The notes under the pieces are model-generated. The model was not told the DNA's origin, made no database searches, and worked only from the letters and a program-made list of their open reading frames with translations. Shown one piece after another: positions 1 through 64,000 of a DNA stretch of 64,000 bases (positions within the stretch are counted from its first letter, which is position 1; each line of letters opens with the position of its first letter). The translations under genes were made by a program, and so were the position numbers. This DNA comes from Saccharothrix australiensis (GTDB lineage Bacteria; Actinomycetota; Actinomycetes; Mycobacteriales; Pseudonocardiaceae). The stretch spans positions 2,505,501-2,569,500 of the forward strand of contig NZ_RBXO01000001.1 in NCBI RefSeq assembly GCF_003634935.1, in the 5' to 3' direction.

Positions 1-214
1 TCAGCAGCTCGTCCAGGCCGTGCGAGCCGGTGCGCAGGGACTCGTCGACGAGGCGCGCGTTGACCTCGGCCTGCCGTATCCCGCTCTGCTCCCGCTGCCG
101 CAGCATGTAGCCGGAGGTGAGGTTCCAGGTCGCGATCGCGAGCGTGCTGGCGACCAGCAGCGAACCCAGCCCGAGGGCGACCGCCACCCGCCACCGCAGC
201 GTCAGCCGGCGCAC
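1..214 (-). CDS. Sensor histidine kinase, N-terminal part (cut by window edge)
   Basis: Only the first 71 codons are inside the window. The peptide starts MRRLTLRWRVAVALGLGSLL from a GTG at 214: a basic N-terminus, then one hydrophobic segment (about residues 8-30), then a polar extracytoplasmic stretch. This is the usual beginning of an OmpR-partner sensor kinase. The start lies 4 nt after the stop of the upstream response-regulator gene, the normal actinomycete order. The kinase core (HAMP, HisKA, HATPase) lies outside the window, so the class is inferred from position and the N-terminal membrane segment. Confidence 0.8.
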   Translation of the reverse strand, partial: MRRLTLRWRVAVALGLGSLLVASTLAIATWNLTSGYMLRQREQSGIRQAEVNARLVDESLRTGSHGLDELL

Positions 215-218
215 GGCG

Positions 219-902
219 TCACCGGTCCGGGTCCATCCGGTACCCCGTGCCCCGGACCGTCACCACCAGCGTCGGGTCGTCCGGGTCGCGCTCGACCTTG
301 CGGCGCAGCCGCCGGATGTGCACGTCCAGCAGCCGCGTGTCGCCGAAGTAGTCGTAACCCCACACGCGTTGCAGCAACTGCTCGCGGGTGACGATCCGGC
401 CCGCCGCCGACGCCAGCTCGACCAGCAGTCGGAACTCGGTCCTGGTCAGGCGCACCTCGCCGCCCGCGCGGTGCACCGTGCCGACGTCCGGGCGGATCTC
501 CAGCTCGCCGAACCGCAGCACCTCGGCCGGCCGGCCACCGCCGCGCCGCCGCAGCAGGGCCCGGATGCGCGCGGCCAGCTCGCCCGCCACCAGGGGCTTG
601 GTGACGTAGTCGTCGGCGCCCGCCTCCAGGCCCGCGATGACGTCGGCGGTGTCCGCGCGGGCGGTGACGACGATGATCGGCAGGTCGCCGCGCGCCCGGA
701 GCGTGCGGCACACCTCCAGCCCGGTCACGCCGGGGAGCATGAGGTCGAGCAGGACCACGTCGTACGCGCCGCGGTCGAGCATCCGCAGCGCGTCCTCGCC
801 GGACACCGCGTCGGTGACGGCGAAGCCCTCGTCGCCCAGCGCGAGGCCCAGCGCCTGCCTGATGTTCTCGTCGTCCTCGACGAGCAGTACGGAGCAGTCC
901 AT
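219..902 (-). CDS. OmpR/PhoB-family response regulator
   Basis: This 227-aa protein has a receiver domain (about 1-115) with acidic pocket D10/D11, phospho-acceptor D53 in VVLLDLMLPG, T80 and K102 (VTKPL). A C-terminal winged helix (about 130-227) ends in the typical RGTGYRM sequence. It would be phosphorylated by the kinase encoded immediately downstream and bind direct repeats in target promoters. The ATG at 902 was chosen because MDCSVLLVEDDENI is the expected receiver start; longer in-frame extensions have no family match. The signal sensed cannot be read from this end of the operon. Confidence 0.95.
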   Translation of the reverse strand: MDCSVLLVEDDENIRQALGLALGDEGFAVTDAVSGEDALRMLDRGAYDVVLLDLMLPGVTGLEVCRTLRARGDLPIIVVTARADTADVIAGLEAGADDYVTKPLVAGELAARIRALLRRRGGGRPAEVLRFGELEIRPDVGTVHRAGGEVRLTRTEFRLLVELASAAGRIVTREQLLQRVWGYDYFGDTRLLDVHIRRLRRKVERDPDDPTLVVTVRGTGYRMDPDR

Positions 903-1122
903 GTCCCGTCGATTCTCGTGGTCGGTGCGGGCCGGGCCCACCACCTTGCCGCACCGGGTGGCGATCGCAAGGAGATCGCAAGGTTCAACGGCGTGGTTCT
1001 CGGCCACAGTGGACCGTGAGCGCCACGAGGATTCCGGGTGCACGACCGGGTGTCGGCCGCACAGGCGCGGCCGACACCTGCCCGGAACCCCGCACCCGTC
1101 ACGGAAGTCGACGCACCCTGCT

Positions 1123-1311
1123 GTGACCGCCATCCCCGGTGACCACGACCCGAACTCGCTCGTCCTGATCTGCGACGGCTGCGGGCGCACCCGCGGCGCG
1201 GAGGGCTCGCCGCAGGACTGGAAGACGTTGTGGGGACGCGCGTTCGACGCGGGGTGGCGCGGCAGCGACCGGCGCGTGGGCCCGCACAACTGCCTGCACT
1301 GCGCCGGTTGA
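1123..1311 (+). CDS. Small zinc-ribbon-like hypothetical protein (62 aa)
   Basis: A GTG at 1123 opens a 62-codon frame with two CxxC pairs: ICDGCGR near residue 18 and NCLHC five residues from the end. They are separated by a Trp-rich linker (DWKTLWGRAFDAGWRG). Paired CxxC motifs in so short a protein suggest a structural zinc site. I do not recognise a named family. The ribosome-binding site is weak and the stop codon sits inside a 13-bp tandem repeat, so expression is uncertain. A longer in-frame extension upstream shows no conserved features. Confidence 0.6.
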   Translation: MTAIPGDHDPNSLVLICDGCGRTRGAEGSPQDWKTLWGRAFDAGWRGSDRRVGPHNCLHCAG

Positions 1312-1354
1312 GGACGCCGGTTGAGGACGCCGGTCGGCGACGCAGGTCGGCGAC
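1303..1354. repeat. 13-bp tandem repeat, four copies
   Basis: GCCGGTTGAGGAC occurs twice (1303-1315, 1316-1328), followed by GCCGGTCGGCGAC (1329-1341) and GCAGGTCGGCGAC (1342-1354). The first copy contains the stop codon of the small zinc-ribbon gene. The array lies in the space before the convergent SDR gene. Confidence 0.85.
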
Positions 1355-1431
1355 GCGCCGGTCGGGCCCGCTGTCACCCGACCGGTGGTGTGCGCTGCCA
1401 CGAGCGACCCGTCGTGACGCGCGGGTCGCGT

Positions 1432-2379
1432 TCACGGTGAACCGGGCGAGCGCCCGGTGAAGTCGGGTTCGACGCCGGTGAGGTCGACGCTCGCCGCCCA
1501 GAGCCGCCGCGCGAGCGCCTGGTCCGCCGGCGGTCCGGAGACGGGTTCGAGCCGCGGCGCGCCGCGCAGCCCGAGCACGCGCGGACCCCAGAGCCGGCCG
1601 CCCTCGGCGGACGGGTCCAGCACGGCCCGGACGGTGGGCCACGCGCCGGCGTCCTTGCCCTGCAGGAGCAGCGCCGCGGGCAGGGAGCGCACCCGCTGCC
1701 AGGCGGTCCGCACGTGCACCGGCGGGCGGCTCGGGGTGAGCGAGTCGAGCGCGCCGCCGGGGTGGGTCACCACGCTCAGCGTCGTGCCGCCGGTGGCCCG
1801 CACCCTGCGGTCCAGCTCCAGCCCGAACAGCATCTGCGCCAGCTTCGACCGCGCGTAGGCGGCCTTGGCCCGGTAGCCGCGGGCGCTCTGGAGGTCGTCG
1901 AGGTCCAGCCGGGCGGTCTTCCCGACGAAGCTCCCGGTGGTGACGACCCGGCTCGCGGGCGTGGCGGACAGCAGGGGCGCGAGCCACGCCGTGAGCGCGA
2001 AGTGCCCGAGGTGGTTGGTGGCGAACATCAGCTCGTGCCCCTCGGGGGTCACGCGCCGCACCGGGCCGTCGACCAGGACGCCCGCGTTGTGGACGACGGC
2101 GTCGAGCCGGTCCGTGCCCAGGGCGTCCGCCGAGCGGCGGACCGACGCCGGGTCGGCGAGGTCCAGCGGGACGTGGCGCACGTGCGCGCCGGGCACGTGC
2201 GCCCGGATCGAGGCGATCGCGGCCTCCGCCTTCGCGGCGTCCCGGCTGCCGAGCACGACGGTGGCGCCGGTGGCGGCGAGCTGCTCCGCGACGAAGTAGC
2301 CGATGCCCGCGTTGCCCCCGGTGACCAGGAAGACGCGGCCGTCGGCGCGCGGCGGGTGGTGGACGTCCCAAGGCCGCAC
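1432..2379 (-). CDS. Short-chain dehydrogenase/reductase
   Basis: This 315-aa classical-type SDR has the NAD(P)-binding motif TGGNAGIG at residues 20-27, NAG at 98-100, a catalytic Ser near 150 and YARSK with Y175 and K179. It resembles the retinol-dehydrogenase/WW-oxidoreductase-like group common in actinomycetes, with an unusually long C-terminal tail. The substrate is unknown. The GTG start lies 1 nt past the stop of the TetR-family gene, so the two are cotranscribed and this SDR is the most likely target of that repressor. Confidence 0.9.
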   Translation of the reverse strand: MRPWDVHHPPRADGRVFLVTGGNAGIGYFVAEQLAATGATVVLGSRDAAKAEAAIASIRAHVPGAHVRHVPLDLADPASVRRSADALGTDRLDAVVHNAGVLVDGPVRRVTPEGHELMFATNHLGHFALTAWLAPLLSATPASRVVTTGSFVGKTARLDLDDLQSARGYRAKAAYARSKLAQMLFGLELDRRVRATGGTTLSVVTHPGGALDSLTPSRPPVHVRTAWQRVRSLPAALLLQGKDAGAWPTVRAVLDPSAEGGRLWGPRVLGLRGAPRLEPVSGPPADQALARRLWAASVDLTGVEPDFTGRSPGSP

Positions 2380-2380
2380 G

Positions 2381-3130
2381 TCAGCGCTCCCCGCGCGGGG
2401 CGGCCGGGTCGTGCGGGACCGGGTCGCCCGGCGCGTCGTCGGGTGGGCGCCCCGGCACGGGGGTGTGCTCGATGCCGTTGAGCAGCAACCGGAACGCCCA
2501 GGACAACCTGGCCGACGCCGTGCCGGACAGCAGCGGGCCGGCCAGCGCCGCGACGTGCGGGTGCGTCCGCTCCGACGCGCCGTGCAGCGCGCGGGCGAGG
2601 GCGTCCCACTCCGCCTCGGCGCGACCGGTGCCGTCCCGGGTGGCCTGCTCGGCCGCGGTGGCCGTGGCGTGCTGGAGGAGCACGTCCACGCCCCAGGCCG
2701 CCTGCCCGGCCGGGACGCCGCCCTCGACCAGGAGGCCGAGCAGGGTGTCGACCAGGTCGAGGTAGTGCCTGCCGCTGGGGCGCGACACCAGCGCGGACCG
2801 CGCGAGCCCCGGGTGCTCGAAGAGCGTCATGGTGTACGAGGTGAGCAGCCGTTCCACGCGGTCGCGCCAGTCACCACCGGTCGTGACCGGTTCGACGGCG
2901 CCCATCAGCTCGTCGAGGATCGCCGCGTGCAGCTCGGCGGTGTCGCGGACGTAGACGTAGAGGGAGGCCGGGCCGGTGTCCAACTCCTGCGCCAACCGAC
3001 GCATGGTGACCTTGCCCAGGCCCTCGGCGCGCATGATCCCGATGGCGGCGGCCACGATGCCCTCCCTGGTCAGCGGGGCTTTGGCGGGCCGTTCGCGGCG
3101 GCTGCGCGGTGCTCTTCGCTCGTCCGTCAT
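2381..3130 (-). CDS. TetR-family transcriptional repressor
   Basis: This 249-aa protein starts MTDERRAPRSRRERPAKAPL and has an N-terminal helix-turn-helix (about 20-66; VTMRRLAQELDTGPASLYVYV is the recognition part). A helical ligand-binding domain resembling the TetR_C class of tetracycline-type repressors follows. The ATG at 3130 was chosen over an upstream in-frame extension because that extension would be encoded by the palindromic operator at 3144-3185. The gene is cotranscribed with the SDR downstream and is probably autoregulated through that operator. The ligand is unknown. Confidence 0.92.
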   Translation of the reverse strand: MTDERRAPRSRRERPAKAPLTREGIVAAAIGIMRAEGLGKVTMRRLAQELDTGPASLYVYVRDTAELHAAILDELMGAVEPVTTGGDWRDRVERLLTSYTMTLFEHPGLARSALVSRPSGRHYLDLVDTLLGLLVEGGVPAGQAAWGVDVLLQHATATAAEQATRDGTGRAEAEWDALARALHGASERTHPHVAALAGPLLSGTASARLSWAFRLLLNGIEHTPVPGRPPDDAPGDPVPHDPAAPRGER

Positions 3131-3143
3131 GACATCACTGTAG

Positions 3144-3185
3144 CGAACGTGTTCGTCACGAACGAGTCCGTGACGAACACGTTCG
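3144..3185. promoter_or_regulatory. Large palindromic operator upstream of the TetR gene
   Basis: There are two perfect 16-nt inverted arms, CGAACGTGTTCGTCAC (3144-3159) and GTGACGAACACGTTCG (3170-3185), around a 10-nt spacer. Smaller palindromes are nested inside: GTTCGTCACGAAC, a near copy GTCCGTGACGAAC, and CGAAC-GT-GTTCG. The site begins 14 nt upstream of the TetR start codon, the typical position for an autoregulatory TetR operator that can bind two dimers. Confidence 0.85.
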
Positions 3186-3249
3186 CCATCCTGTGGCCGG
3201 CTCACCGCTCCCGCGGACCTGCCGTCGCCACGGCTACCGCTTCACCGGC

Positions 3250-4266
3250 TCACACGCCGTGGCGGCGGTTGCCCATCACCTCTTCGCACAGCCGCGCCTC
3301 CGACGCCGCCGAGAACGGGTCGCGGTAGGCGTCGACCGCCCGCCGGGTCTCCTCGGCGACCAGGTCGGCGTTGATCTGGGCGCCCGCCGTCGCGCCCGCC
3401 GCCGAGGCGGCCCCGACCTGCGCGGCCGGGTCGGTGATGTTGCCCGCCACCCACACCCCCGCCACCTCGGTGCGCCCGACCGGGTCGGCCGGGACGTGCT
3501 CGCCCAGGCCCGACGGGTGGTCCACCGCCCGCAGCCCCAGCGCCGCCAGGAAACCGGCCCGCGCCCGCATCCGGGGCGCGACGGCCACCGCCGCGCGGGG
3601 GATGACCGTGCCGTCGGCCAACCGCACGCCCGCCAGCCGGTCGGCGACGACCTCCAGGGCCACCACCTCGCCCTCCACGACCGTGATGCCGCGCGCCGCC
3701 AGGCGTTCCGCGTCCTCCGCGCTCGGCGGCGCGGTGTGCGCGAAGTACGTGACGTCGGCGCTCAGTTGCCGGAACAGCAACGCCTGGTGCACCGAGTTGA
3801 CGGCGGTGCCCAGCACCCCGATCGCCTGGTCGCGCACCTCCCAGCCGTGGCAGTACGGGCAGTGCAGGACGTCCCGGCCCCACCGCTCGCGCAGGCCGGC
3901 CACGTCCGGCAGCTCGTCGACCAGCCCCGTGGTCGCCAGCAGCCGCCGGGTCCGGAGCACCCGGCCGTCGGCGAGCGCCACCGCGAAACCGCCGCCGTCC
4001 CGCGTGACGGTCTCGACCTCGCCGGACACGACCCGGCCGCCGTAGCCGCGCACCTCGTCCCGCCCGCGGGCGAGCAGCTCGGCCGGCGGCACCCCCTCCC
4101 GCGCCAGCAGCCCGTGCACGCCCTCGGCGGGCGCGTTGCGCGGCTGCCCGGCGTCGACCACGACGACCGACCGCCGTGCCCGCGCCAGCATCAGCGCCCC
4201 GTTCAGACCCGCGGCGCCACCGCCGACCACCACCACGTCACAGCTGCTCTCCACCTGCTCGGTCAT
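3250..4266 (-). CDS. Thioredoxin-reductase-like FAD/NAD(P)H oxidoreductase
   Basis: This 338-aa flavoprotein has an N-terminal FAD motif VVVGGGAAGLNGA (residues 13-25), a redox-active CPYC at 136-139 followed by HGWE, and a C-terminal FAD contact GVWVAGNITD. The size and CxxC position match the small thioredoxin-reductase/gliotoxin-oxidoreductase-like family. The NADPH-binding Gly motif is weak (GVLGTAVNS), so electron donor and partner are uncertain. No thioredoxin gene lies nearby. The ATG at 4266 gives MTEQVESSCDVVVVGGG, a normal family start. Confidence 0.9.
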   Translation of the reverse strand: MTEQVESSCDVVVVGGGAAGLNGALMLARARRSVVVVDAGQPRNAPAEGVHGLLAREGVPPAELLARGRDEVRGYGGRVVSGEVETVTRDGGGFAVALADGRVLRTRRLLATTGLVDELPDVAGLRERWGRDVLHCPYCHGWEVRDQAIGVLGTAVNSVHQALLFRQLSADVTYFAHTAPPSAEDAERLAARGITVVEGEVVALEVVADRLAGVRLADGTVIPRAAVAVAPRMRARAGFLAALGLRAVDHPSGLGEHVPADPVGRTEVAGVWVAGNITDPAAQVGAASAAGATAGAQINADLVAEETRRAVDAYRDPFSAASEARLCEEVMGNRRHGV

Positions 4267-4435
4267 CTGACCACCTCCGGCGACCACTGTGCGGTGCGGC
4301 CGGCGGTGAGGGCAAAGTTTCTTGCCGGACCGGCAAGCCGGGCGCGTCCTCGACGGTCGGGCGCTTGTCCGCAAAGTTTCGGGTACGCGGTCGCGACCCG
4401 GCGTTACGCTGTGCCACCTCAGCCGACAGTCCGAC

Positions 4436-5446
4436 GTGAGCGGTGGCGTGGAACGACAGGGGACGACCTCATCGGGGGACGGGGCCGGTGCCTACAACCA
4501 CCTGCGCGGCGTGGTGCACGGGCCGGTGGTGCAGGCCGGGCGCATCCACGGCGACGTGCACGTGCACCACCACGTCGACCACGCGCCGCGCCCTCCCGCG
4601 CCGGCGCGGGACCGCGCGCCGTTCGACCGGGGGCCCGAGGTCGACGTCGACGGCGTCGCCTACCTGGTCCACGACCACCCGGCGGAGGCGCGGCCGACCG
4701 GTGACGCGGGCGCGGTGCTGCGCCAGGCCCGCTGCCTGCGGTTGACGCCGCCGGGCGGCCTCGGGTGGCTGCGCCAGGTGGAGGTGCGGCACGCGACGCC
4801 GTCCGCCCGGCGCGCGCGGCAGGCGCTGGTGGACGAGCACCGGCTGCTGGCGCGGGGGATCGCGGGACTGCCCGCCGTGCTCCAGTTCGCCGAGGGCCCG
4901 GGTGCCGTCGTCACGCTGGTGACCTCGTGGCCGCGAACCCGGACGGGCCGTCCCTGCGACACCCTCGACGTCCTGCTGCCCGGCGGACCGGTGCGGGACG
5001 CGGGCGTGCTGGCGCGGGTGTGCGACGCCCTGGCCGGCCTGTGCGCGACGCTCGCCGGCCTGCACGCGCACCGCGTCGCGCACGGCGCGCTCGCCCCGGA
5101 CCGCCTGGTGTGGCGGGACGACGGCACGCTGCTGGTGCGCGACCTCGCCCGCACCGACGAGGGCCTGCCGGAGTACCCCGCGCCCGAGCAGTGGGCCCGC
5201 GCGGCCGCAGGGCCCTGGACGGACGTCCACCAGGTCGGCGCGATCGCCCACCACCTGCTGGCCGGTCGCCCGCCCGCGCCGCGCGCGCCGCTGCCGCTGC
5301 GGTCGTGGGCGCCCGACGTGGACGACCGGCTCGCCGCCGCCGTCGACGCGGCGCTGTCACCCGACCCGGCCGCGCGACCGGACGCCGCCGCGCTCGGCGG
5401 GTGGCTGCGCGGGTTCGGCGGCCGACCCGCCGACGGACACCGCTGA
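4436..5446 (+). CDS. Pseudokinase with N-terminal amyloid-signalling-like motif
   Basis: This protein has about 336 aa. Residues 21-45 read NHLRG...GPVVQAGRIHGDVHVHHH, which matches the N..G.v.G.vvQ.G.i.G.v pattern of actinobacterial NLR-associated amyloid motifs (BASS). The rest (about 55-330) is a protein-kinase-like fold that has lost its chemistry. The VAxK lysine position reads VEVR, the HRD loop reads HGALAPDRL and DFG reads RDLA, while the YPAPEQW (APE) motif remains. It is probably a signalling adaptor rather than an active kinase. The next gene begins 10 nt downstream behind an AAGGAG. The GTG at 4436 is preferred; a GTG at 4448 is possible. Confidence 0.8.
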   Translation: MSGGVERQGTTSSGDGAGAYNHLRGVVHGPVVQAGRIHGDVHVHHHVDHAPRPPAPARDRAPFDRGPEVDVDGVAYLVHDHPAEARPTGDAGAVLRQARCLRLTPPGGLGWLRQVEVRHATPSARRARQALVDEHRLLARGIAGLPAVLQFAEGPGAVVTLVTSWPRTRTGRPCDTLDVLLPGGPVRDAGVLARVCDALAGLCATLAGLHAHRVAHGALAPDRLVWRDDGTLLVRDLARTDEGLPEYPAPEQWARAAAGPWTDVHQVGAIAHHLLAGRPPAPRAPLPLRSWAPDVDDRLAAAVDAALSPDPAARPDAAALGGWLRGFGGRPADGHR

Positions 5447-5455
5447 AGGAGCACG

Positions 5456-8362
5456 GTGCGCTTCGTCCGATTGCCCCTCGACCGGGTGCTGCACCTCGTC
5501 GCCTCCGCCGAGGACGACCAGCGGCTGCGCGAGAAGCACCGCGACCACCCCGGCCTGCCGCACAGCGTCGACCACGTCGTGGCCGAGCTGTCCGCCGCCC
5601 GCGCGGGGGTGCCCGCGACCGTCGCCGAGCCGAACCGGTGGAACGGCGGGCGCAGCCTCCTGGTGCACGGGACGGCGTGGGTCGCCCGGCTGGTGGTCAC
5701 CCACTCCGGGCGCGGGTACCAGGTCCGGTCGATCGACCCGCTGCGCGTCCGGGACCACCACCGCCTCGCCCGGCACTACCTGGCGCTGCACCCGGCGGGC
5801 TGGCGGCGCGTCGACGCGGTCCGGGAGCTGGGCGACGGCGCCGACGCGTGCTGGCCGAGGGTCGAGCAGGAGTGGGAGCGGCTGGTCCGGCTGCTCGCGG
5901 ACCGGGCCACCGCGCCGGCGCTCGCGCCGCGCCACGCGGAGTTCCTGGACGCCGTCGAGCGGGTCGTCGACGCCAACGAGCGGATCGCCCTGCGCGCGGC
6001 GGCGGACGAGCGGCCCCACCCCTACCGCGCGGTGCGGCCGGTCGGCGAGCAGCGGCACGGCGCGCACTCCGTGTACGGGTTCGCGGTCGTCGGCTCGGCG
6101 CTGCCGGAAGAAGGCGCGTTCGTGCAGGTCAAGGGGGAGCAGCGCGGGCAGGTGACCCGCCTGGACGGCCAGACGGCGGTGGTGCGGTTCGACGAGCCGG
6201 TCGACTGGGCCCTGCTGCCCAAGACCGGCGAGCTGGTGACGACCACGAGCACCGTGGTGTTCAAGGCGCGGCGGGAGGCCATCACGACGCTGCGGGAGCG
6301 CCGCGCGCTCAACCCGCACCTGCTGCCGGCGATCGTGGACGCGCAGGTGCGGCCGATCGGCGAGGCCGCCGACACGCCGACCGAGGAGCTGGACCCGGAC
6401 CAGCTCCGGGCGTTCCGCCGCGCGCTCGCCGTCGAGGACCTGATGCTGGTGCTCGGACCGCCGGGCACCGGCAAGACGCGCGTGATCAGCCAGGTGGCCA
6501 ACGCGGCGGCGGTGGGTGACGGGTGGTCCCGCCCGCCGTGGCGGGTGCTGGTGACCGCGCAGTCCAACCGGGCGGTGGACAACGTCCTGCCGCGCCTGTC
6601 GCCGGACCTGGTGGTGGTGCGGGTCGGCAACGCGGGCACGGTCACCGACGAGGGCCGCCCCTACCTGGTGGACGAGCAGGCGCGGGAGCTGCGCGGGCGG
6701 ACCCTCGCGGGCGTGGCGCACAACCTGCGCGAGTTCGACGGCCTGGACGTCGCCGAGCGGTGGGCGGCGGAGCTGGCGGACCGCGTCGCCGCCACCACCG
6801 CCGCGCTCGCCGACGTCGACCGGGCGTCGGCGGGCGTGGACGAGGCCCGGCGCGCCGTCGGCGGGCCCGCTCGGGCGGCGGTGGACGCGCTGGTGACCGC
6901 GTCGGCGGCCCTCGACGACCGGCTGGACCGCGCGCGCCGCGCGGTCCAGCGGAACGCGCGCCTGCGTGGGCGGCCGCTGCTCGGGTGGTGGTGCCGGTGG
7001 CGGTCGGCGGCGCTCGACGCCCGCGTCGAGCGGCTGGCCGCCGACCGGCGGACCGCGGACGACGCGCTCCACCGGGCCCGGCGGCACCTGGCGGACACCA
7101 CCGACCACCTGCCCGAGGTGCGCCGCGCGGCGCGGCTGCTCGCCGAGGCGCGGGACCGCGTGGAGCGGGCGCGGCGGTCCGCGTCGACCGCCGCGCACTC
7201 GGCGCGCGCCGCGGTCGGCGGCGCCGAGGCGCCGCCCGCGATCCGCGACACGGTCGACCCCGCCACCGCCGTCGGCGACCTGACCGCGCTGGTGGCGTGG
7301 CTGGACCGGCGGCTGCCGCTGCTGCGCGCGCGGGCGCGGCTGCTCGCGGAGTGGCACCACGAGGTGTCCGGCGCGACGACCCAGCTGCACCCGGAGCTGA
7401 TCCGCTACGCGCACGTCGTCGCCGCCACGGCGGTCGGCAGCGCGTCCCGCGCCGAGCTGTCCGAAGTGGACTTCGACCTCGTGGTCGTGGACGAGGCCGG
7501 GCAGATCGGCACCGCGGACGTGCTGGTGCCGCTGGTGCGCGCCCGGCGCGCCGTCCTGGTGGGCGACGAGCGGCAGCTTCCGCCGTTCCTGGACGCCGAG
7601 GTCGGGTCGTGGGGCCGGGAGGCGGCCGATCCCCGCATCCGGGACCTGCTGGCCAAGAGCGCGCTGGAGCACCTCGTCGGCCGGCTGCCCGAGGACAACG
7701 TCGTGCCGCTGACGTGGCAGCGGCGGATGCCCGAGGTGATCGCCGAGTTCAGCTCACGCGAGTTCTACGGCGGACGCCTCCGCACCGCCCGCGCGCACGA
7801 GCACCGCGACGAGCTGTTCGGCAGCCCGCTGGTGTTCGTCGACACCTCCGGGCTGCCCGAGCGGCGGCGGCGGGAGCGGCCGGCGCGGCAGCGCGACCAC
7901 CGGCAGGCGGGCTACCACAACCCGGCCGAGGCGGTCCTGCTGAGCCGCCTGGCCGCGCACTACGCCGCCGCCGGCCGCGAGTGGGCGGTCATCGTGCCCT
8001 ACACGGCCCAGGTGAAGGCGGTGACGAGCGCGATCGTCGACCTCATCGGCCAGGAGTCCCACGTGCGCCTCAACGTGGGTTCGGTCGACGCGTTCCAGGG
8101 CGGCGAGCGCGACGTGGTGCTCTACGGCTTCACCCGCAGCAACCCCGACGGCAACGTGGGCTTCCTCAGCGAACTGCGCCGCGCCAACGTGGCCTTCACC
8201 CGCGCCAAGGCGCAGCTGGTGCTGGTCGGCGACCTCGCCACGATCACGCGGTCGCGGGACGCCGGGTTCCGGGACCTGGCGCGGTCGCTGCGGGACCACG
8301 TCGCGGAGCGCGGCGAGATCAGGCGGTACGACGAGGTCCTCGACCTGATCGGCGGACGATGA
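5456..8362 (+). CDS. Upf1/DNA2-like superfamily 1 helicase (AAA_11/AAA_12)
   Basis: This 968-aa protein has an N-terminal region of about 320 residues without a recognised fold, then a complete SF1 motor. Walker A GPPGTGKT is at 334-341, motif Ia is QSNRAVDNV, Walker B is DEAGQ at 679-683, then GDERQLPPF, WQRRMPEVIAEF, VDAFQGGERDVV and RRANVAFTRAKAQLVLVGD near the C-terminus. A long charged helical insertion (about 440-640) separates motifs Ia and II, as in Upf1-like enzymes. It probably unwinds or translocates on DNA or RNA. It sits between the pseudokinase (10 nt) and the winged-helix gene (4-nt overlap), so the three form one unit. Confidence 0.93.
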   Translation: MRFVRLPLDRVLHLVASAEDDQRLREKHRDHPGLPHSVDHVVAELSAARAGVPATVAEPNRWNGGRSLLVHGTAWVARLVVTHSGRGYQVRSIDPLRVRDHHRLARHYLALHPAGWRRVDAVRELGDGADACWPRVEQEWERLVRLLADRATAPALAPRHAEFLDAVERVVDANERIALRAAADERPHPYRAVRPVGEQRHGAHSVYGFAVVGSALPEEGAFVQVKGEQRGQVTRLDGQTAVVRFDEPVDWALLPKTGELVTTTSTVVFKARREAITTLRERRALNPHLLPAIVDAQVRPIGEAADTPTEELDPDQLRAFRRALAVEDLMLVLGPPGTGKTRVISQVANAAAVGDGWSRPPWRVLVTAQSNRAVDNVLPRLSPDLVVVRVGNAGTVTDEGRPYLVDEQARELRGRTLAGVAHNLREFDGLDVAERWAAELADRVAATTAALADVDRASAGVDEARRAVGGPARAAVDALVTASAALDDRLDRARRAVQRNARLRGRPLLGWWCRWRSAALDARVERLAADRRTADDALHRARRHLADTTDHLPEVRRAARLLAEARDRVERARRSASTAAHSARAAVGGAEAPPAIRDTVDPATAVGDLTALVAWLDRRLPLLRARARLLAEWHHEVSGATTQLHPELIRYAHVVAATAVGSASRAELSEVDFDLVVVDEAGQIGTADVLVPLVRARRAVLVGDERQLPPFLDAEVGSWGREAADPRIRDLLAKSALEHLVGRLPEDNVVPLTWQRRMPEVIAEFSSREFYGGRLRTARAHEHRDELFGSPLVFVDTSGLPERRRRERPARQRDHRQAGYHNPAEAVLLSRLAAHYAAAGREWAVIVPYTAQVKAVTSAIVDLIGQESHVRLNVGSVDAFQGGERDVVLYGFTRSNPDGNVGFLSELRRANVAFTRAKAQLVLVGDLATITRSRDAGFRDLARSLRDHVAERGEIRRYDEVLDLIGGR

Positions 8363-9561
8363 GCAGCAGGGCGGGGTTGTTCCCGTACCCCGGGCAGCGG
8401 GCGCTGGAGGACGCCGCGTTCGAGCGCGAGGTGACGCCGGAGCGCATCCACGCGCTGCTGCTGCCGGTCTGGAAGGTCACCGTCCAGGCCACGGTCGTCG
8501 TCGCCGAGGACTACGACCTGATCGACCGCTACCTCGCGCGCGGCCTCGCCGAGGCCGGTCTCGCGACCACCGCCGAGCTGGCCGCGTTCTTCGCGCTGGA
8601 ACCGGTCCTGGTGGACCGGGCGCTGCGCGCGCTGGAGGCGATCGGCCACCTCGGGAGCGCCGACGGCCGCTGGTGGCTGACCGACCTCGGCCGGCGGTCG
8701 GTGCTCGACGGCAAGCGGTTCGCGGTGGCCCGCGAGGACCGCCGCGAGCTGTACTTCGACGGCTTCGGCAGCCGCCCGCTGCCCCGGGTCTGCTACGACC
8801 CGCGCAAGGTGACCCTGCTGCCACCCGAGGACGTGCCGGCGGACGACGGGGTCCAGCCGCTGTTCACGCGGTGGAGCTTCGACCAGGCGGCGCTGCCCGC
8901 GCTGTCCGCGAACCCGGAGCGCGCGCGGTTCAACCTGCCCGAGCGCATCGACGACCCGCGCCCGCTCGGCCCGCCCGAGCTGGTCTACCTGCCGCTGCTC
9001 GTCGTGCGCGGCACGACGTCGTCCGGGCGCGTCACGCACCTGGCCTACAGCCAGGCGTCGGGCGAGGCCGACCCGGACCTGGGCGCGCTGGTCGACGCGA
9101 CGCCCGACATCACCGCCACCCTGGACAACGAGCACCGCGGCACGAGCCCGGAGCACGAGGAGGCGCGGGCGCGGGAGTGGGCGGAGCGCGCCGGGCTCAC
9201 CGGTCACCGCCTGGTCCGCCTGCCCGGCGGCCTGCTGCGGGTCGTGCTGCCCGGCAGGCACTTCACCGGCGACGCCGCCGTGCCGCTGCACCGGCTCGGG
9301 TCGTTCGTGGTGCGCGGCACCGGGTTCTTCCAACCCTGGTGCGACGACGGGCGGGTGCGGCGTCGCGCGCTGCTCAGCCGGGCCCGCGCGCAGCTCGGCG
9401 CGGGGTCACGGCTCGACGCCGCGCGCGTGCGGGCGCGGATCGCCCGCGTCGGCCGTCAGCTCGACCTCGGCGCGGTCGACCTGGTCGCGCTGCGCGGACT
9501 GGCCGTGGCGGCGGGTGAGGACGACCTGGTCGCCCGGCTGGACGAGCTGGACCAGGGCTGA
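8359..9561 (+). CDS. Winged-helix hypothetical protein, third gene of the cassette
   Basis: This 400-aa protein starts at an ATG overlapping the helicase stop (ATGA). A helical N-terminus is followed by a winged-helix-like segment at about 68-117 (TAELAAFFALEPVLVDRALRA, then RWWLTDLGRRS), then a mixed alpha/beta region rich in Arg and Pro, ending in a charged helix. I do not recognise a catalytic motif or a named family. Strict coupling to the helicase suggests a stable partner, possibly the DNA- or RNA-binding or effector subunit. No membrane segment or signal peptide is present. Confidence 0.85.
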   Translation: MSSRAGLFPYPGQRALEDAAFEREVTPERIHALLLPVWKVTVQATVVVAEDYDLIDRYLARGLAEAGLATTAELAAFFALEPVLVDRALRALEAIGHLGSADGRWWLTDLGRRSVLDGKRFAVAREDRRELYFDGFGSRPLPRVCYDPRKVTLLPPEDVPADDGVQPLFTRWSFDQAALPALSANPERARFNLPERIDDPRPLGPPELVYLPLLVVRGTTSSGRVTHLAYSQASGEADPDLGALVDATPDITATLDNEHRGTSPEHEEARAREWAERAGLTGHRLVRLPGGLLRVVLPGRHFTGDAAVPLHRLGSFVVRGTGFFQPWCDDGRVRRRALLSRARAQLGAGSRLDAARVRARIARVGRQLDLGAVDLVALRGLAVAAGEDDLVARLDELDQG

Positions 9562-9620
9562 GACCCGCGGCGGAGGTCGATCGACCGGTCACCGCCCGGC
9601 GGCGTCCCTCCACCGCGGAC

Positions 9621-10727
9621 CTAGGGCCCCTCGACGTCGCCGACCAGCTTCTCCGTCTCCTTGATCGCGGCCTCCTGGTGCGGCTGGAGTTCCTGCTGGC
9701 CCAGGTTGTCGAACCGGAACGGGTCCTCCCACGGGTCCTCGACGCCCGCGAGCACCTCGATGAACGCGTTGGCGCAGAACGGGACGTAGGCCGCGTCGTA
9801 CCCGCCTTCGTGCGAGGCGACGACCCGCCCGTCGCACAGCTCGGCCGCCGCGCCCACGAGCATCGTCGCGATCTCGCGGTACGCGCGCGGGGTGAGCATC
9901 ATCCGCGCCAGCGGGTCCAGCGCGTTGGCGTCGAACCCCGCCGCCACCACGATCAGGTCGGGCCGGAAGCGGTGCAGGGCGGGCAGCACCACCCGGCGCA
10001 TCGCCTCGCGGTAGCCGCCGGTGCCGGTGCCCGGCGGCAGCGGCAGGTTCAGGTTGTAGCCGAACCCCGCGCCCTCGCCGCGCTCGGCGACGAACCCGGA
10101 GTCCGGCGGGAACACCCGGTCCTGGTGCAGCGAGATCGTGAGCACGGTGGGGTCGTCGTAGAACACCGCCTGCGTGCCGTTGCCGTGGTGCACGTCGATG
10201 TCCACGACGGCGATCCGCTCGACGCCGCGCGACCGCCGCGCGGCCCGGAGCGCGATGGCGATGTTGGCCAGCATGCAGAAGCCCATGCCGGAATCGGGCA
10301 CGGCGTGGTGGCCGGGCGGGCGGACCAGGGCGTAGGCGTTGCCCACGTCGCCGTCGAGCACGGCCTCGACGCAGCGGATCGTGCCGCCCGCCGCGAGCCG
10401 CGCGATGTCCAGCGAACCACGGCCGAACGGGCTGCCGCCGTCGCCCGCGTCGCCGCCCGTCTCGTTCGCGTCGGTCAGCCGCCGGAGGTGGTCGGGCGTG
10501 TGCACGAGCAGGATCTCGTCGTCGGTGGCGGGTCGCGGCGCGAGGCGGGTCAGCCGGTCGAGCAGACCGGTCGCCACCACCAGTTCGTGCACGCGGCGTT
10601 TCGCGTCGGGGTTCTCGAAGTGCCGGTACGGCTGGACGCCGCGCCGGGGGTCGGCGGGCGCGAGGCCCGCGTGCGTCCCGGTGTCGTGCCAGCCGTACAG
10701 CTCGTGGTAGACGTAGCCGGTCGCCAT
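9621..10727 (-). CDS. Class II histone deacetylase / acetylpolyamine amidohydrolase family
   Basis: This 368-aa zinc hydrolase has the conserved RPPGHH (136-141), DIDVHHGNGT (176-185, zinc ligands D178 and H180), GFDAN with zinc ligand D266, and a late GGYDAAY carrying the catalytic Tyr. It would remove acetyl groups from lysine side chains or polyamines. The ATG at 10727 gives MATGYVYHELYGWHDTG, typical of the family. The gene is convergent with the helicase cassette and shares no obvious operon. The natural substrate is unknown. Confidence 0.93.
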   Translation of the reverse strand: MATGYVYHELYGWHDTGTHAGLAPADPRRGVQPYRHFENPDAKRRVHELVVATGLLDRLTRLAPRPATDDEILLVHTPDHLRRLTDANETGGDAGDGGSPFGRGSLDIARLAAGGTIRCVEAVLDGDVGNAYALVRPPGHHAVPDSGMGFCMLANIAIALRAARRSRGVERIAVVDIDVHHGNGTQAVFYDDPTVLTISLHQDRVFPPDSGFVAERGEGAGFGYNLNLPLPPGTGTGGYREAMRRVVLPALHRFRPDLIVVAAGFDANALDPLARMMLTPRAYREIATMLVGAAAELCDGRVVASHEGGYDAAYVPFCANAFIEVLAGVEDPWEDPFRFDNLGQQELQPHQEAAIKETEKLVGDVEGP

Positions 10728-10869
10728 CCGTCGATACTGGCCTCGCCGCGCGGGTGCGTCCAGACCCGGTCCGGTCATCCACCGGCGGTTCGACCCGGTT
10801 GGCCGAGTTCCGCCCGGTCCGCGCCGAGGCCACCGCCCCGCCCGGCGTCCGACGTGGAGCGCCGACGCC

Positions 10870-11433
10870 TCAGGCGTCGGCGCGGTGCGGCTCGGGTCGT
10901 CGGTCGTCCGGGGTGGCCGCCACCGGTCGCCAGATCGGGTAGGGCACCCCGGCCAGGCGGTTGACGAGGTAGCCGAGGGTCGTGAGGCCGATGACGCCGA
11001 CCATCAGGATGGCCAGGTGGGCCGGTGTGCGCAGCAGCCCCAGGGACACGATCAGGGTCGTCGCGCCGGCCGGCGGGTGGGGCACGGCGAGGGCCGTCAT
11101 CGCGCCGCACGTCAGCGCCAGGGCCAGGGCGGCGGCCCCGGTTCGCGCCCACGTCACGTGGGTGAGGTCGGGCGCGGTGCGCCACAGGTCGAACACCGCC
11201 AGGCCCGTCGCGCCGGCCAGCACGCCGATCAGGTGGCCCAGCACGGTGTTGCGCGGGCTGGCGGGCGCGAGGTGGGGTTGGGCGAACAGCAGGAAGGCGG
11301 TGGGGCCCAGGGACGGGAACAGCAGCGGCTGGCCGGTGCCCAGGGCGACGGCCCCGATGACGGCGGTCGTGAGGAAGGCGTTGGCGGACGAGTAGAGCGC
11401 GGTGCGTCGGCGGGTGCCCGGCCGGCCGGTCAC
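10870..11433 (-). CDS. HPP-family integral membrane protein, last gene of the nar operon
   Basis: This 187-aa protein has four hydrophobic segments and the family signatures PSLGPTAFLLF and AVPHPPAGATTL. HPP proteins have been shown to carry nitrite in cyanobacteria and plastids. The GTG start overlaps the narI stop by 4 nt (GTGA), so it is translationally coupled to nitrate reductase. No NarK is seen in the operon, so I infer export of nitrite or uptake of substrate. The C-terminal tail is polar and cytoplasmic. Confidence 0.85.
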   Translation of the reverse strand: MTGRPGTRRRTALYSSANAFLTTAVIGAVALGTGQPLLFPSLGPTAFLLFAQPHLAPASPRNTVLGHLIGVLAGATGLAVFDLWRTAPDLTHVTWARTGAAALALALTCGAMTALAVPHPPAGATTLIVSLGLLRTPAHLAILMVGVIGLTTLGYLVNRLAGVPYPIWRPVAATPDDRRPEPHRADA

Positions 11434-12161
11434 GGCTCGTCCCAGCCGGGGCGCGACGACCGGGTGGCGAGGCGCTTCGTCGTGCGGCTGCGGTAGACGA
11501 CGTACGGCCGCACCAGGTACCGCACGGGCGCGCTGAAGGCGTGCACGAGCCGGCTGAACGGCCACAGCGCGAACAGCAGCATCCCCACCACGGTGTGCAT
11601 CTGGTAGCTCAACGGCACGTCGGCCATGCGGGACGGGTCGGGCCGCAGCAGGAGCACCTCGCGGAACCACGGCGCGACGGTGGCGCGGTAGTCGTACCCG
11701 CCCTGCACGCCGTTGGTGATGACGGTGGCGGCCATGCCGAGCAGCAGCGCGGCGCCGAGCACCACGTAGGTGACGACGTCGTTGCGCGTGGTCGCCTTGC
11801 GCACGGCGGGAACGCGCCACCGCCGGTACAGCAGCACGGCGAGCCCCGCCACGGCGGCGACGCCGGTGACGGTGCCCGCGACCAGGGACACCACGTGGTA
11901 GACCTCGTCGTGGACGCCCAGCCACCGGGTGAGGGACGCGGGCACGAGCAGGCCCGCCACGTGGCCGCCCGCGACCAGCAGCAGTCCACAGTGGAACAAC
12001 GGGCTGCCGATGCGCAGCAGGCGGGACTCGTGGAGTTGGGAGCTGCGGGTCGTCCAACCGAACTGGTCGTGCCGCCAGCGCCAGGCGGTGCCGCCGACGA
12101 GCAGGGCGATCGCGAGGTAGGGCAGGACGACCCACAGCAGCACGTCGATCGGATCGGTCAT
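11430..12161 (-). CDS. narI: Respiratory nitrate reductase gamma subunit (cytochrome b)
   Basis: This 243-aa protein has five membrane segments and anchors NarGH to the membrane, passing quinol electrons to the iron-sulfur chain. Haem-ligand histidines are visible in LFHCGLLLVAGGHVAG and in YQMHTVVGMLLFALWPFSRLVHAF. Length and start (MTDPIDVLLWVVLPY) are normal. It follows narJ by 16 nt and overlaps the HPP gene by 4 nt. Confidence 0.96.
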   Translation of the reverse strand: MTDPIDVLLWVVLPYLAIALLVGGTAWRWRHDQFGWTTRSSQLHESRLLRIGSPLFHCGLLLVAGGHVAGLLVPASLTRWLGVHDEVYHVVSLVAGTVTGVAAVAGLAVLLYRRWRVPAVRKATTRNDVVTYVVLGAALLLGMAATVITNGVQGGYDYRATVAPWFREVLLLRPDPSRMADVPLSYQMHTVVGMLLFALWPFSRLVHAFSAPVRYLVRPYVVYRSRTTKRLATRSSRPGWDEP

Positions 12162-12177
12162 CGGTGTCGCTCCGGGG

Positions 12178-12813
12178 TCAGGTGGGGCGCGGTGTCGGGT
12201 AGCCGAGCAGGACGGGTTCGACGCCGACCCGCTCGGTGGGCGGCCGGCCGCCGACGGCGACGGGGCGGCGGTGGTCGGGGCGGCGGTGGTCGGACCGCTG
12301 CGGCAGGGTGGCGACCACCGCGGCGACCACCGGCGCGTACGGGGTGCCGATCGCCGCGAGGTTGCGGTGCAACAGGTCCAGCGCCGGCTGGAACTCCGCC
12401 AGCAGCGCCTGCCCCGGCGCGCCCGCGACGGCGGCGAACTCCAGCAGCACGGGCAGGTAGTCGGGCAGCTCGCCGCCGGCGGGCCGGAAGCCGTGCCGCC
12501 GGTAGACGCCCTGGAGGGTGGCCAGCGAGCCGCCCCGGCGGCGGGTCTCGCCGTCGGTGAACCAGGTCAGGTGCAGGCAGCGGTCGGCCTCGGTGTCGAA
12601 CACCTCGACGTAGTGGCGGCCGGCGGCCACCGGCGACGTCGAACCCAGGTGGTCGAGCAGGGCCGCGACACCGGGCGCCTGCCGGCGCGGCACCTCGGCC
12701 AGGCAGCGCCGCAGCAGCGGCAGGCGCGCGAGCAGCCCGTCGTCGGGGTAGTGCAGGCAGTGGGCGGCCACGTGCTGGAGCACGCCGACCGCGCGGGACC
12801 GGCGCGTCGTCAC
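12178..12813 (-). CDS. narJ: Nitrate reductase molybdenum-cofactor assembly chaperone
   Basis: This 211-aa all-helical chaperone of the NarJ/TorD family has HYVEVFDTEADRCLHLTWFTDGETRRRG, the typical NarJ core, and LPDYLPVLLEFAA. It binds NarG until Mo-bis-MGD is inserted. The GTG at 12813 overlaps the narH stop by 4 nt. The C-terminus is a low-complexity tail containing two DHRR repeats, longer than in most NarJ proteins and probably non-essential. Confidence 0.95.
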   Translation of the reverse strand: MTTRRSRAVGVLQHVAAHCLHYPDDGLLARLPLLRRCLAEVPRRQAPGVAALLDHLGSTSPVAAGRHYVEVFDTEADRCLHLTWFTDGETRRRGGSLATLQGVYRRHGFRPAGGELPDYLPVLLEFAAVAGAPGQALLAEFQPALDLLHRNLAAIGTPYAPVVAAVVATLPQRSDHRRPDHRRPVAVGGRPPTERVGVEPVLLGYPTPRPT

Positions 12814-14381
12814 GGCGTGCTCCCGCGCCGGCCGGGGAACAGCCCCGCCGGGCGCTCCCCGTCGCGCCACACGAACAGGTCCGTGCGCCCGCCGCCCGGA
12901 CCGCCCGCGCCGCCCGGACCGCCGCCGCCCATGCCGGGCCCGCCGTCGGTGTCCAGGCTGCACGTGGTGGCGATGCCCTCCAGCTCGTGCGCCCGCCCGA
13001 CGCCCGCCGTGGGTATCACGTACCGGTCGGCGTACTTCGCGATGGCCAGCAGCCGGTACAGGGACCGCAGCCGGTCGGCGTCGACCGCCCGCCCGCGGTC
13101 GTCGGGAGGCTCGCCCAGGTTCACCGCGCGCATGTGGGACCGCATGGCGGCCAGCGTCCGCAGCGCCGCCCGGACCGGTTCCGGGTCGCCCGCGGTGAAC
13201 AGCTCGGCCAGGTAGTCCACCGGGATGCGCAGCGCGTCGATGGCGGCGAACAGGTTGTCGCCGTCCTCGCCGTCGAACCCGGTGCCGGCCAGGGCGTCGA
13301 CCACCGGCGACAGCGGCGGGACGTACCAGACCATCGGCATGGTCCGGTACTCCGGGTGCAGCGGCAGGGCGACGCGGTGCTCGACGATCAGCGAGTACAC
13401 CGGCGACCGCCGCGCGGCGGTGATCCAGTCGTGCGGTATCCCCGCCTCGTGCGCCGCCGACGCCACCCGCGGGTCGTGCGGGTCGAGGAACACCCCCAGC
13501 TGCGCCTCGTACAGCGCCCGCTCGTCCGGGGTGCGCGCGGCCTCGCCGACCCGGTCGGCGTCGTAGAGCAGCACCCCGATGTAGCGCAGCCGGCCGACGC
13601 AGGTATCCGCGCAGACCGTCGGCTGGCCGACCTCCAGCCGGGGGTAGCAGAAGGTGCACTTCTCGGCCTTGCCGGTCTTGTGGTTGAAGTAGACCTTCTT
13701 GTACGGGCAGCCGGTGACGCACATCCGCCAGCCGCGGCAGCGGTCCTGGTCGACCAGCACGATCCCGTCCTCGGACCGCTTGTACATCGCGCCGGACGGG
13801 CAGGACGCCACGCAGGACGGGTTCAGGCAGTGCTCGCAGATGCGGGGCAGGTAGAACATGAACGCCTGCTCGTACTCCAGCCTGATGCGCTGACCCAGCT
13901 TCCGCGCGACCGGGTCGTCGACGGCGTGCTCGGGCGCGCCGGCGAGGCTGTCCTCCCAGTTCGGTCCCCAGCGGACGTCGGTCGGCGCGCCGGTGACGGC
14001 CGAGATCGGGCGCGCCACCGGGGTGTCGTCGCCCAGCGGCGCGTCGGTCAGGGTGCGGTAGTCGTAGGTCCAGGGCTCGTAGTAGTCCGCCAGGGCGGGC
14101 AGGTCCGGGTTGGCGAACAGCGAGAGCAGCCGGCGCAGCCGACCGCCGGAGGCGAGCCGCAGCCGCCCGTTGCGGCCCAGCGCCCAGCCGCCGCGCCACT
14201 GCCCCTGGTCCTCGTAGCGGCGCGGGTAGCCCTGGCCCGGCTTGGTCTCGACGTTGTTGAACCAGGCGTACTCGACGCCCTCGCGGTTGGTCCAGGTCTG
14301 CTTGCAGGTGACCGAGCAGGTGTGGCACCCGATGCACTTGTCGAGGTTCATCACCATGCCGAGCTGCGCCATGACCCGCAT
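12810..14381 (-). CDS. narH: Respiratory nitrate reductase beta subunit (iron-sulfur)
   Basis: This 523-aa protein carries four Cys clusters for one [3Fe-4S] and three [4Fe-4S] centres: DKCIGCHTCSVTCK, CEHCLNPSCVASCPSGA, DQDRCRGWRMCVTGCPY and CTFCYPRLEVGQPTVCADTC. The Trp in CRGWRMC marks the [3Fe-4S] site, as in known NarH. Start MRVMAQLGMVMNLDKC overlaps the narG stop by one base (TGATG). A Gly/Pro-rich insertion (GPGMGGGGPGGAGGPGGG) near the C-terminus is not part of the usual fold and is probably a flexible linker. Confidence 0.97.
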   Translation of the reverse strand: MRVMAQLGMVMNLDKCIGCHTCSVTCKQTWTNREGVEYAWFNNVETKPGQGYPRRYEDQGQWRGGWALGRNGRLRLASGGRLRRLLSLFANPDLPALADYYEPWTYDYRTLTDAPLGDDTPVARPISAVTGAPTDVRWGPNWEDSLAGAPEHAVDDPVARKLGQRIRLEYEQAFMFYLPRICEHCLNPSCVASCPSGAMYKRSEDGIVLVDQDRCRGWRMCVTGCPYKKVYFNHKTGKAEKCTFCYPRLEVGQPTVCADTCVGRLRYIGVLLYDADRVGEAARTPDERALYEAQLGVFLDPHDPRVASAAHEAGIPHDWITAARRSPVYSLIVEHRVALPLHPEYRTMPMVWYVPPLSPVVDALAGTGFDGEDGDNLFAAIDALRIPVDYLAELFTAGDPEPVRAALRTLAAMRSHMRAVNLGEPPDDRGRAVDADRLRSLYRLLAIAKYADRYVIPTAGVGRAHELEGIATTCSLDTDGGPGMGGGGPGGAGGPGGGRTDLFVWRDGERPAGLFPGRRGSTP

Positions 14382-17300
14382 CAGTAGGTCACCTCCTGGC
14401 CGCGGCGGCGCAGGACGGTGACCTCGTCGCGCTGGTTGCCGGTGGGGCCGTAGTAGTTCAGGGCGAAGGAGAGCTGGCCGTAGCCGCCGATCAGGTGGGT
14501 CGGCTTGACCTGCAACCGGGTCAGCGAGTTGTGGATGCCGCCGCGCTTGCCGGTCGTCTCGCTCTTGGGCACGTTCACCGTGCGCTCCTGAGCGTGGTAC
14601 ATGAACACCGTGCCGGTGGGCATCCGGTGCGACACGATCGCCCGCGCCACCACGACGCCGTTGCGGTTGACCGCCTCCACCCAGTCGTTGTCGGCGACGC
14701 CGATGGCCTCCGCGTCGGCCGGGCTGATCCAGAACGTCGGACCGCCCCTCGACAGCGTCAGCATCAGCGGGTTGTCCTGGTACTCGGAGTGGATGGACCA
14801 CTTGGAGTGCGGGGTGAGGTAGCGGACGGTCACCTCGGGCCCGTTGGGGCCGATCCGGGGCTCGCCGAACAACCGGTGCAGGTCCAGCGGCGGCCGGTAG
14901 ACCGGCAGCTGCTCGCCGATCTCGGCCACCCAGTCGTGGTCGAGGAAGAAGTGCTGCCGCCCGGTGAGGGTGTGCCACGGCTTGAGCTGCTCGACGTTGA
15001 TGGTGAACGGCGCGTACCGGCGTCCGCCGGACTCGTCGCCCGACCACTCCGGGCTGGTGACCACGGGGGCGGGTCGGGACCGGGTGTCCTCGAACGTGAC
15101 CCGGTGGACCCGGTGGTGCTCCGCGAGGTGCCGCAGCGGTCGGCCGACCCGCTCCTCCAGCGCCCGGAAGCCCTCGTGCGCGACGCGGCCGTTGGTCGTG
15201 CCGGACAGCGCGAGCACGGCGTCGGCGGCCTTGCGGTCGGTGTCCAGCAACGGCCGCCCGGCCGCCGGGCCCGCCGCGGCGACGCCGTTGGCCTCGGCGA
15301 GCCAGGCCAGCTCGGGCGCGACCTCCACCGTCCACCCCTTGGTGGTCACGCCCAGCTTGTCCGGCAACGGGCCCAGCGCGGCGAGCTTCGCGGCGATCGC
15401 GGTGTAGTCCCGCTCCACGACCGTGAGCGCGGGGAACGTCCGGCCGGGCACGGGTTCGCACCCCCCGTCCCGCCAGTCCCGCACCACGCCGCCGGGCTGG
15501 GCGGTCTCGCCCGGCGTGTCGTGCTGCAACGCGGTCACCACCAGGTCCCGCCGGGTGCCGAGGTGGGTGGCGGCCAGCTCGCTGAGCTTGGCGGCGATGG
15601 CGTGGAAGGCGTCGAAGTCGGTGCGCGCCTGCCACGGCGGGTCGATCGCGGCGTTGAACGAGTGCACGAAGGGGTGCATGTCGGTGCTGGACAGGTCGTG
15701 CTTCTCGTACCAGGTGGCGGCGGGCAGCGTGACGTCCGCGAACAGCGTCGTGCTGGTCATCCGGAAGTCCAGTGCCAGCAACAGGTCCAGCTTGCCGCGC
15801 GGGGCCTCCTCCCGCCACCGCACCGAGCGCGGGCGCTGGTGGGCGGGCGCCTCCTCGGCGCGCGGCGCGTGGTCCGCGCCCAGCAGGTGCCGCAGGAAGT
15901 ACTCGTTGCCCTTGGCGGAGGAGCCCAGCAGGTTGGCCCGCCACACGGTCAGCACGCGCGGCCAGTTGGCGGGCGCGTCGGGGTCGTCGCAGGCGAAGCC
16001 GAGCGCGCCGGAGCGCAGCTGGTCCAGCACGTGCTCGGCGGGCGCCACCCCGGCCGCCTCGGCCTCGTCCACCAGGTCGAGCGGGTTGCGGTCGAAGGTC
16101 GGGTAGGACGGCATCCAGCCCAGCCGGGCCGACAGCGCGAGGCAGTCGGCCACCGTCCGCCCGGCCAGCGCGCCCGCCGAGCCGGGCCAGGTCAGCGCGT
16201 CGGTGGTGAGCCGGTCGTAGCGCCACTGGTCGGTGTGGGTGTACCAGTAGGCCGTGCCGATCATCTGGCGCGGCGGGCGGTGCCAGTCCAGCGCGCCGGC
16301 GAGGGTGGCCCAGCCGGTCAGCGGCCGGACCTTCTCCTGCCCGACGTAGTGCGCCCACCCGCCGCCGTTGCGGCCCTGGCAGCCGGTGAGCAGCAGCAGC
16401 GTCAGGAACGACCGGTAGACCAGGTCGGAGTGGAACCAGTGGTTCGTGCCCGCGCCCATGACGATCATGCACCGGCCGCGCGAGCGCACGGCGGTGTCGG
16501 CGAACTCGCGGGCGATGCGCGCGGTCCGGGCCGCGGGCACGCCCGTGACGGTCTCGGCCCACGCCGGGGTGGCCGGGCCGTCCGGGTCGTCGTAGCCGGT
16601 CGGCCACCGGCCGGGCAGCCCCTCGCGGCCCACGCCGTACTGCGCCAGCAGCAGGTCGTACACCGTGGTGACGGTGCGACCCGCCACCGTGCGCGCCGGC
16701 ACGCCGCGCACGACGGCGTCCGCGCTCCCGTCGGGCCGGTCGAACCGGGGCAGCAGCACCTCGACGGCCTGCCCGTCGGGCGCGCCGTGGACGGTCAGCG
16801 CGGGCACGACGCCACCGAGGTCCAGGTTCCAGCGGCCGGGCTCGTCGGCCCAGCGGAACCCCAGCGAGCCGTTGGGCACCACGGGTTCGCCGGTGCCCTC
16901 GTCGAGCAGGACGGTCTTCCACTCCGCGCCGGGCGCGCCGGAGCCGTCGGCGGCGGTGCCGTCGGTGGTGGCGGGGCCGGTGGGGTCGGCGGCGGCGAGG
17001 TCGGCGGCGGTGAGGAACTTGCCCGGCACGAACCGGCCGTCCCGCCGGTCCAGGGTCACCAGGAAGGGCAGGTCGGTGAACCGCCGGGCGTAGTCGGTGA
17101 AGAACGGCTCCGGACGGTCCACGAAGAACTCCCGCAGCACCACGTGGCCCATCGCCATCGCCAGCGCCGCGTCGGTGCCGGGGTGCGGCGCGAGCCACTC
17201 GTCGGCGAACTTCGTCGCGTCGGAGTAGTCGGGTGAGCACACCACCACCTTCTGGCCCCGGTAGCGGGCCTCGGTCATGAAGTGCGCGTCGGGCGTGCGG

Positions 17301-18130
17301 GTCACCGGGACGTTCGAGCCCCACAGCACCAGGTAGGCCGCGTCCCACCAGTCCGCCGACTCCGGCACGTCGGTCTGGTCGCCGAACACCTGCGGCGAGG
17401 CGGGCGGGAGATCGGCGTACCAGTCGTAGAACGACAGCATCGGCGCGCCGATCAACGCCATGAACCGCGAGCCCACCGCGTGCGACACCATCGACATCGC
17501 CGGGATCGGGGAAAAACCCGCGATCCGATCCGGACCGTGCCGCGCGAGGGTGTGCACGTGGGCCGCGGCGACCATTTCCACCGCCTCGTCCCAGGACACC
17601 CGCACCAGTCCACCGCGACCCCGCGCGGAGTGGTATACCCGGCGTTTCAGGGGGTCGTCCACAATTGACGCCCAGGCCGCGACCGGATCATCCAGTGCCC
17701 GGCGCGCCTCCCGGTACATCTCGACCAGCACGCCCCGTGCGTACGGATAACGCACGCGCAGCGGGGAATAGGAATACCACGAGAACGAAGCGCCGCGCGG
17801 GCACCCGCGCGGCTCGTACTCCGGGCGGTCGGGTCCGGTCGACGGGTAGTCGACGTCCTGCGCCTCCCAGGTGATGATCCCGTCCTTGACGAAGACGTTC
17901 CACCGGCAGGAACCCGTGCAGTTCACGCCGTGCGTGGAGGGCACGACGCGGTCGTGGCTCCACCGGTCGCGGTAGAAGGCGTCGCCGTCCCGGCCGCCTT
18001 CCCGGAAGGTGGCCCGCAGGTCGTCCGACACGTTCGCCCCGGTCAGGAAGCGGCTCGCGGACAACAGCAGGTCGGTGGCGGGCCCGTCGGTCGTGAACGG
18101 TTTTCCGGCGCGTTCTCGTGCCGCGCACAT
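14381..18130 (-). CDS. narG: Respiratory nitrate reductase alpha subunit (Mo-bis-MGD)
   Basis: This 1249-aa catalytic subunit reduces nitrate to nitrite on the cytoplasmic face. The N-terminal [4Fe-4S] site is HGVNCTGSCRWNVFVKDG with the later GCPRGASFSWY. Cofactor-binding signatures of the molybdopterin oxidoreductase family follow, including YDWYADLPPASPQVFGDQTD and the substrate-channel region GSNVPVTRTPDAHF. Length matches the family (about 1,230-1,250). The ATG at 18130 has a GGGAGGA nearby and gives MCAARERAGKPF. The operon order narGHJI plus an HPP gene is intact. No Tat motif is seen, as expected for NarG. Confidence 0.97.
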   Translation of the reverse strand: MCAARERAGKPFTTDGPATDLLLSASRFLTGANVSDDLRATFREGGRDGDAFYRDRWSHDRVVPSTHGVNCTGSCRWNVFVKDGIITWEAQDVDYPSTGPDRPEYEPRGCPRGASFSWYSYSPLRVRYPYARGVLVEMYREARRALDDPVAAWASIVDDPLKRRVYHSARGRGGLVRVSWDEAVEMVAAAHVHTLARHGPDRIAGFSPIPAMSMVSHAVGSRFMALIGAPMLSFYDWYADLPPASPQVFGDQTDVPESADWWDAAYLVLWGSNVPVTRTPDAHFMTEARYRGQKVVVCSPDYSDATKFADEWLAPHPGTDAALAMAMGHVVLREFFVDRPEPFFTDYARRFTDLPFLVTLDRRDGRFVPGKFLTAADLAAADPTGPATTDGTAADGSGAPGAEWKTVLLDEGTGEPVVPNGSLGFRWADEPGRWNLDLGGVVPALTVHGAPDGQAVEVLLPRFDRPDGSADAVVRGVPARTVAGRTVTTVYDLLLAQYGVGREGLPGRWPTGYDDPDGPATPAWAETVTGVPAARTARIAREFADTAVRSRGRCMIVMGAGTNHWFHSDLVYRSFLTLLLLTGCQGRNGGGWAHYVGQEKVRPLTGWATLAGALDWHRPPRQMIGTAYWYTHTDQWRYDRLTTDALTWPGSAGALAGRTVADCLALSARLGWMPSYPTFDRNPLDLVDEAEAAGVAPAEHVLDQLRSGALGFACDDPDAPANWPRVLTVWRANLLGSSAKGNEYFLRHLLGADHAPRAEEAPAHQRPRSVRWREEAPRGKLDLLLALDFRMTSTTLFADVTLPAATWYEKHDLSSTDMHPFVHSFNAAIDPPWQARTDFDAFHAIAAKLSELAATHLGTRRDLVVTALQHDTPGETAQPGGVVRDWRDGGCEPVPGRTFPALTVVERDYTAIAAKLAALGPLPDKLGVTTKGWTVEVAPELAWLAEANGVAAAGPAAGRPLLDTDRKAADAVLALSGTTNGRVAHEGFRALEERVGRPLRHLAEHHRVHRVTFEDTRSRPAPVVTSPEWSGDESGGRRYAPFTINVEQLKPWHTLTGRQHFFLDHDWVAEIGEQLPVYRPPLDLHRLFGEPRIGPNGPEVTVRYLTPHSKWSIHSEYQDNPLMLTLSRGGPTFWISPADAEAIGVADNDWVEAVNRNGVVVARAIVSHRMPTGTVFMYHAQERTVNVPKSETTGKRGGIHNSLTRLQVKPTHLIGGYGQLSFALNYYGPTGNQRDEVTVLRRRGQEVTY

Positions 18131-18394
18131 AGGCGTGGTCCTCCCTGGCGGCGCGCATTGATCATTGCGCGAGACGAGTTCCATGCAACTCTTCGTGTCC
18201 GCCCCACTACAGGCATATGTGATGTAGGTCACAACATTAATGCCATTCTTTACCCGTGCATTGATGGCGGTTTAAATGAATTCCGGCCGGTTCGTCCGGA
18301 TTGCCGGTGTTCTTTCACCCGTTCCGGTGCACCCGGCGCGCGGGGCGACCGGTACGGTCGGAAACGCGGCGCGCGGGCGGAAAGGGGATTCGGG
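18131..18394. promoter_or_regulatory. Divergent promoter region of narG with CRP/FNR-type site at 18218-18233
   Basis: TGTGATGTAGGTCACA at 18218-18233 is a perfect TGTGA-N6-TCACA palindrome, the consensus of the CRP/FNR superfamily. Its centre lies 95 bp upstream of the narG start codon. It suggests that a CRP-like or FNR/NNR-like regulator controls nitrate respiration. The surrounding stretch is AT-rich for this genome. I could not assign clear -35/-10 boxes. Confidence 0.75.
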
Positions 18395-18844
18395 ATGGAC
18401 CTCGACGCGCGACTGCACCTCCAGGCCGCCGTGTGGGGCCGCGACGACAACCGGATCGCGGTCCTCCTGGCGGAGACCGAACCGGTCCGGTCGGCCGCCG
18501 ACCCGACGTCCGCGCTGGTGGCCAAGGGGCTCGGGCTCGTCACGGACCTGGCGCGGATCGCCCTGCCGCGGCCACCGGGGTGGCACGTCGACCTGGGGCC
18601 GGCCGGCGGCGTCACCGTCCGGTGGCCGCACCCGACCCCGCTGGTGTCCGGCGCGGCGCTCGACCTGCCGGGCGTGTGGCGGTGGGCGGCCCGGCGCACC
18701 GGGGTCGTCGTGCTGCTCGCGGGCGGCGGTCCGGGCGTGTGCGACCGGGGCGAGCGGACCGCGCACCCCACCGCCGCCCTGACCCGCATGGCGACGACGG
18801 GCGCGTTGGCCGGCGGGGCGGTCCCGTTCCGCGAAACGCGCTGA
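18395..18844 (+). CDS. Hypothetical protein (149 aa)
   Basis: The ATG at 18395 is preceded by AAAGGGG and starts MDLDARLHLQAAVWGRDDN. The N-terminal half is helical and acidic; the second half has short hydrophobic strands (GVVVLLAGGGPG). No transmembrane segment, signal peptide or catalytic motif is recognised. It is divergent from narG and shares its promoter region, so it could be coregulated, but no functional link is visible. Confidence 0.55.
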   Translation: MDLDARLHLQAAVWGRDDNRIAVLLAETEPVRSAADPTSALVAKGLGLVTDLARIALPRPPGWHVDLGPAGGVTVRWPHPTPLVSGAALDLPGVWRWAARRTGVVVLLAGGGPGVCDRGERTAHPTAALTRMATTGALAGGAVPFRETR

Positions 18845-18946
18845 AGGCGTTGCGGGACAACGCTCGCGTCCCACCGGGCGGCGACGGGGCGGGCGCCGGG
18901 CGACGGGACCTCGGCGAGGCGACCGCAGTGCTCGCTCGTCGCCGCG

Positions 18947-20266
18947 TCAGGACGGGCGGGCGTGGTTGGTCGTCGTCAGGCTGCCCGGCGGGGCCGGTTC
19001 CCCGGTCGTCCACGGCCGGCGCGGTGTCACCAGGACCGCCGCCACCGCGACCACCTCGATGACCACGAACAGCACCACCACCTCACGGGTCGCGTGCACG
19101 CCACCGGCCAGCGCGCTCGCGGCCAGCGGCAGGAAGCTGGAGATCGTCGCCCCGAGCTGGTAGGTCACCGCGAGCGCCGAGAACCGCACCCGCGCCGGGA
19201 ACTGCTCCGCCAGGAACGCGCCGAGGTTGCCGTACGCCGCACCGTGCCCGACGCCCATCGCCACGACCAGGATCGTGCCCACCACGAGCAGGTCGCCGCT
19301 GCCCAGCCACAGCACCGCCGGCACCGCGGTGGCCGCCGTGACCGCGTAGCCGAACACCATGACGCGCTTGCGGCCGACGCGGTCCGCCAGCTTCGCGTAC
19401 AGCGGGACCGACACGCACTCCGCCGCCGCGCCCAGGACCAGCCCCACCAACGCCGTCCCGTAGTGGGCTCGGGAGGTCGACAGCAGGTACACCGTGTACA
19501 GCGACACCACCGACCCGACGCCGAGCGCGGCGAGCGCGCCCGTGAGCACGTGCACCGGCCGGGTGCGCACCGCGTCCAGCACCGGCACCCGCGCCACGCC
19601 CCGGTTCTCCTGCACCGCGCGGAAGTCACGCGTTTCGAGGATGCCCAGCCGGACGTAGATGGCGATGCCGACGAGCACCGCCGAACCCAGGAACGGCAAC
19701 CGCCAGCCCCACGCCAGGAACTGGTCGCGCGGCAGACCGGACAGCAGGAAGAACGTGAGCGTGCTCGCCATGAGCCCCAGCGGGAAGCCGACCAGCGGCC
19801 AACTGCTGTACCAGCCGCGCTTGTGCCCCGGCGCGTTCTCGATCGCGAGCAGCATCGCGCCACCCCACTCGCCGCCGATCCCGATGCCCTGGAGCACCCG
19901 CAGCACCACGAGCAGGACGGGTGCCAGCACGCCGATGTCCCGGTAGGTGGGCAGCAACCCGACCAGGAACGTGGCCACGCCCATCACCGACAACGTCAGC
20001 ACCAGCATGGACTTCCGGCCGACCCGGTCGCCGAAGTGACCGGCGAGCAGGCCGCCGAGCGGGCGGGCGGCGAACCCCGCCGCGTAGGTCGCGAACACCG
20101 CGAGCGCCTGCGCCGACGCCGAGTCCGCCGGGAAGAACAGCGGGCCGAGCACCAGTGCCGACGCCGTCGAGTACAGGTAGAAGTCGTACCACTCGACCGC
20201 GCTGCCGACCATGCTCGTGAACAGGACCCGGCGCACGTACCGCGGGTCGACCGACTTGTCGGACAC
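18947..20266 (-). CDS. MFS transporter, metabolite:H+ symporter (MHS) family
   Basis: This 439-aa protein has 12 predicted membrane helices. The MHS-type start is GSAVEWYDFYLYSTASALV, the loop 2-3 signature is GHFGDRVGRKSMLVL and loop 8-9 carries KLADRVGRKRVMV. Family members import organic acids, shikimate, proline or betaine by proton symport; the substrate here is unknown. It lies 69 nt downstream of the LacI-family gene on the same strand and is its likely target. The start is a GTG behind GAGGGGG. Confidence 0.92.
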   Translation of the reverse strand: MSDKSVDPRYVRRVLFTSMVGSAVEWYDFYLYSTASALVLGPLFFPADSASAQALAVFATYAAGFAARPLGGLLAGHFGDRVGRKSMLVLTLSVMGVATFLVGLLPTYRDIGVLAPVLLVVLRVLQGIGIGGEWGGAMLLAIENAPGHKRGWYSSWPLVGFPLGLMASTLTFFLLSGLPRDQFLAWGWRLPFLGSAVLVGIAIYVRLGILETRDFRAVQENRGVARVPVLDAVRTRPVHVLTGALAALGVGSVVSLYTVYLLSTSRAHYGTALVGLVLGAAAECVSVPLYAKLADRVGRKRVMVFGYAVTAATAVPAVLWLGSGDLLVVGTILVVAMGVGHGAAYGNLGAFLAEQFPARVRFSALAVTYQLGATISSFLPLAASALAGGVHATREVVVLFVVIEVVAVAAVLVTPRRPWTTGEPAPPGSLTTTNHARPS

Positions 20267-20335
20267 GTGTTCCCCCTCGCTCGCTCGCCGCCACCACCTC
20301 GTGCGCCGCCGCCGACCCGGACCGCGGACCCGTCG

Positions 20336-21367
20336 TCAGCCCCGCTCGTCCGCCGCCACGCACCCGCAGCTCGCGCGCGGCACCGTCCGGGCCCGCACGA
20401 CGGTCACGCCGGACCGGGCGTCGTCCGGGCGCAACGCGGTCGTGACGGCGTGCCGGGCCAACTGGCCGATGTCCAGCGCGACGGTCGACAGGGGCGGCGA
20501 CGTGAACTCGCCGTCGGGCAGGCCGTCCATCGCGATCACCGCCAGGTCCTCGGGCACCCGCACCCCGGCCAGCGGCGCGGCGGCCAGCACGCCGAACGCC
20601 TGCTCCTCCGTGGTGACGAACAGCGCCTCCGGCCGGTCGGGACCGCCGAGCAGCCGCCGCGCCGCGGCCATCGCCTCGCCGCGCGGGTAACCGCACCGGA
20701 TCGGCGCGGCCACCGGACGGCCGGCCGCGCGCAGCGCCGCCGCGAAGCCCCGTTCCCGGTCGAGCACCGGCGACTGGCGGTCGGACCCGCTCAGGCAGCG
20801 GATCGTCCCCGCCCGGTGCGCCATCAGGTGTTCGGCCGCGAGCCAGCCGCCCCGGTAGTCGTCCGCGATCACCGACGGCAGGCCGAGCCGGGGCAGTTGC
20901 CGGTGCAGCAGCACGACCCGGCAGCCCAGGTCGGCGACCAGGTCGCGCAGCCGCGGCGACCCCGGCGAGTCGACCAGGATCAGCGCCGCGGGCGACAGCT
21001 GGGCGAACGCCAGCAGGTAGCGCTCCTCGGTGGCCGGGTCGAACGAGGAGTTGCCGACCAGCACCAGGTGCCCGGCGGCGGCGGCGACCTGCTCGACGGC
21101 GTGCGCGAGGCGGGCGAAGAACGGGTTGGTCGCGTCGGGCACCACCAGGCCGAGCAGGTCGGTCCGCCGGGTGCTCAACGCCCGCGCCACCGCGTTGGGC
21201 CGGTACCCCAGCTCGCGGATCGCCTGGAGCACGCGCGCCCTGGTGGCGGTCGCGACCGGGCGCGGGCCGCCGTTGACCACGTAGCTGACGACCGCCGTCG
21301 ACGTCCCCGCCAGCCGGGCCACGTCGTCCCGCGTCACCCGACCGCCGCGCGGCCACCCGGAGCCCAC
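20336..21367 (-). CDS. LacI-family transcriptional regulator
   Basis: This 343-aa protein has an N-terminal LacI helix-turn-helix (VTRDDVARLAGTSTAVVSYV; about 11-35), the hinge region (RPNAVARALSTRRTDLLGLV) and a periplasmic-binding-protein-like sensor domain that binds a sugar or related small molecule. It is followed on the same strand by the MHS transporter, suggesting substrate-controlled uptake. A C-terminal RASCGCVA adds two cysteines not usual in the family. The 182 bp upstream should hold its promoter; I found no clear operator there. Confidence 0.92.
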   Translation of the reverse strand: MGSGWPRGGRVTRDDVARLAGTSTAVVSYVVNGGPRPVATATRARVLQAIRELGYRPNAVARALSTRRTDLLGLVVPDATNPFFARLAHAVEQVAAAAGHLVLVGNSSFDPATEERYLLAFAQLSPAALILVDSPGSPRLRDLVADLGCRVVLLHRQLPRLGLPSVIADDYRGGWLAAEHLMAHRAGTIRCLSGSDRQSPVLDRERGFAAALRAAGRPVAAPIRCGYPRGEAMAAARRLLGGPDRPEALFVTTEEQAFGVLAAAPLAGVRVPEDLAVIAMDGLPDGEFTSPPLSTVALDIGQLARHAVTTALRPDDARSGVTVVRARTVPRASCGCVAADERG

Positions 21368-21549
21368 GCCTCAACCCGCTCGGCCGGCCCGCGCCGGGCC
21401 GCGCGCGGAACCGTCGCCGGGCGACCAGACGCGCGGTCCCGCGCGTCGACCAGCCGGCCGACGCCCGGATGATCCCGGTCGGACGCCGGCGCGGTCGACC
21501 ACGCCACCGCGCCCCATCAAGGCGCGCGGACCGTCCGATGTGGACGGGC

Positions 21550-23175
21550 TCAGTCCAGCGGCAGCAACTGCCGGATGCGGTCCGCGCCGATCGACAGCAG
21601 CAGCGTCGGCAGCCGCGGCCCGCGCTCCGCGTCGACCAGGAGGTGGTACATCAGGCGGAAGAAGTCCTTCTGCGCCTGCGCGACCTCCGGCGTCGGCTTG
21701 TCCTCCAGGGCGAGCCCCGCGCGCAGCTTCGGGATGCCGTAGACGAGCCGGGTCAGGCCGTCCAGGCTCCAGTCGTCGTCCATGTGCTCGTGCAGCAGCC
21801 GCAACGACTCCCGCTGCTCCCCGGTGAGCGCCGCGAGGTCCGCCGTCGCCGGCTCGGCGCGCACCCGCGTCCGCTCCTCGGGCGCGACGTGCTCGGCGAG
21901 CCAGTTCGCCGCGAGCGAGAGCCGGGGCTCCACCGCCGAGGGGGTCAGCTCCGGGTCGACGTCGCGCAGGATGCGGGCCAGCTGGACCGGGTCGCCCGCG
22001 GTGATGTCCTGCGCGGCGGCGAGCAGCCGGAACGACACCGTGCGCGCGGGCCGGGGCAGCGGGCCCAGGCTGGTCACCGTCGCCCGGTCGAGGACGGAGA
22101 CCTCCCACGCGTCGGCCTTGCCCGCCGCGACGTTGGCGTTGAGCCGGTCCCACTCGTCGTACAGGCGGACCACCTCCGCGCCGAAGTCGACGGAGAACGC
22201 CTGCTCGGGCTTGCGCCGCGAGTACAGCCACCGCAGGGTGGGCGCCTCCAGCACGCGCAGCCCGTCGGTGGCGGTGGGCACCGCGCCCTTGGAACCGGAC
22301 ATCTTGGTCGCGCCCTTGATGCCGACGAACGAATAAGCCTGGTACACGGGCGGTTCCGCGCCGAAGACCTCGCGGACGACCGCGGAGCCGACGGTGAACG
22401 ACGAGCCCGGCGACGAGTGGTCCGCGCCCGCGCCCTCGAAGACCACGCCCTCGTAGGCCCAGCGCATCGGCCAGTCGACCTTCCACACCAGCTTGCCGCT
22501 GTTCGCCTCGCGCAGCCGGACCGTGCCGGTGTGCCCGCACGCGCGGCACCGGTAGTCGACCGTCGCCGCGGCGGAGTCGTAACCGGTGACGACCGTCTCG
22601 TCCCGGCCGCAGTCGTGGCAGTAGGGCCGGTAGGGGTAGTAGTCCTCTTCGGACGGTCCGCCCTCGGCGCCCTTGGTGCGGTAGCGGGACAGCAGCGCGT
22701 CGATCCGCTCGCGCGCGTCCATCGCGCGCAGCACCTGGTCGGCGTACGCGCCCGAGCGGTACATCTCCGTCTGGCTGATCTCGCGCAGCTCCACGCCGAG
22801 CCGGGCGAGCGCCGCGCGGAACGGCGCCTTGAACCGCTCGGCCCAGCTCTCGTACTCGCCCCACGGGTCCGGCACCGCCGACAGCGGCCGCCCGATGTGC
22901 TCGGCGAACTCCGGCGGGACGCCGGCGGGCACCTTCCGCAGGCGGTCGTAATCGTCCCAGGACAGGATGTGCACCCGGTCGCGGCCCCGGCGGTGCAGCT
23001 CGTCGGCCACCAGGTGCGGCACCATGATCTCGCGCAGGTTGCCGAGGTGGATCGGGCCGGACGGGCTGATGCCCGACGCGCACACGACGGGTTTGTCCGG
23101 GGCGCGGCGGTCGGCCTCGGCGACCACCTCGTCGGTCTTCCGCGCCACCCAGTCCTGGCCGTCCTTCGTGGACAC
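21550..23175 (-). CDS. lysS: Lysyl-tRNA synthetase, class I
   Basis: This 541-aa archaeal-type LysRS has a HIGH-equivalent HLGN at 43-46, KMSGS at 291-295, and two zinc-binding CxxC pairs (CHDC 186-189, CRAC 210-213). It charges tRNA-Lys with lysine. The GTG at 23175 follows a GGAGGG. Class I LysRS is found in several actinomycetes as a normal chromosomal gene. Its position 0.5 kb from a cluster predicted to make a sulfated or sulfamoylated adenosine analogue (a class that can inhibit aminoacyl-tRNA synthetases) makes a resistance role conceivable but unproven. Confidence 0.95.
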   Translation of the reverse strand: MSTKDGQDWVARKTDEVVAEADRRAPDKPVVCASGISPSGPIHLGNLREIMVPHLVADELHRRGRDRVHILSWDDYDRLRKVPAGVPPEFAEHIGRPLSAVPDPWGEYESWAERFKAPFRAALARLGVELREISQTEMYRSGAYADQVLRAMDARERIDALLSRYRTKGAEGGPSEEDYYPYRPYCHDCGRDETVVTGYDSAAATVDYRCRACGHTGTVRLREANSGKLVWKVDWPMRWAYEGVVFEGAGADHSSPGSSFTVGSAVVREVFGAEPPVYQAYSFVGIKGATKMSGSKGAVPTATDGLRVLEAPTLRWLYSRRKPEQAFSVDFGAEVVRLYDEWDRLNANVAAGKADAWEVSVLDRATVTSLGPLPRPARTVSFRLLAAAQDITAGDPVQLARILRDVDPELTPSAVEPRLSLAANWLAEHVAPEERTRVRAEPATADLAALTGEQRESLRLLHEHMDDDWSLDGLTRLVYGIPKLRAGLALEDKPTPEVAQAQKDFFRLMYHLLVDAERGPRLPTLLLSIGADRIRQLLPLD

Positions 23176-23256
23176 CGCGCCCTCCGCTGCTCCCGCGTTC
23201 CGCGAGCGGCCAGGGTATCGGCACACCGGGCGCACCACCCGCGGCGGTCGCGCGGC

Positions 23257-23667
23257 TCACTCGTCGGCCACCGGGTAGACTGACGGATTGTCCAGGGGCA
23301 CCTTCAGCCAGGACAGCATTTGGCGCAACTTGCGGTACGCGGCCAGCCGCTGTTCGTCGGAATCGGCGAGTTCGGCGGCCTCGATCGGCGCCCACAGCCG
23401 GTGCACCATGTCGGGCCCGAGTTCGATCAATCCGCCGCTGCCCGCGGTCGCCCAGCGGGCCAGCACATAGCGCACCAGCGCGCCCACCGGTATCCCGAGG
23501 CGATTGGCGAGCGCGGTCAACGTGGTGAGCGGTTCGAGCAGCGTGTAGTCGGCCACCTCCGCGCGGAAGTTGGCGTCCGGGTCGTCCGCGGGCCAGGTGC
23601 CCCGCCAGCGTTCGAGTCGGACGACCGGGATCTCCCCGTCGTAGTGCACGGAACGGTCGGTGCTCAT
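23257..23667 (-). CDS. Conserved hypothetical protein (DUF6027-like)
   Basis: This 136-aa protein starts MSTDRSVHYDGEIPVVRLERW. Its conserved-looking core includes WPADDPDANFRAEVADYTLL, a small HTH-like stretch (LANRLGIPVGALVRYVLARW) and MVHRLWAPIEAAE. From memory this resembles an actinobacterial family, possibly DUF6027; I could not check. It lies 20 nt upstream of the left sulfatase-superfamily gene's stop on the same strand, so it may be its downstream partner in an operon. Its role is unknown. Confidence 0.8.
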   Translation of the reverse strand: MSTDRSVHYDGEIPVVRLERWRGTWPADDPDANFRAEVADYTLLEPLTTLTALANRLGIPVGALVRYVLARWATAGSGGLIELGPDMVHRLWAPIEAAELADSDEQRLAAYRKLRQMLSWLKVPLDNPSVYPVADE

Positions 23668-23687
23668 CTCATCCCCCGCGTGCGGGC

Positions 23688-24866
23688 CTAATCGATCGCT
23701 TCGGGAACGGGTGGCGCAACCGGTTCGGCCGGGGTGTGGAACCGGTATGGCTCCTTTTCGCCGGGATCGGCCCGCAAATCGTAGAGTTCGACGTTGTCCG
23801 TGCCGTGCTCCCAGACCACCTTGTGGTCCGGTCGGCGCACCGCGGCCAACGGCCGGAGGTGATTCCACCTCGAATCGGAATCGGCCAACTCCTCGCGGTA
23901 GAAGGTCTCGCAGTGCGCGGGCAGGTCGGGTTGCGGCGCACCGGTCAGGTGGGGCACGAGCGACCGGCCGTCGGACGGCACGGGCGGCACGCCCAGCAAT
24001 TCCAGGACGGTGCTCATCACGTCGACCAGCCGGACCTGCGTGCCGACCTCCGCGCCCGCCGCGGCCGCGCCGGGCGCGCTGACCACCAGGGGCACCCGCT
24101 GGGTCACGTCGAACAGCAGCGCGCCGTGGCCGCGCTCCTCGGGGTGGCCGCAGTCGCCCGCGTGGTCGTCCGGGTACCAGCCGCCCAGGTCCTCGCCGTG
24201 GTCGGAGAACAGCGCCACGACCGCGTGGTCGAGGTCGAGCCCGCGGTCGACCAGGCCGTCCAGCAGGTGGCCCAGGCTGCGGTCCATGTAGGCGACCTCG
24301 CCCTCGTACGGGTTGTTGACCTCGGACGACACGTCCTCGGGCGGCTCGTACGGCCAGTGCGAGTCGAAGTAGTGGGCGAACAGGAACCGGGGGCCGGGCG
24401 CGCTCTCGTACCAGCGCAGCGCGCGTTCGGTGACCAGCGGCGCGCGCTTCATCGCCGTGCCGCGCAGCTCGACGTCGACCACGTGCAGCGCGTCGCGGCC
24501 GTCGGCCAGCGGCGGGATCCAGTCGTCGTACTCGTCGAACCCGCGGCTGAACCCGTACCAGGCGTTCATGCCCGGCGAGGCGACGACCGCGCCGGTCGAG
24601 TAGCCGTGCCCGCGCAGCACCTCGGCCAGCGTCGGCACCGCCTCGTCGACGCGTTCCCGGAACAGGTGGCGCACCCCGTGCCCGGCGGGCTGCCGACCGG
24701 TCAGCACCGTCGCGTGGCTGACCGGGGTCAGCGGCGCCGGCGATATCGCCTGGGTGAACGTCGTGCCGCTCCGCCGGAGCCTTTCAATGGCGGGAAAGAT
24801 CCCCGCGTATGCGACATCCGCGCGAAGTGTGTCGAGCGATATCAGGACGAGGTCCTTTGGTGCCAC
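23688..24866 (-). CDS. Alkaline-phosphatase/sulfatase superfamily hydrolase (left copy)
   Basis: This 392-aa protein starts at a GTG behind GGGAGGA and begins LVLISLDTLRAD with the first metal ligand D12. The second metal site is SDHGEDLGGW. The formylglycine signature (C/S-x-P-x-R) is missing; TPVSH (47-51) stands in its place, so a Thr or Ser nucleophile is likely. It is therefore more probably a phosphatase, phosphodiesterase or transferase than a true sulfatase. It marks the left side of the nucleoside cluster and has a paralogue at 37471-38892. No signal peptide is seen, so it is cytoplasmic. Confidence 0.85.
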   Translation of the reverse strand: MAPKDLVLISLDTLRADVAYAGIFPAIERLRRSGTTFTQAISPAPLTPVSHATVLTGRQPAGHGVRHLFRERVDEAVPTLAEVLRGHGYSTGAVVASPGMNAWYGFSRGFDEYDDWIPPLADGRDALHVVDVELRGTAMKRAPLVTERALRWYESAPGPRFLFAHYFDSHWPYEPPEDVSSEVNNPYEGEVAYMDRSLGHLLDGLVDRGLDLDHAVVALFSDHGEDLGGWYPDDHAGDCGHPEERGHGALLFDVTQRVPLVVSAPGAAAAGAEVGTQVRLVDVMSTVLELLGVPPVPSDGRSLVPHLTGAPQPDLPAHCETFYREELADSDSRWNHLRPLAAVRRPDHKVVWEHGTDNVELYDLRADPGEKEPYRFHTPAEPVAPPVPEAID

Positions 24867-25202
24867 GGTTCCTCCCTGTATGCACCGCGGGATTCGCTTC
24901 CGAACCCGATCGTGGGCAATACTCCGATCGAGTGAGCGCGGACAACCCCAGTGGGGTCATAGTGCCCGTGGTGGACCGGGAGCGCAATCCCCGCCGCGCG
25001 CGCCGCCCCGGCCGGCGCAATTCGCGCGGCTCTGGTGGAGGTTCCGGCGCTGCGCTACACTCGGGCGACCGGATGCGTTCGGGCCTGTTGCGCGTAAAAC
25101 GGCGTTGGCATCCGACAGGACCCTTTCGGGGTATTCCGTGGTTTGACGCTGTCGCATTCGATCGCTTCGAACGGCCGGGTGCGGCCGGGATCGCGAGAAA
25201 AC
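24867..25202. promoter_or_regulatory. Divergent intergenic region between the left sulfatase-like and rubrerythrin genes
   Basis: This 336-bp stretch is lower in GC than its flanks and must hold promoters for both directions. On the minus strand, TTGTCC and GTATTG 17 nt apart (about 24915-24943) are a weak candidate promoter for the sulfatase-like gene. On the plus strand, TTGACG at 25143-25148 is a candidate -35 without a clear -10. No small gene or RNA is supported. Confidence 0.4.
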
Positions 25203-25673
25203 ATGACAGACTTGACCAAGTCCCTGTTGTCGGACCTGCGCTCCGCGTTCGCCGGCGAGGCGATGACGGTGCAGCGCTACACCTATTTCGCGCAGGTCGC
25301 CGAGATCGAGGGGCACGTCGAGGTCTCCCGGTTGTTCACCGAGTTGGCGGAGAGCGTCGCGTGCGCGGCGCACGGGCACGTCGACTTCCTCCTGCACTCC
25401 GCCGACCCGACGACCGGCAGACCGCTCGGGGAGACGCCGCTGAACGTCGCCGCCGCCGTGTCGGGCGAGCTGCACGAGGCCACCGAGCGCTACCCGAAGC
25501 TGGTCGCCGCCGCGCACGCGGAGGGCATGGCGGACCTGGCCAGTTGGCTGACGACCTTGTGCGCGTTGAAGAAGGCGCACGTGGCGAAGCTGGAGCAGGC
25601 CCTCGCCGGGCTGTCCGAACCGCCTCTCGCGGCGACCTCCGCGAACGGCACGGAAGGTGGGGAGCGCCCGTGA
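25203..25673 (+). CDS. Rubrerythrin-family ferritin-like protein
   Basis: This 156-aa protein has the rubrerythrin-like start LRSAFAGEAMTVQRYTYF and AEIEGHVEVSRLFTELAES, then CAAHGHVDF. The C-terminal rubredoxin domain is missing. The canonical second-helix ENEKEHA is replaced by ESVACAAHGH, so one iron-ligand Glu may be absent and di-iron binding is uncertain. It could act as a peroxidase or oxygenase-like helper. It opens the plus-strand operon and its stop overlaps the start of the GyrB-methyltransferase fusion by 4 nt. Confidence 0.85.
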   Translation: MTDLTKSLLSDLRSAFAGEAMTVQRYTYFAQVAEIEGHVEVSRLFTELAESVACAAHGHVDFLLHSADPTTGRPLGETPLNVAAAVSGELHEATERYPKLVAAAHAEGMADLASWLTTLCALKKAHVAKLEQALAGLSEPPLAATSANGTEGGERP

Positions 25674-27661
25674 CGGCCGACCGGGGTTCCGCGGTGGCGG
25701 TGTCCGCACCGCGCGCCGACGAGTACGACGCCCGCTCGATCGTGGTCTTCTCCGGGTTGCAGGCGGTGCGCCGCAACCCGTCGATGTACGTGGGGTCGAC
25801 GGGCGCGGAAGGCTTGCACCACCTCGTCTTCGAGCTGGTCGACAACGCGGTGGACGAGTCCGAGGCGGGCCACTGCCGGGCGATCTCCGTGGTGCTGCAC
25901 GAGGACGGCTCGTGCACGGTCCGCGACGACGGCCGCGGCATCCCCGTCGACCCGCACCCGGACCTGGGCCGGCCCGCCTGCGAGGTCGTGCTGACCACGC
26001 TGCACTCGGGCGGCAAGTTCCAGGGCGGCTCGTACGGCACCTCGGCCGGGCTGCACGGCGTCGGCCTGTCGTGCGTCAACGCGCTGTCGCGCCGGCTGCG
26101 GCTGGAGGTGTGGCGCGACGGCGGGCACTTCACCCAGCGCTACACCCGCGGCGAGCCGGACGGGCCGCTGGAGCGGGTGGGCGCGACGACCGAGCGCGGC
26201 ACCGGCATCCGGTTCCTGCCCGACGACGAGGTCTTCGAGGGCTGCCGGTTCTCCGCCCGCGCGATCACCGACCGCCTGGAGGAGGTCGCGTTCCTGCACC
26301 CGCGACTGCGCGTCGAGCTGACCGACGAGCGCACCGGCGAGCGGCGGACCTTCCACCACACCAGCGGTGTCGAGGGGTTCCTGGCGCACCGCAACCGCGA
26401 CGCGGTCACCGCGCACCCCCGCCCGATCGTGTTCGGCGAGCGCCGTGACGCCCTGGCCCTCGACGTCGCGCTGCACTGGACCGAGGGCTACGCCGAGGAG
26501 GTCTGGAGCTTCGTCAACAGCGTCCGCACCGAGCAGGGCGGCGCGCACGTCGACGGCCTGCGCATCGGCCTCGCCGCCGCGATCAACCGCTACGCCTCGG
26601 CCAACGGGATGCTCGACTCCTTCGTGGGCGAGCGGATCACCACGGTCGACGTGCTGGAGGGGCTGACCGCCGTGGTGGCCGTGCGGATGGACAACCCGCG
26701 GTTCGACGGCCAGACCAAGAAGCGGTTGCAGAGCCCCGAGATCGGCCAGGTCGTCCAGGCCACCGCGGAGCAGGCCCTGTGGAGCGCGCTCGACCGGGAC
26801 GCCGACCTCGGGCAGCGCGTCGTGGCCCGCGCGCTGGACGCGGCCCGCGCCCGCTTGGCCGCGCGGCTGGCCGGCCGCACCGCCCGCTACCGCCAGCGCG
26901 AGCTCCAGCTCGACTACGAGGTCTACCAGCGGCAGTTCGGCATCCGGTCGCGCAACTGGCACGAGTCGTGCTCGTGGCTCGCCGACGACGGCCTGCTGTC
27001 CGCGCACGCGGAGCTGTGCGACGTGCCGCCCGACGCGAGGATGCTCGACGTGTGCTGCGGCAGCGGCGTCGTCGGCAACGCCTTCCGGGGCAGGGTCGGC
27101 GAGATGGTCGGCCTCGACCTGACCCCGGAGATGGTCCGGCTCGCCTCCGAGCGGCTCGACCGCGTCGACCAGGGCACCGTCTACGACCTGCCCTACCCCG
27201 ACGCGAGCTTCGACCTGGTGGTCAACCGCGAGGTGCTGCACCTGCTGCCGCAGCCGGAGCGGCCGGTGTCGGAGATCTTCCGGGTGCTGCGGCCCGGCGG
27301 GCAGTTCATCGTCGGCCAGATCGTGCCCTACGCCGACGAGGACGCGTTCTGGATGTTCCGGATCTTCAAGAAGAAGCAGCCGCTGCTGTTCCAGATGTTC
27401 CGGGAGCCGGAGTTCCGCGCGCTGCTGTTCGACGCCGGGTTCACCGACCTGCGGATGTCGGAGTACTTCCTGTGGGAGTCGATCGACCTGTGGATCGACA
27501 CGCACGAGACGACCCCCGCGCACCGGCAGGAGATCTACCGGCTCTACTACGAGGCGCCGAAGGAGGTCCGCGCGGTGCACCCGTTCGAGGTCGACGCGGA
27601 CGGCTCGGTGCGCGACCGGTGGCGCTGGTGCGTCTACTCCGTTCGCAAGCCGCTCGGCTGA
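25670..27661 (+). CDS. GyrB-type ATPase/transducer fused to SAM methyltransferase
   Basis: One uninterrupted frame encodes 663 aa. Residues 30-400 are a type IIA topoisomerase B-subunit ATPase: YVGSTGAEGLHHLVFELVDN with general base E55 and N59, DDGRG (86-90), the ATP lid GGKFQGGSYGTSAGLHGVG, and the transducer lysine motif FDGQTKKRL (345-353). The TOPRIM domain and C-terminal part of GyrB are absent. Residues 412-663 are a class I methyltransferase with MLDVCCGSG (458-466), GLDLTPEMV and the UbiE-like FRVLRPGGQF. It is coupled to the rubrerythrin (GTGA) and to the sulfotransferase (4-nt gap). ATP binding looks intact. Function is unknown. Confidence 0.9.
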   Translation: MTADRGSAVAVSAPRADEYDARSIVVFSGLQAVRRNPSMYVGSTGAEGLHHLVFELVDNAVDESEAGHCRAISVVLHEDGSCTVRDDGRGIPVDPHPDLGRPACEVVLTTLHSGGKFQGGSYGTSAGLHGVGLSCVNALSRRLRLEVWRDGGHFTQRYTRGEPDGPLERVGATTERGTGIRFLPDDEVFEGCRFSARAITDRLEEVAFLHPRLRVELTDERTGERRTFHHTSGVEGFLAHRNRDAVTAHPRPIVFGERRDALALDVALHWTEGYAEEVWSFVNSVRTEQGGAHVDGLRIGLAAAINRYASANGMLDSFVGERITTVDVLEGLTAVVAVRMDNPRFDGQTKKRLQSPEIGQVVQATAEQALWSALDRDADLGQRVVARALDAARARLAARLAGRTARYRQRELQLDYEVYQRQFGIRSRNWHESCSWLADDGLLSAHAELCDVPPDARMLDVCCGSGVVGNAFRGRVGEMVGLDLTPEMVRLASERLDRVDQGTVYDLPYPDASFDLVVNREVLHLLPQPERPVSEIFRVLRPGGQFIVGQIVPYADEDAFWMFRIFKKKQPLLFQMFREPEFRALLFDAGFTDLRMSEYFLWESIDLWIDTHETTPAHRQEIYRLYYEAPKEVRAVHPFEVDADGSVRDRWRWCVYSVRKPLG

Positions 27662-27665
27662 GCCG

Positions 27666-29003
27666 ATGGCGGTCGGTGCGGTGGTGCGCCGCGGTTTCGC
27701 GGGCGACCTGGCCGGGCGGCTCGCCGAGCTGCGCGCGCTGCGGGGCCCGGCGGTCGACGGCTTCACCGGGCGGGTGCGCGACCTCGTCGTGATCGCGTCC
27801 AGCTCGCGCGGCGGGTCGAGCATGGTGACCGAGCTGCTCCGCCACTCGCCGCGGGTGCTGCACCTGCGGGCGGAGATCAACCCGTTCCTGCGGCTGGCCG
27901 GGCTCGGCCACCCGGACAGCGCGACCGGGTCGGACCGCCTGGGCGCGGAGCACCTGCACGCCCTGGCGCCGCACGTCCGGCAGGAGCTGGACCGGGAGCT
28001 GGCGCTCGACGCGGGCACGCCGTGCGACGCGGTGGACGACGAGCAGTACGCGCTGGACGTGGCGTGGCGGATCACGGTGCAGTGGCCGGACTTCGACCTC
28101 GACCCGCGGCTGCTGACCCGCCTGGCCCTGCGCGTGCTGGGCGAGGTGCGCGCGGCGCGCGGCTGGCGCGCGGGCGAGGTGCGCGACGTGGTCGCGTTCC
28201 ACCTGGCGCTGCTGGAGGCGCTGCGCGCGGGCGGCCTGCCGGTCGACGCACGGTACTACGACCTGCCCGCCGCCCGGCGCGGCTCGGGCGAACCGCTGGG
28301 CGCGCCGGGCGACACCCTGGTCGAGGAGCCGCCGTTCGTGCTGACGCAGCCGTGGCGGCGGGCCGACGAGCACGACGTCGCGCACAAGTCGCTGGTGGTC
28401 AAGACGCCGAGCAACGCGTACCGGATCGGGTTCCTGCGCGCCCTGTTCCCGCACGCGCGGCTGCGGGTCGTGCACCTGACCCGCAACCCGGCGGCGGCGA
28501 TCAACGGCCTCTACGACGGCTGGCGGCACGACGGCTTCCACGCGCACCGCGTCGCCGAGCCGCTGCGCATCAGCGGGTACGCCGACCACCGGCCGCAGGA
28601 CCGCCTGTGGTGGAAGTTCGACCTGCCGCCGGGCTGGCGCGAGTACACCGACGCGCCGCTGACCAGGGTGTGCGGCTTCCAGTGGCACCGCTGCCACCAG
28701 GCGGTGCTGGACGAGGTGGCGCCGGTCGCGGCGGACACCGTGCGCATCCGGTTCGAGGACCTGATCCGGTCGCGGCGCAGCCGGGTCGACTGCGCGCGGC
28801 ACCTCGCGGAGTGGCTGGGCGTGCCGTTCGACGGCGCGCTGCGCCGCGCCGCGCAGGAGGGCATCGGCCCGGTGGTCGCGACCGCCGCGCCCGCGCCCGC
28901 CCGCTGGCGCGCCCGCGCCGGACTGATCCTGCGTGCCGTTCGCGGACCGGTGCGCGACCTGGCGGAAAGGCTGGGCTATGACGCGGAGGACGGCTGGATC
29001 TGA
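27666..29003 (+). CDS. Sulfotransferase-like protein (first copy)
   Basis: This 445-aa PAPS-dependent sulfotransferase-like protein has a 5'-phosphosulfate loop at 42-54 (IASSSRGGSSMV) and a 3'-phosphate-binding segment near 262-280 (RVVHLTRNPAAAINGLYDGW). A long central insertion (about 90-240) makes it larger than usual members (about 300 aa). It would move sulfate from PAPS, made by the CysD/CysN-C genes of the same cluster, to a hydroxyl or amine of the product. Its 3' end is part of a diverged 200-bp duplication. Confidence 0.82.
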   Translation: MAVGAVVRRGFAGDLAGRLAELRALRGPAVDGFTGRVRDLVVIASSSRGGSSMVTELLRHSPRVLHLRAEINPFLRLAGLGHPDSATGSDRLGAEHLHALAPHVRQELDRELALDAGTPCDAVDDEQYALDVAWRITVQWPDFDLDPRLLTRLALRVLGEVRAARGWRAGEVRDVVAFHLALLEALRAGGLPVDARYYDLPAARRGSGEPLGAPGDTLVEEPPFVLTQPWRRADEHDVAHKSLVVKTPSNAYRIGFLRALFPHARLRVVHLTRNPAAAINGLYDGWRHDGFHAHRVAEPLRISGYADHRPQDRLWWKFDLPPGWREYTDAPLTRVCGFQWHRCHQAVLDEVAPVAADTVRIRFEDLIRSRRSRVDCARHLAEWLGVPFDGALRRAAQEGIGPVVATAAPAPARWRARAGLILRAVRGPVRDLAERLGYDAEDGWI

Positions 29004-29232
29004 GCTGCCGGGCGCGCTGCGGCGTGGTGGGCGGGAGGGCGTCGGCCCGGTGCTCGCGCCGCCCGCGCTCGCCCGCCGGCGCGGGCCGGGTGGTCGTGAC
29101 CGCCGCGCCCGCCCGTGCCGCACCGGTCCGGCGCGCCGTCCGGGACCCGGTGCGCGGCCTGGCGGGAGGGCCGGGCTGTGACGCGGGGGACGACCGGACC
29201 CGAGCTGCCGGGCACGCTCGGCGGCGCGGGCT
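28855..29232. repeat. Diverged tandem duplication of about 180-200 bp
   Basis: The sequence from about 28855 to 29030 (sulfotransferase 3' end plus the following bases) reappears, diverged, at about 29033-29232. Matching landmarks are GAGGGCATCGGCCCGGTG (28857) with GAGGGCGTCGGCCCGGTG (29035), and GGGCTATGACGCGG with GGGCTGTGACGCGG exactly 200 bp later. The old ATG (28978) inside the sulfotransferase corresponds to the present GTG start (29178) of the next gene. Confidence 0.75.
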
Positions 29233-30149
29233 GGGTGCCCCGCGCGGGCACCCACGCCGACGACGTCGAGCGCGGCGAGCTGTGGACGGCCTGCGGCTAC
29301 CGCCACGAGTGGACGCCGCTGCGCGCGGTGCAGCTCGCCCGCCCGCCCGCCTCCTTCGCCGCCGTGACCGACGTGCGGGACCACCTGATGGAGGCGCCGG
29401 TGGACCTCGGCGCGCTGCGCGCCGAGACCGAGGGCATCGCCGAGGCGTTCCGGGACGAGGGCGTGCGGGTGCGCTTCGTCCACCCGCCCGCGACGTGCCC
29501 GCCGAACGTCGTGTTCCAGCGCGACCTGTTCTTCATGACGCCGGAGGGCGCGGTGCTGGCCCGCGCGGCGTCGGCGCAGCGCGCGGGGGAGGAGCGGCAC
29601 ACCGCGCACGCCCTGAGCGCCGCCGGGTACCCGATCCTGCGCACGGTCGGCGGCGCGGCCACGTTCGAGGGCGCGGACGCGCTGTGGCTGGACGAGCGGA
29701 CCGTCGCGGTCGGCGTCGGGTTCCGCACGAACGCCGCCGGCGCGCGCGCGGTGCGGGAAGCCCTGCGCGACCAGGGCGCGGAGGTCGTCGAGGTGCCGTT
29801 GGCGCGCGGGGTGCAGCACCTGCTGGGCACCGTCGTCCCGCTCGCCGAGCGCTTCGCGGCGGTCCGCCGGGACACCGTCACCCCGCCCCTGCGGCGGCTG
29901 CTCGCGGAACGCGACTACGACCTGGTCGAGTTCCCCGACGACGAGGACGTGGTGCGCCGCCGCGGCATGAACCTGGTGGCGCTCGGGCCGAGGAGGGTGC
30001 TCGTGCCCGCGGGCGCGCCGTCCGTCCGCCGCGCCCTGGAGCGGTCCGGTGTGGACGTCCGGGAGGTGCCCACCACGCAGCACGTGCGCGCCGCCGGCGG
30101 TCTCGGCTGCGTCACCGGCGTGCTGCACCGCGCGGCGCCGGGCGGCTGA
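29178..30149 (+). CDS. Guanidino-group-modifying enzyme (DDAH/arginine deiminase superfamily)
   Basis: This 323-aa protein of the amidinotransferase/dimethylargininase fold has catalytic residues in place: D116 (FQRDLFF), E164 (TFEGAD), H214 (GVQHLLG) and nucleophile C311 (GLGCVTG). The RRGMN loop is also present. It hydrolyses or transfers a guanidino group of an arginine-like substrate; hydrolase and transferase cannot be separated by eye. The GTG at 29178 follows GGGAGGG. The last 38 bp overlap the convergent HAD gene. Confidence 0.88.
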   Translation: MTRGTTGPELPGTLGGAGWVPRAGTHADDVERGELWTACGYRHEWTPLRAVQLARPPASFAAVTDVRDHLMEAPVDLGALRAETEGIAEAFRDEGVRVRFVHPPATCPPNVVFQRDLFFMTPEGAVLARAASAQRAGEERHTAHALSAAGYPILRTVGGAATFEGADALWLDERTVAVGVGFRTNAAGARAVREALRDQGAEVVEVPLARGVQHLLGTVVPLAERFAAVRRDTVTPPLRRLLAERDYDLVEFPDDEDVVRRRGMNLVALGPRRVLVPAGAPSVRRALERSGVDVREVPTTQHVRAAGGLGCVTGVLHRAAPGG

Positions 30150-30861
30150 CCGCGCGGCCCTCCGCGTTCCAGCGGTCCACCAGCGGCAGCAGCTCGGCGA
30201 GCGAGCGCACCGTCGCGTCGGGCCTGCCCTCCGCCGAGCCCAGCTCGTGCTCCGGGATGTTGCTGTGCGGCACGTGCACCGCGCGCATCCCGGCCGCGTG
30301 CGCGCCGTGGATGTCCTCGAACAGCCGGTCGCCGACGTAGACCGCGCGTGCCGCGGGCACGTCGCCCAGCGCGCGCAGCGCCGCCCGGAACGCCTCGGGG
30401 TGCGGCTTGCTCCACGGGATCTCGCTGCTGTAGACGGCCGCGTCGAGCAGCGGCAGCACGCCGTCCCGACGGAAGATCTCCTCGTGCCGCTCGCGCGGCC
30501 ACATGGTGTTGGACAGCACGCCGACCCGGATGCCGCGCTCGCGCAGGCCGCGCAGCACGCCCGGACCGGCCGGGTCGAGCAGGGTGTGCCGCTCCCACGC
30601 CCGGAAGTACGCCGCCTTGGCCGCCGCCGTGCACGCCACCCCGGCCAGCTCGAACACCTGCTCCAGGGTCGCCGAGCACAGCTCGGTGCGGCACCGCCCG
30701 GCCAGTTCGCGCTCGGCCGCGAGCAGCGCCGCGCCGTGCCGCTCGGCCAGCCCGGCGTCGACCGCCCTGGCGGCGGCGTCCCAGTACCCGGCCACGTCGG
30801 CGTCCGCCCACGGCGTCAACGTGCCCGCCCAGTCGAACACCACCGCTTCGACCGCAGCCAC
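30112..30861 (-). CDS. HAD-superfamily phosphatase
   Basis: This 249-aa haloacid-dehalogenase-type hydrolase has motif I DWAGT (10-14, nucleophile D10), motif II SNT, motif III WSKPHPEAF and motif IV VGDRLFEDI. The second Asp of the usual DxDGT is Ala. The published tubercidin pathway uses a HAD hydrolase to remove the 5'-phosphate of the deaza-nucleotide, and this is the likely role. It is the last gene of the QueD-to-HAD operon, 11 nt after folE. Confidence 0.88.
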   Translation of the reverse strand: MAAVEAVVFDWAGTLTPWADADVAGYWDAAARAVDAGLAERHGAALLAAERELAGRCRTELCSATLEQVFELAGVACTAAAKAAYFRAWERHTLLDPAGPGVLRGLRERGIRVGVLSNTMWPRERHEEIFRRDGVLPLLDAAVYSSEIPWSKPHPEAFRAALRALGDVPAARAVYVGDRLFEDIHGAHAAGMRAVHVPHSNIPEHELGSAEGRPDATVRSLAELLPLVDRWNAEGRAVSRPAPRGAARR

Positions 30862-30872
30862 CCGCGCTCCCC

Positions 30873-31463
30873 TCAGCTCAGCCGGGCCCGCATCTGCGGG
30901 TCGCTCTGGAACACGCCGCGCAGCACCGAGGTGTTCATCCGCGCGCCGGTGCGGATGCCGCGCATGGTCATGCACAGGTGCTCGCCGGTCGCCCGGACGG
31001 CGACGTCCGGCGAGCCCGACGCCTCCACGACCGCGTCGGCGATGCCCTGCGTCAGGCGCTCCTGGATCTGGAGGCGGTGCGCGTGGTCGTGGGCGATCCG
31101 GGCGAACTTCGACAGGCCCAGCAACCGGCCGCGCGCCACGTACGCGATCGACACCTCGCACCAGAACGGCAGCAGGTGGTGCTCGCACAGCGACCACACC
31201 TTGATGTCGTTGACCTCCACGAGCTGGTCGGAGCCGACCGACTGGAACACCGTCTCGATGCGGCCGGGGTCGTAGTCGGTGAACTCCCGCCACCACCGGG
31301 CGTAGCGGGCGGGCGTGCCGCGCAACCCGTCCCGGTCGGGGTCCTCGCCGATCTCGACCAGCAGTTGCCTCGCCAGCCCCTCCAGCGGGTCCGGGGTGCG
31401 CGCGGGCGCGGCGCCCCCGACGAGTTCGACGCCGTCGACTACCTCAGGAATCGTGAAGGACAT
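30873..31463 (-). CDS. folE: GTP cyclohydrolase I
   Basis: This 196-aa enzyme converts GTP to dihydroneopterin triphosphate, the first step of pterin and 7-deazapurine pathways. Zinc ligands are C93 and H96 (CEHHLLPF) and C164 (GEHLCMTMRGI). It is encoded with QueD and QueE, so its job here is deazapurine supply rather than folate. The ATG at 31463 gives MSFTIPEVVDGVELVGG, and the start overlaps the NUDIX gene end by 20 nt, implying coupling. Confidence 0.95.
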   Translation of the reverse strand: MSFTIPEVVDGVELVGGAAPARTPDPLEGLARQLLVEIGEDPDRDGLRGTPARYARWWREFTDYDPGRIETVFQSVGSDQLVEVNDIKVWSLCEHHLLPFWCEVSIAYVARGRLLGLSKFARIAHDHAHRLQIQERLTQGIADAVVEASGSPDVAVRATGEHLCMTMRGIRTGARMNTSVLRGVFQSDPQMRARLS

Positions 31464-31995
31464 GGCTGGTCGGCTCCTCTCCGTTCGCGGCGGTGCTGCG
31501 CACGGCGAGCGATCCGACGACGGTGTGCGCCGCCATCGTGATCCCGTCGGCCCGCAGCGCTCCCTGGACGCGGTCGTGGTCGAACGCCGTGAGTCCGGCG
31601 TCGTTCAGGATCTGGAGGTCGGTGGAGTGCAGGTCGACCGCGCTCGGCGCGACCTGGCGCACCCCGCCGACGTTGTGGCCGGTGAAGCCGGGCGGCACGG
31701 TGCTCGGCTCGTCGGCGCGGAAGGCGAACATCACCAGGTGGTACGGGCCCTGCGCCCACTCGCCGAGGAACTCGTAGACCGCGAACAGGTCCAGCCGCCC
31801 GACCCGGCACCCGGTCTCCTCCAGCACCTCGCGGCGCGCGGTCTCCTCGGCGGTCTCGCCGACCTCGACGCCGCCGCCGGGGAGCAGCCAGTGGCCGGCG
31901 TACGGACCCTTGCGCTGGTGCACGAACGTCACCGCGCCGTCGGGGCCGGGCACGACGGCGAGCGCGGCGGGGAGGACTCGGGCGAATCGGCTCAC
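31444..31995 (-). CDS. NUDIX hydrolase
   Basis: This 183-aa protein has a complete Nudix box at 40-62 (GGGVEVGETAEETARREVLE, then ETG), matching Gx5Ex7REUxEExGU. It cleaves nucleoside di- or triphosphate-type bonds. A NUDIX enzyme is also part of the tubercidin cluster, where it could act on dihydroneopterin triphosphate or a deaza-nucleotide. The GTG at 31995 was chosen because MSRFARVLPAALAVVPGPDG is a normal Nudix N-terminus. Confidence 0.9.
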   Translation of the reverse strand: MSRFARVLPAALAVVPGPDGAVTFVHQRKGPYAGHWLLPGGGVEVGETAEETARREVLEETGCRVGRLDLFAVYEFLGEWAQGPYHLVMFAFRADEPSTVPPGFTGHNVGGVRQVAPSAVDLHSTDLQILNDAGLTAFDHDRVQGALRADGITMAAHTVVGSLAVRSTAANGEEPTSHVLHDS

Positions 31996-32035
31996 TGGGC
32001 GGTCACGTCCTGTCGTGGTCGCGGCTGTCGTGGCG

Positions 32036-33238
32036 TCAGTACTCGACCGGGCGTCCCGCGGGCGGGATGTCCAGCACGAGGCCGATCCGCTCGCCCTCGA
32101 CCACGCCCTTGCGCCGGTAGGGCTCGACGCGGGTGCCGAAGCCGAAGGTCGCGACGGACTGCCAGACCGACGTGAGGTCCGGTCCGCACAGCACCACCTT
32201 GGTCCGCACATCGAACCGCATGGCCGCCTCCAGCACGTCGTGGGTCGGCTCGTCCGTCGTGACCAGCGCCAGGAACTCGCCGCGCGCCGACAGCGGGTAC
32301 CGGACCGAGCGCACCGGGAACCCCAGCCCGGTGAGGTGCGCGTACATCAGGTACTCGTTCTGGAGGCTCATCATGGTCAGCCCGCTCTCGGCGCCCGCGA
32401 CGATCGTGGGCCACGCCGCGCCCGGCCGGGCGCGGACGTGGTCGACCCGGAGGACGTTGCTCCGCCGCGCGTCCACGTAGTAGCCCTTGAACTCGCCGAA
32501 CGGGCCCTCCTCCGCCGTGCGCCCGAGCACGTGCCCGCCGATGACGTGCGTCGCCTCCACCGGGACCGGCGGCGACCCGGTGACCTCCACGCGCCGCCCG
32601 AGCAGCCGGCCGACCACGTCGTAGTCGTCGCCCTCCGCGGGCAGGCGCGAGGCGGCGACCAGCAGGTGCGCCGGGTTCGCGCCGAGGAACACCGAGATCG
32701 GCATCGGCCGGCCCGCGGCCAGCCACGCGGTCAGGTTCCGGTGCCCGTCGGTGCGCGGGTCGAGGAAGATGCGCCCCTCGTCGCCGGACACCACCTGGAT
32801 GCGGTAGACGCCCAGGTTGACGCCGGTGCCGTCGGGCCGGGTCGTCACGCCCACGCCTGCCGTCACGTACGGGCCCGCGTCACCGGGCCGGTGCTGCACC
32901 ACCGGCAGGTCGGCCAGCCCGGAGAGCCGGTCGAAACCCGGCGGGCACGGCACCGCGGCCCAGCCCGGCGACGCGCCGGACAGGCGGGCCGCCAGGTCGG
33001 GCAGCCACGTGTCGTGGTCCACCCCGAGCGCGGTCAGCACCGCGCCGCGCGGGTAGGGGTTGCCGAGCACGCACCGGCCGGGGTGCTCGACCAGGTCGGT
33101 GAACAGCACGGTCGGCCGTCGGCCCGCGGCGCGCTCGCGCTCGGCGAGCCGCCGCGCCAGCTCGACCCTGGTGCTCACCGGCTCCCGGTCGACGTCCACC
33201 GGCGTACCGGCGTACCAGGCGCCGAGGCCGGTGCTCAC
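32036..33238 (-). CDS. UbiD-family prenylated-FMN decarboxylase
   Basis: This 400-aa protein has the UbiD catalytic triad: Arg in NLGVYR (R146) and Glu244/Glu249 in EGPFGEFKGYY, with the spacing known from fungal ferulate decarboxylase. It removes CO2 using prenylated FMN, supplied by the UbiX encoded at 41089. By analogy with the tubercidin cluster the substrate is the 7-carboxy group of 7-deazaguanine or its nucleotide. It is about 100 aa shorter than E. coli UbiD. The GTG overlaps the phosphoribosyltransferase stop by 4 nt. Confidence 0.9.
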   Translation of the reverse strand: MSTGLGAWYAGTPVDVDREPVSTRVELARRLAERERAAGRRPTVLFTDLVEHPGRCVLGNPYPRGAVLTALGVDHDTWLPDLAARLSGASPGWAAVPCPPGFDRLSGLADLPVVQHRPGDAGPYVTAGVGVTTRPDGTGVNLGVYRIQVVSGDEGRIFLDPRTDGHRNLTAWLAAGRPMPISVFLGANPAHLLVAASRLPAEGDDYDVVGRLLGRRVEVTGSPPVPVEATHVIGGHVLGRTAEEGPFGEFKGYYVDARRSNVLRVDHVRARPGAAWPTIVAGAESGLTMMSLQNEYLMYAHLTGLGFPVRSVRYPLSARGEFLALVTTDEPTHDVLEAAMRFDVRTKVVLCGPDLTSVWQSVATFGFGTRVEPYRRKGVVEGERIGLVLDIPPAGRPVEY

Positions 33239-33771
33239 CACGGCACCGCCCGCCACCCGGCGGGCCGGTCGCGGAAGCCGTCCTCCCACGGGAACACCAC
33301 CCAGTCGTCGGCGACGAACCCGCAGTCGTCCACGGCGAACTCCGCCAGGTGGTTGCGCACCAGCACGGCGAACCGCAGCTCCGCCACGCCCGCCGCGAGC
33401 ACCTGGTCGCGCACCACCTCCGCCGTCGCGCCGGTGCCCACGATGTCGTCGACGACGAGCACCCGGTCGCCCTCGACCAGGTCGAGCGCGCCGAACGGCT
33501 CGCAGGTCGGCTCGCGCTTCGCCGCGTAGCGCTCGTCGCTGGTCGTGCGGCGCACGCGGGTCAGGCTCAGCCGCGGCACGTCGAGCACGTTCGCCAGGTG
33601 CGCGCCGGCGACGAGCCCGCCGCGCGCGACGGCGTGCACGACGGTCGGCCGGAACCCCGACGCGCGGACGCCGTCCTCGATCCGGGTCAGCGCGCGGCCG
33701 ACGTCGGCCCACTCGAAGACGTACGCGCCGGCGCGGGCCCACATCGCGGTGGGCGGGTCGGTCCGGGTCAC
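33235..33771 (-). CDS. Phosphoribosyltransferase (PRPP-dependent)
   Basis: This 178-aa type I phosphoribosyltransferase has a clear PRPP loop VLVVDDIVGTGAT (104-116) and a flexible catalytic-loop region RRTTSDERYAAKREP. It is likely to attach ribose-5-phosphate to 7-carboxy-7-deazaguanine (or deazaguanine) to give the nucleotide. It is overlapped by 4 nt on each side by the GMP reductase and UbiD genes, fixing its place in the pathway. Close relatives include guanine/hypoxanthine and xanthine enzymes. Confidence 0.92.
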   Translation of the reverse strand: MTRTDPPTAMWARAGAYVFEWADVGRALTRIEDGVRASGFRPTVVHAVARGGLVAGAHLANVLDVPRLSLTRVRRTTSDERYAAKREPTCEPFGALDLVEGDRVLVVDDIVGTGATAEVVRDQVLAAGVAELRFAVLVRNHLAEFAVDDCGFVADDWVVFPWEDGFRDRPAGWRAVPW

Positions 33772-34925
33772 CGGTTCATCACCTCGCCTCGGTAGTCGGG
33801 CGCCGGCAGCGGCGCCCGGTCCAGCGCGTGGGGCCGGTTCTCGGCCCGGCCCGCCGGGGTCACCCGGATGAAGCGCGCCCGCTCCTGGAACCGCGCGACG
33901 TCGTGCGCCCCGGAGTAGCTCATGGCGGACTGGAGGCCGCCGACCAGCTGGCGCAGGGTCGCGGCGGCGCTGCCGGTGCGCGGGAAGGTCGCCTCGACGC
34001 CCTCGGGCACGTAGTCGGCGACGTCCGCCGCGGTGAGCCGCTCGCCCGCGGCCGTGCGCAGCGTGTTGGCCATGCCCAGGGTCGCGAACCCGCGGCTGGA
34101 CTTGGACCGCACGCCGTCCCGCTCCACCGGCAGCGCCTCGCTCTCGTCGCAGCCGGCGAGCAGCGAGCCGAGCATGACCGCGCTCGCGCCCGCCGCGAGC
34201 GCCTTGGCGATGTCGCCCGCCGTGCGCACGCCGCCGTCGGCGATGATCGCGCAGCCCGCCTCCTCGGCGGCCTCGGCGCAGTCGAGCACCGCCGTGAGCT
34301 GCGGTACGCCGCTGCCCGCGACGAGCCGGGTGGTGCACACGCCGCCGGGACCGATGCCGACCTTGACCACGTCCGCGCCGGCGGCGGCCAGGTCACGCAC
34401 CCCTTCGTCGGTCGCGACGTTGCCCGCCACCAGCAGCACGTCCGGGTGCGCCGACCGCAGCTTCGCCACGGCCTCGATCGCGTGGTCGGAGTGCCCGTGC
34501 GCCACGTCCACCAGCAGCGCGTCGGCGCCGCTGTCGACCAGCGCCGCCGCCCGCTCGACGAAGTCGCCCGCGACCCCGGTGGCCGCGCCGACCAGCGGGC
34601 GGCCCGCCCGGTCCAGCGCGGCCCGCGCCGCGTCCGGGCCGACCACCGCGTGCTTGGCCGCCGCGACGTGCCCGGTCTGCTGCGCCACGGTCTGCATCCG
34701 GTGCACGAACCCGAGCCCGCCGCACCGGGCCATCGCCGCGGCCAGCGCACCGCCCGTGCACCACTGCGTGTTCGCCGAGATCACCGGGATCGCCAGGCGC
34801 ACACCGCGCGGCAGCTCCACCGCCGTGTCCACCTCGGCGCGGCTGCGCACCGGGCTCCGCTGCGGCACCAGCAGGACGTCGTCGAACGACAGGCCGGTGC
34901 GGAGCCGGTCGGCTGCTCGGGTCAC
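33768..34925 (-). CDS. GMP reductase / IMP dehydrogenase family enzyme
   Basis: This 385-aa TIM-barrel enzyme starts LSFDDVLLVPQRSPVRSRAE and has the catalytic-cysteine loop GIGPGGVCTTR (C197). No CBS domains interrupt the barrel, so it is GMP-reductase-like. In the tubercidin pathway such an enzyme replaces the 2-amino/6-oxo pattern of deaza-GMP by the adenine pattern, giving deaza-AMP. The GTG at 34925 lies 28 nt after queE. Confidence 0.92.
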   Translation of the reverse strand: MTRAADRLRTGLSFDDVLLVPQRSPVRSRAEVDTAVELPRGVRLAIPVISANTQWCTGGALAAAMARCGGLGFVHRMQTVAQQTGHVAAAKHAVVGPDAARAALDRAGRPLVGAATGVAGDFVERAAALVDSGADALLVDVAHGHSDHAIEAVAKLRSAHPDVLLVAGNVATDEGVRDLAAAGADVVKVGIGPGGVCTTRLVAGSGVPQLTAVLDCAEAAEEAGCAIIADGGVRTAGDIAKALAAGASAVMLGSLLAGCDESEALPVERDGVRSKSSRGFATLGMANTLRTAAGERLTAADVADYVPEGVEATFPRTGSAAATLRQLVGGLQSAMSYSGAHDVARFQERARFIRVTPAGRAENRPHALDRAPLPAPDYRGEVMNR

Positions 34926-34953
34926 GGGTTTCTCCTCCTCGTCGGCAACGCCC

Positions 34954-35691
34954 TCACACCCCTCGGCGGTCTTCCCAGGCCAGCACGTGCAGCCGCGGCG
35001 TGAGGTTCCACCCGCGCCGCACCGTCGCGTCGGCCAGCTCGCGCAGCCCCGCGAGCACGGCGTCGGCGGACCGGCCGAGCGGCATGATCCACACCGGGGA
35101 CAGCCCGTGCGCGTCCACGACCTCGGCCACCTCGACGAGGTCGGCGCGGTCGCGGCAGACGAACTTGAACCGACCGCGCCCGCACGCCGCGAACTCGGTG
35201 AGCGCCTCGCCCACGAGCGCCCGCGCCGGGTCGACGCCGGAGTGCCGCAGCTTCGGCGAGACGTTGAACCACACGCCCAGTTCCACCAGCTCGGGGCTCG
35301 GCGGGATCGTGCCGTTGGTCTCGACCTCGACCTCGACGCCCGCGCGGCGCAACCCGGCCAGCACGTGGCGCAGGCGGTGCTGCTGGGTCAGGGGTTCGCC
35401 GCCGGACACGACGACCAGCCCGACCCCGAACGCGCGCAGCCGGTCGAGCACCTCGTGCGCCCGCATGGGGTGCAGCTCGGCGCGCGGGTCGTGCGGCCGG
35501 CCGTGCTCGCTGACGCCCTTCCAGTCCCACGTGTAGGGCGTGTCGCACCACGAGCACGTCAGGTTGCAGCCGCCCAGCCGCAGGAACGCGCACCGCGTGC
35601 CCGCCGACGGCCCCTCGCCCTGCACGGTCGGCCCGAAGATCTCGTTCACCACCAGGACGTCGTCCGGGCCGGCGGTCCGCGCGGCGGTCAC
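34954..35691 (-). CDS. queE: 7-carboxy-7-deazaguanine synthase (radical SAM)
   Basis: This 245-aa small radical SAM enzyme contracts 6-carboxytetrahydropterin to 7-carboxy-7-deazaguanine. The cluster Cys are C42, C46 and C49 (GCNLTCSWCDTPYTWDW), and the GGEP motif is VSGGEPLTQQ. The start includes NEIFGPTVQGEGPSAG, typical of QueE. The GTG at 35691 overlaps the PfkB-kinase stop by 4 nt. Confidence 0.96.
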   Translation of the reverse strand: MTAARTAGPDDVLVVNEIFGPTVQGEGPSAGTRCAFLRLGGCNLTCSWCDTPYTWDWKGVSEHGRPHDPRAELHPMRAHEVLDRLRAFGVGLVVVSGGEPLTQQHRLRHVLAGLRRAGVEVEVETNGTIPPSPELVELGVWFNVSPKLRHSGVDPARALVGEALTEFAACGRGRFKFVCRDRADLVEVAEVVDAHGLSPVWIMPLGRSADAVLAGLRELADATVRRGWNLTPRLHVLAWEDRRGV

Positions 35692-36620
35692 GGGCACCTC
35701 ACCCCCGCCGGCGCGAGCCCGGACACCAGCGAGCACGTCGACCACAGGCACCGCACCGTCACCTCCGAGGCGCGCAGCCCCAGCCGGATCGCCGCGGGCA
35801 GCGGCAGACCGCCGCCGAGCCCGGCGGCCAGGCCCGCGACGAACGCGTCACCCGCGCCGGTGGTGTCGGCGCACTCGACGGTCTCGACGGGGTAGGCGCG
35901 CGGCGGCCCGCCCCGCTCGGCGCTCACCGCGCCCGCCGCGCCACTGGTCACCACCACCGTGCCGATCCCCCTCGCGGTCAGCCGCACCGCCGCCTCGGCC
36001 GGGTCGACGCCGGGCCGGTCGAGCAGCGCGGCGGCCTCGTCCCGGTTGAGCACCAACAGGTCCAGGCCGGTCAGCACCGTCCACCGAGGACCGAAGTCGC
36101 GGACCCTGGTCGGCAGGCCGCACAGCGGTACGCCGTGCGACCGGGTCCAGGACCGCAGCCGGTGCAGCATCGGCTCGGGCAGGCCGGTCTCGACGACCAC
36201 CATGCCCGCCGTGCGCAGCCAGTCGGTCGCGGTCGCCACCACGTCCCACCCCAGCTCGCCCGACGCGGGCAGCCGGATGGTGAACCCGGCCAGTTCGCCG
36301 GCGCGGTCGATCTCGCAGTCGAACCGGCCGATGCCGCCGGTGGCGGGTCGGACGAACAGCCGGGTGCCGCAGTCGACGAGCCTGCGCTCGAACTCCTCGC
36401 CCGCCGCGCCCGGTTCGGTGAGCCCGACGAACGCCGGTTCCGCGCCGAGGCGGCCCAGGTTCTCGCACACGTTGCGGCCGATGCCGCCGTGCCCGGAGAC
36501 CAGGTGCCACACCCGCGCGCCGCCGGGCGGGCCGAGGTCGTCGGCCCGCAGCCACTTCCGGTCCCGCACCATGCTCCCGACGACACCGACCCGCGCGCGT
36601 GCCGCCGTGGTCGCGACCAC
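35688..36620 (-). CDS. PfkB/ribokinase-family carbohydrate or nucleoside kinase
   Basis: This 310-aa protein starts VVATTAARARVGVVGSMVRD and has the GGIGRN motif and, near the C-terminus, DTTGAGDAF with the catalytic Asp. The family phosphorylates ribose, adenosine and related sugars. In this operon it might phosphorylate ribose or a nucleoside intermediate, possibly for salvage or self-protection. The start lies 4 nt after queD, the stop overlaps queE. No kinase of this type is part of the minimal tubercidin set that I recall. Confidence 0.88.
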   Translation of the reverse strand: MVATTAARARVGVVGSMVRDRKWLRADDLGPPGGARVWHLVSGHGGIGRNVCENLGRLGAEPAFVGLTEPGAAGEEFERRLVDCGTRLFVRPATGGIGRFDCEIDRAGELAGFTIRLPASGELGWDVVATATDWLRTAGMVVVETGLPEPMLHRLRSWTRSHGVPLCGLPTRVRDFGPRWTVLTGLDLLVLNRDEAAALLDRPGVDPAEAAVRLTARGIGTVVVTSGAAGAVSAERGGPPRAYPVETVECADTTGAGDAFVAGLAAGLGGGLPLPAAIRLGLRASEVTVRCLWSTCSLVSGLAPAGVRCP

Positions 36621-36624
36621 CGCC

Positions 36625-36996
36625 TCAGCCCGCGAGCGGGCGGTACTCGGCCCAGGTCTTCGGCGTCTCGCTGATCGAGACCGCCGACAGCTCGGGGAAC
36701 TCGTCGCGCCACCGCCGGAAGATCCACAGGGCCAGGTGCTCCGCCGACGGGTTGAGCCCGGCCATGACGTCGTTGAGGTGCCGGTGGTCGACCGTGTCGT
36801 CCAGCCAGCGCTTGAACCCGTCCAATTCCCGGTAGTCGCGGACGAAACCGGCCTTGTCCAGGTCCGACTCCGGGGCCCGCAATTCGACGACGACGACGTA
36901 GTTGTGGCCGTGCATCCGGCCGCACGGGTGGCCCTCCGGGAGGTGTTCGAGGATGTGGCTCGCGGAGAAGCTGAACTCTTTCCGGATTGACAGCAT
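36625..36996 (-). CDS. queD: 6-carboxytetrahydropterin synthase
   Basis: This 123-aa QueD has zinc ligands H14, H29 and H31 (SASH, RMHGHNY) and the catalytic Cys C25 (HPCGR). It turns dihydroneopterin triphosphate into 6-carboxytetrahydropterin, the substrate of QueE. The ATG at 36996 matches the usual start (MLSIRKEFSFSASH); an in-frame ATG at 37038 would add 14 residues. It is the first gene of the minus-strand deazapurine operon. Confidence 0.95.
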   Translation of the reverse strand: MLSIRKEFSFSASHILEHLPEGHPCGRMHGHNYVVVVELRAPESDLDKAGFVRDYRELDGFKRWLDDTVDHRHLNDVMAGLNPSAEHLALWIFRRWRDEFPELSAVSISETPKTWAEYRPLAG

Positions 36997-37470
36997 GTCC
37001 GAATCCCGTCGCCGAGGAGTCGTTGGCGAGATATCCATACCGACCGCCCGCCGGTGTTCGGCGGGCACACGCCCGTCGTCGGCGGTCACGGCCCGGCGGT
37101 CGACACCGGTCACCCGGTGGAAACCGTTCCGCGCAGCCCGCCGAACCGATGACGCGCATTACCGCCGCTGCCGACGACCGGCCGTTGGACTATTTCCGAT
37201 CCGTTCCGCCGAACCCGACCGGCACCTCGATCGTGCACCCACCGGCGGTCGGTGACAAGAGCCGTTATCCGCGCTCCGCGAGTCCCGGCGACGTGCTCGG
37301 CGCGGCGGCCGGCGGAAAACTCCAGCTCACCCGCGTGCCGCCCGGTGCGCGGCCCGCGGGGAAAGGATCTTGTCGAGCGGTCGCGACCCGATCACGCTAC
37401 CCGCGTAGACCTGCGCGAACGCGCGGCGGCCGGGCGGACCGCGATGCGCCCGGCCGCGGCGGGTGCGGCA
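36997..37470. promoter_or_regulatory. Upstream region of the deazapurine operon, with hairpin at 37046-37066
   Basis: The gap between queD and the right-hand sulfatase-like gene must hold the promoter of the nine-gene minus operon. GCCCGCCG and CGGCGGGC (37046-37053, 37059-37066) form an 8-bp hairpin with a 5-nt loop, in the predicted leader. I could not assign a -35/-10 with confidence and see no coding frame that fits the region. Confidence 0.45.
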
Positions 37471-38892
37471 TCAGATGTGGTAGCCGAGGCTGCGCAACTG
37501 GTTCCGGAGCGATTCGTCGGCGGGCACGTCCTCGGCTGGTTTGCGCGTCGCGTTGTACGAATCGAGCGCGGCGAGCAATTCCGCGGCGTCCGCGTCGGGT
37601 CGCACCACCGGCACGAGGTCCGGCCCGAAGGATTCGACCCACTTCTCGTCGACCGGGACGATGCGGAACTCCGGGCCGTACCGGTGGTGCATCGCGACCA
37701 CCCGGCGCGAGCCGAGGTGCGCGCTCTCGCCGAGCAGCACGTGCCGCAGCGTGCCCGGCTCCTCGCCGCGCAGCTGCCGCCGCTGGAACGCGACGAACTC
37801 GCGGGTGTCCGCGCCGTAGCTCTGGCTGAGCGCGGGCCGGTGGCCCTCCGGCGCGGCCCGGCCGAGCAGCACGTCCGCCAGCGACTCGCCGTCGAACCCG
37901 CCGTGCCGGGACACGTCGAGGCCGAGCAGGTCGACCACGGTCGGCACGACGTCGACCGTGCGCACCCGCTCGGCGTACCGGCCCGGCTGGATGCCCGGAC
38001 CGCTGACCAGCAGCGGAACCCTCAGCACGCCCTCGGACAGCGAGTTGTGGTGGCCGTAGGAGTCGGCGTCCAGCTCGTGCCCGTGGTCGCCGAACACCAC
38101 CAGCAGCATCGACGCGCCGACCGCCTCCAACCGGGCGCGCAGCCGCTCCAGGAACGGCTCGAACCGCTCGCGCAGGAAGAACTCGACCCCGTCCAGGTAC
38201 AGCTGGAACAGCGCGTCGTAGGCGCCGGTCGCGTACAGGTGGTTGGTCACCCGCTTGTACCGCAGGAACAGCTCCTGGTCCTCCGGTTCGCGGACGGTCT
38301 CGGTGATCTGGTCGGTCGGGATCGGCAGGTCGGCGGGCAGCGCCGCCTCCAGCTCCGCGACCTTCGCCCGGTAGGCGTCGCCGCCGAACCGCAGGTTGTG
38401 GAAGCCGTAGGGCAGGTGCACGCCGCCGAAGTGCGCGCACGACACGCTGCGCTCGGCGTCGACGACCTGCTCGATGAATTCGTCGTCGTCCTCCCGCAGG
38501 TAGACGTCGACGTCGCGGGTGAATCCCAGCTCCGGGCCGAGGATGATCGGGAAGTCGACTTTGAGGATCGTGCGCCGGCCGTCCTCCTTGCCGAAAGTGA
38601 AGATCGAGGGGCTGCCCAGCCGGCCGTTGTAGAACTCGTACAGGCCGTGCCGCAGGGGGTAGTGGCCGGTGAACAGGGAACCGTGCGAGGCCGCCGTGTA
38701 CGGCGCGGCCGAGATGGTGTTCAGGAAGAACGCGCCCGATTCGGCCAAACGGTCCAGCGCCGGGGTGGCCGGCGCGCGCAGGCCGGGGTACTTGCGCGGC
38801 CAGAGCTTGTGCGGATTCGCCCCTATGCAGTCGCTCCTGAGGGTGTCGATCGAAATGAACACGACGTGGTCGTACTCCGGCAATGGGCTCAT
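37471..38892 (-). CDS. Alkaline-phosphatase/sulfatase superfamily hydrolase (right copy)
   Basis: This 473-aa protein starts MSPLPEYDHVVFISIDTLRS, with metal ligands in SIDTLRSD and FGDHGHELD. As in the left copy, the C-x-P-x-R sulfatase signature is missing and TAASH (66-70) occupies the nucleophile loop. A long insertion (about 130-270) precedes the second metal site. It may cleave or transfer a phosphate or sulfate ester of the nucleoside. An ATG at 38892 was chosen. No signal peptide, so it is cytoplasmic. Confidence 0.85.
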   Translation of the reverse strand: MSPLPEYDHVVFISIDTLRSDCIGANPHKLWPRKYPGLRAPATPALDRLAESGAFFLNTISAAPYTAASHGSLFTGHYPLRHGLYEFYNGRLGSPSIFTFGKEDGRRTILKVDFPIILGPELGFTRDVDVYLREDDDEFIEQVVDAERSVSCAHFGGVHLPYGFHNLRFGGDAYRAKVAELEAALPADLPIPTDQITETVREPEDQELFLRYKRVTNHLYATGAYDALFQLYLDGVEFFLRERFEPFLERLRARLEAVGASMLLVVFGDHGHELDADSYGHHNSLSEGVLRVPLLVSGPGIQPGRYAERVRTVDVVPTVVDLLGLDVSRHGGFDGESLADVLLGRAAPEGHRPALSQSYGADTREFVAFQRRQLRGEEPGTLRHVLLGESAHLGSRRVVAMHHRYGPEFRIVPVDEKWVESFGPDLVPVVRPDADAAELLAALDSYNATRKPAEDVPADESLRNQLRSLGYHI

Positions 38893-39359
38893 CGGGCGCA
38901 CCGCCCCCAATCCGTTTCCGGTTCGATCACGGCATCTTTCCGCGCGGGCGCGCGGCAACTCCGGGCATTGTTCCGGCGTCGTTGTGTTCCGTGTCAAGCA
39001 CGGCCCCCGGCGCACGGTGATCCGAATGGGTGACACTCGTGGGGACGGACTTGACAGGACAGTGTGCGGGTGGAGCATCCTCTGATACAGTCGGTTATCT
39101 TGAACCCTACATTCGGTCACTGGGGCCGTGTTCCGGAATGACGTCGAGCCTTCGGGGGGCGCGATGCGCGGTGCGCGCGGGATCGAGCGGATAGCGGTCC
39201 ATTGTGGCCGTTCCGCCGGCGCGCGGCACCGCTTCCCGCCCGTCCCGGCCTGACGTGGGTCCGGTCGCACCTCACAGCAACGCCGCGCCGTCCGCGCGCG
39301 GACCTCGGGACGGGGTCCGGCACGCGCGCCCACCGCGGCGGACGGGAGTTCTCCGCACC
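38893..39359. promoter_or_regulatory. Divergent intergenic region between the right sulfatase-like gene and the MFS exporter
   Basis: A TTGACA occurs on the plus strand (39051-39056) and another on the minus strand (38992-38997), each pointing to the gene on its side, as expected for back-to-back promoters. The matching -10 boxes are weak. No gene is supported; plus-strand frames that extend the MFS start upstream to 39204 lack membrane or conserved sequence. Confidence 0.45.
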
Positions 39360-40802
39360 ATGAGCGACAACACCGACGGCCGGACCGTCGGCGGTTCGGG
39401 TCGGGCGGGCGCGCTCGGCCTGCTCTGCGTCGCCCACCTGCTGATCGCGATGGACTTCACCATCGTGTTCGTCGCGCTGCCCGTGCTCGGCGGCGACCTC
39501 GGGCTCACCGACCGCGAGCTGACCTACGTGACGGCGACCTACGGCCTCACGTTCGCCGCCTTCCTCCTGCTCGGCGGGCGCGCCGCCGACCTGTTCGGCC
39601 GGCGCGGCGTGCTGCTCGCCGGTCTCGCGATCTTCGCGGTGGCGTCCGTCGTCGCCGTGCTCGGCACACCCGCCGCGCTGCTGGTCGGCCGGGGCCTCCA
39701 GGGCGCCGCCGCGGGCGTCCTCACGCCCGCCGCGCAGGCGCTGCTGACGACGCTGCACCCGGAGGGCCCGCGGCGGAACCGGGCGCTGAGCTGGTGGGGC
39801 ATCACCGGCGCGGGCGGGTTGGCGCTCGGCGGCCCGGTCGGCGGCGTGCTCACCGAGGCGTTCGGCTGGCAGTCCGTGATGCTGATCAACGTGCCGGTGG
39901 GGTTGGGCTGCCTGCTGTGGGCGCTGCGCGCGATCCGGCCCGACCGCGCGGACCGGGCCCGCCCGCGCCGGCGCTTCCACCTGCCGTCCGTGCTCATCGC
40001 GGGCGCGGGCCTGGGGCTGCTGGTGTGGACGGTCGCCGAGGCCGCGGTCGCCCCGGTCGCGGACACGGCGCTCCGGTCGGCGGCCGTCGTCGTGCTGCTG
40101 GCGGTGTTCGTGCTGCTCGAACGGCGCAGCACCGACCCGGTGATCCACACCGAACTTCTGCGGGCGCGCCCGGTGGCCGCCGCCGACCTCATGTCGGTGT
40201 TCTTCGGCGCGACGCTCGGCGGGCAGTTCTTCGCGATCACCCTTTACCTGCAACAGGTCGCGGGCCTCTCCGCGCTCCTGGCCGGCCTCGCGTTCATCCC
40301 GGTCACCCTGTTCATGGTCGTCGGCAACACCACGGGCGCCGCGCTGCTCGGGCGGATCGGGATCACGCGAACGCTGCTGCTGGGCATCGGCGTGGCCGCG
40401 GTCGCGGAACTCGCGCTGGCGTTCCTGCCGACGAGCGGCGGCCTGTTCACGCACCTGGTCCCCGCGATGGCCGTGCTCGGGTTCGGCCAGGGCGTGGCGT
40501 TCGTGGCGATCACCGTGGCCGCGACGGCGTCCGTCGCGGAGCACCAGCAGGGTGTCGCGTCCAGCCTGCTCAACGTCGGCATGAACGTGGGCCAGTCGAT
40601 CGGGCCCGCCGTGCTGGCGGCGATCGTGACGTGGCGCTCGGCCGCCGCGCTCGACGCGGGCGCGGGCGCGGTCGAGGCGACGAACCGCGGGCTGCACGGC
40701 GCGTTCTTCGCGATCACGGCGATCGCGCTGCTCGGCCTGCTGGTGTGCGGGTTGCTCCTGCGGGGCGGGGCACGGGCGGCGCAACCGGTCGGGCGGGGCT
40801 GA
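39360..40802 (+). CDS. MFS drug-exporter, DHA2 (EmrB/QacA) family
   Basis: This 480-aa protein has 14 predicted membrane helices. It shows the DHA2 pattern: AMDFTIVFVALPVLGGDLGL at helix 1, GGRAADLFGRRGVLL in loop 2-3 and GGPVGGVLTEAFGWQSVMLI at helix 5. It most likely exports the nucleoside product by proton antiport; the tubercidin cluster also has one MFS exporter. The ATG at 39360 was preferred over 39204 because MSDNTDGRTVGGSGRAGALG leads directly into helix 1. Confidence 0.92.
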   Translation: MSDNTDGRTVGGSGRAGALGLLCVAHLLIAMDFTIVFVALPVLGGDLGLTDRELTYVTATYGLTFAAFLLLGGRAADLFGRRGVLLAGLAIFAVASVVAVLGTPAALLVGRGLQGAAAGVLTPAAQALLTTLHPEGPRRNRALSWWGITGAGGLALGGPVGGVLTEAFGWQSVMLINVPVGLGCLLWALRAIRPDRADRARPRRRFHLPSVLIAGAGLGLLVWTVAEAAVAPVADTALRSAAVVVLLAVFVLLERRSTDPVIHTELLRARPVAAADLMSVFFGATLGGQFFAITLYLQQVAGLSALLAGLAFIPVTLFMVVGNTTGAALLGRIGITRTLLLGIGVAAVAELALAFLPTSGGLFTHLVPAMAVLGFGQGVAFVAITVAATASVAEHQQGVASSLLNVGMNVGQSIGPAVLAAIVTWRSAAALDAGAGAVEATNRGLHGAFFAITAIALLGLLVCGLLLRGGARAAQPVGRG

Positions 40803-40868
40803 CACCGGCCCGGCGGGACCGGCGGGAGCACGGCGGTACGAGGGCGAGCGGGACGCGGCAAGGCACGA

Positions 40869-40938
40869 GGGCCCGGCAAGAGGGGCCCGGCAAGAGGGGC
40901 CCGGCAAGAGGGGCCCGGCAAGAGGGGCCCGGCAAGAG
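40869..40938. repeat. 14-bp perfect tandem repeat, five copies
   Basis: The unit GGGCCCGGCAAGAG is repeated five times without a mismatch (40869-40938) and continues as degenerate GGGCACGG copies to about 41000. It lies in the 286-bp space between the exporter and ubiX. Each unit contains the palindrome GGGCCC. The array is not coding on either strand as far as I can tell. Confidence 0.9.
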
Positions 40939-41088
40939 GGGCACGGCGGCACGAAGGCACGGCGGTAAAGAGGGCGCGGCGGCACGAGGGCACGGGACGA
41001 GGGCGCGGATCGGGCGGGCACGGCTCGCCCGGTCGCCGGGCGGCCCGCGACACGGCTGGCTCGGACAGCCGAGGGAGGCGAGGACCGG

Positions 41089-41703
41089 GTGGACCGCAAA
41101 CGCGTTGTCGTCGGCATCACCGGCGCGTCGGGCGTCGTCTACGGCGTCCGGGCGCTGGAGCTGCTGGCCGCCACCGGCGTCGAGACCCACCTCGTGCTCA
41201 CCCGGCAGGCGCAGGCGACGGTCGCCGCCGAGAGCGAGCTGCCGGTGGCCGACATCAAGGCGCGGGCCGACGTCGTGCACTCGGACGGCGACCTCGGCGC
41301 GGCGGTGTCGAGCGGTTCGTTCCCCGTCACCGGCATGCTGATCGCGCCGTGCAGCGTGAAAACGCTGTCCGGCATAGCCAACAGCTACGACGACAACCTC
41401 GTGGTGCGCGCGGCGGACGTGACGCTCAAGGAGCGCAGGCCGCTGGTGCTGCTGGTCCGGGAGACCCCGCTGCACCTCGGTCACCTGCGCCTGATGTGCG
41501 CGGTCGCCGAGATCGGCGCGGTGGTGATGCCACCCGTGCCCGCGTTCTACAACGCGCCGCGCACGATCGGCGACCTGGTCGACTACACGGTCGTGCGCGC
41601 GCTCGACCTGCTCGGCTGCCCGGTGCCGAGCGACCGGCGGTGGGCCGGAACCGGGCGACCCGACGGTCGGCCGGGCGAGGTGATCCAGCTGCCGACGAGC
41701 TGA
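41089..41703 (+). CDS. ubiX: Flavin prenyltransferase (UbiX/PAD1 family)
   Basis: This 204-aa protein has the N-terminal flavin-binding VVVGITGASGVVYGVRALEL, the MLIAPCSVKTLSGIANSYDDNL motif, and RETPLHLGHLRLM with the phosphate-binding residues. It makes prenylated FMN from FMN and dimethylallyl phosphate, the cofactor of UbiD. Its presence in the same cluster supports the decarboxylase assignment at 32036-33238. The GTG start follows GAGGGAGG. A basic C-terminal extension follows the core fold. Confidence 0.95.
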   Translation: MDRKRVVVGITGASGVVYGVRALELLAATGVETHLVLTRQAQATVAAESELPVADIKARADVVHSDGDLGAAVSSGSFPVTGMLIAPCSVKTLSGIANSYDDNLVVRAADVTLKERRPLVLLVRETPLHLGHLRLMCAVAEIGAVVMPPVPAFYNAPRTIGDLVDYTVVRALDLLGCPVPSDRRWAGTGRPDGRPGEVIQLPTS

Positions 41704-41742
41704 CCGTCCGCACCGACGACACGGGGGGAGTGCTGCACGACG

Positions 41743-42984
41743 ATGTCAGCGCAACGACGGTCGGCCATCGCACCGATCAGCTACCTGGGTTTCATCTACG
41801 TGGCGAGCGTCGCGGTCGCCGCCTCGTACGGCAAGGTCGGTCCGGTCTCCGTGCTCGTGCAGGACGAGCTGGGGCTGAGCCTGGCGCAGGTCGGGTGGGC
41901 CGTCTCCACGATCGACGTGGTCGCGGCCGCGCTCGGCGCGGTGGTCGGCCTCGGCCTGTCCCACCGCGGCAGGCGCGCGGGCCTGACCACCGGCCTGCTG
42001 GTGATCGCCGCGACCAACTTCTGGCTCGCGGTGACGTCCGGGTTCCCGGCGCTGGTCGCCGCGCGGACCGCCGAGGGGCTGGGCTACCTGCTCGCGTGCA
42101 CCGCCGCGCCCAGCCTGATCAGCACGATGGCGTCGGGCAGGCGGCGGGCCGTCGCGCTGTCGCTGTGGGCGACGTTCGTCCCGGTCGGGCTGTCCGTCGG
42201 CGCGTTCAGCGGCGGCGTCATCGCCACCGCGCTCGGGTGGCGCGGCTGGTTCGCGGTCGTCGGCGTGGTGGTGCTCGTGTTCGGCGTCGCCTCGCTGCTG
42301 TGGCGGCCCGCGGAGGACGCGGTCGCCGTCGCCGAGCGGGACGGCGCGCCGCTGCGGGCGAGGGAGTTCGGCCGGCCGCTGGTGCTCGGGCTGGGGTTCA
42401 CCGTCGTCGTGGCGCTGAACGTGACGGTGCTCAGCCTGTTCCCCGTGTTCCTGGTGCGCGGCATGGGCTTGTCCGTCGCGGAGGCGGGCGGCCTGGTCGG
42501 CGTGGTGGTGCTGGTCGCCGTGCCGGGCGGGCTCGCGACCGGGTTGCTGGTGCGGCTCGGTGTCCCGCTGCGCGCCCAGGTGCTGCTCGGCGCGTTATTG
42601 GTGCTCGGCGTGTTCCTCGCGTTCACGCCGTCCTTCGGCCTGGTCGCGGTGAGCGCCGGGTTCGGCCTGTTCGCGTTCGTGGACGGGCTGCTGGTCGCCG
42701 TGGTGTTCGCGGCGGTGCCGCCGGTCGCGGGCCGGCCGCGCGCGATCACCGCGACCTACGGGGTGTTCTCCCAACTGGGCGGCCTGGGCTCCCTGTTCGG
42801 CCCGCCCCTGCTGAACGCCGCGGTCGAGCGGGCCGGGTGGTGGGCGGCGACCCCGGTCGTCGGCGCCGCCACGGCCGTCGGCCTGCTGCTGCTCTGGAAA
42901 ACCGTCCCCCCGACCCGGCCGGCCGCGGCCGACCTGGCCGGGGAACTGGTCGGACAACCGTCCAACGGCGTCACCCGGAACTGA
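41743..42984 (+). CDS. MFS transporter (second exporter of the cluster)
   Basis: This 413-aa protein has 12 predicted helices, a CynX/NimT-like or general MFS pattern and a loop 2-3 with HRGRRAGL. The substrate is unknown; its position after ubiX suggests transport of the product or an intermediate. A rare TTA leucine codon occurs at 42595-42597 (codon 285), which would make translation depend on the bldA tRNA in a streptomycete-like host. The ATG start lies 39 nt after ubiX. Confidence 0.9.
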   Translation: MSAQRRSAIAPISYLGFIYVASVAVAASYGKVGPVSVLVQDELGLSLAQVGWAVSTIDVVAAALGAVVGLGLSHRGRRAGLTTGLLVIAATNFWLAVTSGFPALVAARTAEGLGYLLACTAAPSLISTMASGRRRAVALSLWATFVPVGLSVGAFSGGVIATALGWRGWFAVVGVVVLVFGVASLLWRPAEDAVAVAERDGAPLRAREFGRPLVLGLGFTVVVALNVTVLSLFPVFLVRGMGLSVAEAGGLVGVVVLVAVPGGLATGLLVRLGVPLRAQVLLGALLVLGVFLAFTPSFGLVAVSAGFGLFAFVDGLLVAVVFAAVPPVAGRPRAITATYGVFSQLGGLGSLFGPPLLNAAVERAGWWAATPVVGAATAVGLLLLWKTVPPTRPAAADLAGELVGQPSNGVTRN

Positions 42985-43061
42985 CCGGAGCACTGGGCCC
43001 GCTATTCCCGGTGTCCCGGTCGGTTATTCCGTGCTGCCCGCGTGGGGCCCGCGGGACGCAT

Positions 43062-43119
43062 TTGGACAATGATTGATCTTCACCGTCTATATTGCCGCGC
43101 GGCGGTGCGTAAGATCAAT
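43062..43119 (+). promoter_or_regulatory. Candidate promoter overlapped by a 9-bp inverted repeat
   Basis: TATATT at 43088-43093 resembles a -10 box; TGGACA at 43063-43068 is a possible -35 with a long spacer. The inverted repeat ATTGATCTT (43072-43080) and AAGATCAAT (43111-43119) brackets the -10. The arrangement suggests a repressor or activator site controlling the radical SAM-sulfation operon that starts at 43277. Confidence 0.5.
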
Positions 43120-43276
43120 TGAGCGAACTGTTTGAGCAGCTCGGGGCCATAAGGACGCGTGGTTTACAAAACTTCTCGCCTGTGCCAGCATCGAAAGTGT
43201 TGAACCGCCTCCCGATCCGGGGCGAAGCAACCCAGTCGCACCGGTGCGCGACGAACCCGATGAGAAGGGGCCACTC

Positions 43277-44944
43277 ATGGCACGCAAGTCCCTGGCGCTG
43301 GAGCTCTACACGAACGCCGACGACTCGACGGATCACCGGTTTATGCGGCAAATGCGTGAGCAGGACGCGGAGCCGGTGCCGACGGACAGCTCGCTGCCCC
43401 GTTTCACGCTCGTCGTCGGACCGTCGCCGTTCACCATGCCGCGCGGCTGGGAATTCTTCCTCACCTCGCCCTACGAGGGCGCGACCTACATCTCCACCGT
43501 GCTGCACAACGCCGGCTACCCGGTGCGGATCGTGGACGTCCGCTACGACCTCGACCCGCTCAAGTCGGCCTACGACCAGATCGTCGGCCAGACCGACGTG
43601 CTGGGCATCTGCACGTTCGAGGACAACTTCCCGTTCTGCCGCGAGCTGATGGAGCAGGTCCGCGCGGCCGAGCCGGACGTGCCGATCATCTGCGGCGGGT
43701 CGCTGGTCACCTCCGTGCCGCACGTCTTCATGGAGAGCACCGAGTGCGACATCGCGGTGATCAGCGAGGGCGAGATCACCATCCTCGAACTGATGGAGAG
43801 CTACCGGGCCGGCCGGTGGGACCGCGACCTGCCCGGCATCCGGGGCATCTGCTTCGGCAAGCCCGACGGCACCTGGCAGCGGACCAAGCCGCGCGGCCAG
43901 ATGATGGACCTCGACGCGCTGCCGCGGATGCGCCTTGACCTGTGGCCGCAGTCCCGCGGCGCGCTGGGCCTCCAGCCGCAGATCATCTCCTCCTACAGCC
44001 GCGGCTGCAAGATGGACTGCTCGTTCTGCTACCGCACCACGCCGCAGGTCCGCGCGAAGTCCCAGGAGAAGATGGACCGCGACATGGCGTGGCTCAAGTC
44101 GCAGTACGGCATCGACTTCTGCTTCTTCGTGGACCTGACGTTCAGTTCCAACCGCAAGCAGACGATCGAGATCTGCGATGTCGTCAAGGATTACGACATC
44201 CGGTGGACCTGCTTGACCAGGTGCGCCGACATGGACCAGCCGCGGATCACCGCGATGCGTGATTCCGGCGCGGACATCATTCTTTACGGTGTGGAATCAT
44301 TGGGTACCGAAGTGCTGCGCGAGGCGCGCAAGGGCAGCAGTGAGAACCTCACCGTGCGCGCGATGCGCACCACTTTCGACGCGGGCGTCCGATTCGGCTC
44401 GCTGTTGATCGTCGGCCTCGCGAACGAGACCGAGGAATCGCTCGACCACATGGTCGAGTTCGCCGAGACCTACAACCACGTCACGCGGGTCAAGTACCTC
44501 TCGGCCATGCCGGGCACCACGGTGTACCAGCAGGCCATCGAGGCCAAGCTGATCCGGTCGGAGATCGACCACCTGAACTGGCTGTCGGTCGAGCAGGCGC
44601 TGCACGAGGACGAGTTCCTCAACGTCAGCGGCCTGCCCGAGAAGGTCTGCCGGGACGCCTACAAGCGCGTCTACGACTCCTACCAGCCGGGTCCGGTGAT
44701 GGACTTCAAGCACTACCCGGAGAACTTCCAGTACTTCCACCCGCAGCCGAACGACGGCCTCACGCGGTCGACGTCGTACGCGGGGCCGAACTGGCGGGCC
44801 AAGTGGAGCTCGGCCGCCGGGCCCCTGGTGCCCAACTCCGACCGCTTCACGCTGGACAAGTGCGCCTCGCCCGAGGTCGCCGCCGCCGGCAGCAGCCTGA
44901 TGGCGTGCGGCGCGAAGAAGAGCGCGGCGGCGTTCGCGTCCTGA
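43277..44944 (+). CDS. Cobalamin-binding-type radical SAM enzyme (first)
   Basis: This 555-aa protein has an N-terminal B12-binding-like Rossmann domain (about 60-180; TDVLGICTFEDNFPF, VPIICGGS) and a radical SAM core with C244, C248 and C251 (SRGCKMDCSFCY). It belongs to the B12-radical SAM class that includes C-methylases; which reaction it performs is unknown. No DxHxxG cobalamin motif is visible, so base-off binding is likely. It begins the plus-strand sulfation operon. The ATG at 43277 has GAGAAGGGG before it. Confidence 0.9.
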   Translation: MARKSLALELYTNADDSTDHRFMRQMREQDAEPVPTDSSLPRFTLVVGPSPFTMPRGWEFFLTSPYEGATYISTVLHNAGYPVRIVDVRYDLDPLKSAYDQIVGQTDVLGICTFEDNFPFCRELMEQVRAAEPDVPIICGGSLVTSVPHVFMESTECDIAVISEGEITILELMESYRAGRWDRDLPGIRGICFGKPDGTWQRTKPRGQMMDLDALPRMRLDLWPQSRGALGLQPQIISSYSRGCKMDCSFCYRTTPQVRAKSQEKMDRDMAWLKSQYGIDFCFFVDLTFSSNRKQTIEICDVVKDYDIRWTCLTRCADMDQPRITAMRDSGADIILYGVESLGTEVLREARKGSSENLTVRAMRTTFDAGVRFGSLLIVGLANETEESLDHMVEFAETYNHVTRVKYLSAMPGTTVYQQAIEAKLIRSEIDHLNWLSVEQALHEDEFLNVSGLPEKVCRDAYKRVYDSYQPGPVMDFKHYPENFQYFHPQPNDGLTRSTSYAGPNWRAKWSSAAGPLVPNSDRFTLDKCASPEVAAAGSSLMACGAKKSAAAFAS

Positions 44945-44958
44945 ACCGGCAGGCCGAC

Positions 44959-44986
44959 GGGTGTGCCGGCGCGCGCCGGCACACCC
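44959..44986. terminator. 28-bp perfect palindrome after the first radical SAM gene
   Basis: The core arms GTGTGCCGGCGC (44961-44972) and GCGCCGGCACAC (44973-44984) are exact complements with no spacer, and one extra G-G/C-C pair extends each side. In RNA it would form a very stable hairpin. It lies 15 nt past the stop codon and just before a strong ribosome-binding site, so it could be a partial terminator or attenuator between the radical SAM gene and the sulfotransferase part of the operon. Confidence 0.65.
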
Positions 44987-45008
44987 CGCCAGTGGAGGAG
45001 GTGTCGTG

Positions 45009-45062
45009 ATGAGCGTTGCCCCCGAGGGAGGGCGCCCCACCGCGCGGGACGGGGCGCGGTGA
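45009..45062 (+). CDS. 17-codon leader ORF coupled to the sulfotransferase
   Basis: A near-perfect ribosome-binding site (GGAGGAGG) precedes ATG AGC GTT GCC, giving a 17-residue peptide MSVAPEGGRPTARDGAR that stops at 45062. The stop overlaps the GTG start of the sulfotransferase (GTGA). The best ribosome-binding site in the region thus serves this tiny frame, and the sulfotransferase would be translated by coupling. It may be a leader peptide working with the palindrome upstream, or simply a translation helper. Confidence 0.5.
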   Translation: MSVAPEGGRPTARDGAR

Positions 45063-46138
45063 CGCCGGTCCGGTCGAGCAGCCCGGTGTTCATCGTCGGC
45101 ACCGAACGCTCGGGGTCGAACCTGCTGCGGCTGGTCCTCGACTCGCACCCGAACATCGCGGTGCCGCACCCGCCGCACTTCATGCGCTACCTCGCGCCGC
45201 TGGCCGCCTCCTACGGCGACCTGGCGGTGGCGGCCAACCGGCGCGCGTTGGCCGAGGACGCGCTCCTGCTGCTGCGCAGGCACATCCACCCGTGGCCGCG
45301 GCCGGTCGACGCGGACCGGGTGGTCGCCACCGCCTCCCCGTCGGTGTTCGGCGTGGTGTCGGCGATCTACGAGCAGCACCGGATCTCGACCGGCAAGGCC
45401 CGCTGGGGGTGCAAGAGCACGTTCATGGTCGACCACGTGGACGACGTGCTGCGCGAGTACCCCGACGCGAAGTTCGTCTGGCTGGTGCGCGAGCCGCGCG
45501 ACGTCGCCGCGTCGGCCAAGCGCTCGGTCTTCGGCCACTGCGACCCGTACCTGATGGCGCGGCTGTGGGCGGCGCAGCAGCGGCGCGGGCTGGCCGCGCT
45601 GCGGCGGCACGGCCCGGACGTGGTGCGGCTGCTGCGCTACGAGGACCTGGTGCGCCGGCCGCGCGAGGAGATCACCGCCCTGTGCGACTTCCTCGGCGAG
45701 CGCGCCGACCCGGCCATGTTCGAGCACCACCGGTCCACCGCCGCCCGGCAGACCGCGCACCTGTCCGAGTCGTGGCGCAAGACCGCCGAGCCGATCTCGG
45801 CCAGGCACGTCGGCGCGTACCGCGGCAACCTGTCCCGGCACGAGCTGCTGCTGGTCGACAAGGTGACCGCCGACCTGAAGGAGCGGTTCGGCTACCCCGT
45901 CGACCCCGACGCGGAGCGCACGGCGACGCCGCTGCTCGCGGTGCGCGCCGCGCGGTCGGCCGTGCTGCGCTGCGCCGTCGAGTTCCGCTCGCTGCGCAAG
46001 GACCGCAACTACACCCGTCGGCTGGCGCGGGACCTCACCGTGCGCCGACTCCGGCTCAAGGCCGGGCTGCGCCGACGCCGACCGGCGGCCGGGCGGCTCG
46101 CCGCACCCACCGACACAGCGAGGACGGAGTCACCGTGA
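45059..46138 (+). CDS. Sulfotransferase (second copy)
   Basis: This 359-aa PAPS-dependent enzyme of the Sulfotransfer_3 type has the 5'-phosphosulfate loop VFIVGTERSGSNLLR (10-24), the 3'-phosphate segment KFVWLVREPRDVAASAK, and RLLRYEDLVRRP. The C-terminal 60 residues are very basic. It is directly upstream of a methyltransferase and the PAPS-forming genes, so it is the best candidate for sulfating the nucleoside. A longer frame from 44963 lacks conserved sequence, so the GTG at 45059 was chosen. Confidence 0.9.
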   Translation: MTPVRSSSPVFIVGTERSGSNLLRLVLDSHPNIAVPHPPHFMRYLAPLAASYGDLAVAANRRALAEDALLLLRRHIHPWPRPVDADRVVATASPSVFGVVSAIYEQHRISTGKARWGCKSTFMVDHVDDVLREYPDAKFVWLVREPRDVAASAKRSVFGHCDPYLMARLWAAQQRRGLAALRRHGPDVVRLLRYEDLVRRPREEITALCDFLGERADPAMFEHHRSTAARQTAHLSESWRKTAEPISARHVGAYRGNLSRHELLLVDKVTADLKERFGYPVDPDAERTATPLLAVRAARSAVLRCAVEFRSLRKDRNYTRRLARDLTVRRLRLKAGLRRRRPAAGRLAAPTDTARTESP

Positions 46139-46878
46139 TCGACCAGGACCAGGTCGTCTCCCACTTCACGGCCCGCGCGGGCAAGTACGACAGGTCGAGT
46201 TCCTGGTGCACCGACGACGCCCTCGGCGGGCTCACGCTGCGGATGGCGGACGTCGGGCCGGGGCAGCGCGTGCTCGACATCGCCTGCGGCACCGGGCTGG
46301 TGTCCAGGGTGTTCAAGCGCGCGGGCGTCGACGTCACCGGCGTCGACATCACCGAGGGCATGGCCGAGCAGGCGCGCCCGCACCTCGACCGGCTCGTCAT
46401 CGCGCCCGCCGAGGACCTGCCGTTCGCCGACGGCGAGTTCGACGCCGTGGTGTGCCGCCAGGGCGTGCAGTTCATGACGCTGCCCGACGCGGCGCGCGAG
46501 ATGGTGCGGGTGGTGCGGCCCGGCGGCCGGGTCGTGCTGGTCAACCTGTGCGCGTACGACGCGGCCGACCGCGACGAGTACTTCGAGATCCTCCGGCTGC
46601 GCAACCCGGTCCGCCGCCACTTCTTCCTGCCCGACGACCTGCGCCGGCTGCTGGCCGACGCGGGCTGCGACCCGGTGCGGCTGGAGCGCCACACGTCGGT
46701 CGAGGACGTCGACGCGTGGTCGGACAACGGCGCGATCGAGGAGAGCCGGCGGGAGGCGATCCGGGAGGTGTACCGCAACGCCTCGCCCGCGTTCCGCGCG
46801 CTGCACGCCGTGCGCGAGGCCGACGGGCGGTTCGTCGACCACATGCTGTTCGTCGTCGCGCAGGGCGTCAAGCCCTGA
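46135..46878 (+). CDS. Class I SAM methyltransferase
   Basis: This 247-aa UbiE/Methyltransf_11-type enzyme has motif [10 protein letters not shown] (46-54), GVDITEGM and the post-motif [14 protein letters not shown]. It starts [20 protein letters not shown] with a GTG overlapping the sulfotransferase stop by 4 nt, so both act in one sequence of steps. It shares the general fold but not close sequence with the methyltransferase half of the GyrB fusion. Whether it methylates O, N or C cannot be told. Confidence 0.9.
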
Positions 46879-46912
46879 CGGCCGGCCGGGAGGACGGGGA
46901 GGGAGCGAGCCG

Positions 46913-47803
46913 GTGCGGACGCTGACGCGGCTGCGCGCGCTGGAGGCCGAGGGCGTCGACATCCTCCGGGAGGTCGTCGCCGAGGCCGCGCGGCCCGTGC
47001 TGCTGTACTCGATGGACAAGGACAGCTCGGTGCTGCTGCACCTGGCGCGCAAGGCGTTCCACCCGGCCCGGCCACCGCTGCCGCTGCTGCACGTGGACAC
47101 CACGTGGCAGTTCCGCGAGGTGATCGAGTTCCGGGACCGGACCGCCGCCCGCCTCGGGCTCGACCTGATCGTGCACCGCAACCCGGAGTGCGTGCGGCTG
47201 GGCGTGGGTCCCTTCACGCACGGACCGGCCGTGCACACCGACATGTGGTGGGCGCAGGGCCTCCAACAGGCGCTGGACGAGCACGGTTTCGACGCGGCCG
47301 TCGGCGGCGCGCGGCGCGACGGGCCGCGCTCGCGGGCGGCGGAGCGGGTCTTCGCGCCGCGGGCCCGCGGGCGGGAGCAGCGGCGGCAGCGGCCCGAGCT
47401 GTGGGACCTCTACAACTGCCGCACCGCGCCCGACGAGACGGTGCGGGTGTCCCCGCTGGCGAACTGGACCGAGCTGGACGTCTGGGAGTACGTCGCGCGC
47501 GAGGACGTCCCGGTCGCGCCGCTGTACTTCGCGGCCGAGCGCCCGGTCGTGCGGCGCGACATCGGGCTCGTCGTCGTGGACGACGAGCGGATGCCGCTGC
47601 GGCCGGGCGAGCGGCCGGAGCGGCGGCTGGTGCGGGTCCGCGCGCTGGGCTGCTACCCGCTCAGCGCCGCGGTCGAGAGCGACGCGCGCACCGCGGCCGA
47701 CATCGTCCGGGAGACCGCCGGCACGGCGGGGCGCGGCGGCGGGGTCGATCACGACGCCGTCGGTCCGGCGGAGTCCGAGGAGCGAGAGGGGTGCTTCCGA
47801 TGA
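46913..47803 (+). CDS. cysD: Sulfate adenylyltransferase subunit 2 (CysD-like, altered active site)
   Basis: This 296-aa PP-loop ATP pyrophosphatase follows E. coli CysD closely ([45 protein letters not shown]-like [12 protein letters not shown]). Two usually invariant places differ. The PP-loop IGKDSS reads MDKDSS (D35 in place of Gly). GGARRDEEKSRAKER reads [15 protein letters not shown] (131-145). It should form APS from sulfate and ATP with CysN. The changes suggest altered activity or a special substrate. The GTG at 46913 follows GGAGGG. Confidence 0.9.
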
Positions 47804-49680
47804 CGGCGGTGGTCGACCCGGACACCGGTGACGCGCTGCCGCCGCGCGCGGGTACCGCCGACCGGGACCTGTTGCGGCTGGTGGCGTGCGGTGGTGTCGG
47901 CGACGGCAAGCGCACGCTGCTCGGCCGCCTGCTCTACGAGGCGGGCGCGGCGCGCGAGGACCGCCTGGCGGCGGTGCGCGCGGACGCCGCCGGGCGCGGC
48001 GGCGGACCCGACTACGCCCTGCTCCTCGACGGCCCGGCCGCCGAGCGCGAGCGTGGCGACGTCGTCCACCGGCGCTTCGCCACCGCCACGCGCGAGTTCG
48101 TCGTCGCCGACGTGCCCGGCCGCGAGCGGCGCACGGGCGACCTGGTCGCCGGCGCGTCCACCGCCGACGTCGCGCTCATCGTGGTCGACGCGCGGAAGTC
48201 GTTGCCCCGCGAGGTCCGCGGGCACACGCACCTGGCCGCGCTGCTGGGCGTCGGCGCGGTCGTGGTCGCCGTCACCAAGGTCGACCTCGTCGACTACGGG
48301 CGCGCGGCGCACGAGCGGATCTCCCACGACTACCGCGAGTTCGCGCGCCGGCTCGGCCTGACCGCGGTCGAGGTCGTGCCCACCTGCGCGCCGCTCGGCG
48401 ACAACGTCGGCACGCGCAGCGCGCGGATGCCCTGGTACGAGGGCCCCGCGCTGCTGGAGCTGCTGGAGTCGTTCCCGGCGACCGACCGCGGCGGCGACCG
48501 CTGCTTCCGCCTGCCGGTGCGCTACGTCAACCAAGTGCCGCCGGACTTCCGGGGCTGCTGCGGCCGGATCACCAGCGGCGCGGTGCGCCCCGGCGACCCC
48601 GTGCTGGTGCTGCCCGGCGGGCAGCGGACCGCGGTGACGGCCGTGCACGGTGGTGAGGACGACGAGGCCGTCGCCGGCGAGTCGGTCACCGTGACCGTCG
48701 CCGACGACGTGGACGTCGCGCGCGGCGACCTGCTGTGCGACCCCGAGTCGCCCGCCGAGGTCACCGACGGGTTCCAGGCGCACCTGGTGTGGCTGCACGA
48801 GGAGCCGATGTTCCCCGGCCGGCGCTACGCGATCCGGATCGGCGCCCGGCTGGTGCGCGGCTCCGTCCGGGCGCTGCGGCACCGCCTCGACGTCGACACC
48901 CTCGACCAGGTGCCCGCCGCCGGCCTGGCGTGCGACGACCTCGGGCTGGTCGACGTCGAGGTGGACCAGCCGGTGGCGCTCGACCGGTACCAGGACGACC
49001 GCCGCACCGGCGCGTTCCTCGTGCTCGACCCGGTCACCAACGCCACCGTCGGCGCGGGCATGGTGCGGCAGCCTGCGCGGCCCGGCGCCGGGCCGTCGTG
49101 GCAGCGGACCGACGTGGGCAAGGCCGCCCGCCGCCTGCGCAACGGGCACCGGCCGGGCGTGGTGTGGCTGACCGGGCTGTCCGGCTCCGGCAAGTCCACC
49201 ATCGCGAACCTGCTCGAACAGCGCCTGCACGCGCGCGGCGTCCACACCTACCTGCTCGACGGCGACAACCTCCGCTGCGGGCTCAACAGCGACCTCGGGT
49301 TCCGGGCCGCGGACCGGGTGGAGAACATCCGGCGGACGGCCGAGGTCGCCCGGCTGATGGTGGACGCCGGCCTCGTCGTCCTGGTCGCCTGCATCTCGCC
49401 GTTCGCGGCGGACCGGCGGCTGGCCCGCGCCCTCGTCGCCGAGGGCGAGTTCTGCGAGGTGCACGTCGACGCGCCGCTGGAGGTCGCGGAACGCCGTGAC
49501 CCCAAGGGGTTGTACCGGCGGGCGCGGCGCGGGGAGATCGCCGACTTCACCGGCATCGACTCGCCGTACGAACCGCCGGACGCGCCCGAGGTGCGCATCG
49601 ACACCACCGGCGGTACACCTGAAGACGCCGTCGCGGAACTGCTCGCGCGGCTGACCGCGATGGGGATGGTCCACTCGTGA
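47800..49680 (+). CDS. cysNC: Bifunctional CysN-like GTPase / APS kinase, GTPase motifs degenerate
   Basis: This 626-aa fusion starts at an ATG overlapping cysD. The CysN half (about 25-440) has lost GTPase motifs: G1 reads GDGKRT (Arg38 for Ser/Thr), G3 reads DVPGRE (for DTPGHE), G4 reads TKVD (for NKMD), and the conserved ITID switch is gone. The APS-kinase half (about 450-626) is intact: [38 protein letters not shown] and [12 protein letters not shown] to PAPS conversion should work; GTP-driven APS synthesis is doubtful. Confidence 0.92.
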
Positions 49681-50504
49681 CGCTGCCCGCCGACAACCAC
49701 GTCCACACCCAGTGCTCCTGGGACGCGGTGGAGGGCTCGATGCGCCGCAGCTGCGAGCGCGCCGTCGAGTTCGGCCTGCCCGCGATCGCGTTCACCGACC
49801 ACGCCGACTTCACCCGGTGGACGACCCCGGACACCGCCGCCGAGGACCCGTCGGCGCGCACCATCGGCGCGCACGCGCACTCGGGTTGGCTGGACGTCGA
49901 CGACTACCGGCGCCACCTCGACCGGTGCCGGTGGGAGTTCCCGGACCTGCGCATCCTGTCCGGCGTCGAGACCGGCGAGCCGCACCTGTTCAAGGACGAG
50001 GTGGCCGGGCTGCTGGCGACGACCCGGTTCGACCGGGTGCTCGGTTCGCTGCACGCCCTCGAATCCGGTGGTGACGTCGTCTACCTGCGCACGTTGTTCC
50101 GCACCGGCGACCCGGAGGCGCTGCTGCGCGACTACCTCGCGGAAACCGTCCGGATGATCGAGACCGCCGGCGGGTTCCAGGTGCTCGCGCACGTCGATTA
50201 CCCCATCCGGTTCTGGCCCGCGCGGGCCGGCGCGTTCGAGGCCGCGCGATTCGAGGAGGAATACCGCGAGGTGCTGCGGGCACTGGCGAGATCGGGGCGG
50301 GTGCTCGAAGTGAACACCGGTGGTCCGCAACTCGTCGCGGAAATAGTCCGTTGGTGGTACCTCGAAGGGGGCACTGCGGTGTCTTTCGGTAGTGATGCGC
50401 ACGTGCCGTGGCTCGTCGGGAACAATTTCGACCTCGCCGCCGCGATGGTCGAGTCGTGCGGGTTCCGGCCCGGCCGCGATCCGCTCGACTTCTGGCGCCG
50501 GTGA
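49677..50504 (+). CDS. PHP-domain phosphatase (candidate PAP phosphatase)
   Basis: This 275-aa PHP-family metal hydrolase has [11 protein letters not shown] (H8, H10), FTDHADF (D41, H42), GSLHAL and a late [10 protein letters not shown]. It resembles histidinol-phosphate phosphatases by fold. Some PHP proteins (YciV/RnaAM) hydrolyse 3',5'-bisphosphonucleotides such as pAp, the by-product of sulfotransfer. Because it overlaps cysNC by 4 nt (GTGA), removal of PAP is the most reasonable role; dephosphorylation of a nucleotide intermediate is an alternative. Confidence 0.88.
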
Positions 50505-50521
50505 ACCGGTAGCCTGCGATC

Positions 50522-51406
50522 ATGCGACTCGGCCAGGCGGAAGTCGAACGGGTGCGGCGCATCGTGGGTTCGGGTGTCGTGGACGCGCACCGGGTGAGTG
50601 ATCGCGGATATGCGCCGAACATGCGCTGGGTGGTGCGCACGGAGGACGGCCGCTCGGTTTTCGTGAAGTACGCGACCGATCGGCAGACGGCGTCGTGGCT
50701 GCGCGCGGAGCACGCCGTGTACCGGCGGCTGCGCGGCAAGTTCTTCCCCCAGCTGCTCGGCTGGGACGACGACGGCGAGTCGCCGGTGCTCGTGCTGGAG
50801 GACCTCTCGGACGCGGTGTGGCCGCCGCCGTGGACGCCGGACGCCGTCGACGCCGTGCTGGCGGCGCTGGAGGAGCTGCACGGCGGTCCGACGCCGGCCG
50901 GCCTCGGCGCGCTGGACGCGACGCAGTACGCCGAGGACGGCTGGCCGGAGGTGGCGCGGCGGCCGGAGCCGCTGCTGTCGCTCGGCCTGTGCACGGCGGC
51001 GTGGCTGGACCGGGCGCTGCCGGTGCTGGTGGCGGCGGCGTCGTTGGACGCGCTGGCCGGCGACGCCACCCTGCACCTGGACGTGCGCAGCGACAACCTG
51101 TGCCTGCGCGACGGCCGGGCGGTGCTGTTCGACTGGAACCACGCGGCGGTCGGCAACCCGCAGTTCGACATCGCGTTCTGGCTGCCGAGCCTGCGGGCGG
51201 AGGGCGGCCCGGAGCCGGAGGAGGTGGCCGACCTCGACCCGGCGATGTCGGCGCACGTGTCGGGCTTCTTCGCGGCCCGCGCCGGCCTGCCGGTGATCCC
51301 GACCGCGCCCGGTGTGCGGGCGATCCAGCTCGTGCAGCTGCGGACGGCGCTGCCGTGGGCGGCACGAGCCCTGGACCTGCCACCGCTGGACGGCCCGAAC
51401 CGCTGA
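50522..51406 (+). CDS. Aminoglycoside-phosphotransferase-family (APH) kinase
   Basis: This 294-aa protein has the catalytic loop LHLDVRSDNLCLRDGRAVLF and the metal-binding DWNHAAVGNPQFD, both intact. APH-fold kinases phosphorylate antibiotics, sugars or nucleosides. It is the last plus-strand gene of the sulfation operon, 17 nt after the PHP gene. Self-resistance by phosphorylating the product, or a biosynthetic phosphorylation, are both possible; the PHP and HAD phosphatases could reverse it. Confidence 0.88.
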   Translation: MRLGQAEVERVRRIVGSGVVDAHRVSDRGYAPNMRWVVRTEDGRSVFVKYATDRQTASWLRAEHAVYRRLRGKFFPQLLGWDDDGESPVLVLEDLSDAVWPPPWTPDAVDAVLAALEELHGGPTPAGLGALDATQYAEDGWPEVARRPEPLLSLGLCTAAWLDRALPVLVAAASLDALAGDATLHLDVRSDNLCLRDGRAVLFDWNHAAVGNPQFDIAFWLPSLRAEGGPEPEEVADLDPAMSAHVSGFFAARAGLPVIPTAPGVRAIQLVQLRTALPWAARALDLPPLDGPNR

Positions 51407-51439
51407 TCCACGGCACCCGACAGGCGACCGTCGCATGTG

Positions 51440-51680
51440 GACCGCGATGGTGCTGTTGCTCCGAAGGACTTCGGTTCTGGAGGGGTGGAGGGCGTCAAGG
51501 CTTGGTTTTTGGAGCAACGGGACCACAGCAGGGTGAGCACGGACGCCACGTGCCTGGAAGGTTGCGGCTTCCGGGCGCGTTGGGTCCGTGGTTCCTCTGC
51601 CGTGGTCCCGCTGCTTTGAAGGACTTGAAGGACTCGAAGGGCTTCGGAGCCGAGGGGTGCAGGGCGTCGGCGCGGACCGC
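51440..51680. repeat. Intergenic repeat elements between convergent genes
   Basis: This 270-bp gap after the APH gene holds related pieces. CCGAAGGACTTCGG (near 51470) and GAAGGACTTGAAGGACTCGAAG (near 51619) share the GAAGGACTT word, both followed by a copy of GAGGGGTG-AGGGCGTC. GCAACGGGACCACAGCAGG (near 51514) is largely the reverse complement of CTGCCGTGGTCCCGCTGC (near 51597). No protein is supported here. The region may be a degraded repeat family or a bidirectional terminator. Confidence 0.5.
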
Positions 51681-53342
51681 TCAGGCGAGGACGCGGCCCT
51701 CGGACGGGGAGGCGGTCGCCGCCTCGTCCACCAGCACGCCCAGTTCACCCAGCTCCGCCAGCAGCGACCGCAGCAGCGGCACGCCCTCGGCGGGTGACGG
51801 GTGGTCCAGCGGCAGCATCCCCACGCGCTCGACGAGCTTCTCCACCCGGTAGTTCACCTCCGCCGAGCGGTGCGGCAGCAGGGGGCTCTGGTAGTCCGTC
51901 TGCCACAGCAGCGCCACCGCCTTGTCGTTGCGCCAGCGGACCTCGCGCAGCGCGTTCCGGCGCAGCGACCGGGCGGTCTCCACGTCCATGCCGACGTGCG
52001 ACCACGCGTAGTCCGGGTTCTCCAGGTCCGACACGCGGATGTCGAACTTCCCGGCGTCCTGCCAGACCGGCATCGTCTCGTCCTGCAACGAGAACACGTA
52101 CAGCTGGAAGTGCCCCTGGTAGTCCTGCACGAGGAAGTCGTGCGTCTCCCGGAAGTCCTCCGGCGTCTCGCCGGGGTAGCCCGCCATGAACGAGATGCGG
52201 TAGCCGACGTCGCTGTCCTTGAGCAGCTCGAACGCCCGCCGGTTCTGGTAGGCGCGCACGCGCTTGTCCATGTGGGCGAGGGAGTTCTCGCTCATCGACT
52301 CGAACCCGATGGACAGCCAGCGGCAGTTCGCCGCCGCCAGCGCGTCCACCACGCCCTGGTCGACCAGCGAGTTGGCCCTGGTGAACGCCTCCCAGCCGAT
52401 GCCCTCGCCGGGCAGCTCGCGCAGCAGCTGCCGGAACCGGCGAGGCGGCACGGTGAAGGTCGAGTCCATCGCCCGGATGTGCACGGTGCCGTTGTGGTCG
52501 CAGTAGTCCCGCCAGTCCGAGATGATCTTCTCCGCCGACTTGTAGCGCCACTTCGGCGACGCGGCGGGGAACGAGCAGAACTTGCACGAGAACGGGCAGC
52601 CGCGCATCGACTCGTACGGCACGATGGGCAGCTCGCCGGGGAACACGGGGGAGGGGTGCGCGTCGAGGTCGACGTACTCCACCCCGGTCTGCCCGATCGA
52701 CCCGTCCGGCTCGCGGTACACGACGTTCGGTATCGCGCCGAGGTCGCCGCCGCCGCGGATCGCCCGGACGACGGCGGGCAGCGCGACCTCGCCGTCGCCG
52801 CGGACCACGCACGTCACCTCGGGGTGGTCGCGCAGCACCAACCGGTACTTGAGGTTGGTGAACTGCCCGCCCAGCACGATCGGCACGCCGGGGTACCGGG
52901 TGGTGATCCAGCGGACCGCTCGCGCCAGCGTGTACCGGTCGCAGATGAAGGTCGTGGAGAGCAGCACGAGGTCGATCGACCCGCTGCGCGGCTCGGCCTC
53001 CTCGGCCCAGATGGACTCCAGCGGCAGGTGCTCGTGGTCCAGCCCGGCGTGGTACAGGATCGAGCCGAGCGTGAACGCGACGAGGCTGGGTATCGGTCTG
53101 CGCTCGATCGTCCGCAAGCGCCCGGCGGCGAGCGAGAGCGACCCGCTCAGCTCCGGGCGCAGCAGCGCGTGCCGTTCGCCGTCGGGTCCGCGGAAGCACA
53201 GGCTGTCCAGCCGGAAGCCCGGCTGTCCGCCGTCGCGGTAGGTCTCCTCCAGGGTCGGGGCGGCCACCTGGTCGAAGAACGATCCGATCAGGTCGTCGCG
53301 GCTCTTGAAGTACGGTCCGAGTCCTGCGAGCACGAGCAGCAC
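51681..53342 (-). CDS. Cobalamin-binding-type radical SAM enzyme (second)
   Basis: This 553-aa protein has a B12-binding-like N-terminal domain (about 80-190; VPIVLGGQFTNLKYR, VVRGDGEVALPAVV) and a radical SAM core with C249, C253 and C256 (MRGCPFSCKFCSFP). It ends in a helical tail. It is not closely similar to the first radical SAM enzyme. It lies on the minus strand downstream of FkbM and P450 genes and is probably a product-tailoring enzyme. The GTG start is preceded by GGAGG. Confidence 0.9.
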   Translation of the reverse strand: MLLVLAGLGPYFKSRDDLIGSFFDQVAAPTLEETYRDGGQPGFRLDSLCFRGPDGERHALLRPELSGSLSLAAGRLRTIERRPIPSLVAFTLGSILYHAGLDHEHLPLESIWAEEAEPRSGSIDLVLLSTTFICDRYTLARAVRWITTRYPGVPIVLGGQFTNLKYRLVLRDHPEVTCVVRGDGEVALPAVVRAIRGGGDLGAIPNVVYREPDGSIGQTGVEYVDLDAHPSPVFPGELPIVPYESMRGCPFSCKFCSFPAASPKWRYKSAEKIISDWRDYCDHNGTVHIRAMDSTFTVPPRRFRQLLRELPGEGIGWEAFTRANSLVDQGVVDALAAANCRWLSIGFESMSENSLAHMDKRVRAYQNRRAFELLKDSDVGYRISFMAGYPGETPEDFRETHDFLVQDYQGHFQLYVFSLQDETMPVWQDAGKFDIRVSDLENPDYAWSHVGMDVETARSLRRNALREVRWRNDKAVALLWQTDYQSPLLPHRSAEVNYRVEKLVERVGMLPLDHPSPAEGVPLLRSLLAELGELGVLVDEAATASPSEGRVLA

Positions 53343-53394
53343 GAAAACAACCTCCGGACCTCGACTTGGCTTGGGTGGCGGTGGCGTGCGGGTG

Positions 53395-54357
53395 TCAGCG
53401 GATGGTCGCCGGCGACCAGGACACGCCCTCGTAGATGGCGGCGAAGCGCGGTGGGACGCGGATCAGGTCGCCGGCGCGGAACTCGGCCAGCTCCTCCTCC
53501 GCCTCGGGCGACAGGACCAGCCACTGGTCGAAGTCGAAGTCCAGGTCGCGCTCCGCCAGCGGCCGGGCGCCGTCCTCGCCGATCCGGCGGACGGTGTACC
53601 CGTGCTGCCGGAACGTCGACAGCATCCGGCGCGGGCCGCCCTCGGGCATGAACAGGGCGTGCACTTCGAGGACCAGGCACCGGTACCGGTGCGCGCGCAG
53701 GCCCTCCAGCATGCCTTGCACGGCGTCCAGCTCGGCGCCCTCGATGTCGAACTTGCACAGGTCCACGCGGTCGACGCCGTGCTGGTCGCAGTAGGCGTCG
53801 AGGCTGGTGCTGCGGACCGGGATGGTGCGGTCGTAGACGTCCAGCTCGTTGAGGCTGGCGGCGGCGGGCTCGATGTCGCGGACGTACAGGCGCGTGGTCC
53901 CGGTGGAGCCGCCGACCGCGACCTGGTTGAGGTGCACGCGCGCGTCGATGCCGTTGAGCGCGAGGTTGGCGGACACGTCCGCGCACAGCTCGGCGTTCGG
54001 CTCGAACGCGTGCACCTCCAGCTCGGGGTTCGCGCTGTGCCCGAACAGCGTGTAGTAGCCGCAGTGCGCGCCCACGTCGAACACCACGGACGAGCGGGCG
54101 GACAGGAACGCCCACCACCGGGTGAGGACGGGTTCCCACACGCCGTCGAGCAGCAGCCGCGTCTGGAGGATGTCCTGCGGCGACAACGCCATCCGGAAGT
54201 CGTGGATGCGGCGTTCCCGGCGGCGCTTGCCGACCAGGATCGGCGCGAGCCTGCGCACCACCGGGTACGGCAGCCCGGACCGGAAGAGCAGGTAGCGGAA
54301 GAACCGCTCGGGCAGCGTGCTCAGGTACGGCGCGCGCGGCGAGTCCACGGCGCTCAC
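53395..54357 (-). CDS. FkbM-family methyltransferase
   Basis: This 320-aa protein has the SAM-binding VVFDVGAHCGYYTLFGHS (91-108), AFEPNAELC and the FkbM hallmark VDLCKFDIEGAELDAVQGML. Family members methylate hydroxyls of natural products. A helical N-terminus (about 1-75) precedes the fold. The GTG at 54357 overlaps the P450 stop (4 nt), so an oxidation-then-methylation pair is likely. Confidence 0.9.
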   Translation of the reverse strand: MSAVDSPRAPYLSTLPERFFRYLLFRSGLPYPVVRRLAPILVGKRRRERRIHDFRMALSPQDILQTRLLLDGVWEPVLTRWWAFLSARSSVVFDVGAHCGYYTLFGHSANPELEVHAFEPNAELCADVSANLALNGIDARVHLNQVAVGGSTGTTRLYVRDIEPAAASLNELDVYDRTIPVRSTSLDAYCDQHGVDRVDLCKFDIEGAELDAVQGMLEGLRAHRYRCLVLEVHALFMPEGGPRRMLSTFRQHGYTVRRIGEDGARPLAERDLDFDFDQWLVLSPEAEEELAEFRAGDLIRVPPRFAAIYEGVSWSPATIR

Positions 54358-55541
54358 CGCCCGACGGTGACGGGTAGCTTGGCCACCGAGCGCAGGCCCA
54401 GGCTCGCGGTCCACTCCACGTCGCCCGCGAGCGCCAGGTCGGGGGCCTCGGTGAGCAGGGTGTCGATGGTCTCGGCCATCTCCAGCCGTGCGAGCCCCGC
54501 GCCGATGCAGTAGTGGTTGCCCTTGCCGAACGCCAGGTGCGGGTTCGGCGAGCGCCCGACGTCGACCCGGTCCGGGTCGCGGAACACCGCCGGGTCGCGG
54601 TTGGCCGCCGTGAACATCAGCATCACGCGGGAGCCCGCGGGCAGCTCCCGGTCGGCGACGGTCACCGGCTCGCGCGCGACGCGCGGCGCGAGCGTGAACG
54701 GGGCTTCGTAGCGCAGGAACTCCTCGACGGCCGTCGGCAGCAGCGAGCGGTCCGCGCGCAGCCGCGCCGTCTGGTCGGGGTGGCGGAGCATGGTGACGAC
54801 CGTGTTGGCGATGCCCGAGGAAATGGGGTCGCAGCCACCGGTCAGGAATTGCGCGAACGTGCCGACGACGGCGTGCTCGCCGATCGGCTCCACGGCGAGC
54901 AGGGGGTTGTCGGTGCGGCCCGCGCGGCGCAGCGCGGCGGTGAAGTCCAGCACGTACTCGCGCATTTCCGCGTAGGCCCGCCGCGCGATCCGCGCCTTCT
55001 CGACCTCGGGCCGCGGCGCGCCGATGAACGCGATCAGGTCGTGCGACCAGCGGGAGAACACGTCCCACTCGTCGGACGGGATGCCGAGCACCTCGGAGAT
55101 GACGGAGATCGCGAGCGGCCGGGCGAAGTCGGCGAAGAAGTCCACGACGCCGTCGCGGGCCAGGTCGAGCTGGGCCCGCGCGGTCGCGCGGACCTCCGCC
55201 CGCCGCCGGGCGACCGCGCGCGGGGTCAGCACGCCCTGCACGGCGCTGCGGACGCGCTGGTGGTAGGGCGGTCCGGAGAAGACCATCCAGCTCTCGTAGA
55301 ACGCCTGGAGGTCGCGGAACTCCTCCTGTTCCGCGGGTGGGAACAGGCCCATGAACGACGTCGGTCCGCACGAGTCGAGCAGGTCGTTGTGCAGCGCGGC
55401 GACGACGTCGTGGTAATGCGTGACCAGCCACGTGCCCGCCCCTTCGTCCCAGTGGACCCGGTCGTGCTCGCGGAATGCGCGGAACGTGCCGTGCCAGTCC
55501 CGCAGTGCGGCAGGGTCGGCCAACGAAGGAAGCACCAGCAT
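54354..55541 (-). CDS. Cytochrome P450
   Basis: This 395-aa actinobacterial P450 has ExxR in EEFLRYE, the haem loop AFGKGNHYCIGAGLARLE (Cys ligand about residue 345) and an I-helix segment FLTGGCDPISS in which the usual acid-Thr pair (AGxDT) is changed: Asp-Pro stands at that place, with no Thr. Oxygen activation may therefore differ. The ATG at 55541 is preferred to the GTG at 55547 because AAGGAG lies 8 nt before it. It needs a ferredoxin not encoded here. Confidence 0.93.
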   Translation of the reverse strand: MLVLPSLADPAALRDWHGTFRAFREHDRVHWDEGAGTWLVTHYHDVVAALHNDLLDSCGPTSFMGLFPPAEQEEFRDLQAFYESWMVFSGPPYHQRVRSAVQGVLTPRAVARRRAEVRATARAQLDLARDGVVDFFADFARPLAISVISEVLGIPSDEWDVFSRWSHDLIAFIGAPRPEVEKARIARRAYAEMREYVLDFTAALRRAGRTDNPLLAVEPIGEHAVVGTFAQFLTGGCDPISSGIANTVVTMLRHPDQTARLRADRSLLPTAVEEFLRYEAPFTLAPRVAREPVTVADRELPAGSRVMLMFTAANRDPAVFRDPDRVDVGRSPNPHLAFGKGNHYCIGAGLARLEMAETIDTLLTEAPDLALAGDVEWTASLGLRSVAKLPVTVGR

Positions 55542-55715
55542 GGACACTTCTCCTTGAGCTGCGATACGCGCTTGTGATGATCACCGGTGCAATTCGCCGC
55601 GCCGAGCCGGAATGGGGCGCGGGGTTACCGGTAGATCACCTCCCCATATGGCGACGGTACCACCATAGTCGCCTCGGCAGGAAGAATAACCGGGATGGGT
55701 GTATCGGGGTCCGAG

Positions 55716-55828
55716 ATATGTCACGGAACGTCATGCCTGACGCTGGATACAGCCCATTCGGGTGGTTAATTGGTGAGTGGTGGGTGTCGCCGGCGAAGTT
55801 GATCGAGAATATGTCACGTCGCGTCATG
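55716..55828. promoter_or_regulatory. Pair of 20-bp direct repeats upstream of the P450 operon
   Basis: ATATGTCACGNNNCGTCATG occurs at 55716-55735 and at 55809-55828, identical at 17 of 20 positions and 93 bp apart. Each copy is partly self-complementary (GTCACG/CGTCAT). They lie in the AT-richer 434-bp space between the beta-lactamase-fold gene and the P450, 175 and 268 bp upstream of the P450 start. They look like binding sites for one regulator. No gene is supported in the space. Confidence 0.6.
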
Positions 55829-55975
55829 GTGATAGGTATTCGTGTTCGCGTTCCGCCGCCGGTCGACAATGCGAGTGGCGCTCGTGAATTCTCGTGCTTT
55901 GTGGACATTCCGATGTGGTCCGGTCGGACGCCGTCCGGTGTGGACGGAACGCGGCGCGCTTGTGGACGACGGCCG

Positions 55976-57067
55976 TCACGGCGCCGGCCGGGATGGGCCG
56001 CGCGCCGCGCCGGTCGGTTCGGTGGTCGCTCTCGGTTCGGTGCCGACGGCCGGTTCGGTGCCGACGGCCGCCCGCCCGGCCGGGGTCTCCCGCCCGTGCC
56101 GCTCGTCGGCCAAGGCGCGCAACGCTTCGTAGGACAGCTGGACGAAGGGCGACCGCAGCGTCGGACCCGTGTTGGTCAGCGCGACGAGCGCGGTGCGGCG
56201 CTGCGGGCAGCAGCCCGCGAACGCGGTGAACCCGCGCGTCGCGCCGGCGTGGAACACCAGGTCGTGCCCGGCGCGGTGGCGCAGGCTCCACACCAGGCAC
56301 ACGCGGTCGCCGTCGGGCGTCGTGGCGCGCGGTGTCACCACGTCGGCGAGCGCGGGTGCCAGCGACTCCGGACGCCGGTCCAGCAGCGCGGTGAGGAGCG
56401 CGAGCAGGTCGCGCGCGGACGAGCGCAGCGCGCCTGCCGCGGGCATGCCCGGCATCGTCCACGGCGGGCGCGGTCGGCCGCGCAGGTGGCCGGTGGCCTG
56501 CGGCGCCACCCCGAACCCCGTGTCGGTCAGGCCGAGGGGCCGCGTCACGCGCTCCGCCAGCAGGTCCTCGAACGGCCGCTCGGCCGCGTGCGCCAGCGCC
56601 AGGCCCAGGGCGGCGACGCCGAAGTTGGAGTACCGCACGCGGTGGTGGCCGCGTGGCCGGGCCCGTCGCAGCGCCACCTCGAACTCGGCGGGCCCGAAGT
56701 CGCGGTAGGGGTCCGTGCGCCAGGTCGGCACGGCCGCCCGGAGCAGGCCGGGCGGCAGGCGGCGCAGGCCGGAGGTGTGCGTGGCGAGCCGCTCCAGGGT
56801 GACGGCGTCGCCGAGGCGCGTGCCCAGGTACCGGTCCACCGGGTCGTCGTGCCGCACCTCGCCGCGCTGGACCAGCTCCGCCAGCAGCAGCGCCGTGAAC
56901 ACCTTCGTGACCGAACCGATCTCGAACCGCGTGGCCGGGTCGACCGGCCGCGGCCGGCGCAGCGCGGTGCCGCCCGAGGCCAGGAACACGTCGACGCCGC
57001 ACCGGTGGACGCCCACCACCGCGCCCGGCGCGGAGGCCAGCAGCCCGTCGAGGCCGCGTGCGGTCAC
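55976..57067 (-). CDS. Beta-lactamase-fold serine hydrolase (class C / esterase type)
   Basis: This 363-aa protein has SVTK (52-55, nucleophile S52, K55), YSN (146-148) and HAGATRG near 280, the three motifs of the serine beta-lactamase-like family. No signal peptide is seen, so it is cytoplasmic and more likely a peptidase, esterase or amide-forming enzyme than a resistance lactamase. A low-complexity tail carries repeated GTEP units. The GTG overlaps the DUF6895-like gene by 4 nt, tying it to the peptide operon. Confidence 0.88.
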   Translation of the reverse strand: MTARGLDGLLASAPGAVVGVHRCGVDVFLASGGTALRRPRPVDPATRFEIGSVTKVFTALLLAELVQRGEVRHDDPVDRYLGTRLGDAVTLERLATHTSGLRRLPPGLLRAAVPTWRTDPYRDFGPAEFEVALRRARPRGHHRVRYSNFGVAALGLALAHAAERPFEDLLAERVTRPLGLTDTGFGVAPQATGHLRGRPRPPWTMPGMPAAGALRSSARDLLALLTALLDRRPESLAPALADVVTPRATTPDGDRVCLVWSLRHRAGHDLVFHAGATRGFTAFAGCCPQRRTALVALTNTGPTLRSPFVQLSYEALRALADERHGRETPAGRAAVGTEPAVGTEPRATTEPTGAARGPSRPAP

Positions 57068-57975
57068 CGGGCGGACCCGAGCAGCCGGGACAGCGCGACC
57101 GTGCCCGCGAGCACGGCGACCACGCCCGTGTGCTGGTGGTCGCGGAACCGCTCGGTCGCGTCACCCGCCACCGGGTCGCCGTCGCGCGGCACGAGCCCGT
57201 CGGCCTGCTGCGCCGCCGCGAACACCGCCCACTCGGCGGGGTCGACGCGCGGCTCGGGCAGGCACGCGCCGACCACCAGCAGCTCGCCGACCAGGTCCCA
57301 CTGGCGGGCCTCGGCCCAGACGTCGAACCACACCGGCAGCCAGGCGGTCAGGTGGTCGACGACGTGCCGGGGCAGGCCGTCCGGGTGCGCGCCCCAGTCG
57401 GTGAGGTGGAAGACGGTGTGCGTCGCGCAGTACGCGGTGTGCCAGTCGATCGCCCACGGCTCGGGTGCGCGGCCCAGCCACGTGGCGCCGGCCAGCGCGT
57501 CCCAGTCGTCGTCGCGCGGGATGCCCACGGTGCGGTGCGCGTTCGCCACGGCGATCCGCCGGTTCGGGACGACCTCGGTCATGGCATCGACCGCCGAGGT
57601 GTGCGCCAGCACCTCTTCCAGGGCCTGGTGGCGGTGGCCGGCGCGGGCGAAGGGCGCGTACACCTCCAGCGGGTCGGTGAGCAGCGTGTGCCGCAGTTGG
57701 CGCTCGTAGAGCAGGTCGCCGTGCCGAAGCTGGGCCCAGCAGAAGTCCAGCAGCTCACGGGCGTGCCGGAGCTGGGTGCCGCCCGTGACGCCCTCGCGGA
57801 GCACGATCGACGCCGCCAGCGACGCCTCGCCGAGGGGCTTGTAGACGCCGTCCGGGTCGTCGAGGTCGGCCGTCGCGTCGTCCTGGAAACCGCCGAGTGC
57901 GCGGTGCTCGTGGAGCCACGCCAGGGCGCGGGTCGCGACCCCGTGCGCCGTGTGCGCGACCGGTGCGACCGTCAT
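57064..57975 (-). CDS. DUF6895-like protein
   Basis: This 303-aa protein starts MTVAPVAHTAHGVATRALAWL. Features of an actinobacterial family that I recall as DUF6895 are WLHEHR, KPLGEASLAASI, a conserved HTVFHLTDWG, and CLPEP near the end. All-helical, no membrane segment. Homologues often sit in peptide clusters, but their chemistry is unknown to me. Its strong GGAGGAGG ribosome-binding site lies in the 3' end of the upstream 121-aa gene, which it overlaps (ATGA). Confidence 0.8.
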   Translation of the reverse strand: MTVAPVAHTAHGVATRALAWLHEHRALGGFQDDATADLDDPDGVYKPLGEASLAASIVLREGVTGGTQLRHARELLDFCWAQLRHGDLLYERQLRHTLLTDPLEVYAPFARAGHRHQALEEVLAHTSAVDAMTEVVPNRRIAVANAHRTVGIPRDDDWDALAGATWLGRAPEPWAIDWHTAYCATHTVFHLTDWGAHPDGLPRHVVDHLTAWLPVWFDVWAEARQWDLVGELLVVGACLPEPRVDPAEWAVFAAAQQADGLVPRDGDPVAGDATERFRDHQHTGVVAVLAGTVALSRLLGSAR

Positions 57976-58337
57976 GACGCCTCCTCCGCCGGGACGGGTG
58001 CGCAGTCGGGTGTGCCCGCCGTGGTGGGTGCGGGGTGGGGCGCACCCTCCGTGACACGAGCGGCACGGGGCGTGCGCGTGGTGGCGTGGGCACGACCGGG
58101 CATGCACGTGGTGGTGGGGCAGTGGCCGGGCGCGCGCGTGGTGGCGGCAGGGCGGTCGGGAGTGTGCGTGGTGGCGGGGGAGCGACCGGGCATGGCGGTG
58201 GTGCCGGAGGTGCGGCCCGGCGTGGCGACCGAGGTGGTCGGCGCCCGGCCGGGGGTGGCCGCCGCGACGCGTGCGCGGCGAGCCGCCGTCCGTGCGCCAC
58301 CGCGCCGCGCGGCGGGCCCTCGGTGGCCCGTCGTCAC
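57972..58337 (-). CDS. Repeat-rich protein of decapeptide units (121 aa)
   Basis: A GTG at 58337 overlaps the stop of the 268-aa gene and the frame ends at 57972, overlapping the next start (ATGA). Most third codon positions are G or C. Its core is about seven near-tandem ten-residue units of form [T/M]PGRxxATTx, for example TPGRTSGTTA, MPGRSPATTH and MPGRAHATTR, encoded by 30-bp repeats at about 58063-58275. Two Cys lie in one unit. Function is unknown; it could be a linker, a scaffold or a multi-core substrate. Confidence 0.5.
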   Translation of the reverse strand: MTTGHRGPAARRGGARTAARRARVAAATPGRAPTTSVATPGRTSGTTAMPGRSPATTHTPDRPAATTRAPGHCPTTTCMPGRAHATTRTPRAARVTEGAPHPAPTTAGTPDCAPVPAEEAS

Positions 58338-59140
58338 GGGTGCGCCGCCAGGCGGCGCGCCACGGCGAGGTCGAGCAGCAGCCGCGCCCCGGTGCCCGCG
58401 TGCAGCCGCAGGTGGGTCAGCAGCGCGTGGACGTCGAGCGGCACGCGGTCGCCGAGCAGCGCCACCCACCGCGCCAGGCGGGCGGCGGTGGCGTGGTCGC
58501 GGCGCAGCACCGCGCGGGTGGTGCCCCTGGCGAGCGCGAGCGGCTCGCGCGACACGGCCGCCACCACGGGCCCGTCCACGCCCGGCAGGGCCAGCGGGTA
58601 CAGCTGGGCCACCACCGCCGACCAGCGCGGCCACTCCTCGACCGGGCCCAGCACGTCGGCCGGGTCGCCCGGCGTCCCCGTCGCGCACGACGCGCCCGGC
58701 CGGTCGGCCGCCGGTTCGGGCCACGGACCGGGCACGCCCGTCGCGCACGGCGACGCGGGCCAGGCGGACGACGGGTCCGGCGCGGACGAGCGGTCGCCGG
58801 TGAGGCGGTCGAGCAGGCGGGTCGTGGCCCAGTCCCGCCAGGCCATCACGCGCTGCTCGTGCGTCACCGGCTCCGACACGGGCGGGAACGCGCCGAACGC
58901 GTCCGCGACCACCACCGCGTCGCGGGCCTCGAAGGGGTGGCCGGCGAGCAGGTGGGGCGCGAACACGTCCGTGCTCGCCACGCGGACCGCGCCGAGGCCG
59001 GCCACGACGTCGGCGCACGAGTCGAGGAAGTCGGCGACCTGCGCCGCCCTCCCCTCCACGAGCGCGCCGAGCACGTGGCCGGCCAGCGCGGCGGCCGAGT
59101 CCGCGGAGGACAATCGACCGACGCTGCCTTCCGCGGTCAC
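58334..59140 (-). CDS. Hypothetical protein of the peptide operon (268 aa)
   Basis: The GTG at 59140 overlaps the stop of the 59-aa peptide gene (GTGA). The N-terminal half is helical (SSADSAAALAGHVLGALVEG); the middle (about 125-170) contains two CATG(V/T)PG segments in a Pro-rich linker; the C-terminal half is again helical (LDVHALLTHLRLHAGTGARLL). I recognise no enzyme motif. By position between a peptide and modifying-type genes it may be a precursor-binding or maturation protein. Confidence 0.7.
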   Translation of the reverse strand: MTAEGSVGRLSSADSAAALAGHVLGALVEGRAAQVADFLDSCADVVAGLGAVRVASTDVFAPHLLAGHPFEARDAVVVADAFGAFPPVSEPVTHEQRVMAWRDWATTRLLDRLTGDRSSAPDPSSAWPASPCATGVPGPWPEPAADRPGASCATGTPGDPADVLGPVEEWPRWSAVVAQLYPLALPGVDGPVVAAVSREPLALARGTTRAVLRRDHATAARLARWVALLGDRVPLDVHALLTHLRLHAGTGARLLLDLAVARRLAAHP

Positions 59141-59316
59141 CGCTTCCCCGGCTCCTTCGGTGTCGAGGGAGCGGTCAGCAGGAGGGTCAGCAGGCTCGCC
59201 GGCCGGGTCGCCAGCGGGGGATCGGCGATGGCGGCCTCCGGCTCGACGGCCGCGGTGATCAGTTCGGTGACCTCGTCCGGTGTCACGATCGGACGGACTG
59301 GCGTGCGTACGGACAT
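59137..59316 (-). CDS. Candidate RiPP precursor peptide (59 aa)
   Basis: The ATG at 59316 follows a strong GAGGAGGT 5 nt upstream. The peptide has a leader-like acidic first part (TPDEVTELITAAVEPEAAIA) and a hydrophobic Ser/Thr-containing tail (RPASLLTLLLTAPSTPKE) with no Cys. Small size, a strong ribosome-binding site, first position in a coupled operon and a facing ABC exporter pair are what one expects for a ribosomal peptide precursor. No known class signature is seen. Confidence 0.65.
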   Translation of the reverse strand: MSVRTPVRPIVTPDEVTELITAAVEPEAAIADPPLATRPASLLTLLLTAPSTPKEPGKR

Positions 59317-59746
59317 GTCTACCTCCTCGTTCGTCGTGTGGTGTCTTGCCGTCCTCCGAGTGCAGCACACCTGACCTGATCCGTTGCGCGGAAAGCGGCT
59401 ATGGGCGGTCAATCCACTCGTGTGAGTGAACCCCAAGGGAGGCCGGGGGAACGGGCGACGCGGACGGGTGTCGGCTGGGCGTCACCGGGCGATCCGGAGG
59501 GTGGTCGAGGACAGGTGGCGCCGCGCGACACCGGGGTACCGCGCCGTCCGGTTGAGGTCGGAGCCGTCGCGGTACCCCGCCGTCGCGGTCACTCCCGGAG
59601 ATGCCCCTGGAATCCCCGTGCGCGGTCCCCGGTCGAGAACCGTCCTTTGTGGACACCGTGATGCCGGGTGCCGGCAGCGGCGCGGAGAAGGCGCACCGTC
59701 GGGCCGCACGACGGGAACCGCGGATGGCGATCAGTATGGTGAGGCG
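59317..59746. promoter_or_regulatory. Divergent promoter region of the peptide operon and exporter, with 12-bp inverted repeat
   Basis: Perfect arms CGGGGTACCGCG (59532-59543) and CGCGGTACCCCG (59568-59579) are separated by 24 nt, each containing the GGTACC core. They lie midway in the 430-bp space between the peptide gene and the exporter gene and could bind a common regulator. No other gene is supported here. Confidence 0.6.
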
Positions 59747-61462
59747 GTGGGAGAAGCCTTCACCGCGCCACGACCGGCGGACGTCCGCGGCCCCGGCCGA
59801 TTCCTGTGGTGGCTGGTCGCCGCCCAGCGCCGCCGCGTCGCGCTGGGCGCGCTGCTGGGCAGTTCGTGGATGGTGAGCCTGGCCGTGCCCCCGTACCTGC
59901 TCGCGCACGCGATCGACGACGGCCTGGTCGCGGGTGACGCCGGTGCGCTCGCGGTGTGGGTGGCGGCGCTGCTGGGCGCGGGCGTCCTGAGCGCGGCGCT
60001 CGCCGTCGCCCGGCACCGCACCATGACCAAGGTCCGCATGGACGCCTCGTTCCGCACCATCCGGGCGGTGGTCCGGCACTCCGCCCACCTGGGCGCGACG
60101 CTGGGCCGCCGGGTCGACGCGGGCGAGGTCGTCGCCATCGGCGTCGCGGACGTGCAGGTGATCGCGCAGTCGCTGACCGTCACGGGTCCGGGCGTCGGCG
60201 CGGTCGTCGCCTACGTCGCCGTCGCCGCGGTGGTGCTGTCGATCTCACCGCCGCTGGCGCTCGTCGTGCTGTGCGGCGTGCCGCTGCTGGCGGTCACGGT
60301 CGGCCCGCTGCTGCGCCGGATCGAGCGCACGGGCGCGGGGTACCGCGAGCACCAGGGCGCGCTGACCACCCGGCTGGTCGACGTGCTGGACGGGCTGCGC
60401 GTCCTCAACGGCCTGGGCGGCAAGGACCGGCACGCCGCCCGGTTCGGCGCCGAGTCGCGGGAGCTGTGCGAGCGGGGCTACCGGGTCGGCGCGGCGGCGA
60501 GCTGGGTGGGCGCGCTGGCGGGCGGCCTGCCCGCGCTGTTCCTGGCCGTCGTCACGTGGCTCGCGGCGCGGCCGGCCGCGACGGGCGCGATCACCGTCGG
60601 GGACCTCGTGGCCGTGCACGGCTACGTCGCGGTGCTGGTGGTGCCGGTGGCGTTCTTCATCGAGGGCGGCGGCGACGTCGCGCGGGCCGTGACCGCCGCC
60701 CGCCGGGTCGTCCGGCTGCTGGCGCTCACCCACGACCACGCGGACGACCCGGCCGCGGTCGCCGCGCCGCCGTCGCCCGCCACCCTGCGCGACCCCGGCT
60801 CGGGCGTGGAGGTCGCGCCGCACCGGCTGACGGCGCTGGTGTCGTCCCGCGCCGCCGACGCCGCCGAGGTGGTCGACCGGCTCGGCCGGTTCGCCCGCTC
60901 CGCCGCCACGTGGGCCGGCGCGCCGCTGGCCGCCGTCCCGCTCGGGCGGGTGCGCGACCGGATCCTGGTCGCCGACCACGACGCGGAACTCTTCGCGGGC
61001 AGCGTGCGCGAGGTCGTGGCGGGCCGCCGCGACGTGGACGACGACGCCGTCCGGGCGGCGCTGCACGCGGCGGTCGCCACCGACGTCGTGGCGGCGTTGC
61101 CGGGCGGCCTCGACGCGCGGATCACCGCGCACGGCCACAACCTCTCCGGCGGGCAGCGCCAGCGGGTGCGGCTCGCCCGCGCCCTGTGCGCCGACGCGGA
61201 GGTCCTGCTCGCGGTGGAGCCGACCTCCGCCCTCGACGCCCACACCGAGGCCACGCTGATCAGCCGGTTGCGCGCGGCGCGCGAGGGTCGCACGACGCTG
61301 GTCACCACCACGTCGCCGCTGGTGCTCGACCAGGTGGACGTGGTGGTGTACCTGGTGGACGGCGCGGTGCGGGCGGTGGGCGCGCACCGCGACCTGTTGC
61401 GCTCGGAGCCGGGTTATCGCGCGCTGGTGTCCCGTGGTGTGGCCGAGGAGGCGGTCGGGTGA
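59747..61462 (+). CDS. ABC exporter half-transporter with degenerate ATP site
   Basis: This 571-aa protein has an N-terminal six-helix membrane domain and a C-terminal ATPase. The signature LSGGQRQR is intact, but Walker A is lost (the segment reads LTALVSSRAADAAEVV) and Walker B has Val for Asp (LLAVEPTSALD). It is therefore the helper half of an asymmetric heterodimer with the second ABC gene. The GTG at 59747 (VGEAFTAPRPADV) leads directly into the membrane domain; the start is not certain. It probably exports the peptide product. Confidence 0.9.
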   Translation: MGEAFTAPRPADVRGPGRFLWWLVAAQRRRVALGALLGSSWMVSLAVPPYLLAHAIDDGLVAGDAGALAVWVAALLGAGVLSAALAVARHRTMTKVRMDASFRTIRAVVRHSAHLGATLGRRVDAGEVVAIGVADVQVIAQSLTVTGPGVGAVVAYVAVAAVVLSISPPLALVVLCGVPLLAVTVGPLLRRIERTGAGYREHQGALTTRLVDVLDGLRVLNGLGGKDRHAARFGAESRELCERGYRVGAAASWVGALAGGLPALFLAVVTWLAARPAATGAITVGDLVAVHGYVAVLVVPVAFFIEGGGDVARAVTAARRVVRLLALTHDHADDPAAVAAPPSPATLRDPGSGVEVAPHRLTALVSSRAADAAEVVDRLGRFARSAATWAGAPLAAVPLGRVRDRILVADHDAELFAGSVREVVAGRRDVDDDAVRAALHAAVATDVVAALPGGLDARITAHGHNLSGGQRQRVRLARALCADAEVLLAVEPTSALDAHTEATLISRLRAAREGRTTLVTTTSPLVLDQVDVVVYLVDGAVRAVGAHRDLLRSEPGYRALVSRGVAEEAVG

Positions 61463-61626
61463 CCGGGGCGGGGGCGGTGGGCGGCGTGGGGGTTCGTGGC
61501 GCGGCGCCGGTCGGCGACGCGTCGCCGTCCCCGCGGGCGGTCGGTGCGCGTCCCGGTCCGGTGCGTTCCGGGCCGGGTTGTCGTGTGCCGGTTCCGCGTA
61601 ACCGCGGGGAGGGTGCGGGCCGATGA
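61459..61626 (+). CDS. Small ORF bridging the two ABC genes (55 aa)
   Basis: A GTG overlapping the stop of the first ABC gene opens a 55-codon frame that ends in ATGA with the start of the second. The peptide is Gly/Arg/Pro/Val-rich (VGGVGVRGAAPVGDASPSP) and about 22 percent of third positions are T, less biased than in neighbouring genes. It could be a real coupled peptide or merely untranslated spacer; I give it low support. Confidence 0.3.
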   Translation: MTGAGAVGGVGVRGAAPVGDASPSPRAVGARPGPVRSGPGCRVPVPRNRGEGAGR

Positions 61627-63362
61627 CCACGACGCTGCCGGTCGCGACCGGGGCACAGGTCCGCCGCGCGGCGTGGGCGGACGTCCGCGCCGACCGGGGC
61701 GCGTTCGTCGCCCTGCTCGCGCTGAACGCGCTCGCCGCCGCGGCCGGCCTCGTCGGGCCGTGGCTGCTCGGCCGCGTCGTCGACGCCGTCGAGTCCTCGC
61801 CGGGTCCGGCGGTGCTCGGCGAGGTGGACCGGCTGGCGCTGCTGATCCTGGTCGCGACGCTCGGGCAGGTCGTGCTCGCGCGGCAGGCGCTGCACGTCGG
61901 GTACCGGTTCGGCGAGCGCGCCGCCGCCCGCGTCCGGGAACGCCTGCTCGACCGAGTGCTCGCCCTGCCCGCGTCGGTCGTGGAGCGCACGCCCGCCGGC
62001 GACCTGATCGCCAGGGGCACCACCGACACCGCGGTGGTCGCCACGGCCCTGCGCAGGGCCGCGCCGGAGGTGTTGGTCGCCGTGGTGCAGGCGGTGTTCC
62101 TCGTCACCGCCGTGCTCGTGCTCGACCCGTTGATCGGCGCGTGCGGGCTGGCCTGCCTGGTGGTGGTCGCGCTGGCGCTGCGCTGGTACCTGCGCCGCGC
62201 CCGCGTCGCGTACCTCGCGGAGGCGGACGCGGGCGCGCGCCTGGCCGACGTCGTCGCGAGCACCGCGGGCGGCGCGCGCACCGTGGAGGCGCTCGGCCTG
62301 GCCCGGCGACGCGAGCAGGCGGCGGAGGACGCCGTCGACTGCTCGCGCCGGGCGCGGCTGCGGACCCTGTGGCTGCGTTCCGTGCTCTTCCCCGCCGTGG
62401 ACGTGTCGCACGTGCTGCCCGTCGTCGGCGTGCTGGCGGTCGGCGGCGCGCTGTACTTCGACGGCGTGGCGAGCCTGGGCACCGTCGTCGCCGCCGCGGT
62501 GTACCTGCGGCAGCTCGCGGGCCCGCTGGACACCCTCATGCTGTGGGTGGACCAGTTGCAGAGCGCGGGCGCGGCGTACGCGCGGGTCGAGGGCCTGGCG
62601 GCGGTCGGCGGCGAGCGGCGCGCGTCGGACGCGCCCGCCGACGACCGGATCGAGGTGGCCGGCGTCCGGTACGCCTACGACGGCGGCCCCGACGTGCTGC
62701 ACGGCATCGACCTGGTGGTGCGGCCGGGCGAGCGGGTGGCGGTGGTCGGGCCGTCGGGCGCGGGCAAGTCCACGCTCGGCCGGCTGCTGGCGGGTGTCGA
62801 CCGGCCGACCGGCGGCCGGGTCTCCGTCGGCGGCGTGCCGGTCGCGGACCTGGCCCCGGAGCGGCTCCGCCGCCAGGTCGTGCTGGTCACCCAGGACCAC
62901 CACGTCTTCCGCGCCACGGTGCGGGAGAACCTGCTCGTCGCCGGGCCGGACGCGGGCGACGCGGAGCTGCGCGCCGCGCTCGCCGCCGTCGGCGCGACGT
63001 GGGCGGACGAGCTGCCGGACGGCCTGGACACCGAGCTGGGCGGCGCGCACCGGCTGGACGGCGGGCAGGCGCAGCAGCTGTCCCTGGCCCGCGTGGTGCT
63101 GGCGGACCCGCACACCGTGGTCCTCGACGAGGCGACGGCCCTGCTGGACCCGACGACCGCCCGCAACACCGAACGCGCCCTCGCGGCGGTCCTGGAGGGG
63201 CGCACGGTCATCGCGATCGCGCACCGCCTCCAGACCGCGCACAGCGCCGACCGCGTGGTGGTGCTGGAGGAGGGCCGGCTGATCGAGCAGGGGGCGCACG
63301 ACGACCTGGTGGGGCGGGACGGGGTGTACGCGGCGCTGTGGCGCTCGTGGCACGGCGACTGA
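61623..63362 (+). CDS. ABC exporter half-transporter with catalytic ATP site
   Basis: This 579-aa protein has six membrane helices (about 20-310) and an ATPase with intact Walker A VGPSGAGKSTLGRL, Walker B TVVLDEATALLD and switch His IAHRLQTA. Its own signature is degenerate (LDGGQAQQ instead of LSGGQ). The complementary losses in the two halves give one complete and one dead site, as in heterodimeric exporters such as TmrAB. The ATG at 61623 is certain from context. Confidence 0.93.
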   Translation: MTTTLPVATGAQVRRAAWADVRADRGAFVALLALNALAAAAGLVGPWLLGRVVDAVESSPGPAVLGEVDRLALLILVATLGQVVLARQALHVGYRFGERAAARVRERLLDRVLALPASVVERTPAGDLIARGTTDTAVVATALRRAAPEVLVAVVQAVFLVTAVLVLDPLIGACGLACLVVVALALRWYLRRARVAYLAEADAGARLADVVASTAGGARTVEALGLARRREQAAEDAVDCSRRARLRTLWLRSVLFPAVDVSHVLPVVGVLAVGGALYFDGVASLGTVVAAAVYLRQLAGPLDTLMLWVDQLQSAGAAYARVEGLAAVGGERRASDAPADDRIEVAGVRYAYDGGPDVLHGIDLVVRPGERVAVVGPSGAGKSTLGRLLAGVDRPTGGRVSVGGVPVADLAPERLRRQVVLVTQDHHVFRATVRENLLVAGPDAGDAELRAALAAVGATWADELPDGLDTELGGAHRLDGGQAQQLSLARVVLADPHTVVLDEATALLDPTTARNTERALAAVLEGRTVIAIAHRLQTAHSADRVVVLEEGRLIEQGAHDDLVGRDGVYAALWRSWHGD

Positions 63363-63552
63363 GCGCCGCGCCCGCGTCGGGCGGCCGGTCGCGGGTCCGC
63401 GCGGTCGGGAGCCGCCGCCCACCGCGGCGGCGCGGGCGCTCCCGCCCGCCGCCGGCCGCGCGCGGCCCCGGTGCGGGGTGGTCCGCCGCGCCGCCGGCGG
63501 CGCTCGGCAGGAGCCCGGCGGTCAGCGTGGCGACGAAGGTGCGATGGCGCAC
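63208..63552 (-). CDS. Doubtful secreted-type ORF overlapping the ABC gene end
   Basis: A GTG at 63552 follows a good GAGGAGGG and encodes MRHRTFVATLTAGLLPSAAG, a signal-peptide-like start. After about 25 residues the sequence becomes Arg/Pro/Gly-rich without structure, and the frame runs 155 bp into the convergent ABC gene. A remnant of a secreted protein, a frameshifted gene or chance are all possible. The rest of 63363-63864 shows nothing else I can support. Confidence 0.25.
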   Translation of the reverse strand: MRHRTFVATLTAGLLPSAAGGAADHPAPGPRAAGGGRERPRRRGGRRLPTARTRDRPPDAGAALSRRATSATAPRTPRPAPPGRRAPPARSAGPPPAPPRGRRCARSGGGARSR

Positions 63553-63864
63553 GTCGGTCCCTCCTCGGTGGTCGACGCGGGGTCGACCGCGCCACGAGGA
63601 TTCCTTGATCCGGCGCGGGGAAACCGGCGTGCGCGGCATTCGCCCCATCCGGTGACGGTCGGCGGCGCGGCGGGCGGTGCGGGCGCGCGGCGGATCGGGG
63701 AGGACCGGTCGGTCCGTCGATCGGGTGAACCCGCCCGGTGACCGGTCCGCGGCCCGGCAAAGGCGCCAGGTGGCCGGTCCGTCGGTCGCTCGGTCCGGCG
63801 GCCACCCGGTCGGTCCGTCGGCCGGGTGGCTCGCCCGGCCGGGCCGGGCCGGGCCGTGCGCCGG

Positions 63865-64000
63865 TCAGCCCGTCAGGCCGGGCACCGGTCGGATCACCGG
63901 CTGGAAGAACGAGCCGTAGCGGCCCCGGTGGAACACCAGCGGCGGACCCGCCAGGCCCGACTGCGACAGCCCGACCACCCGCGCCACCACGATCACGTGG
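63865..64000 (-). CDS. Flavin reductase family protein, C-terminal end (cut by window edge)
   Basis: The last 45 codons read HVIVVARVVGLSQSGLAGPP then LVFHRGRYGSFF and end at 63865. This matches the C-terminus of the flavin-reductase-like split-barrel family (usual pattern DHxIxxGxV...PLxYxxGxYG). Such enzymes supply reduced FMN to monooxygenases or act as oxidoreductases. The rest lies beyond the right edge. Confidence 0.75.
   Translation of the reverse strand, partial: HVIVVARVVGLSQSGLAGPPLVFHRGRYGSFFQPVIRPVPGLTG

Follow-up and report, generated by a model that had tools for sequence, protein, structure and literature searches.

A GyrB-methyltransferase fusion, probably of the NucP/AcmP type, in a putative sulfamylation cassette of Saccharothrix australiensis

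The closest described systems are the nucleocidin and ascamycin clusters. In the available passages of PMC10946740, NucP belongs to the nucleocidin cluster of Streptomyces calvus and S. virens, and deletion of nucP in S. calvus leads to loss of the sulfamyl group, with the fluorinated metabolite F-Met-I still made. In the ascamycin cluster of Streptomyces sp. JCM9888, AcmP (658 aa) is listed as 'DNA topoisomerase II', its gene lies between AcmO and the rubrerythrin AcmQ, and the protein is given as 68% to Frankia Francci3_1761; the passages available from this source (PMC4257720) annotate AcmP as a topoisomerase only, and no mention of its methyltransferase half was found in them. Proteins of this type are present in these two sources and were not found in the available portions of PMC9113183, PMC12945691, and PMC6112128. 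The literature searched, seen as abstracts and passages, yielded no biochemistry or enzyme assay of NucP, and further papers may hold more. In the same kind of material, nucleoside sulfamates are described as a class that inhibits protein synthesis and hijacks aminoacyl-tRNA synthetases.

We analysed a 64,000-nucleotide stretch of Saccharothrix australiensis DNA, here called the window, which carries a GyrB-methyltransferase fusion gene at 25670..27661 (+ strand, 663 aa). The fusion is a new example of the NucP/AcmP protein already tied to sulfamylation by published deletions; the likeness rests on architecture, size (663 versus 658 aa), and gene context. A preliminary description knew of no characterised protein of this kind; the published nucP deletion phenotype and the AcmP listing show otherwise, as far as the available parts of PMC10946740 and PMC4257720 go. 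We put a probability of roughly 0.8 on the reading that the fusion is a NucP/AcmP-type enzyme of a sulfamylation cassette, in a cluster probably making a 5'-O-sulfamoylated 7-deazapurine (tubercidin-like) nucleoside. Its part in biosynthesis has good support; the ATP-gating and the methyl acceptor discussed below are what we infer. The sulfamate is a rare group of nucleoside antibiotics, and the fusion is tied to its construction.

The open reading frame has no internal stop, and its GTG start shares four bases (GTGA) with the stop of the preceding gene. The protein is divided into an N-terminal arm and GHKL ATPase (about residues 15-230), a transducer (231-405), a linker (406-450), and a class I SAM methyltransferase (451-663). 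Three Pfam families match above their gathering scores: HATPase_c at residues 47-163 (E 6e-17), DNA_gyraseB at 233-401 (E 8e-41), and Methyltransf_11 at 459-548 (E 1e-21; 77.6 bits against a cut-off of 21.2). The ATPase and transducer align with gyrase B structures (6eng, 4prv, 1ei1) over residues 16-403 with an E-value of about 1e-95. Unlike gyrase B, the fusion has no Pfam TOPRIM match at E <= 0.01, and the methyltransferase stands in TOPRIM's place; the score against the gyrB model TIGR01059, 419 bits, falls below the cut-off of 882. The coordinates, the single-frame architecture, and the absence of TOPRIM in the preliminary description are thus all upheld. The net charge of the transducer, sought as a sign of lost DNA contact, does not separate NucP from gyrB.

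The ATP site was mapped onto the fusion through the PDB alignment, and all 21 positions checked are invariant in the nine aligned orthologues, window included, in agreement with the earlier statement that the catalytic ATPase residues are kept; which positions form the site, and their E. coli numbering, are taken here as an assumption. The 21 positions cover the GHKL ATP-site residues, the tyrosine of the N-terminal arm, and the QTK loop, and the orthologue alignment shows that the conserved glutamate, E55, is kept. R149, presumably the equivalent of the aminocoumarin contact R136 of E. coli, is invariant in 9/9. In the methyltransferase half, SAM motif I (DVCCGSG, 460-466) and the acidic motif II (GLD, 481-483) are invariant in all nine fusions. 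This half is the more conserved and more tightly constrained of the two, with 81.5% mean pairwise identity and 163/258 invariant columns, against 63.9% and 138/391 in the GyrB half. An AlphaFold2 model built from nine sequences reached a mean pLDDT of only 53, with the methyltransferase part below 50, and so lends no support to a coupling of ATPase and methyltransferase.

The gene order and annotation of the window match the nuc and acm clusters as they appear in the available passages, and the nuc/acm names used here follow PMC10946740 and PMC4257720, assigned from domain content, size, and gene order. Judged by domain and gene order, the window has putative counterparts of all nine published sulfamylation genes. 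The nine other clusters used for comparison were found through the fusion itself, which is therefore present in each by construction; around it, the NucI, Q, O, N, J, K, and L types and the DUF6027 protein occur in 9/9 and NucG in 8/9. Upstream of the fusion and overlapping it by those four bases is a NucQ-type pseudo-rubrerythrin (25203..25673, +; Pfam Rubrerythrin E 6e-10). Downstream are a NucO-type divergent sulfotransferase (27666..29003, +; Sulfotransfer_3 E 3e-10) and a NucN-type enzyme of the DDAH/amidinotransferase fold (29178..30149, +). The NucN-type protein has dimethylargininase as its best NCBIfam match (94 bits, below the cut-off of 340), matches DDAH in the PDB (E 7e-11), and keeps its Cys and His motifs in 10/10 sequences; the counterpart in one genome (G782) is only 40% identical.

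Two sulfatase-family proteins, assigned to NucI and NucG by size and place, are encoded at 23688..24866 (-; Pfam Sulfatase E 1e-31) and 37471..38901 (-), respectively. Both "sulfatases" have threonine at the nucleophile position in place of formylglycine, and the motif P[LF]TPxSH is found in 10/10 proteins of the NucI type. The DUF6027 protein (23257..23667, -; E 1e-69) is, by size and place only, the probable counterpart of AcmM, a 142-aa hypothetical protein. The remaining members are a NucJ-type B12-binding radical SAM protein (43277..44944, +), whose conservation (80-84%) is the highest in the cassette, a NucK-type sulfotransferase (45059..46138, +; Sulfotransfer_3 E 7e-37), and a NucL-type methyltransferase (46135..46878, +). 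Over its full length, NucL is a paralogue of the fusion's methyltransferase half, at 30% identity; 45 positions are invariant over 19 sequences of the two, and each has an intact SAM motif I.

The window differs from the nucleocidin cluster in carrying PAPS genes of its own together with a 7-deazapurine pathway, and from the ascamycin cluster in its nucleoside core. The PAPS genes encode a CysD-like sulfate adenylyltransferase subunit of the PAPS_reduct family (46913..47803, +; relatives in 2/9 other clusters) and a CysN/CysC-like sulfate adenylyltransferase GTPase with APS kinase (47791..49680, +; 0/9). The 7-deazapurine genes lie on the minus strand: GTP cyclohydrolase I (30873..31463), a TubG-like Nudix hydrolase (31444..31995), a TubF-like UbiD-family decarboxylase (32036..33241), a TubE-like phosphoribosyltransferase (33235..33771), a TubD-like GMP reductase/IMPDH-family enzyme (33768..34925), a TubB-like, QueE-like radical SAM protein (34954..35691; Pfam Radical_SAM E 3e-11, the QueE assignment beyond that family being read by eye), a TubH-like PfkB-family kinase (35688..36569), and a TubA-like, QueD-like protein of the 6-pyruvoyl-tetrahydropterin synthase family (36625..36996). 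A UbiX-like flavoprotein (41089..41703, +; Pfam Flavoprotein E 3e-42) would supply prenyl-FMN to the UbiD enzyme. Matched by domain to the gene list in PMC6112128, the tubercidin-type set is complete: GTP cyclohydrolase I, QueD, QueE, GMP reductase, phosphoribosyltransferase, UbiD, Nudix, and kinase. These genes and an MFS gene resemble the tub cluster of S. tubercidicus as seen in the available parts of that paper, which also mention 5'-sulfamoyl tubercidin from S. mirabilis; unlike tub, the window adds a sulfamyl cassette. The cluster probably makes a 5'-O-sulfamoyl 7-deazapurine (tubercidin-like) nucleoside, and the sulfamylation and 7-deazapurine genes around the fusion bear out its earlier placement inside a biosynthetic cluster.

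How the fusion might act can be framed as follows, our best mechanistic guess being an ATP-driven or ATP-regulated modifying enzyme, as the preliminary description suggested. On ATP binding, two copies would meet through their GyrB-type N-terminal arms. The QTK loop and transducer would relay the ATP state along the helix leading into the methyltransferase, and ATP binding and hydrolysis would close and reopen a methyl-transfer chamber located where gyrase has TOPRIM. To our knowledge, the known primary sulfamates carry a sulfamyl group without a methyl, and we therefore propose as methyl acceptor a transient species on the way to the S-N bond, or else a carrier. One plausible identity for this intermediate is a guanidino nitrogen from arginine that the DDAH-like NucN would handle. 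NucL may use this intermediate or the one after it, or may form a pair with the fusion. Taken by itself, the whole gating mechanism has, in our estimate, somewhat worse than even odds. A bolder version, in which the gyrase clamp is re-used as an ATP-driven motor, would have N-gate closure drive methylation of a transient sulfonylated guanidine or similar species, the protecting or activating methyl being removed later by NucN with the arginine skeleton; we consider this version doubtful. The absence of methyl from the sulfamyl group of known products might also mean that SAM is a ligand only, or that the methyltransferase modifies a protein. If the gyrase module truly gates a small-molecule methyltransferase, this would be a new use of the topoisomerase clamp. 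The kept ATP site, the conserved methyltransferase half, NucL, the threonine "sulfatases", and the DDAH-like NucN reduce the problem to specific enzyme assays.

Among other accounts, the GyrB module could sense the ATP level or act as a scaffold, with no role beyond regulating or assembling the sulfamylation complex, and with the methyltransferase half either performing the chemistry or serving as a structural partner of NucL. The co-occurrence of NucL in 9/9 other clusters and the positions it shares with the methyltransferase half favour this arrangement, but both proteins retain SAM motif I and the hydrolysis residues are kept beyond the needs of a passive sensor, which leaves it a small though appreciable chance. 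The GHKL module could instead be a chemical activator, spending ATP, by phosphorylation or a similar step, on a sulfate ester or nitrogen donor held by the methyltransferase half or NucL. On chemical grounds, the poor leaving group of a sulfate ester would have to be activated before a sulfamate can form; phosphate transfer does occur in some proteins of the GHKL fold (histidine kinases), and the ATP site is fully kept at the positions checked. GyrB-type modules, however, hydrolyse ATP with water through a conserved glutamate, and this residue is retained as E55, together with marks of a gyrase clamp, the trans-arm tyrosine and the QTK lysine, that a small-molecule kinase would not need; we regard such an activator as unlikely.

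The distribution and origin of the fusion bear on two further alternatives, taken up below. The search for the same architecture in other genomes, proposed in the preliminary description, found it in nine, eight of them from actinobacteria, at 65-75% identity and with open frames free of inner stops. Eight of ten loci from the genome scan carry it at full length, as does genome G505; in the other two loci (L009 and L010), the match is limited to ~70 residues of the methyltransferase. In a tree with 9 gyrB-like and 4 parE-like rows from the same genomes, labelled by match strength, the nine fusion GyrB modules form their own clade (support 100/100), although the program warned of long branches meeting at deep joins. 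On the strength of this tree and of identities of 36-43%, we reject a recent duplication of the gyrB or parE of the host. The methyltransferase half, searched by tblastn for plasmid spread, has no match at E <= 1e-20 in 72,556 plasmid records, and no stand-alone form at E <= 1e-25 in a sample of 396 genomes of the phylum, where the only matches are NucP and NucL of the window's own genome.

Resistant copies of targets are common in antibiotic clusters, and a GyrB-like ATP pocket without cleavage machinery inside a nucleoside antibiotic cluster could suggest a self-resistance or decoy protein, as had been proposed before; it would sequester an inhibitor of the gyrase ATPase that the cluster itself produces. 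The fusions nevertheless form one clade with none copied from a host gyrB, R149 is invariant and the ATP pocket unchanged at the 21 positions checked, and it is the methyltransferase half that is more conserved. The product class targets protein synthesis and aminoacyl-tRNA synthetases, and the S. calvus deletion costs sulfamylation with F-Met-I still made, as far as the available passages of these sources report, so that a decoy role is highly improbable. The idea that a frameshift or an error of assembly or sequencing fused two separate genes has nothing in its favour and is ruled out by the same open fusion in nine other genomes.

The window also encodes a class I lysyl-tRNA synthetase (21550..23175, -; TIGR00467 lysS_arch 324 bits, cut-off 148), a possible self-resistance enzyme. 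The genome has no other class I LysRS over the cut-off, and a class II LysRS is also present. Class I LysRS genes occur in 12/60 sampled genomes, own genome included, and a cluster-only status is therefore only partly supported; three that were inspected are 54-56% identical, with no other window-like gene within the 4-kb stretches around them. An AspRS gene near the G778 cluster is probably the housekeeping copy, since that genome has only one PF00152 match at E <= 1e-20. Extra LysRS or HisRS genes are present in these clusters.

The fusion gene (25670-27661, + strand) is a single open frame of 663 residues, whose GTG start overlaps the stop codon of the preceding gene and whose end lies 4 bases before the next. 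Pfam matches over the cut-offs place HATPase_c at residues 47-163, DNA_gyraseB at residues 233-401, and Methyltransf_11 at residues 459-548; the same search of the 663-residue protein found no TOPRIM domain. The single frame and these domains bear out the architecture proposed in the preliminary description, a GyrB ATPase/transducer joined to a SAM methyltransferase without TOPRIM. The accompanying statement that no protein of this kind had been characterized did not hold, as the kind is already published: NucP in the nucleocidin cluster (Streptomyces calvus) and AcmP in the ascamycin cluster (Streptomyces sp. JCM9888). Passages of PMC10946740 report that NucP is needed for sulfamylation in S. 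calvus; an earlier report disagreed with that paper on nucK, nucN, and nucO. The cluster listing in PMC4257720 gives AcmP as a DNA topoisomerase II of 658 aa, compared with 663 residues here, encoded between AcmO and the rubrerythrin AcmQ. From these descriptions, the window fusion is assigned, by architecture, size, and gene context, as a further member of the NucP/AcmP kind.

Residues 16-403 of the fusion align to solved GyrB ATPase fragments with E ~1e-95. The expectation that catalytic ATPase residues are kept was confirmed at 21 ATP-binding or ATP-splitting positions, all invariant in nine of nine aligned orthologues. The positions were chosen after E. coli GyrB, with its numbering, and placed on the fusion via the alignment to GyrB structures. 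The set includes Y19 (the arm tyrosine, which spans the dimer), E55 (the base), N59, D86, the LHGVG loop, and Q348 and K350 of the transducer. Across the same nine orthologues, 138 of 391 columns are invariant in the GyrB half overall and 163 of 258 in the methyltransferase half (mean pairwise identity 63.9% versus 81.5%); conservation is higher in the methyltransferase half.

A scan of a GTDB-based genome collection with six peptide patterns, which finds close relatives only, returned ten loci. Eight hold the full fusion: Streptomyces sulfonofaciens, S. monomycini, S. carminius, S. lomondensis, Streptomyces sp. NBRC 110035, Nonomuraea sp. SYSU D8015, Mangrovihabitans endophyticus, and Micromonospora maritima. 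With one further genome, G505, these loci answer the search for the same architecture elsewhere. At E <= 1e-120, the fusion was detected in 1/397 genomes of an order sample (the window's own) and 2/394 of a class sample (its own and G505). The fusion is therefore rare and patchy, and was seen in these searches only in actinobacteria. All eight named genomes and the window's own also carry, apart from the fusion, a gyrB-like gene of full size. Phylogenetic analysis of 22 ATPase modules by maximum likelihood (nine fusions, nine gyrB-like, and four parE-like, labeled by match strength) placed all fusions in a single clade with 100/100 support, separate from the gyrB-like and parE-like modules. 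This single clade excludes repeated recent capture of host gyrB; its exact depth is unsure because the tree program warned of long branches meeting at deep joins.

Window genes were used in tblastn comparisons with the 27-60 kb surrounding each of nine other fusions (the G776 contig has a length of just 27 kb). All nine regions hold counterparts of NucI, NucQ, NucO, NucN, NucJ, NucK, NucL, and the DUF6027 protein, the NucN counterpart in G782 at just 40% identity. NucG has a counterpart in eight and none around the G782 fusion; relatives of the CysD-like gene occur in two of the nine, and none has a CysN/C-like relative. In G505 (L029 9602-10885; L028 13048-14289), a DDE transposase gene disrupts the counterpart of nucJ, and a second transposase gene lies near nucQ; this cluster may thus not work.

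NucL is ~30% identical to the methyltransferase half of the fusion. Over 19 sequences, the two have 45 invariant positions in common, several of which, read by eye, fall outside the SAM motifs. These common positions suggest that NucL and the fusion may share the same or a neighboring substrate, or form a hetero-complex. The ATP and SAM sites of the fusion are intact, the joined architecture is conserved, and its partner genes are constant. We infer from this that the gyrase module may be coupled to the methyltransferase, an idea open to testing. The fusion would dimerize in an ATP-dependent manner via the gyrase N-gate, and the transducer helix would hand the ATP state on to the methyltransferase, which would occupy the place of the gyrase TOPRIM. 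The helix is unbroken over residues 378-407 in a predicted structure that is otherwise poor; computed transducer charge gave no separation of fusion from gyrB. The primary sulfamates are not known to carry a methyl on their sulfamyl group, so any methyl added would have to be transient or sit on a carrier. Review passages name the known compounds primary sulfamates.

For NucN, dimethylargininase is the closest NCBIfam model (94 bits, below the model cut-off) and also the closest among PDB chains, and the Cys and His motifs are kept in 10/10 copies. DDAH-type enzymes split a substituted amine off a guanidine; by analogy, it is a reasonable, if speculative, proposal that NucN frees the sulfamate nitrogen from a sulfonylated arginine. 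The two sulfatase-family proteins, NucI-type (23688-24866, - strand) and NucG-type (37471-38901, - strand), were told apart by size and place. In the alignments, Thr occupies the formylglycine position, set by spacing to a following TG or SG, in 10/10 NucI and in 9/9 NucG copies where the gene is present. In sulfatases, the motif has at this site the Cys or Ser converted to formylglycine. The substitution points to Thr-nucleophile chemistry in both, as in nucleotide pyrophosphatase/phosphodiesterases. NucI residues 1-119 match PDB chains of the latter (E 1e-7), although over the whole protein the strongest PDB matches are to sulfatases and lie in the C-terminal part.

The window also holds GTP cyclohydrolase I and QueD-, QueE-, GMP-reductase-, PRTase-, UbiD-, Nudix-, and PfkB-type genes, enzyme types that passages of PMC6112128 describe for tubercidin. 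Beyond this shared deazapurine set, the window has the sulfamyl cassette and PAPS-making genes (46913-49680). By tblastn, the nine genes of 30112-36996 all recur in G505, seven recur in G780, and none occurs in the other seven fusion regions. PMC6112128 also mentions 5'-sulfamoyl tubercidin from S. mirabilis. The cluster product is likely a 5'-O-sulfamoyl 7-deazapurine nucleoside. Its further tailoring may involve a P450, an FkbM methyltransferase, and a second B12 radical SAM protein (51681-55541). Among the nine other clusters, one, that of the Micromonospora genome G783, encodes a full-length relative (52%) of this B12-binding radical SAM protein (51681-53342, - strand).

Aminoacyl-tRNA synthetase genes provide leads, and no result on the fusion itself. 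The window cluster holds a class I LysRS (21550-23175, - strand), and the genome's other LysRS, outside the cluster, is class II. S. lomondensis (G779) shows the mirror image: the LysRS adjoining the cluster (C7:310723-311742; L040 3519-4757) is class II and passes the NCBIfam cut-off, and class I lies elsewhere. This reciprocal pattern would be consistent with self-resistance against a sulfamate that hijacks LysRS; the patchy presence of class I LysRS in relatives weakens the idea of a cluster-linked class I enzyme. Two tandem HisRS-family genes occur in each of two sulfamate clusters, that of G783 (C2:13846-14817 and 15253-16203; L050) and that of the Nonomuraea genome G781 (C2:514153-515094 and 515536-516507), and both genomes have another PF13393 match elsewhere. 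In the G783 pair, one HisRS passes the NCBIfam cut-off and its HisRS-like neighbor falls under it. The pair is like the alanyl pair of ascamycin, in which, according to passages of PMC12945691, the extra AlaRS AcmD gives resistance and the AlaRS-like AcmF adds alanine. Such clusters might make a histidyl nucleoside sulfamate; no such compound was found in the literature examined. Three sulfamate clusters have an ATP-grasp-like gene next to their extra LysRS or HisRS genes (L040 4816-6084; L050 16542-17771; G781 C2 ~512606-513819), the L050 copy recognized by Pfam and the others by their first residues.
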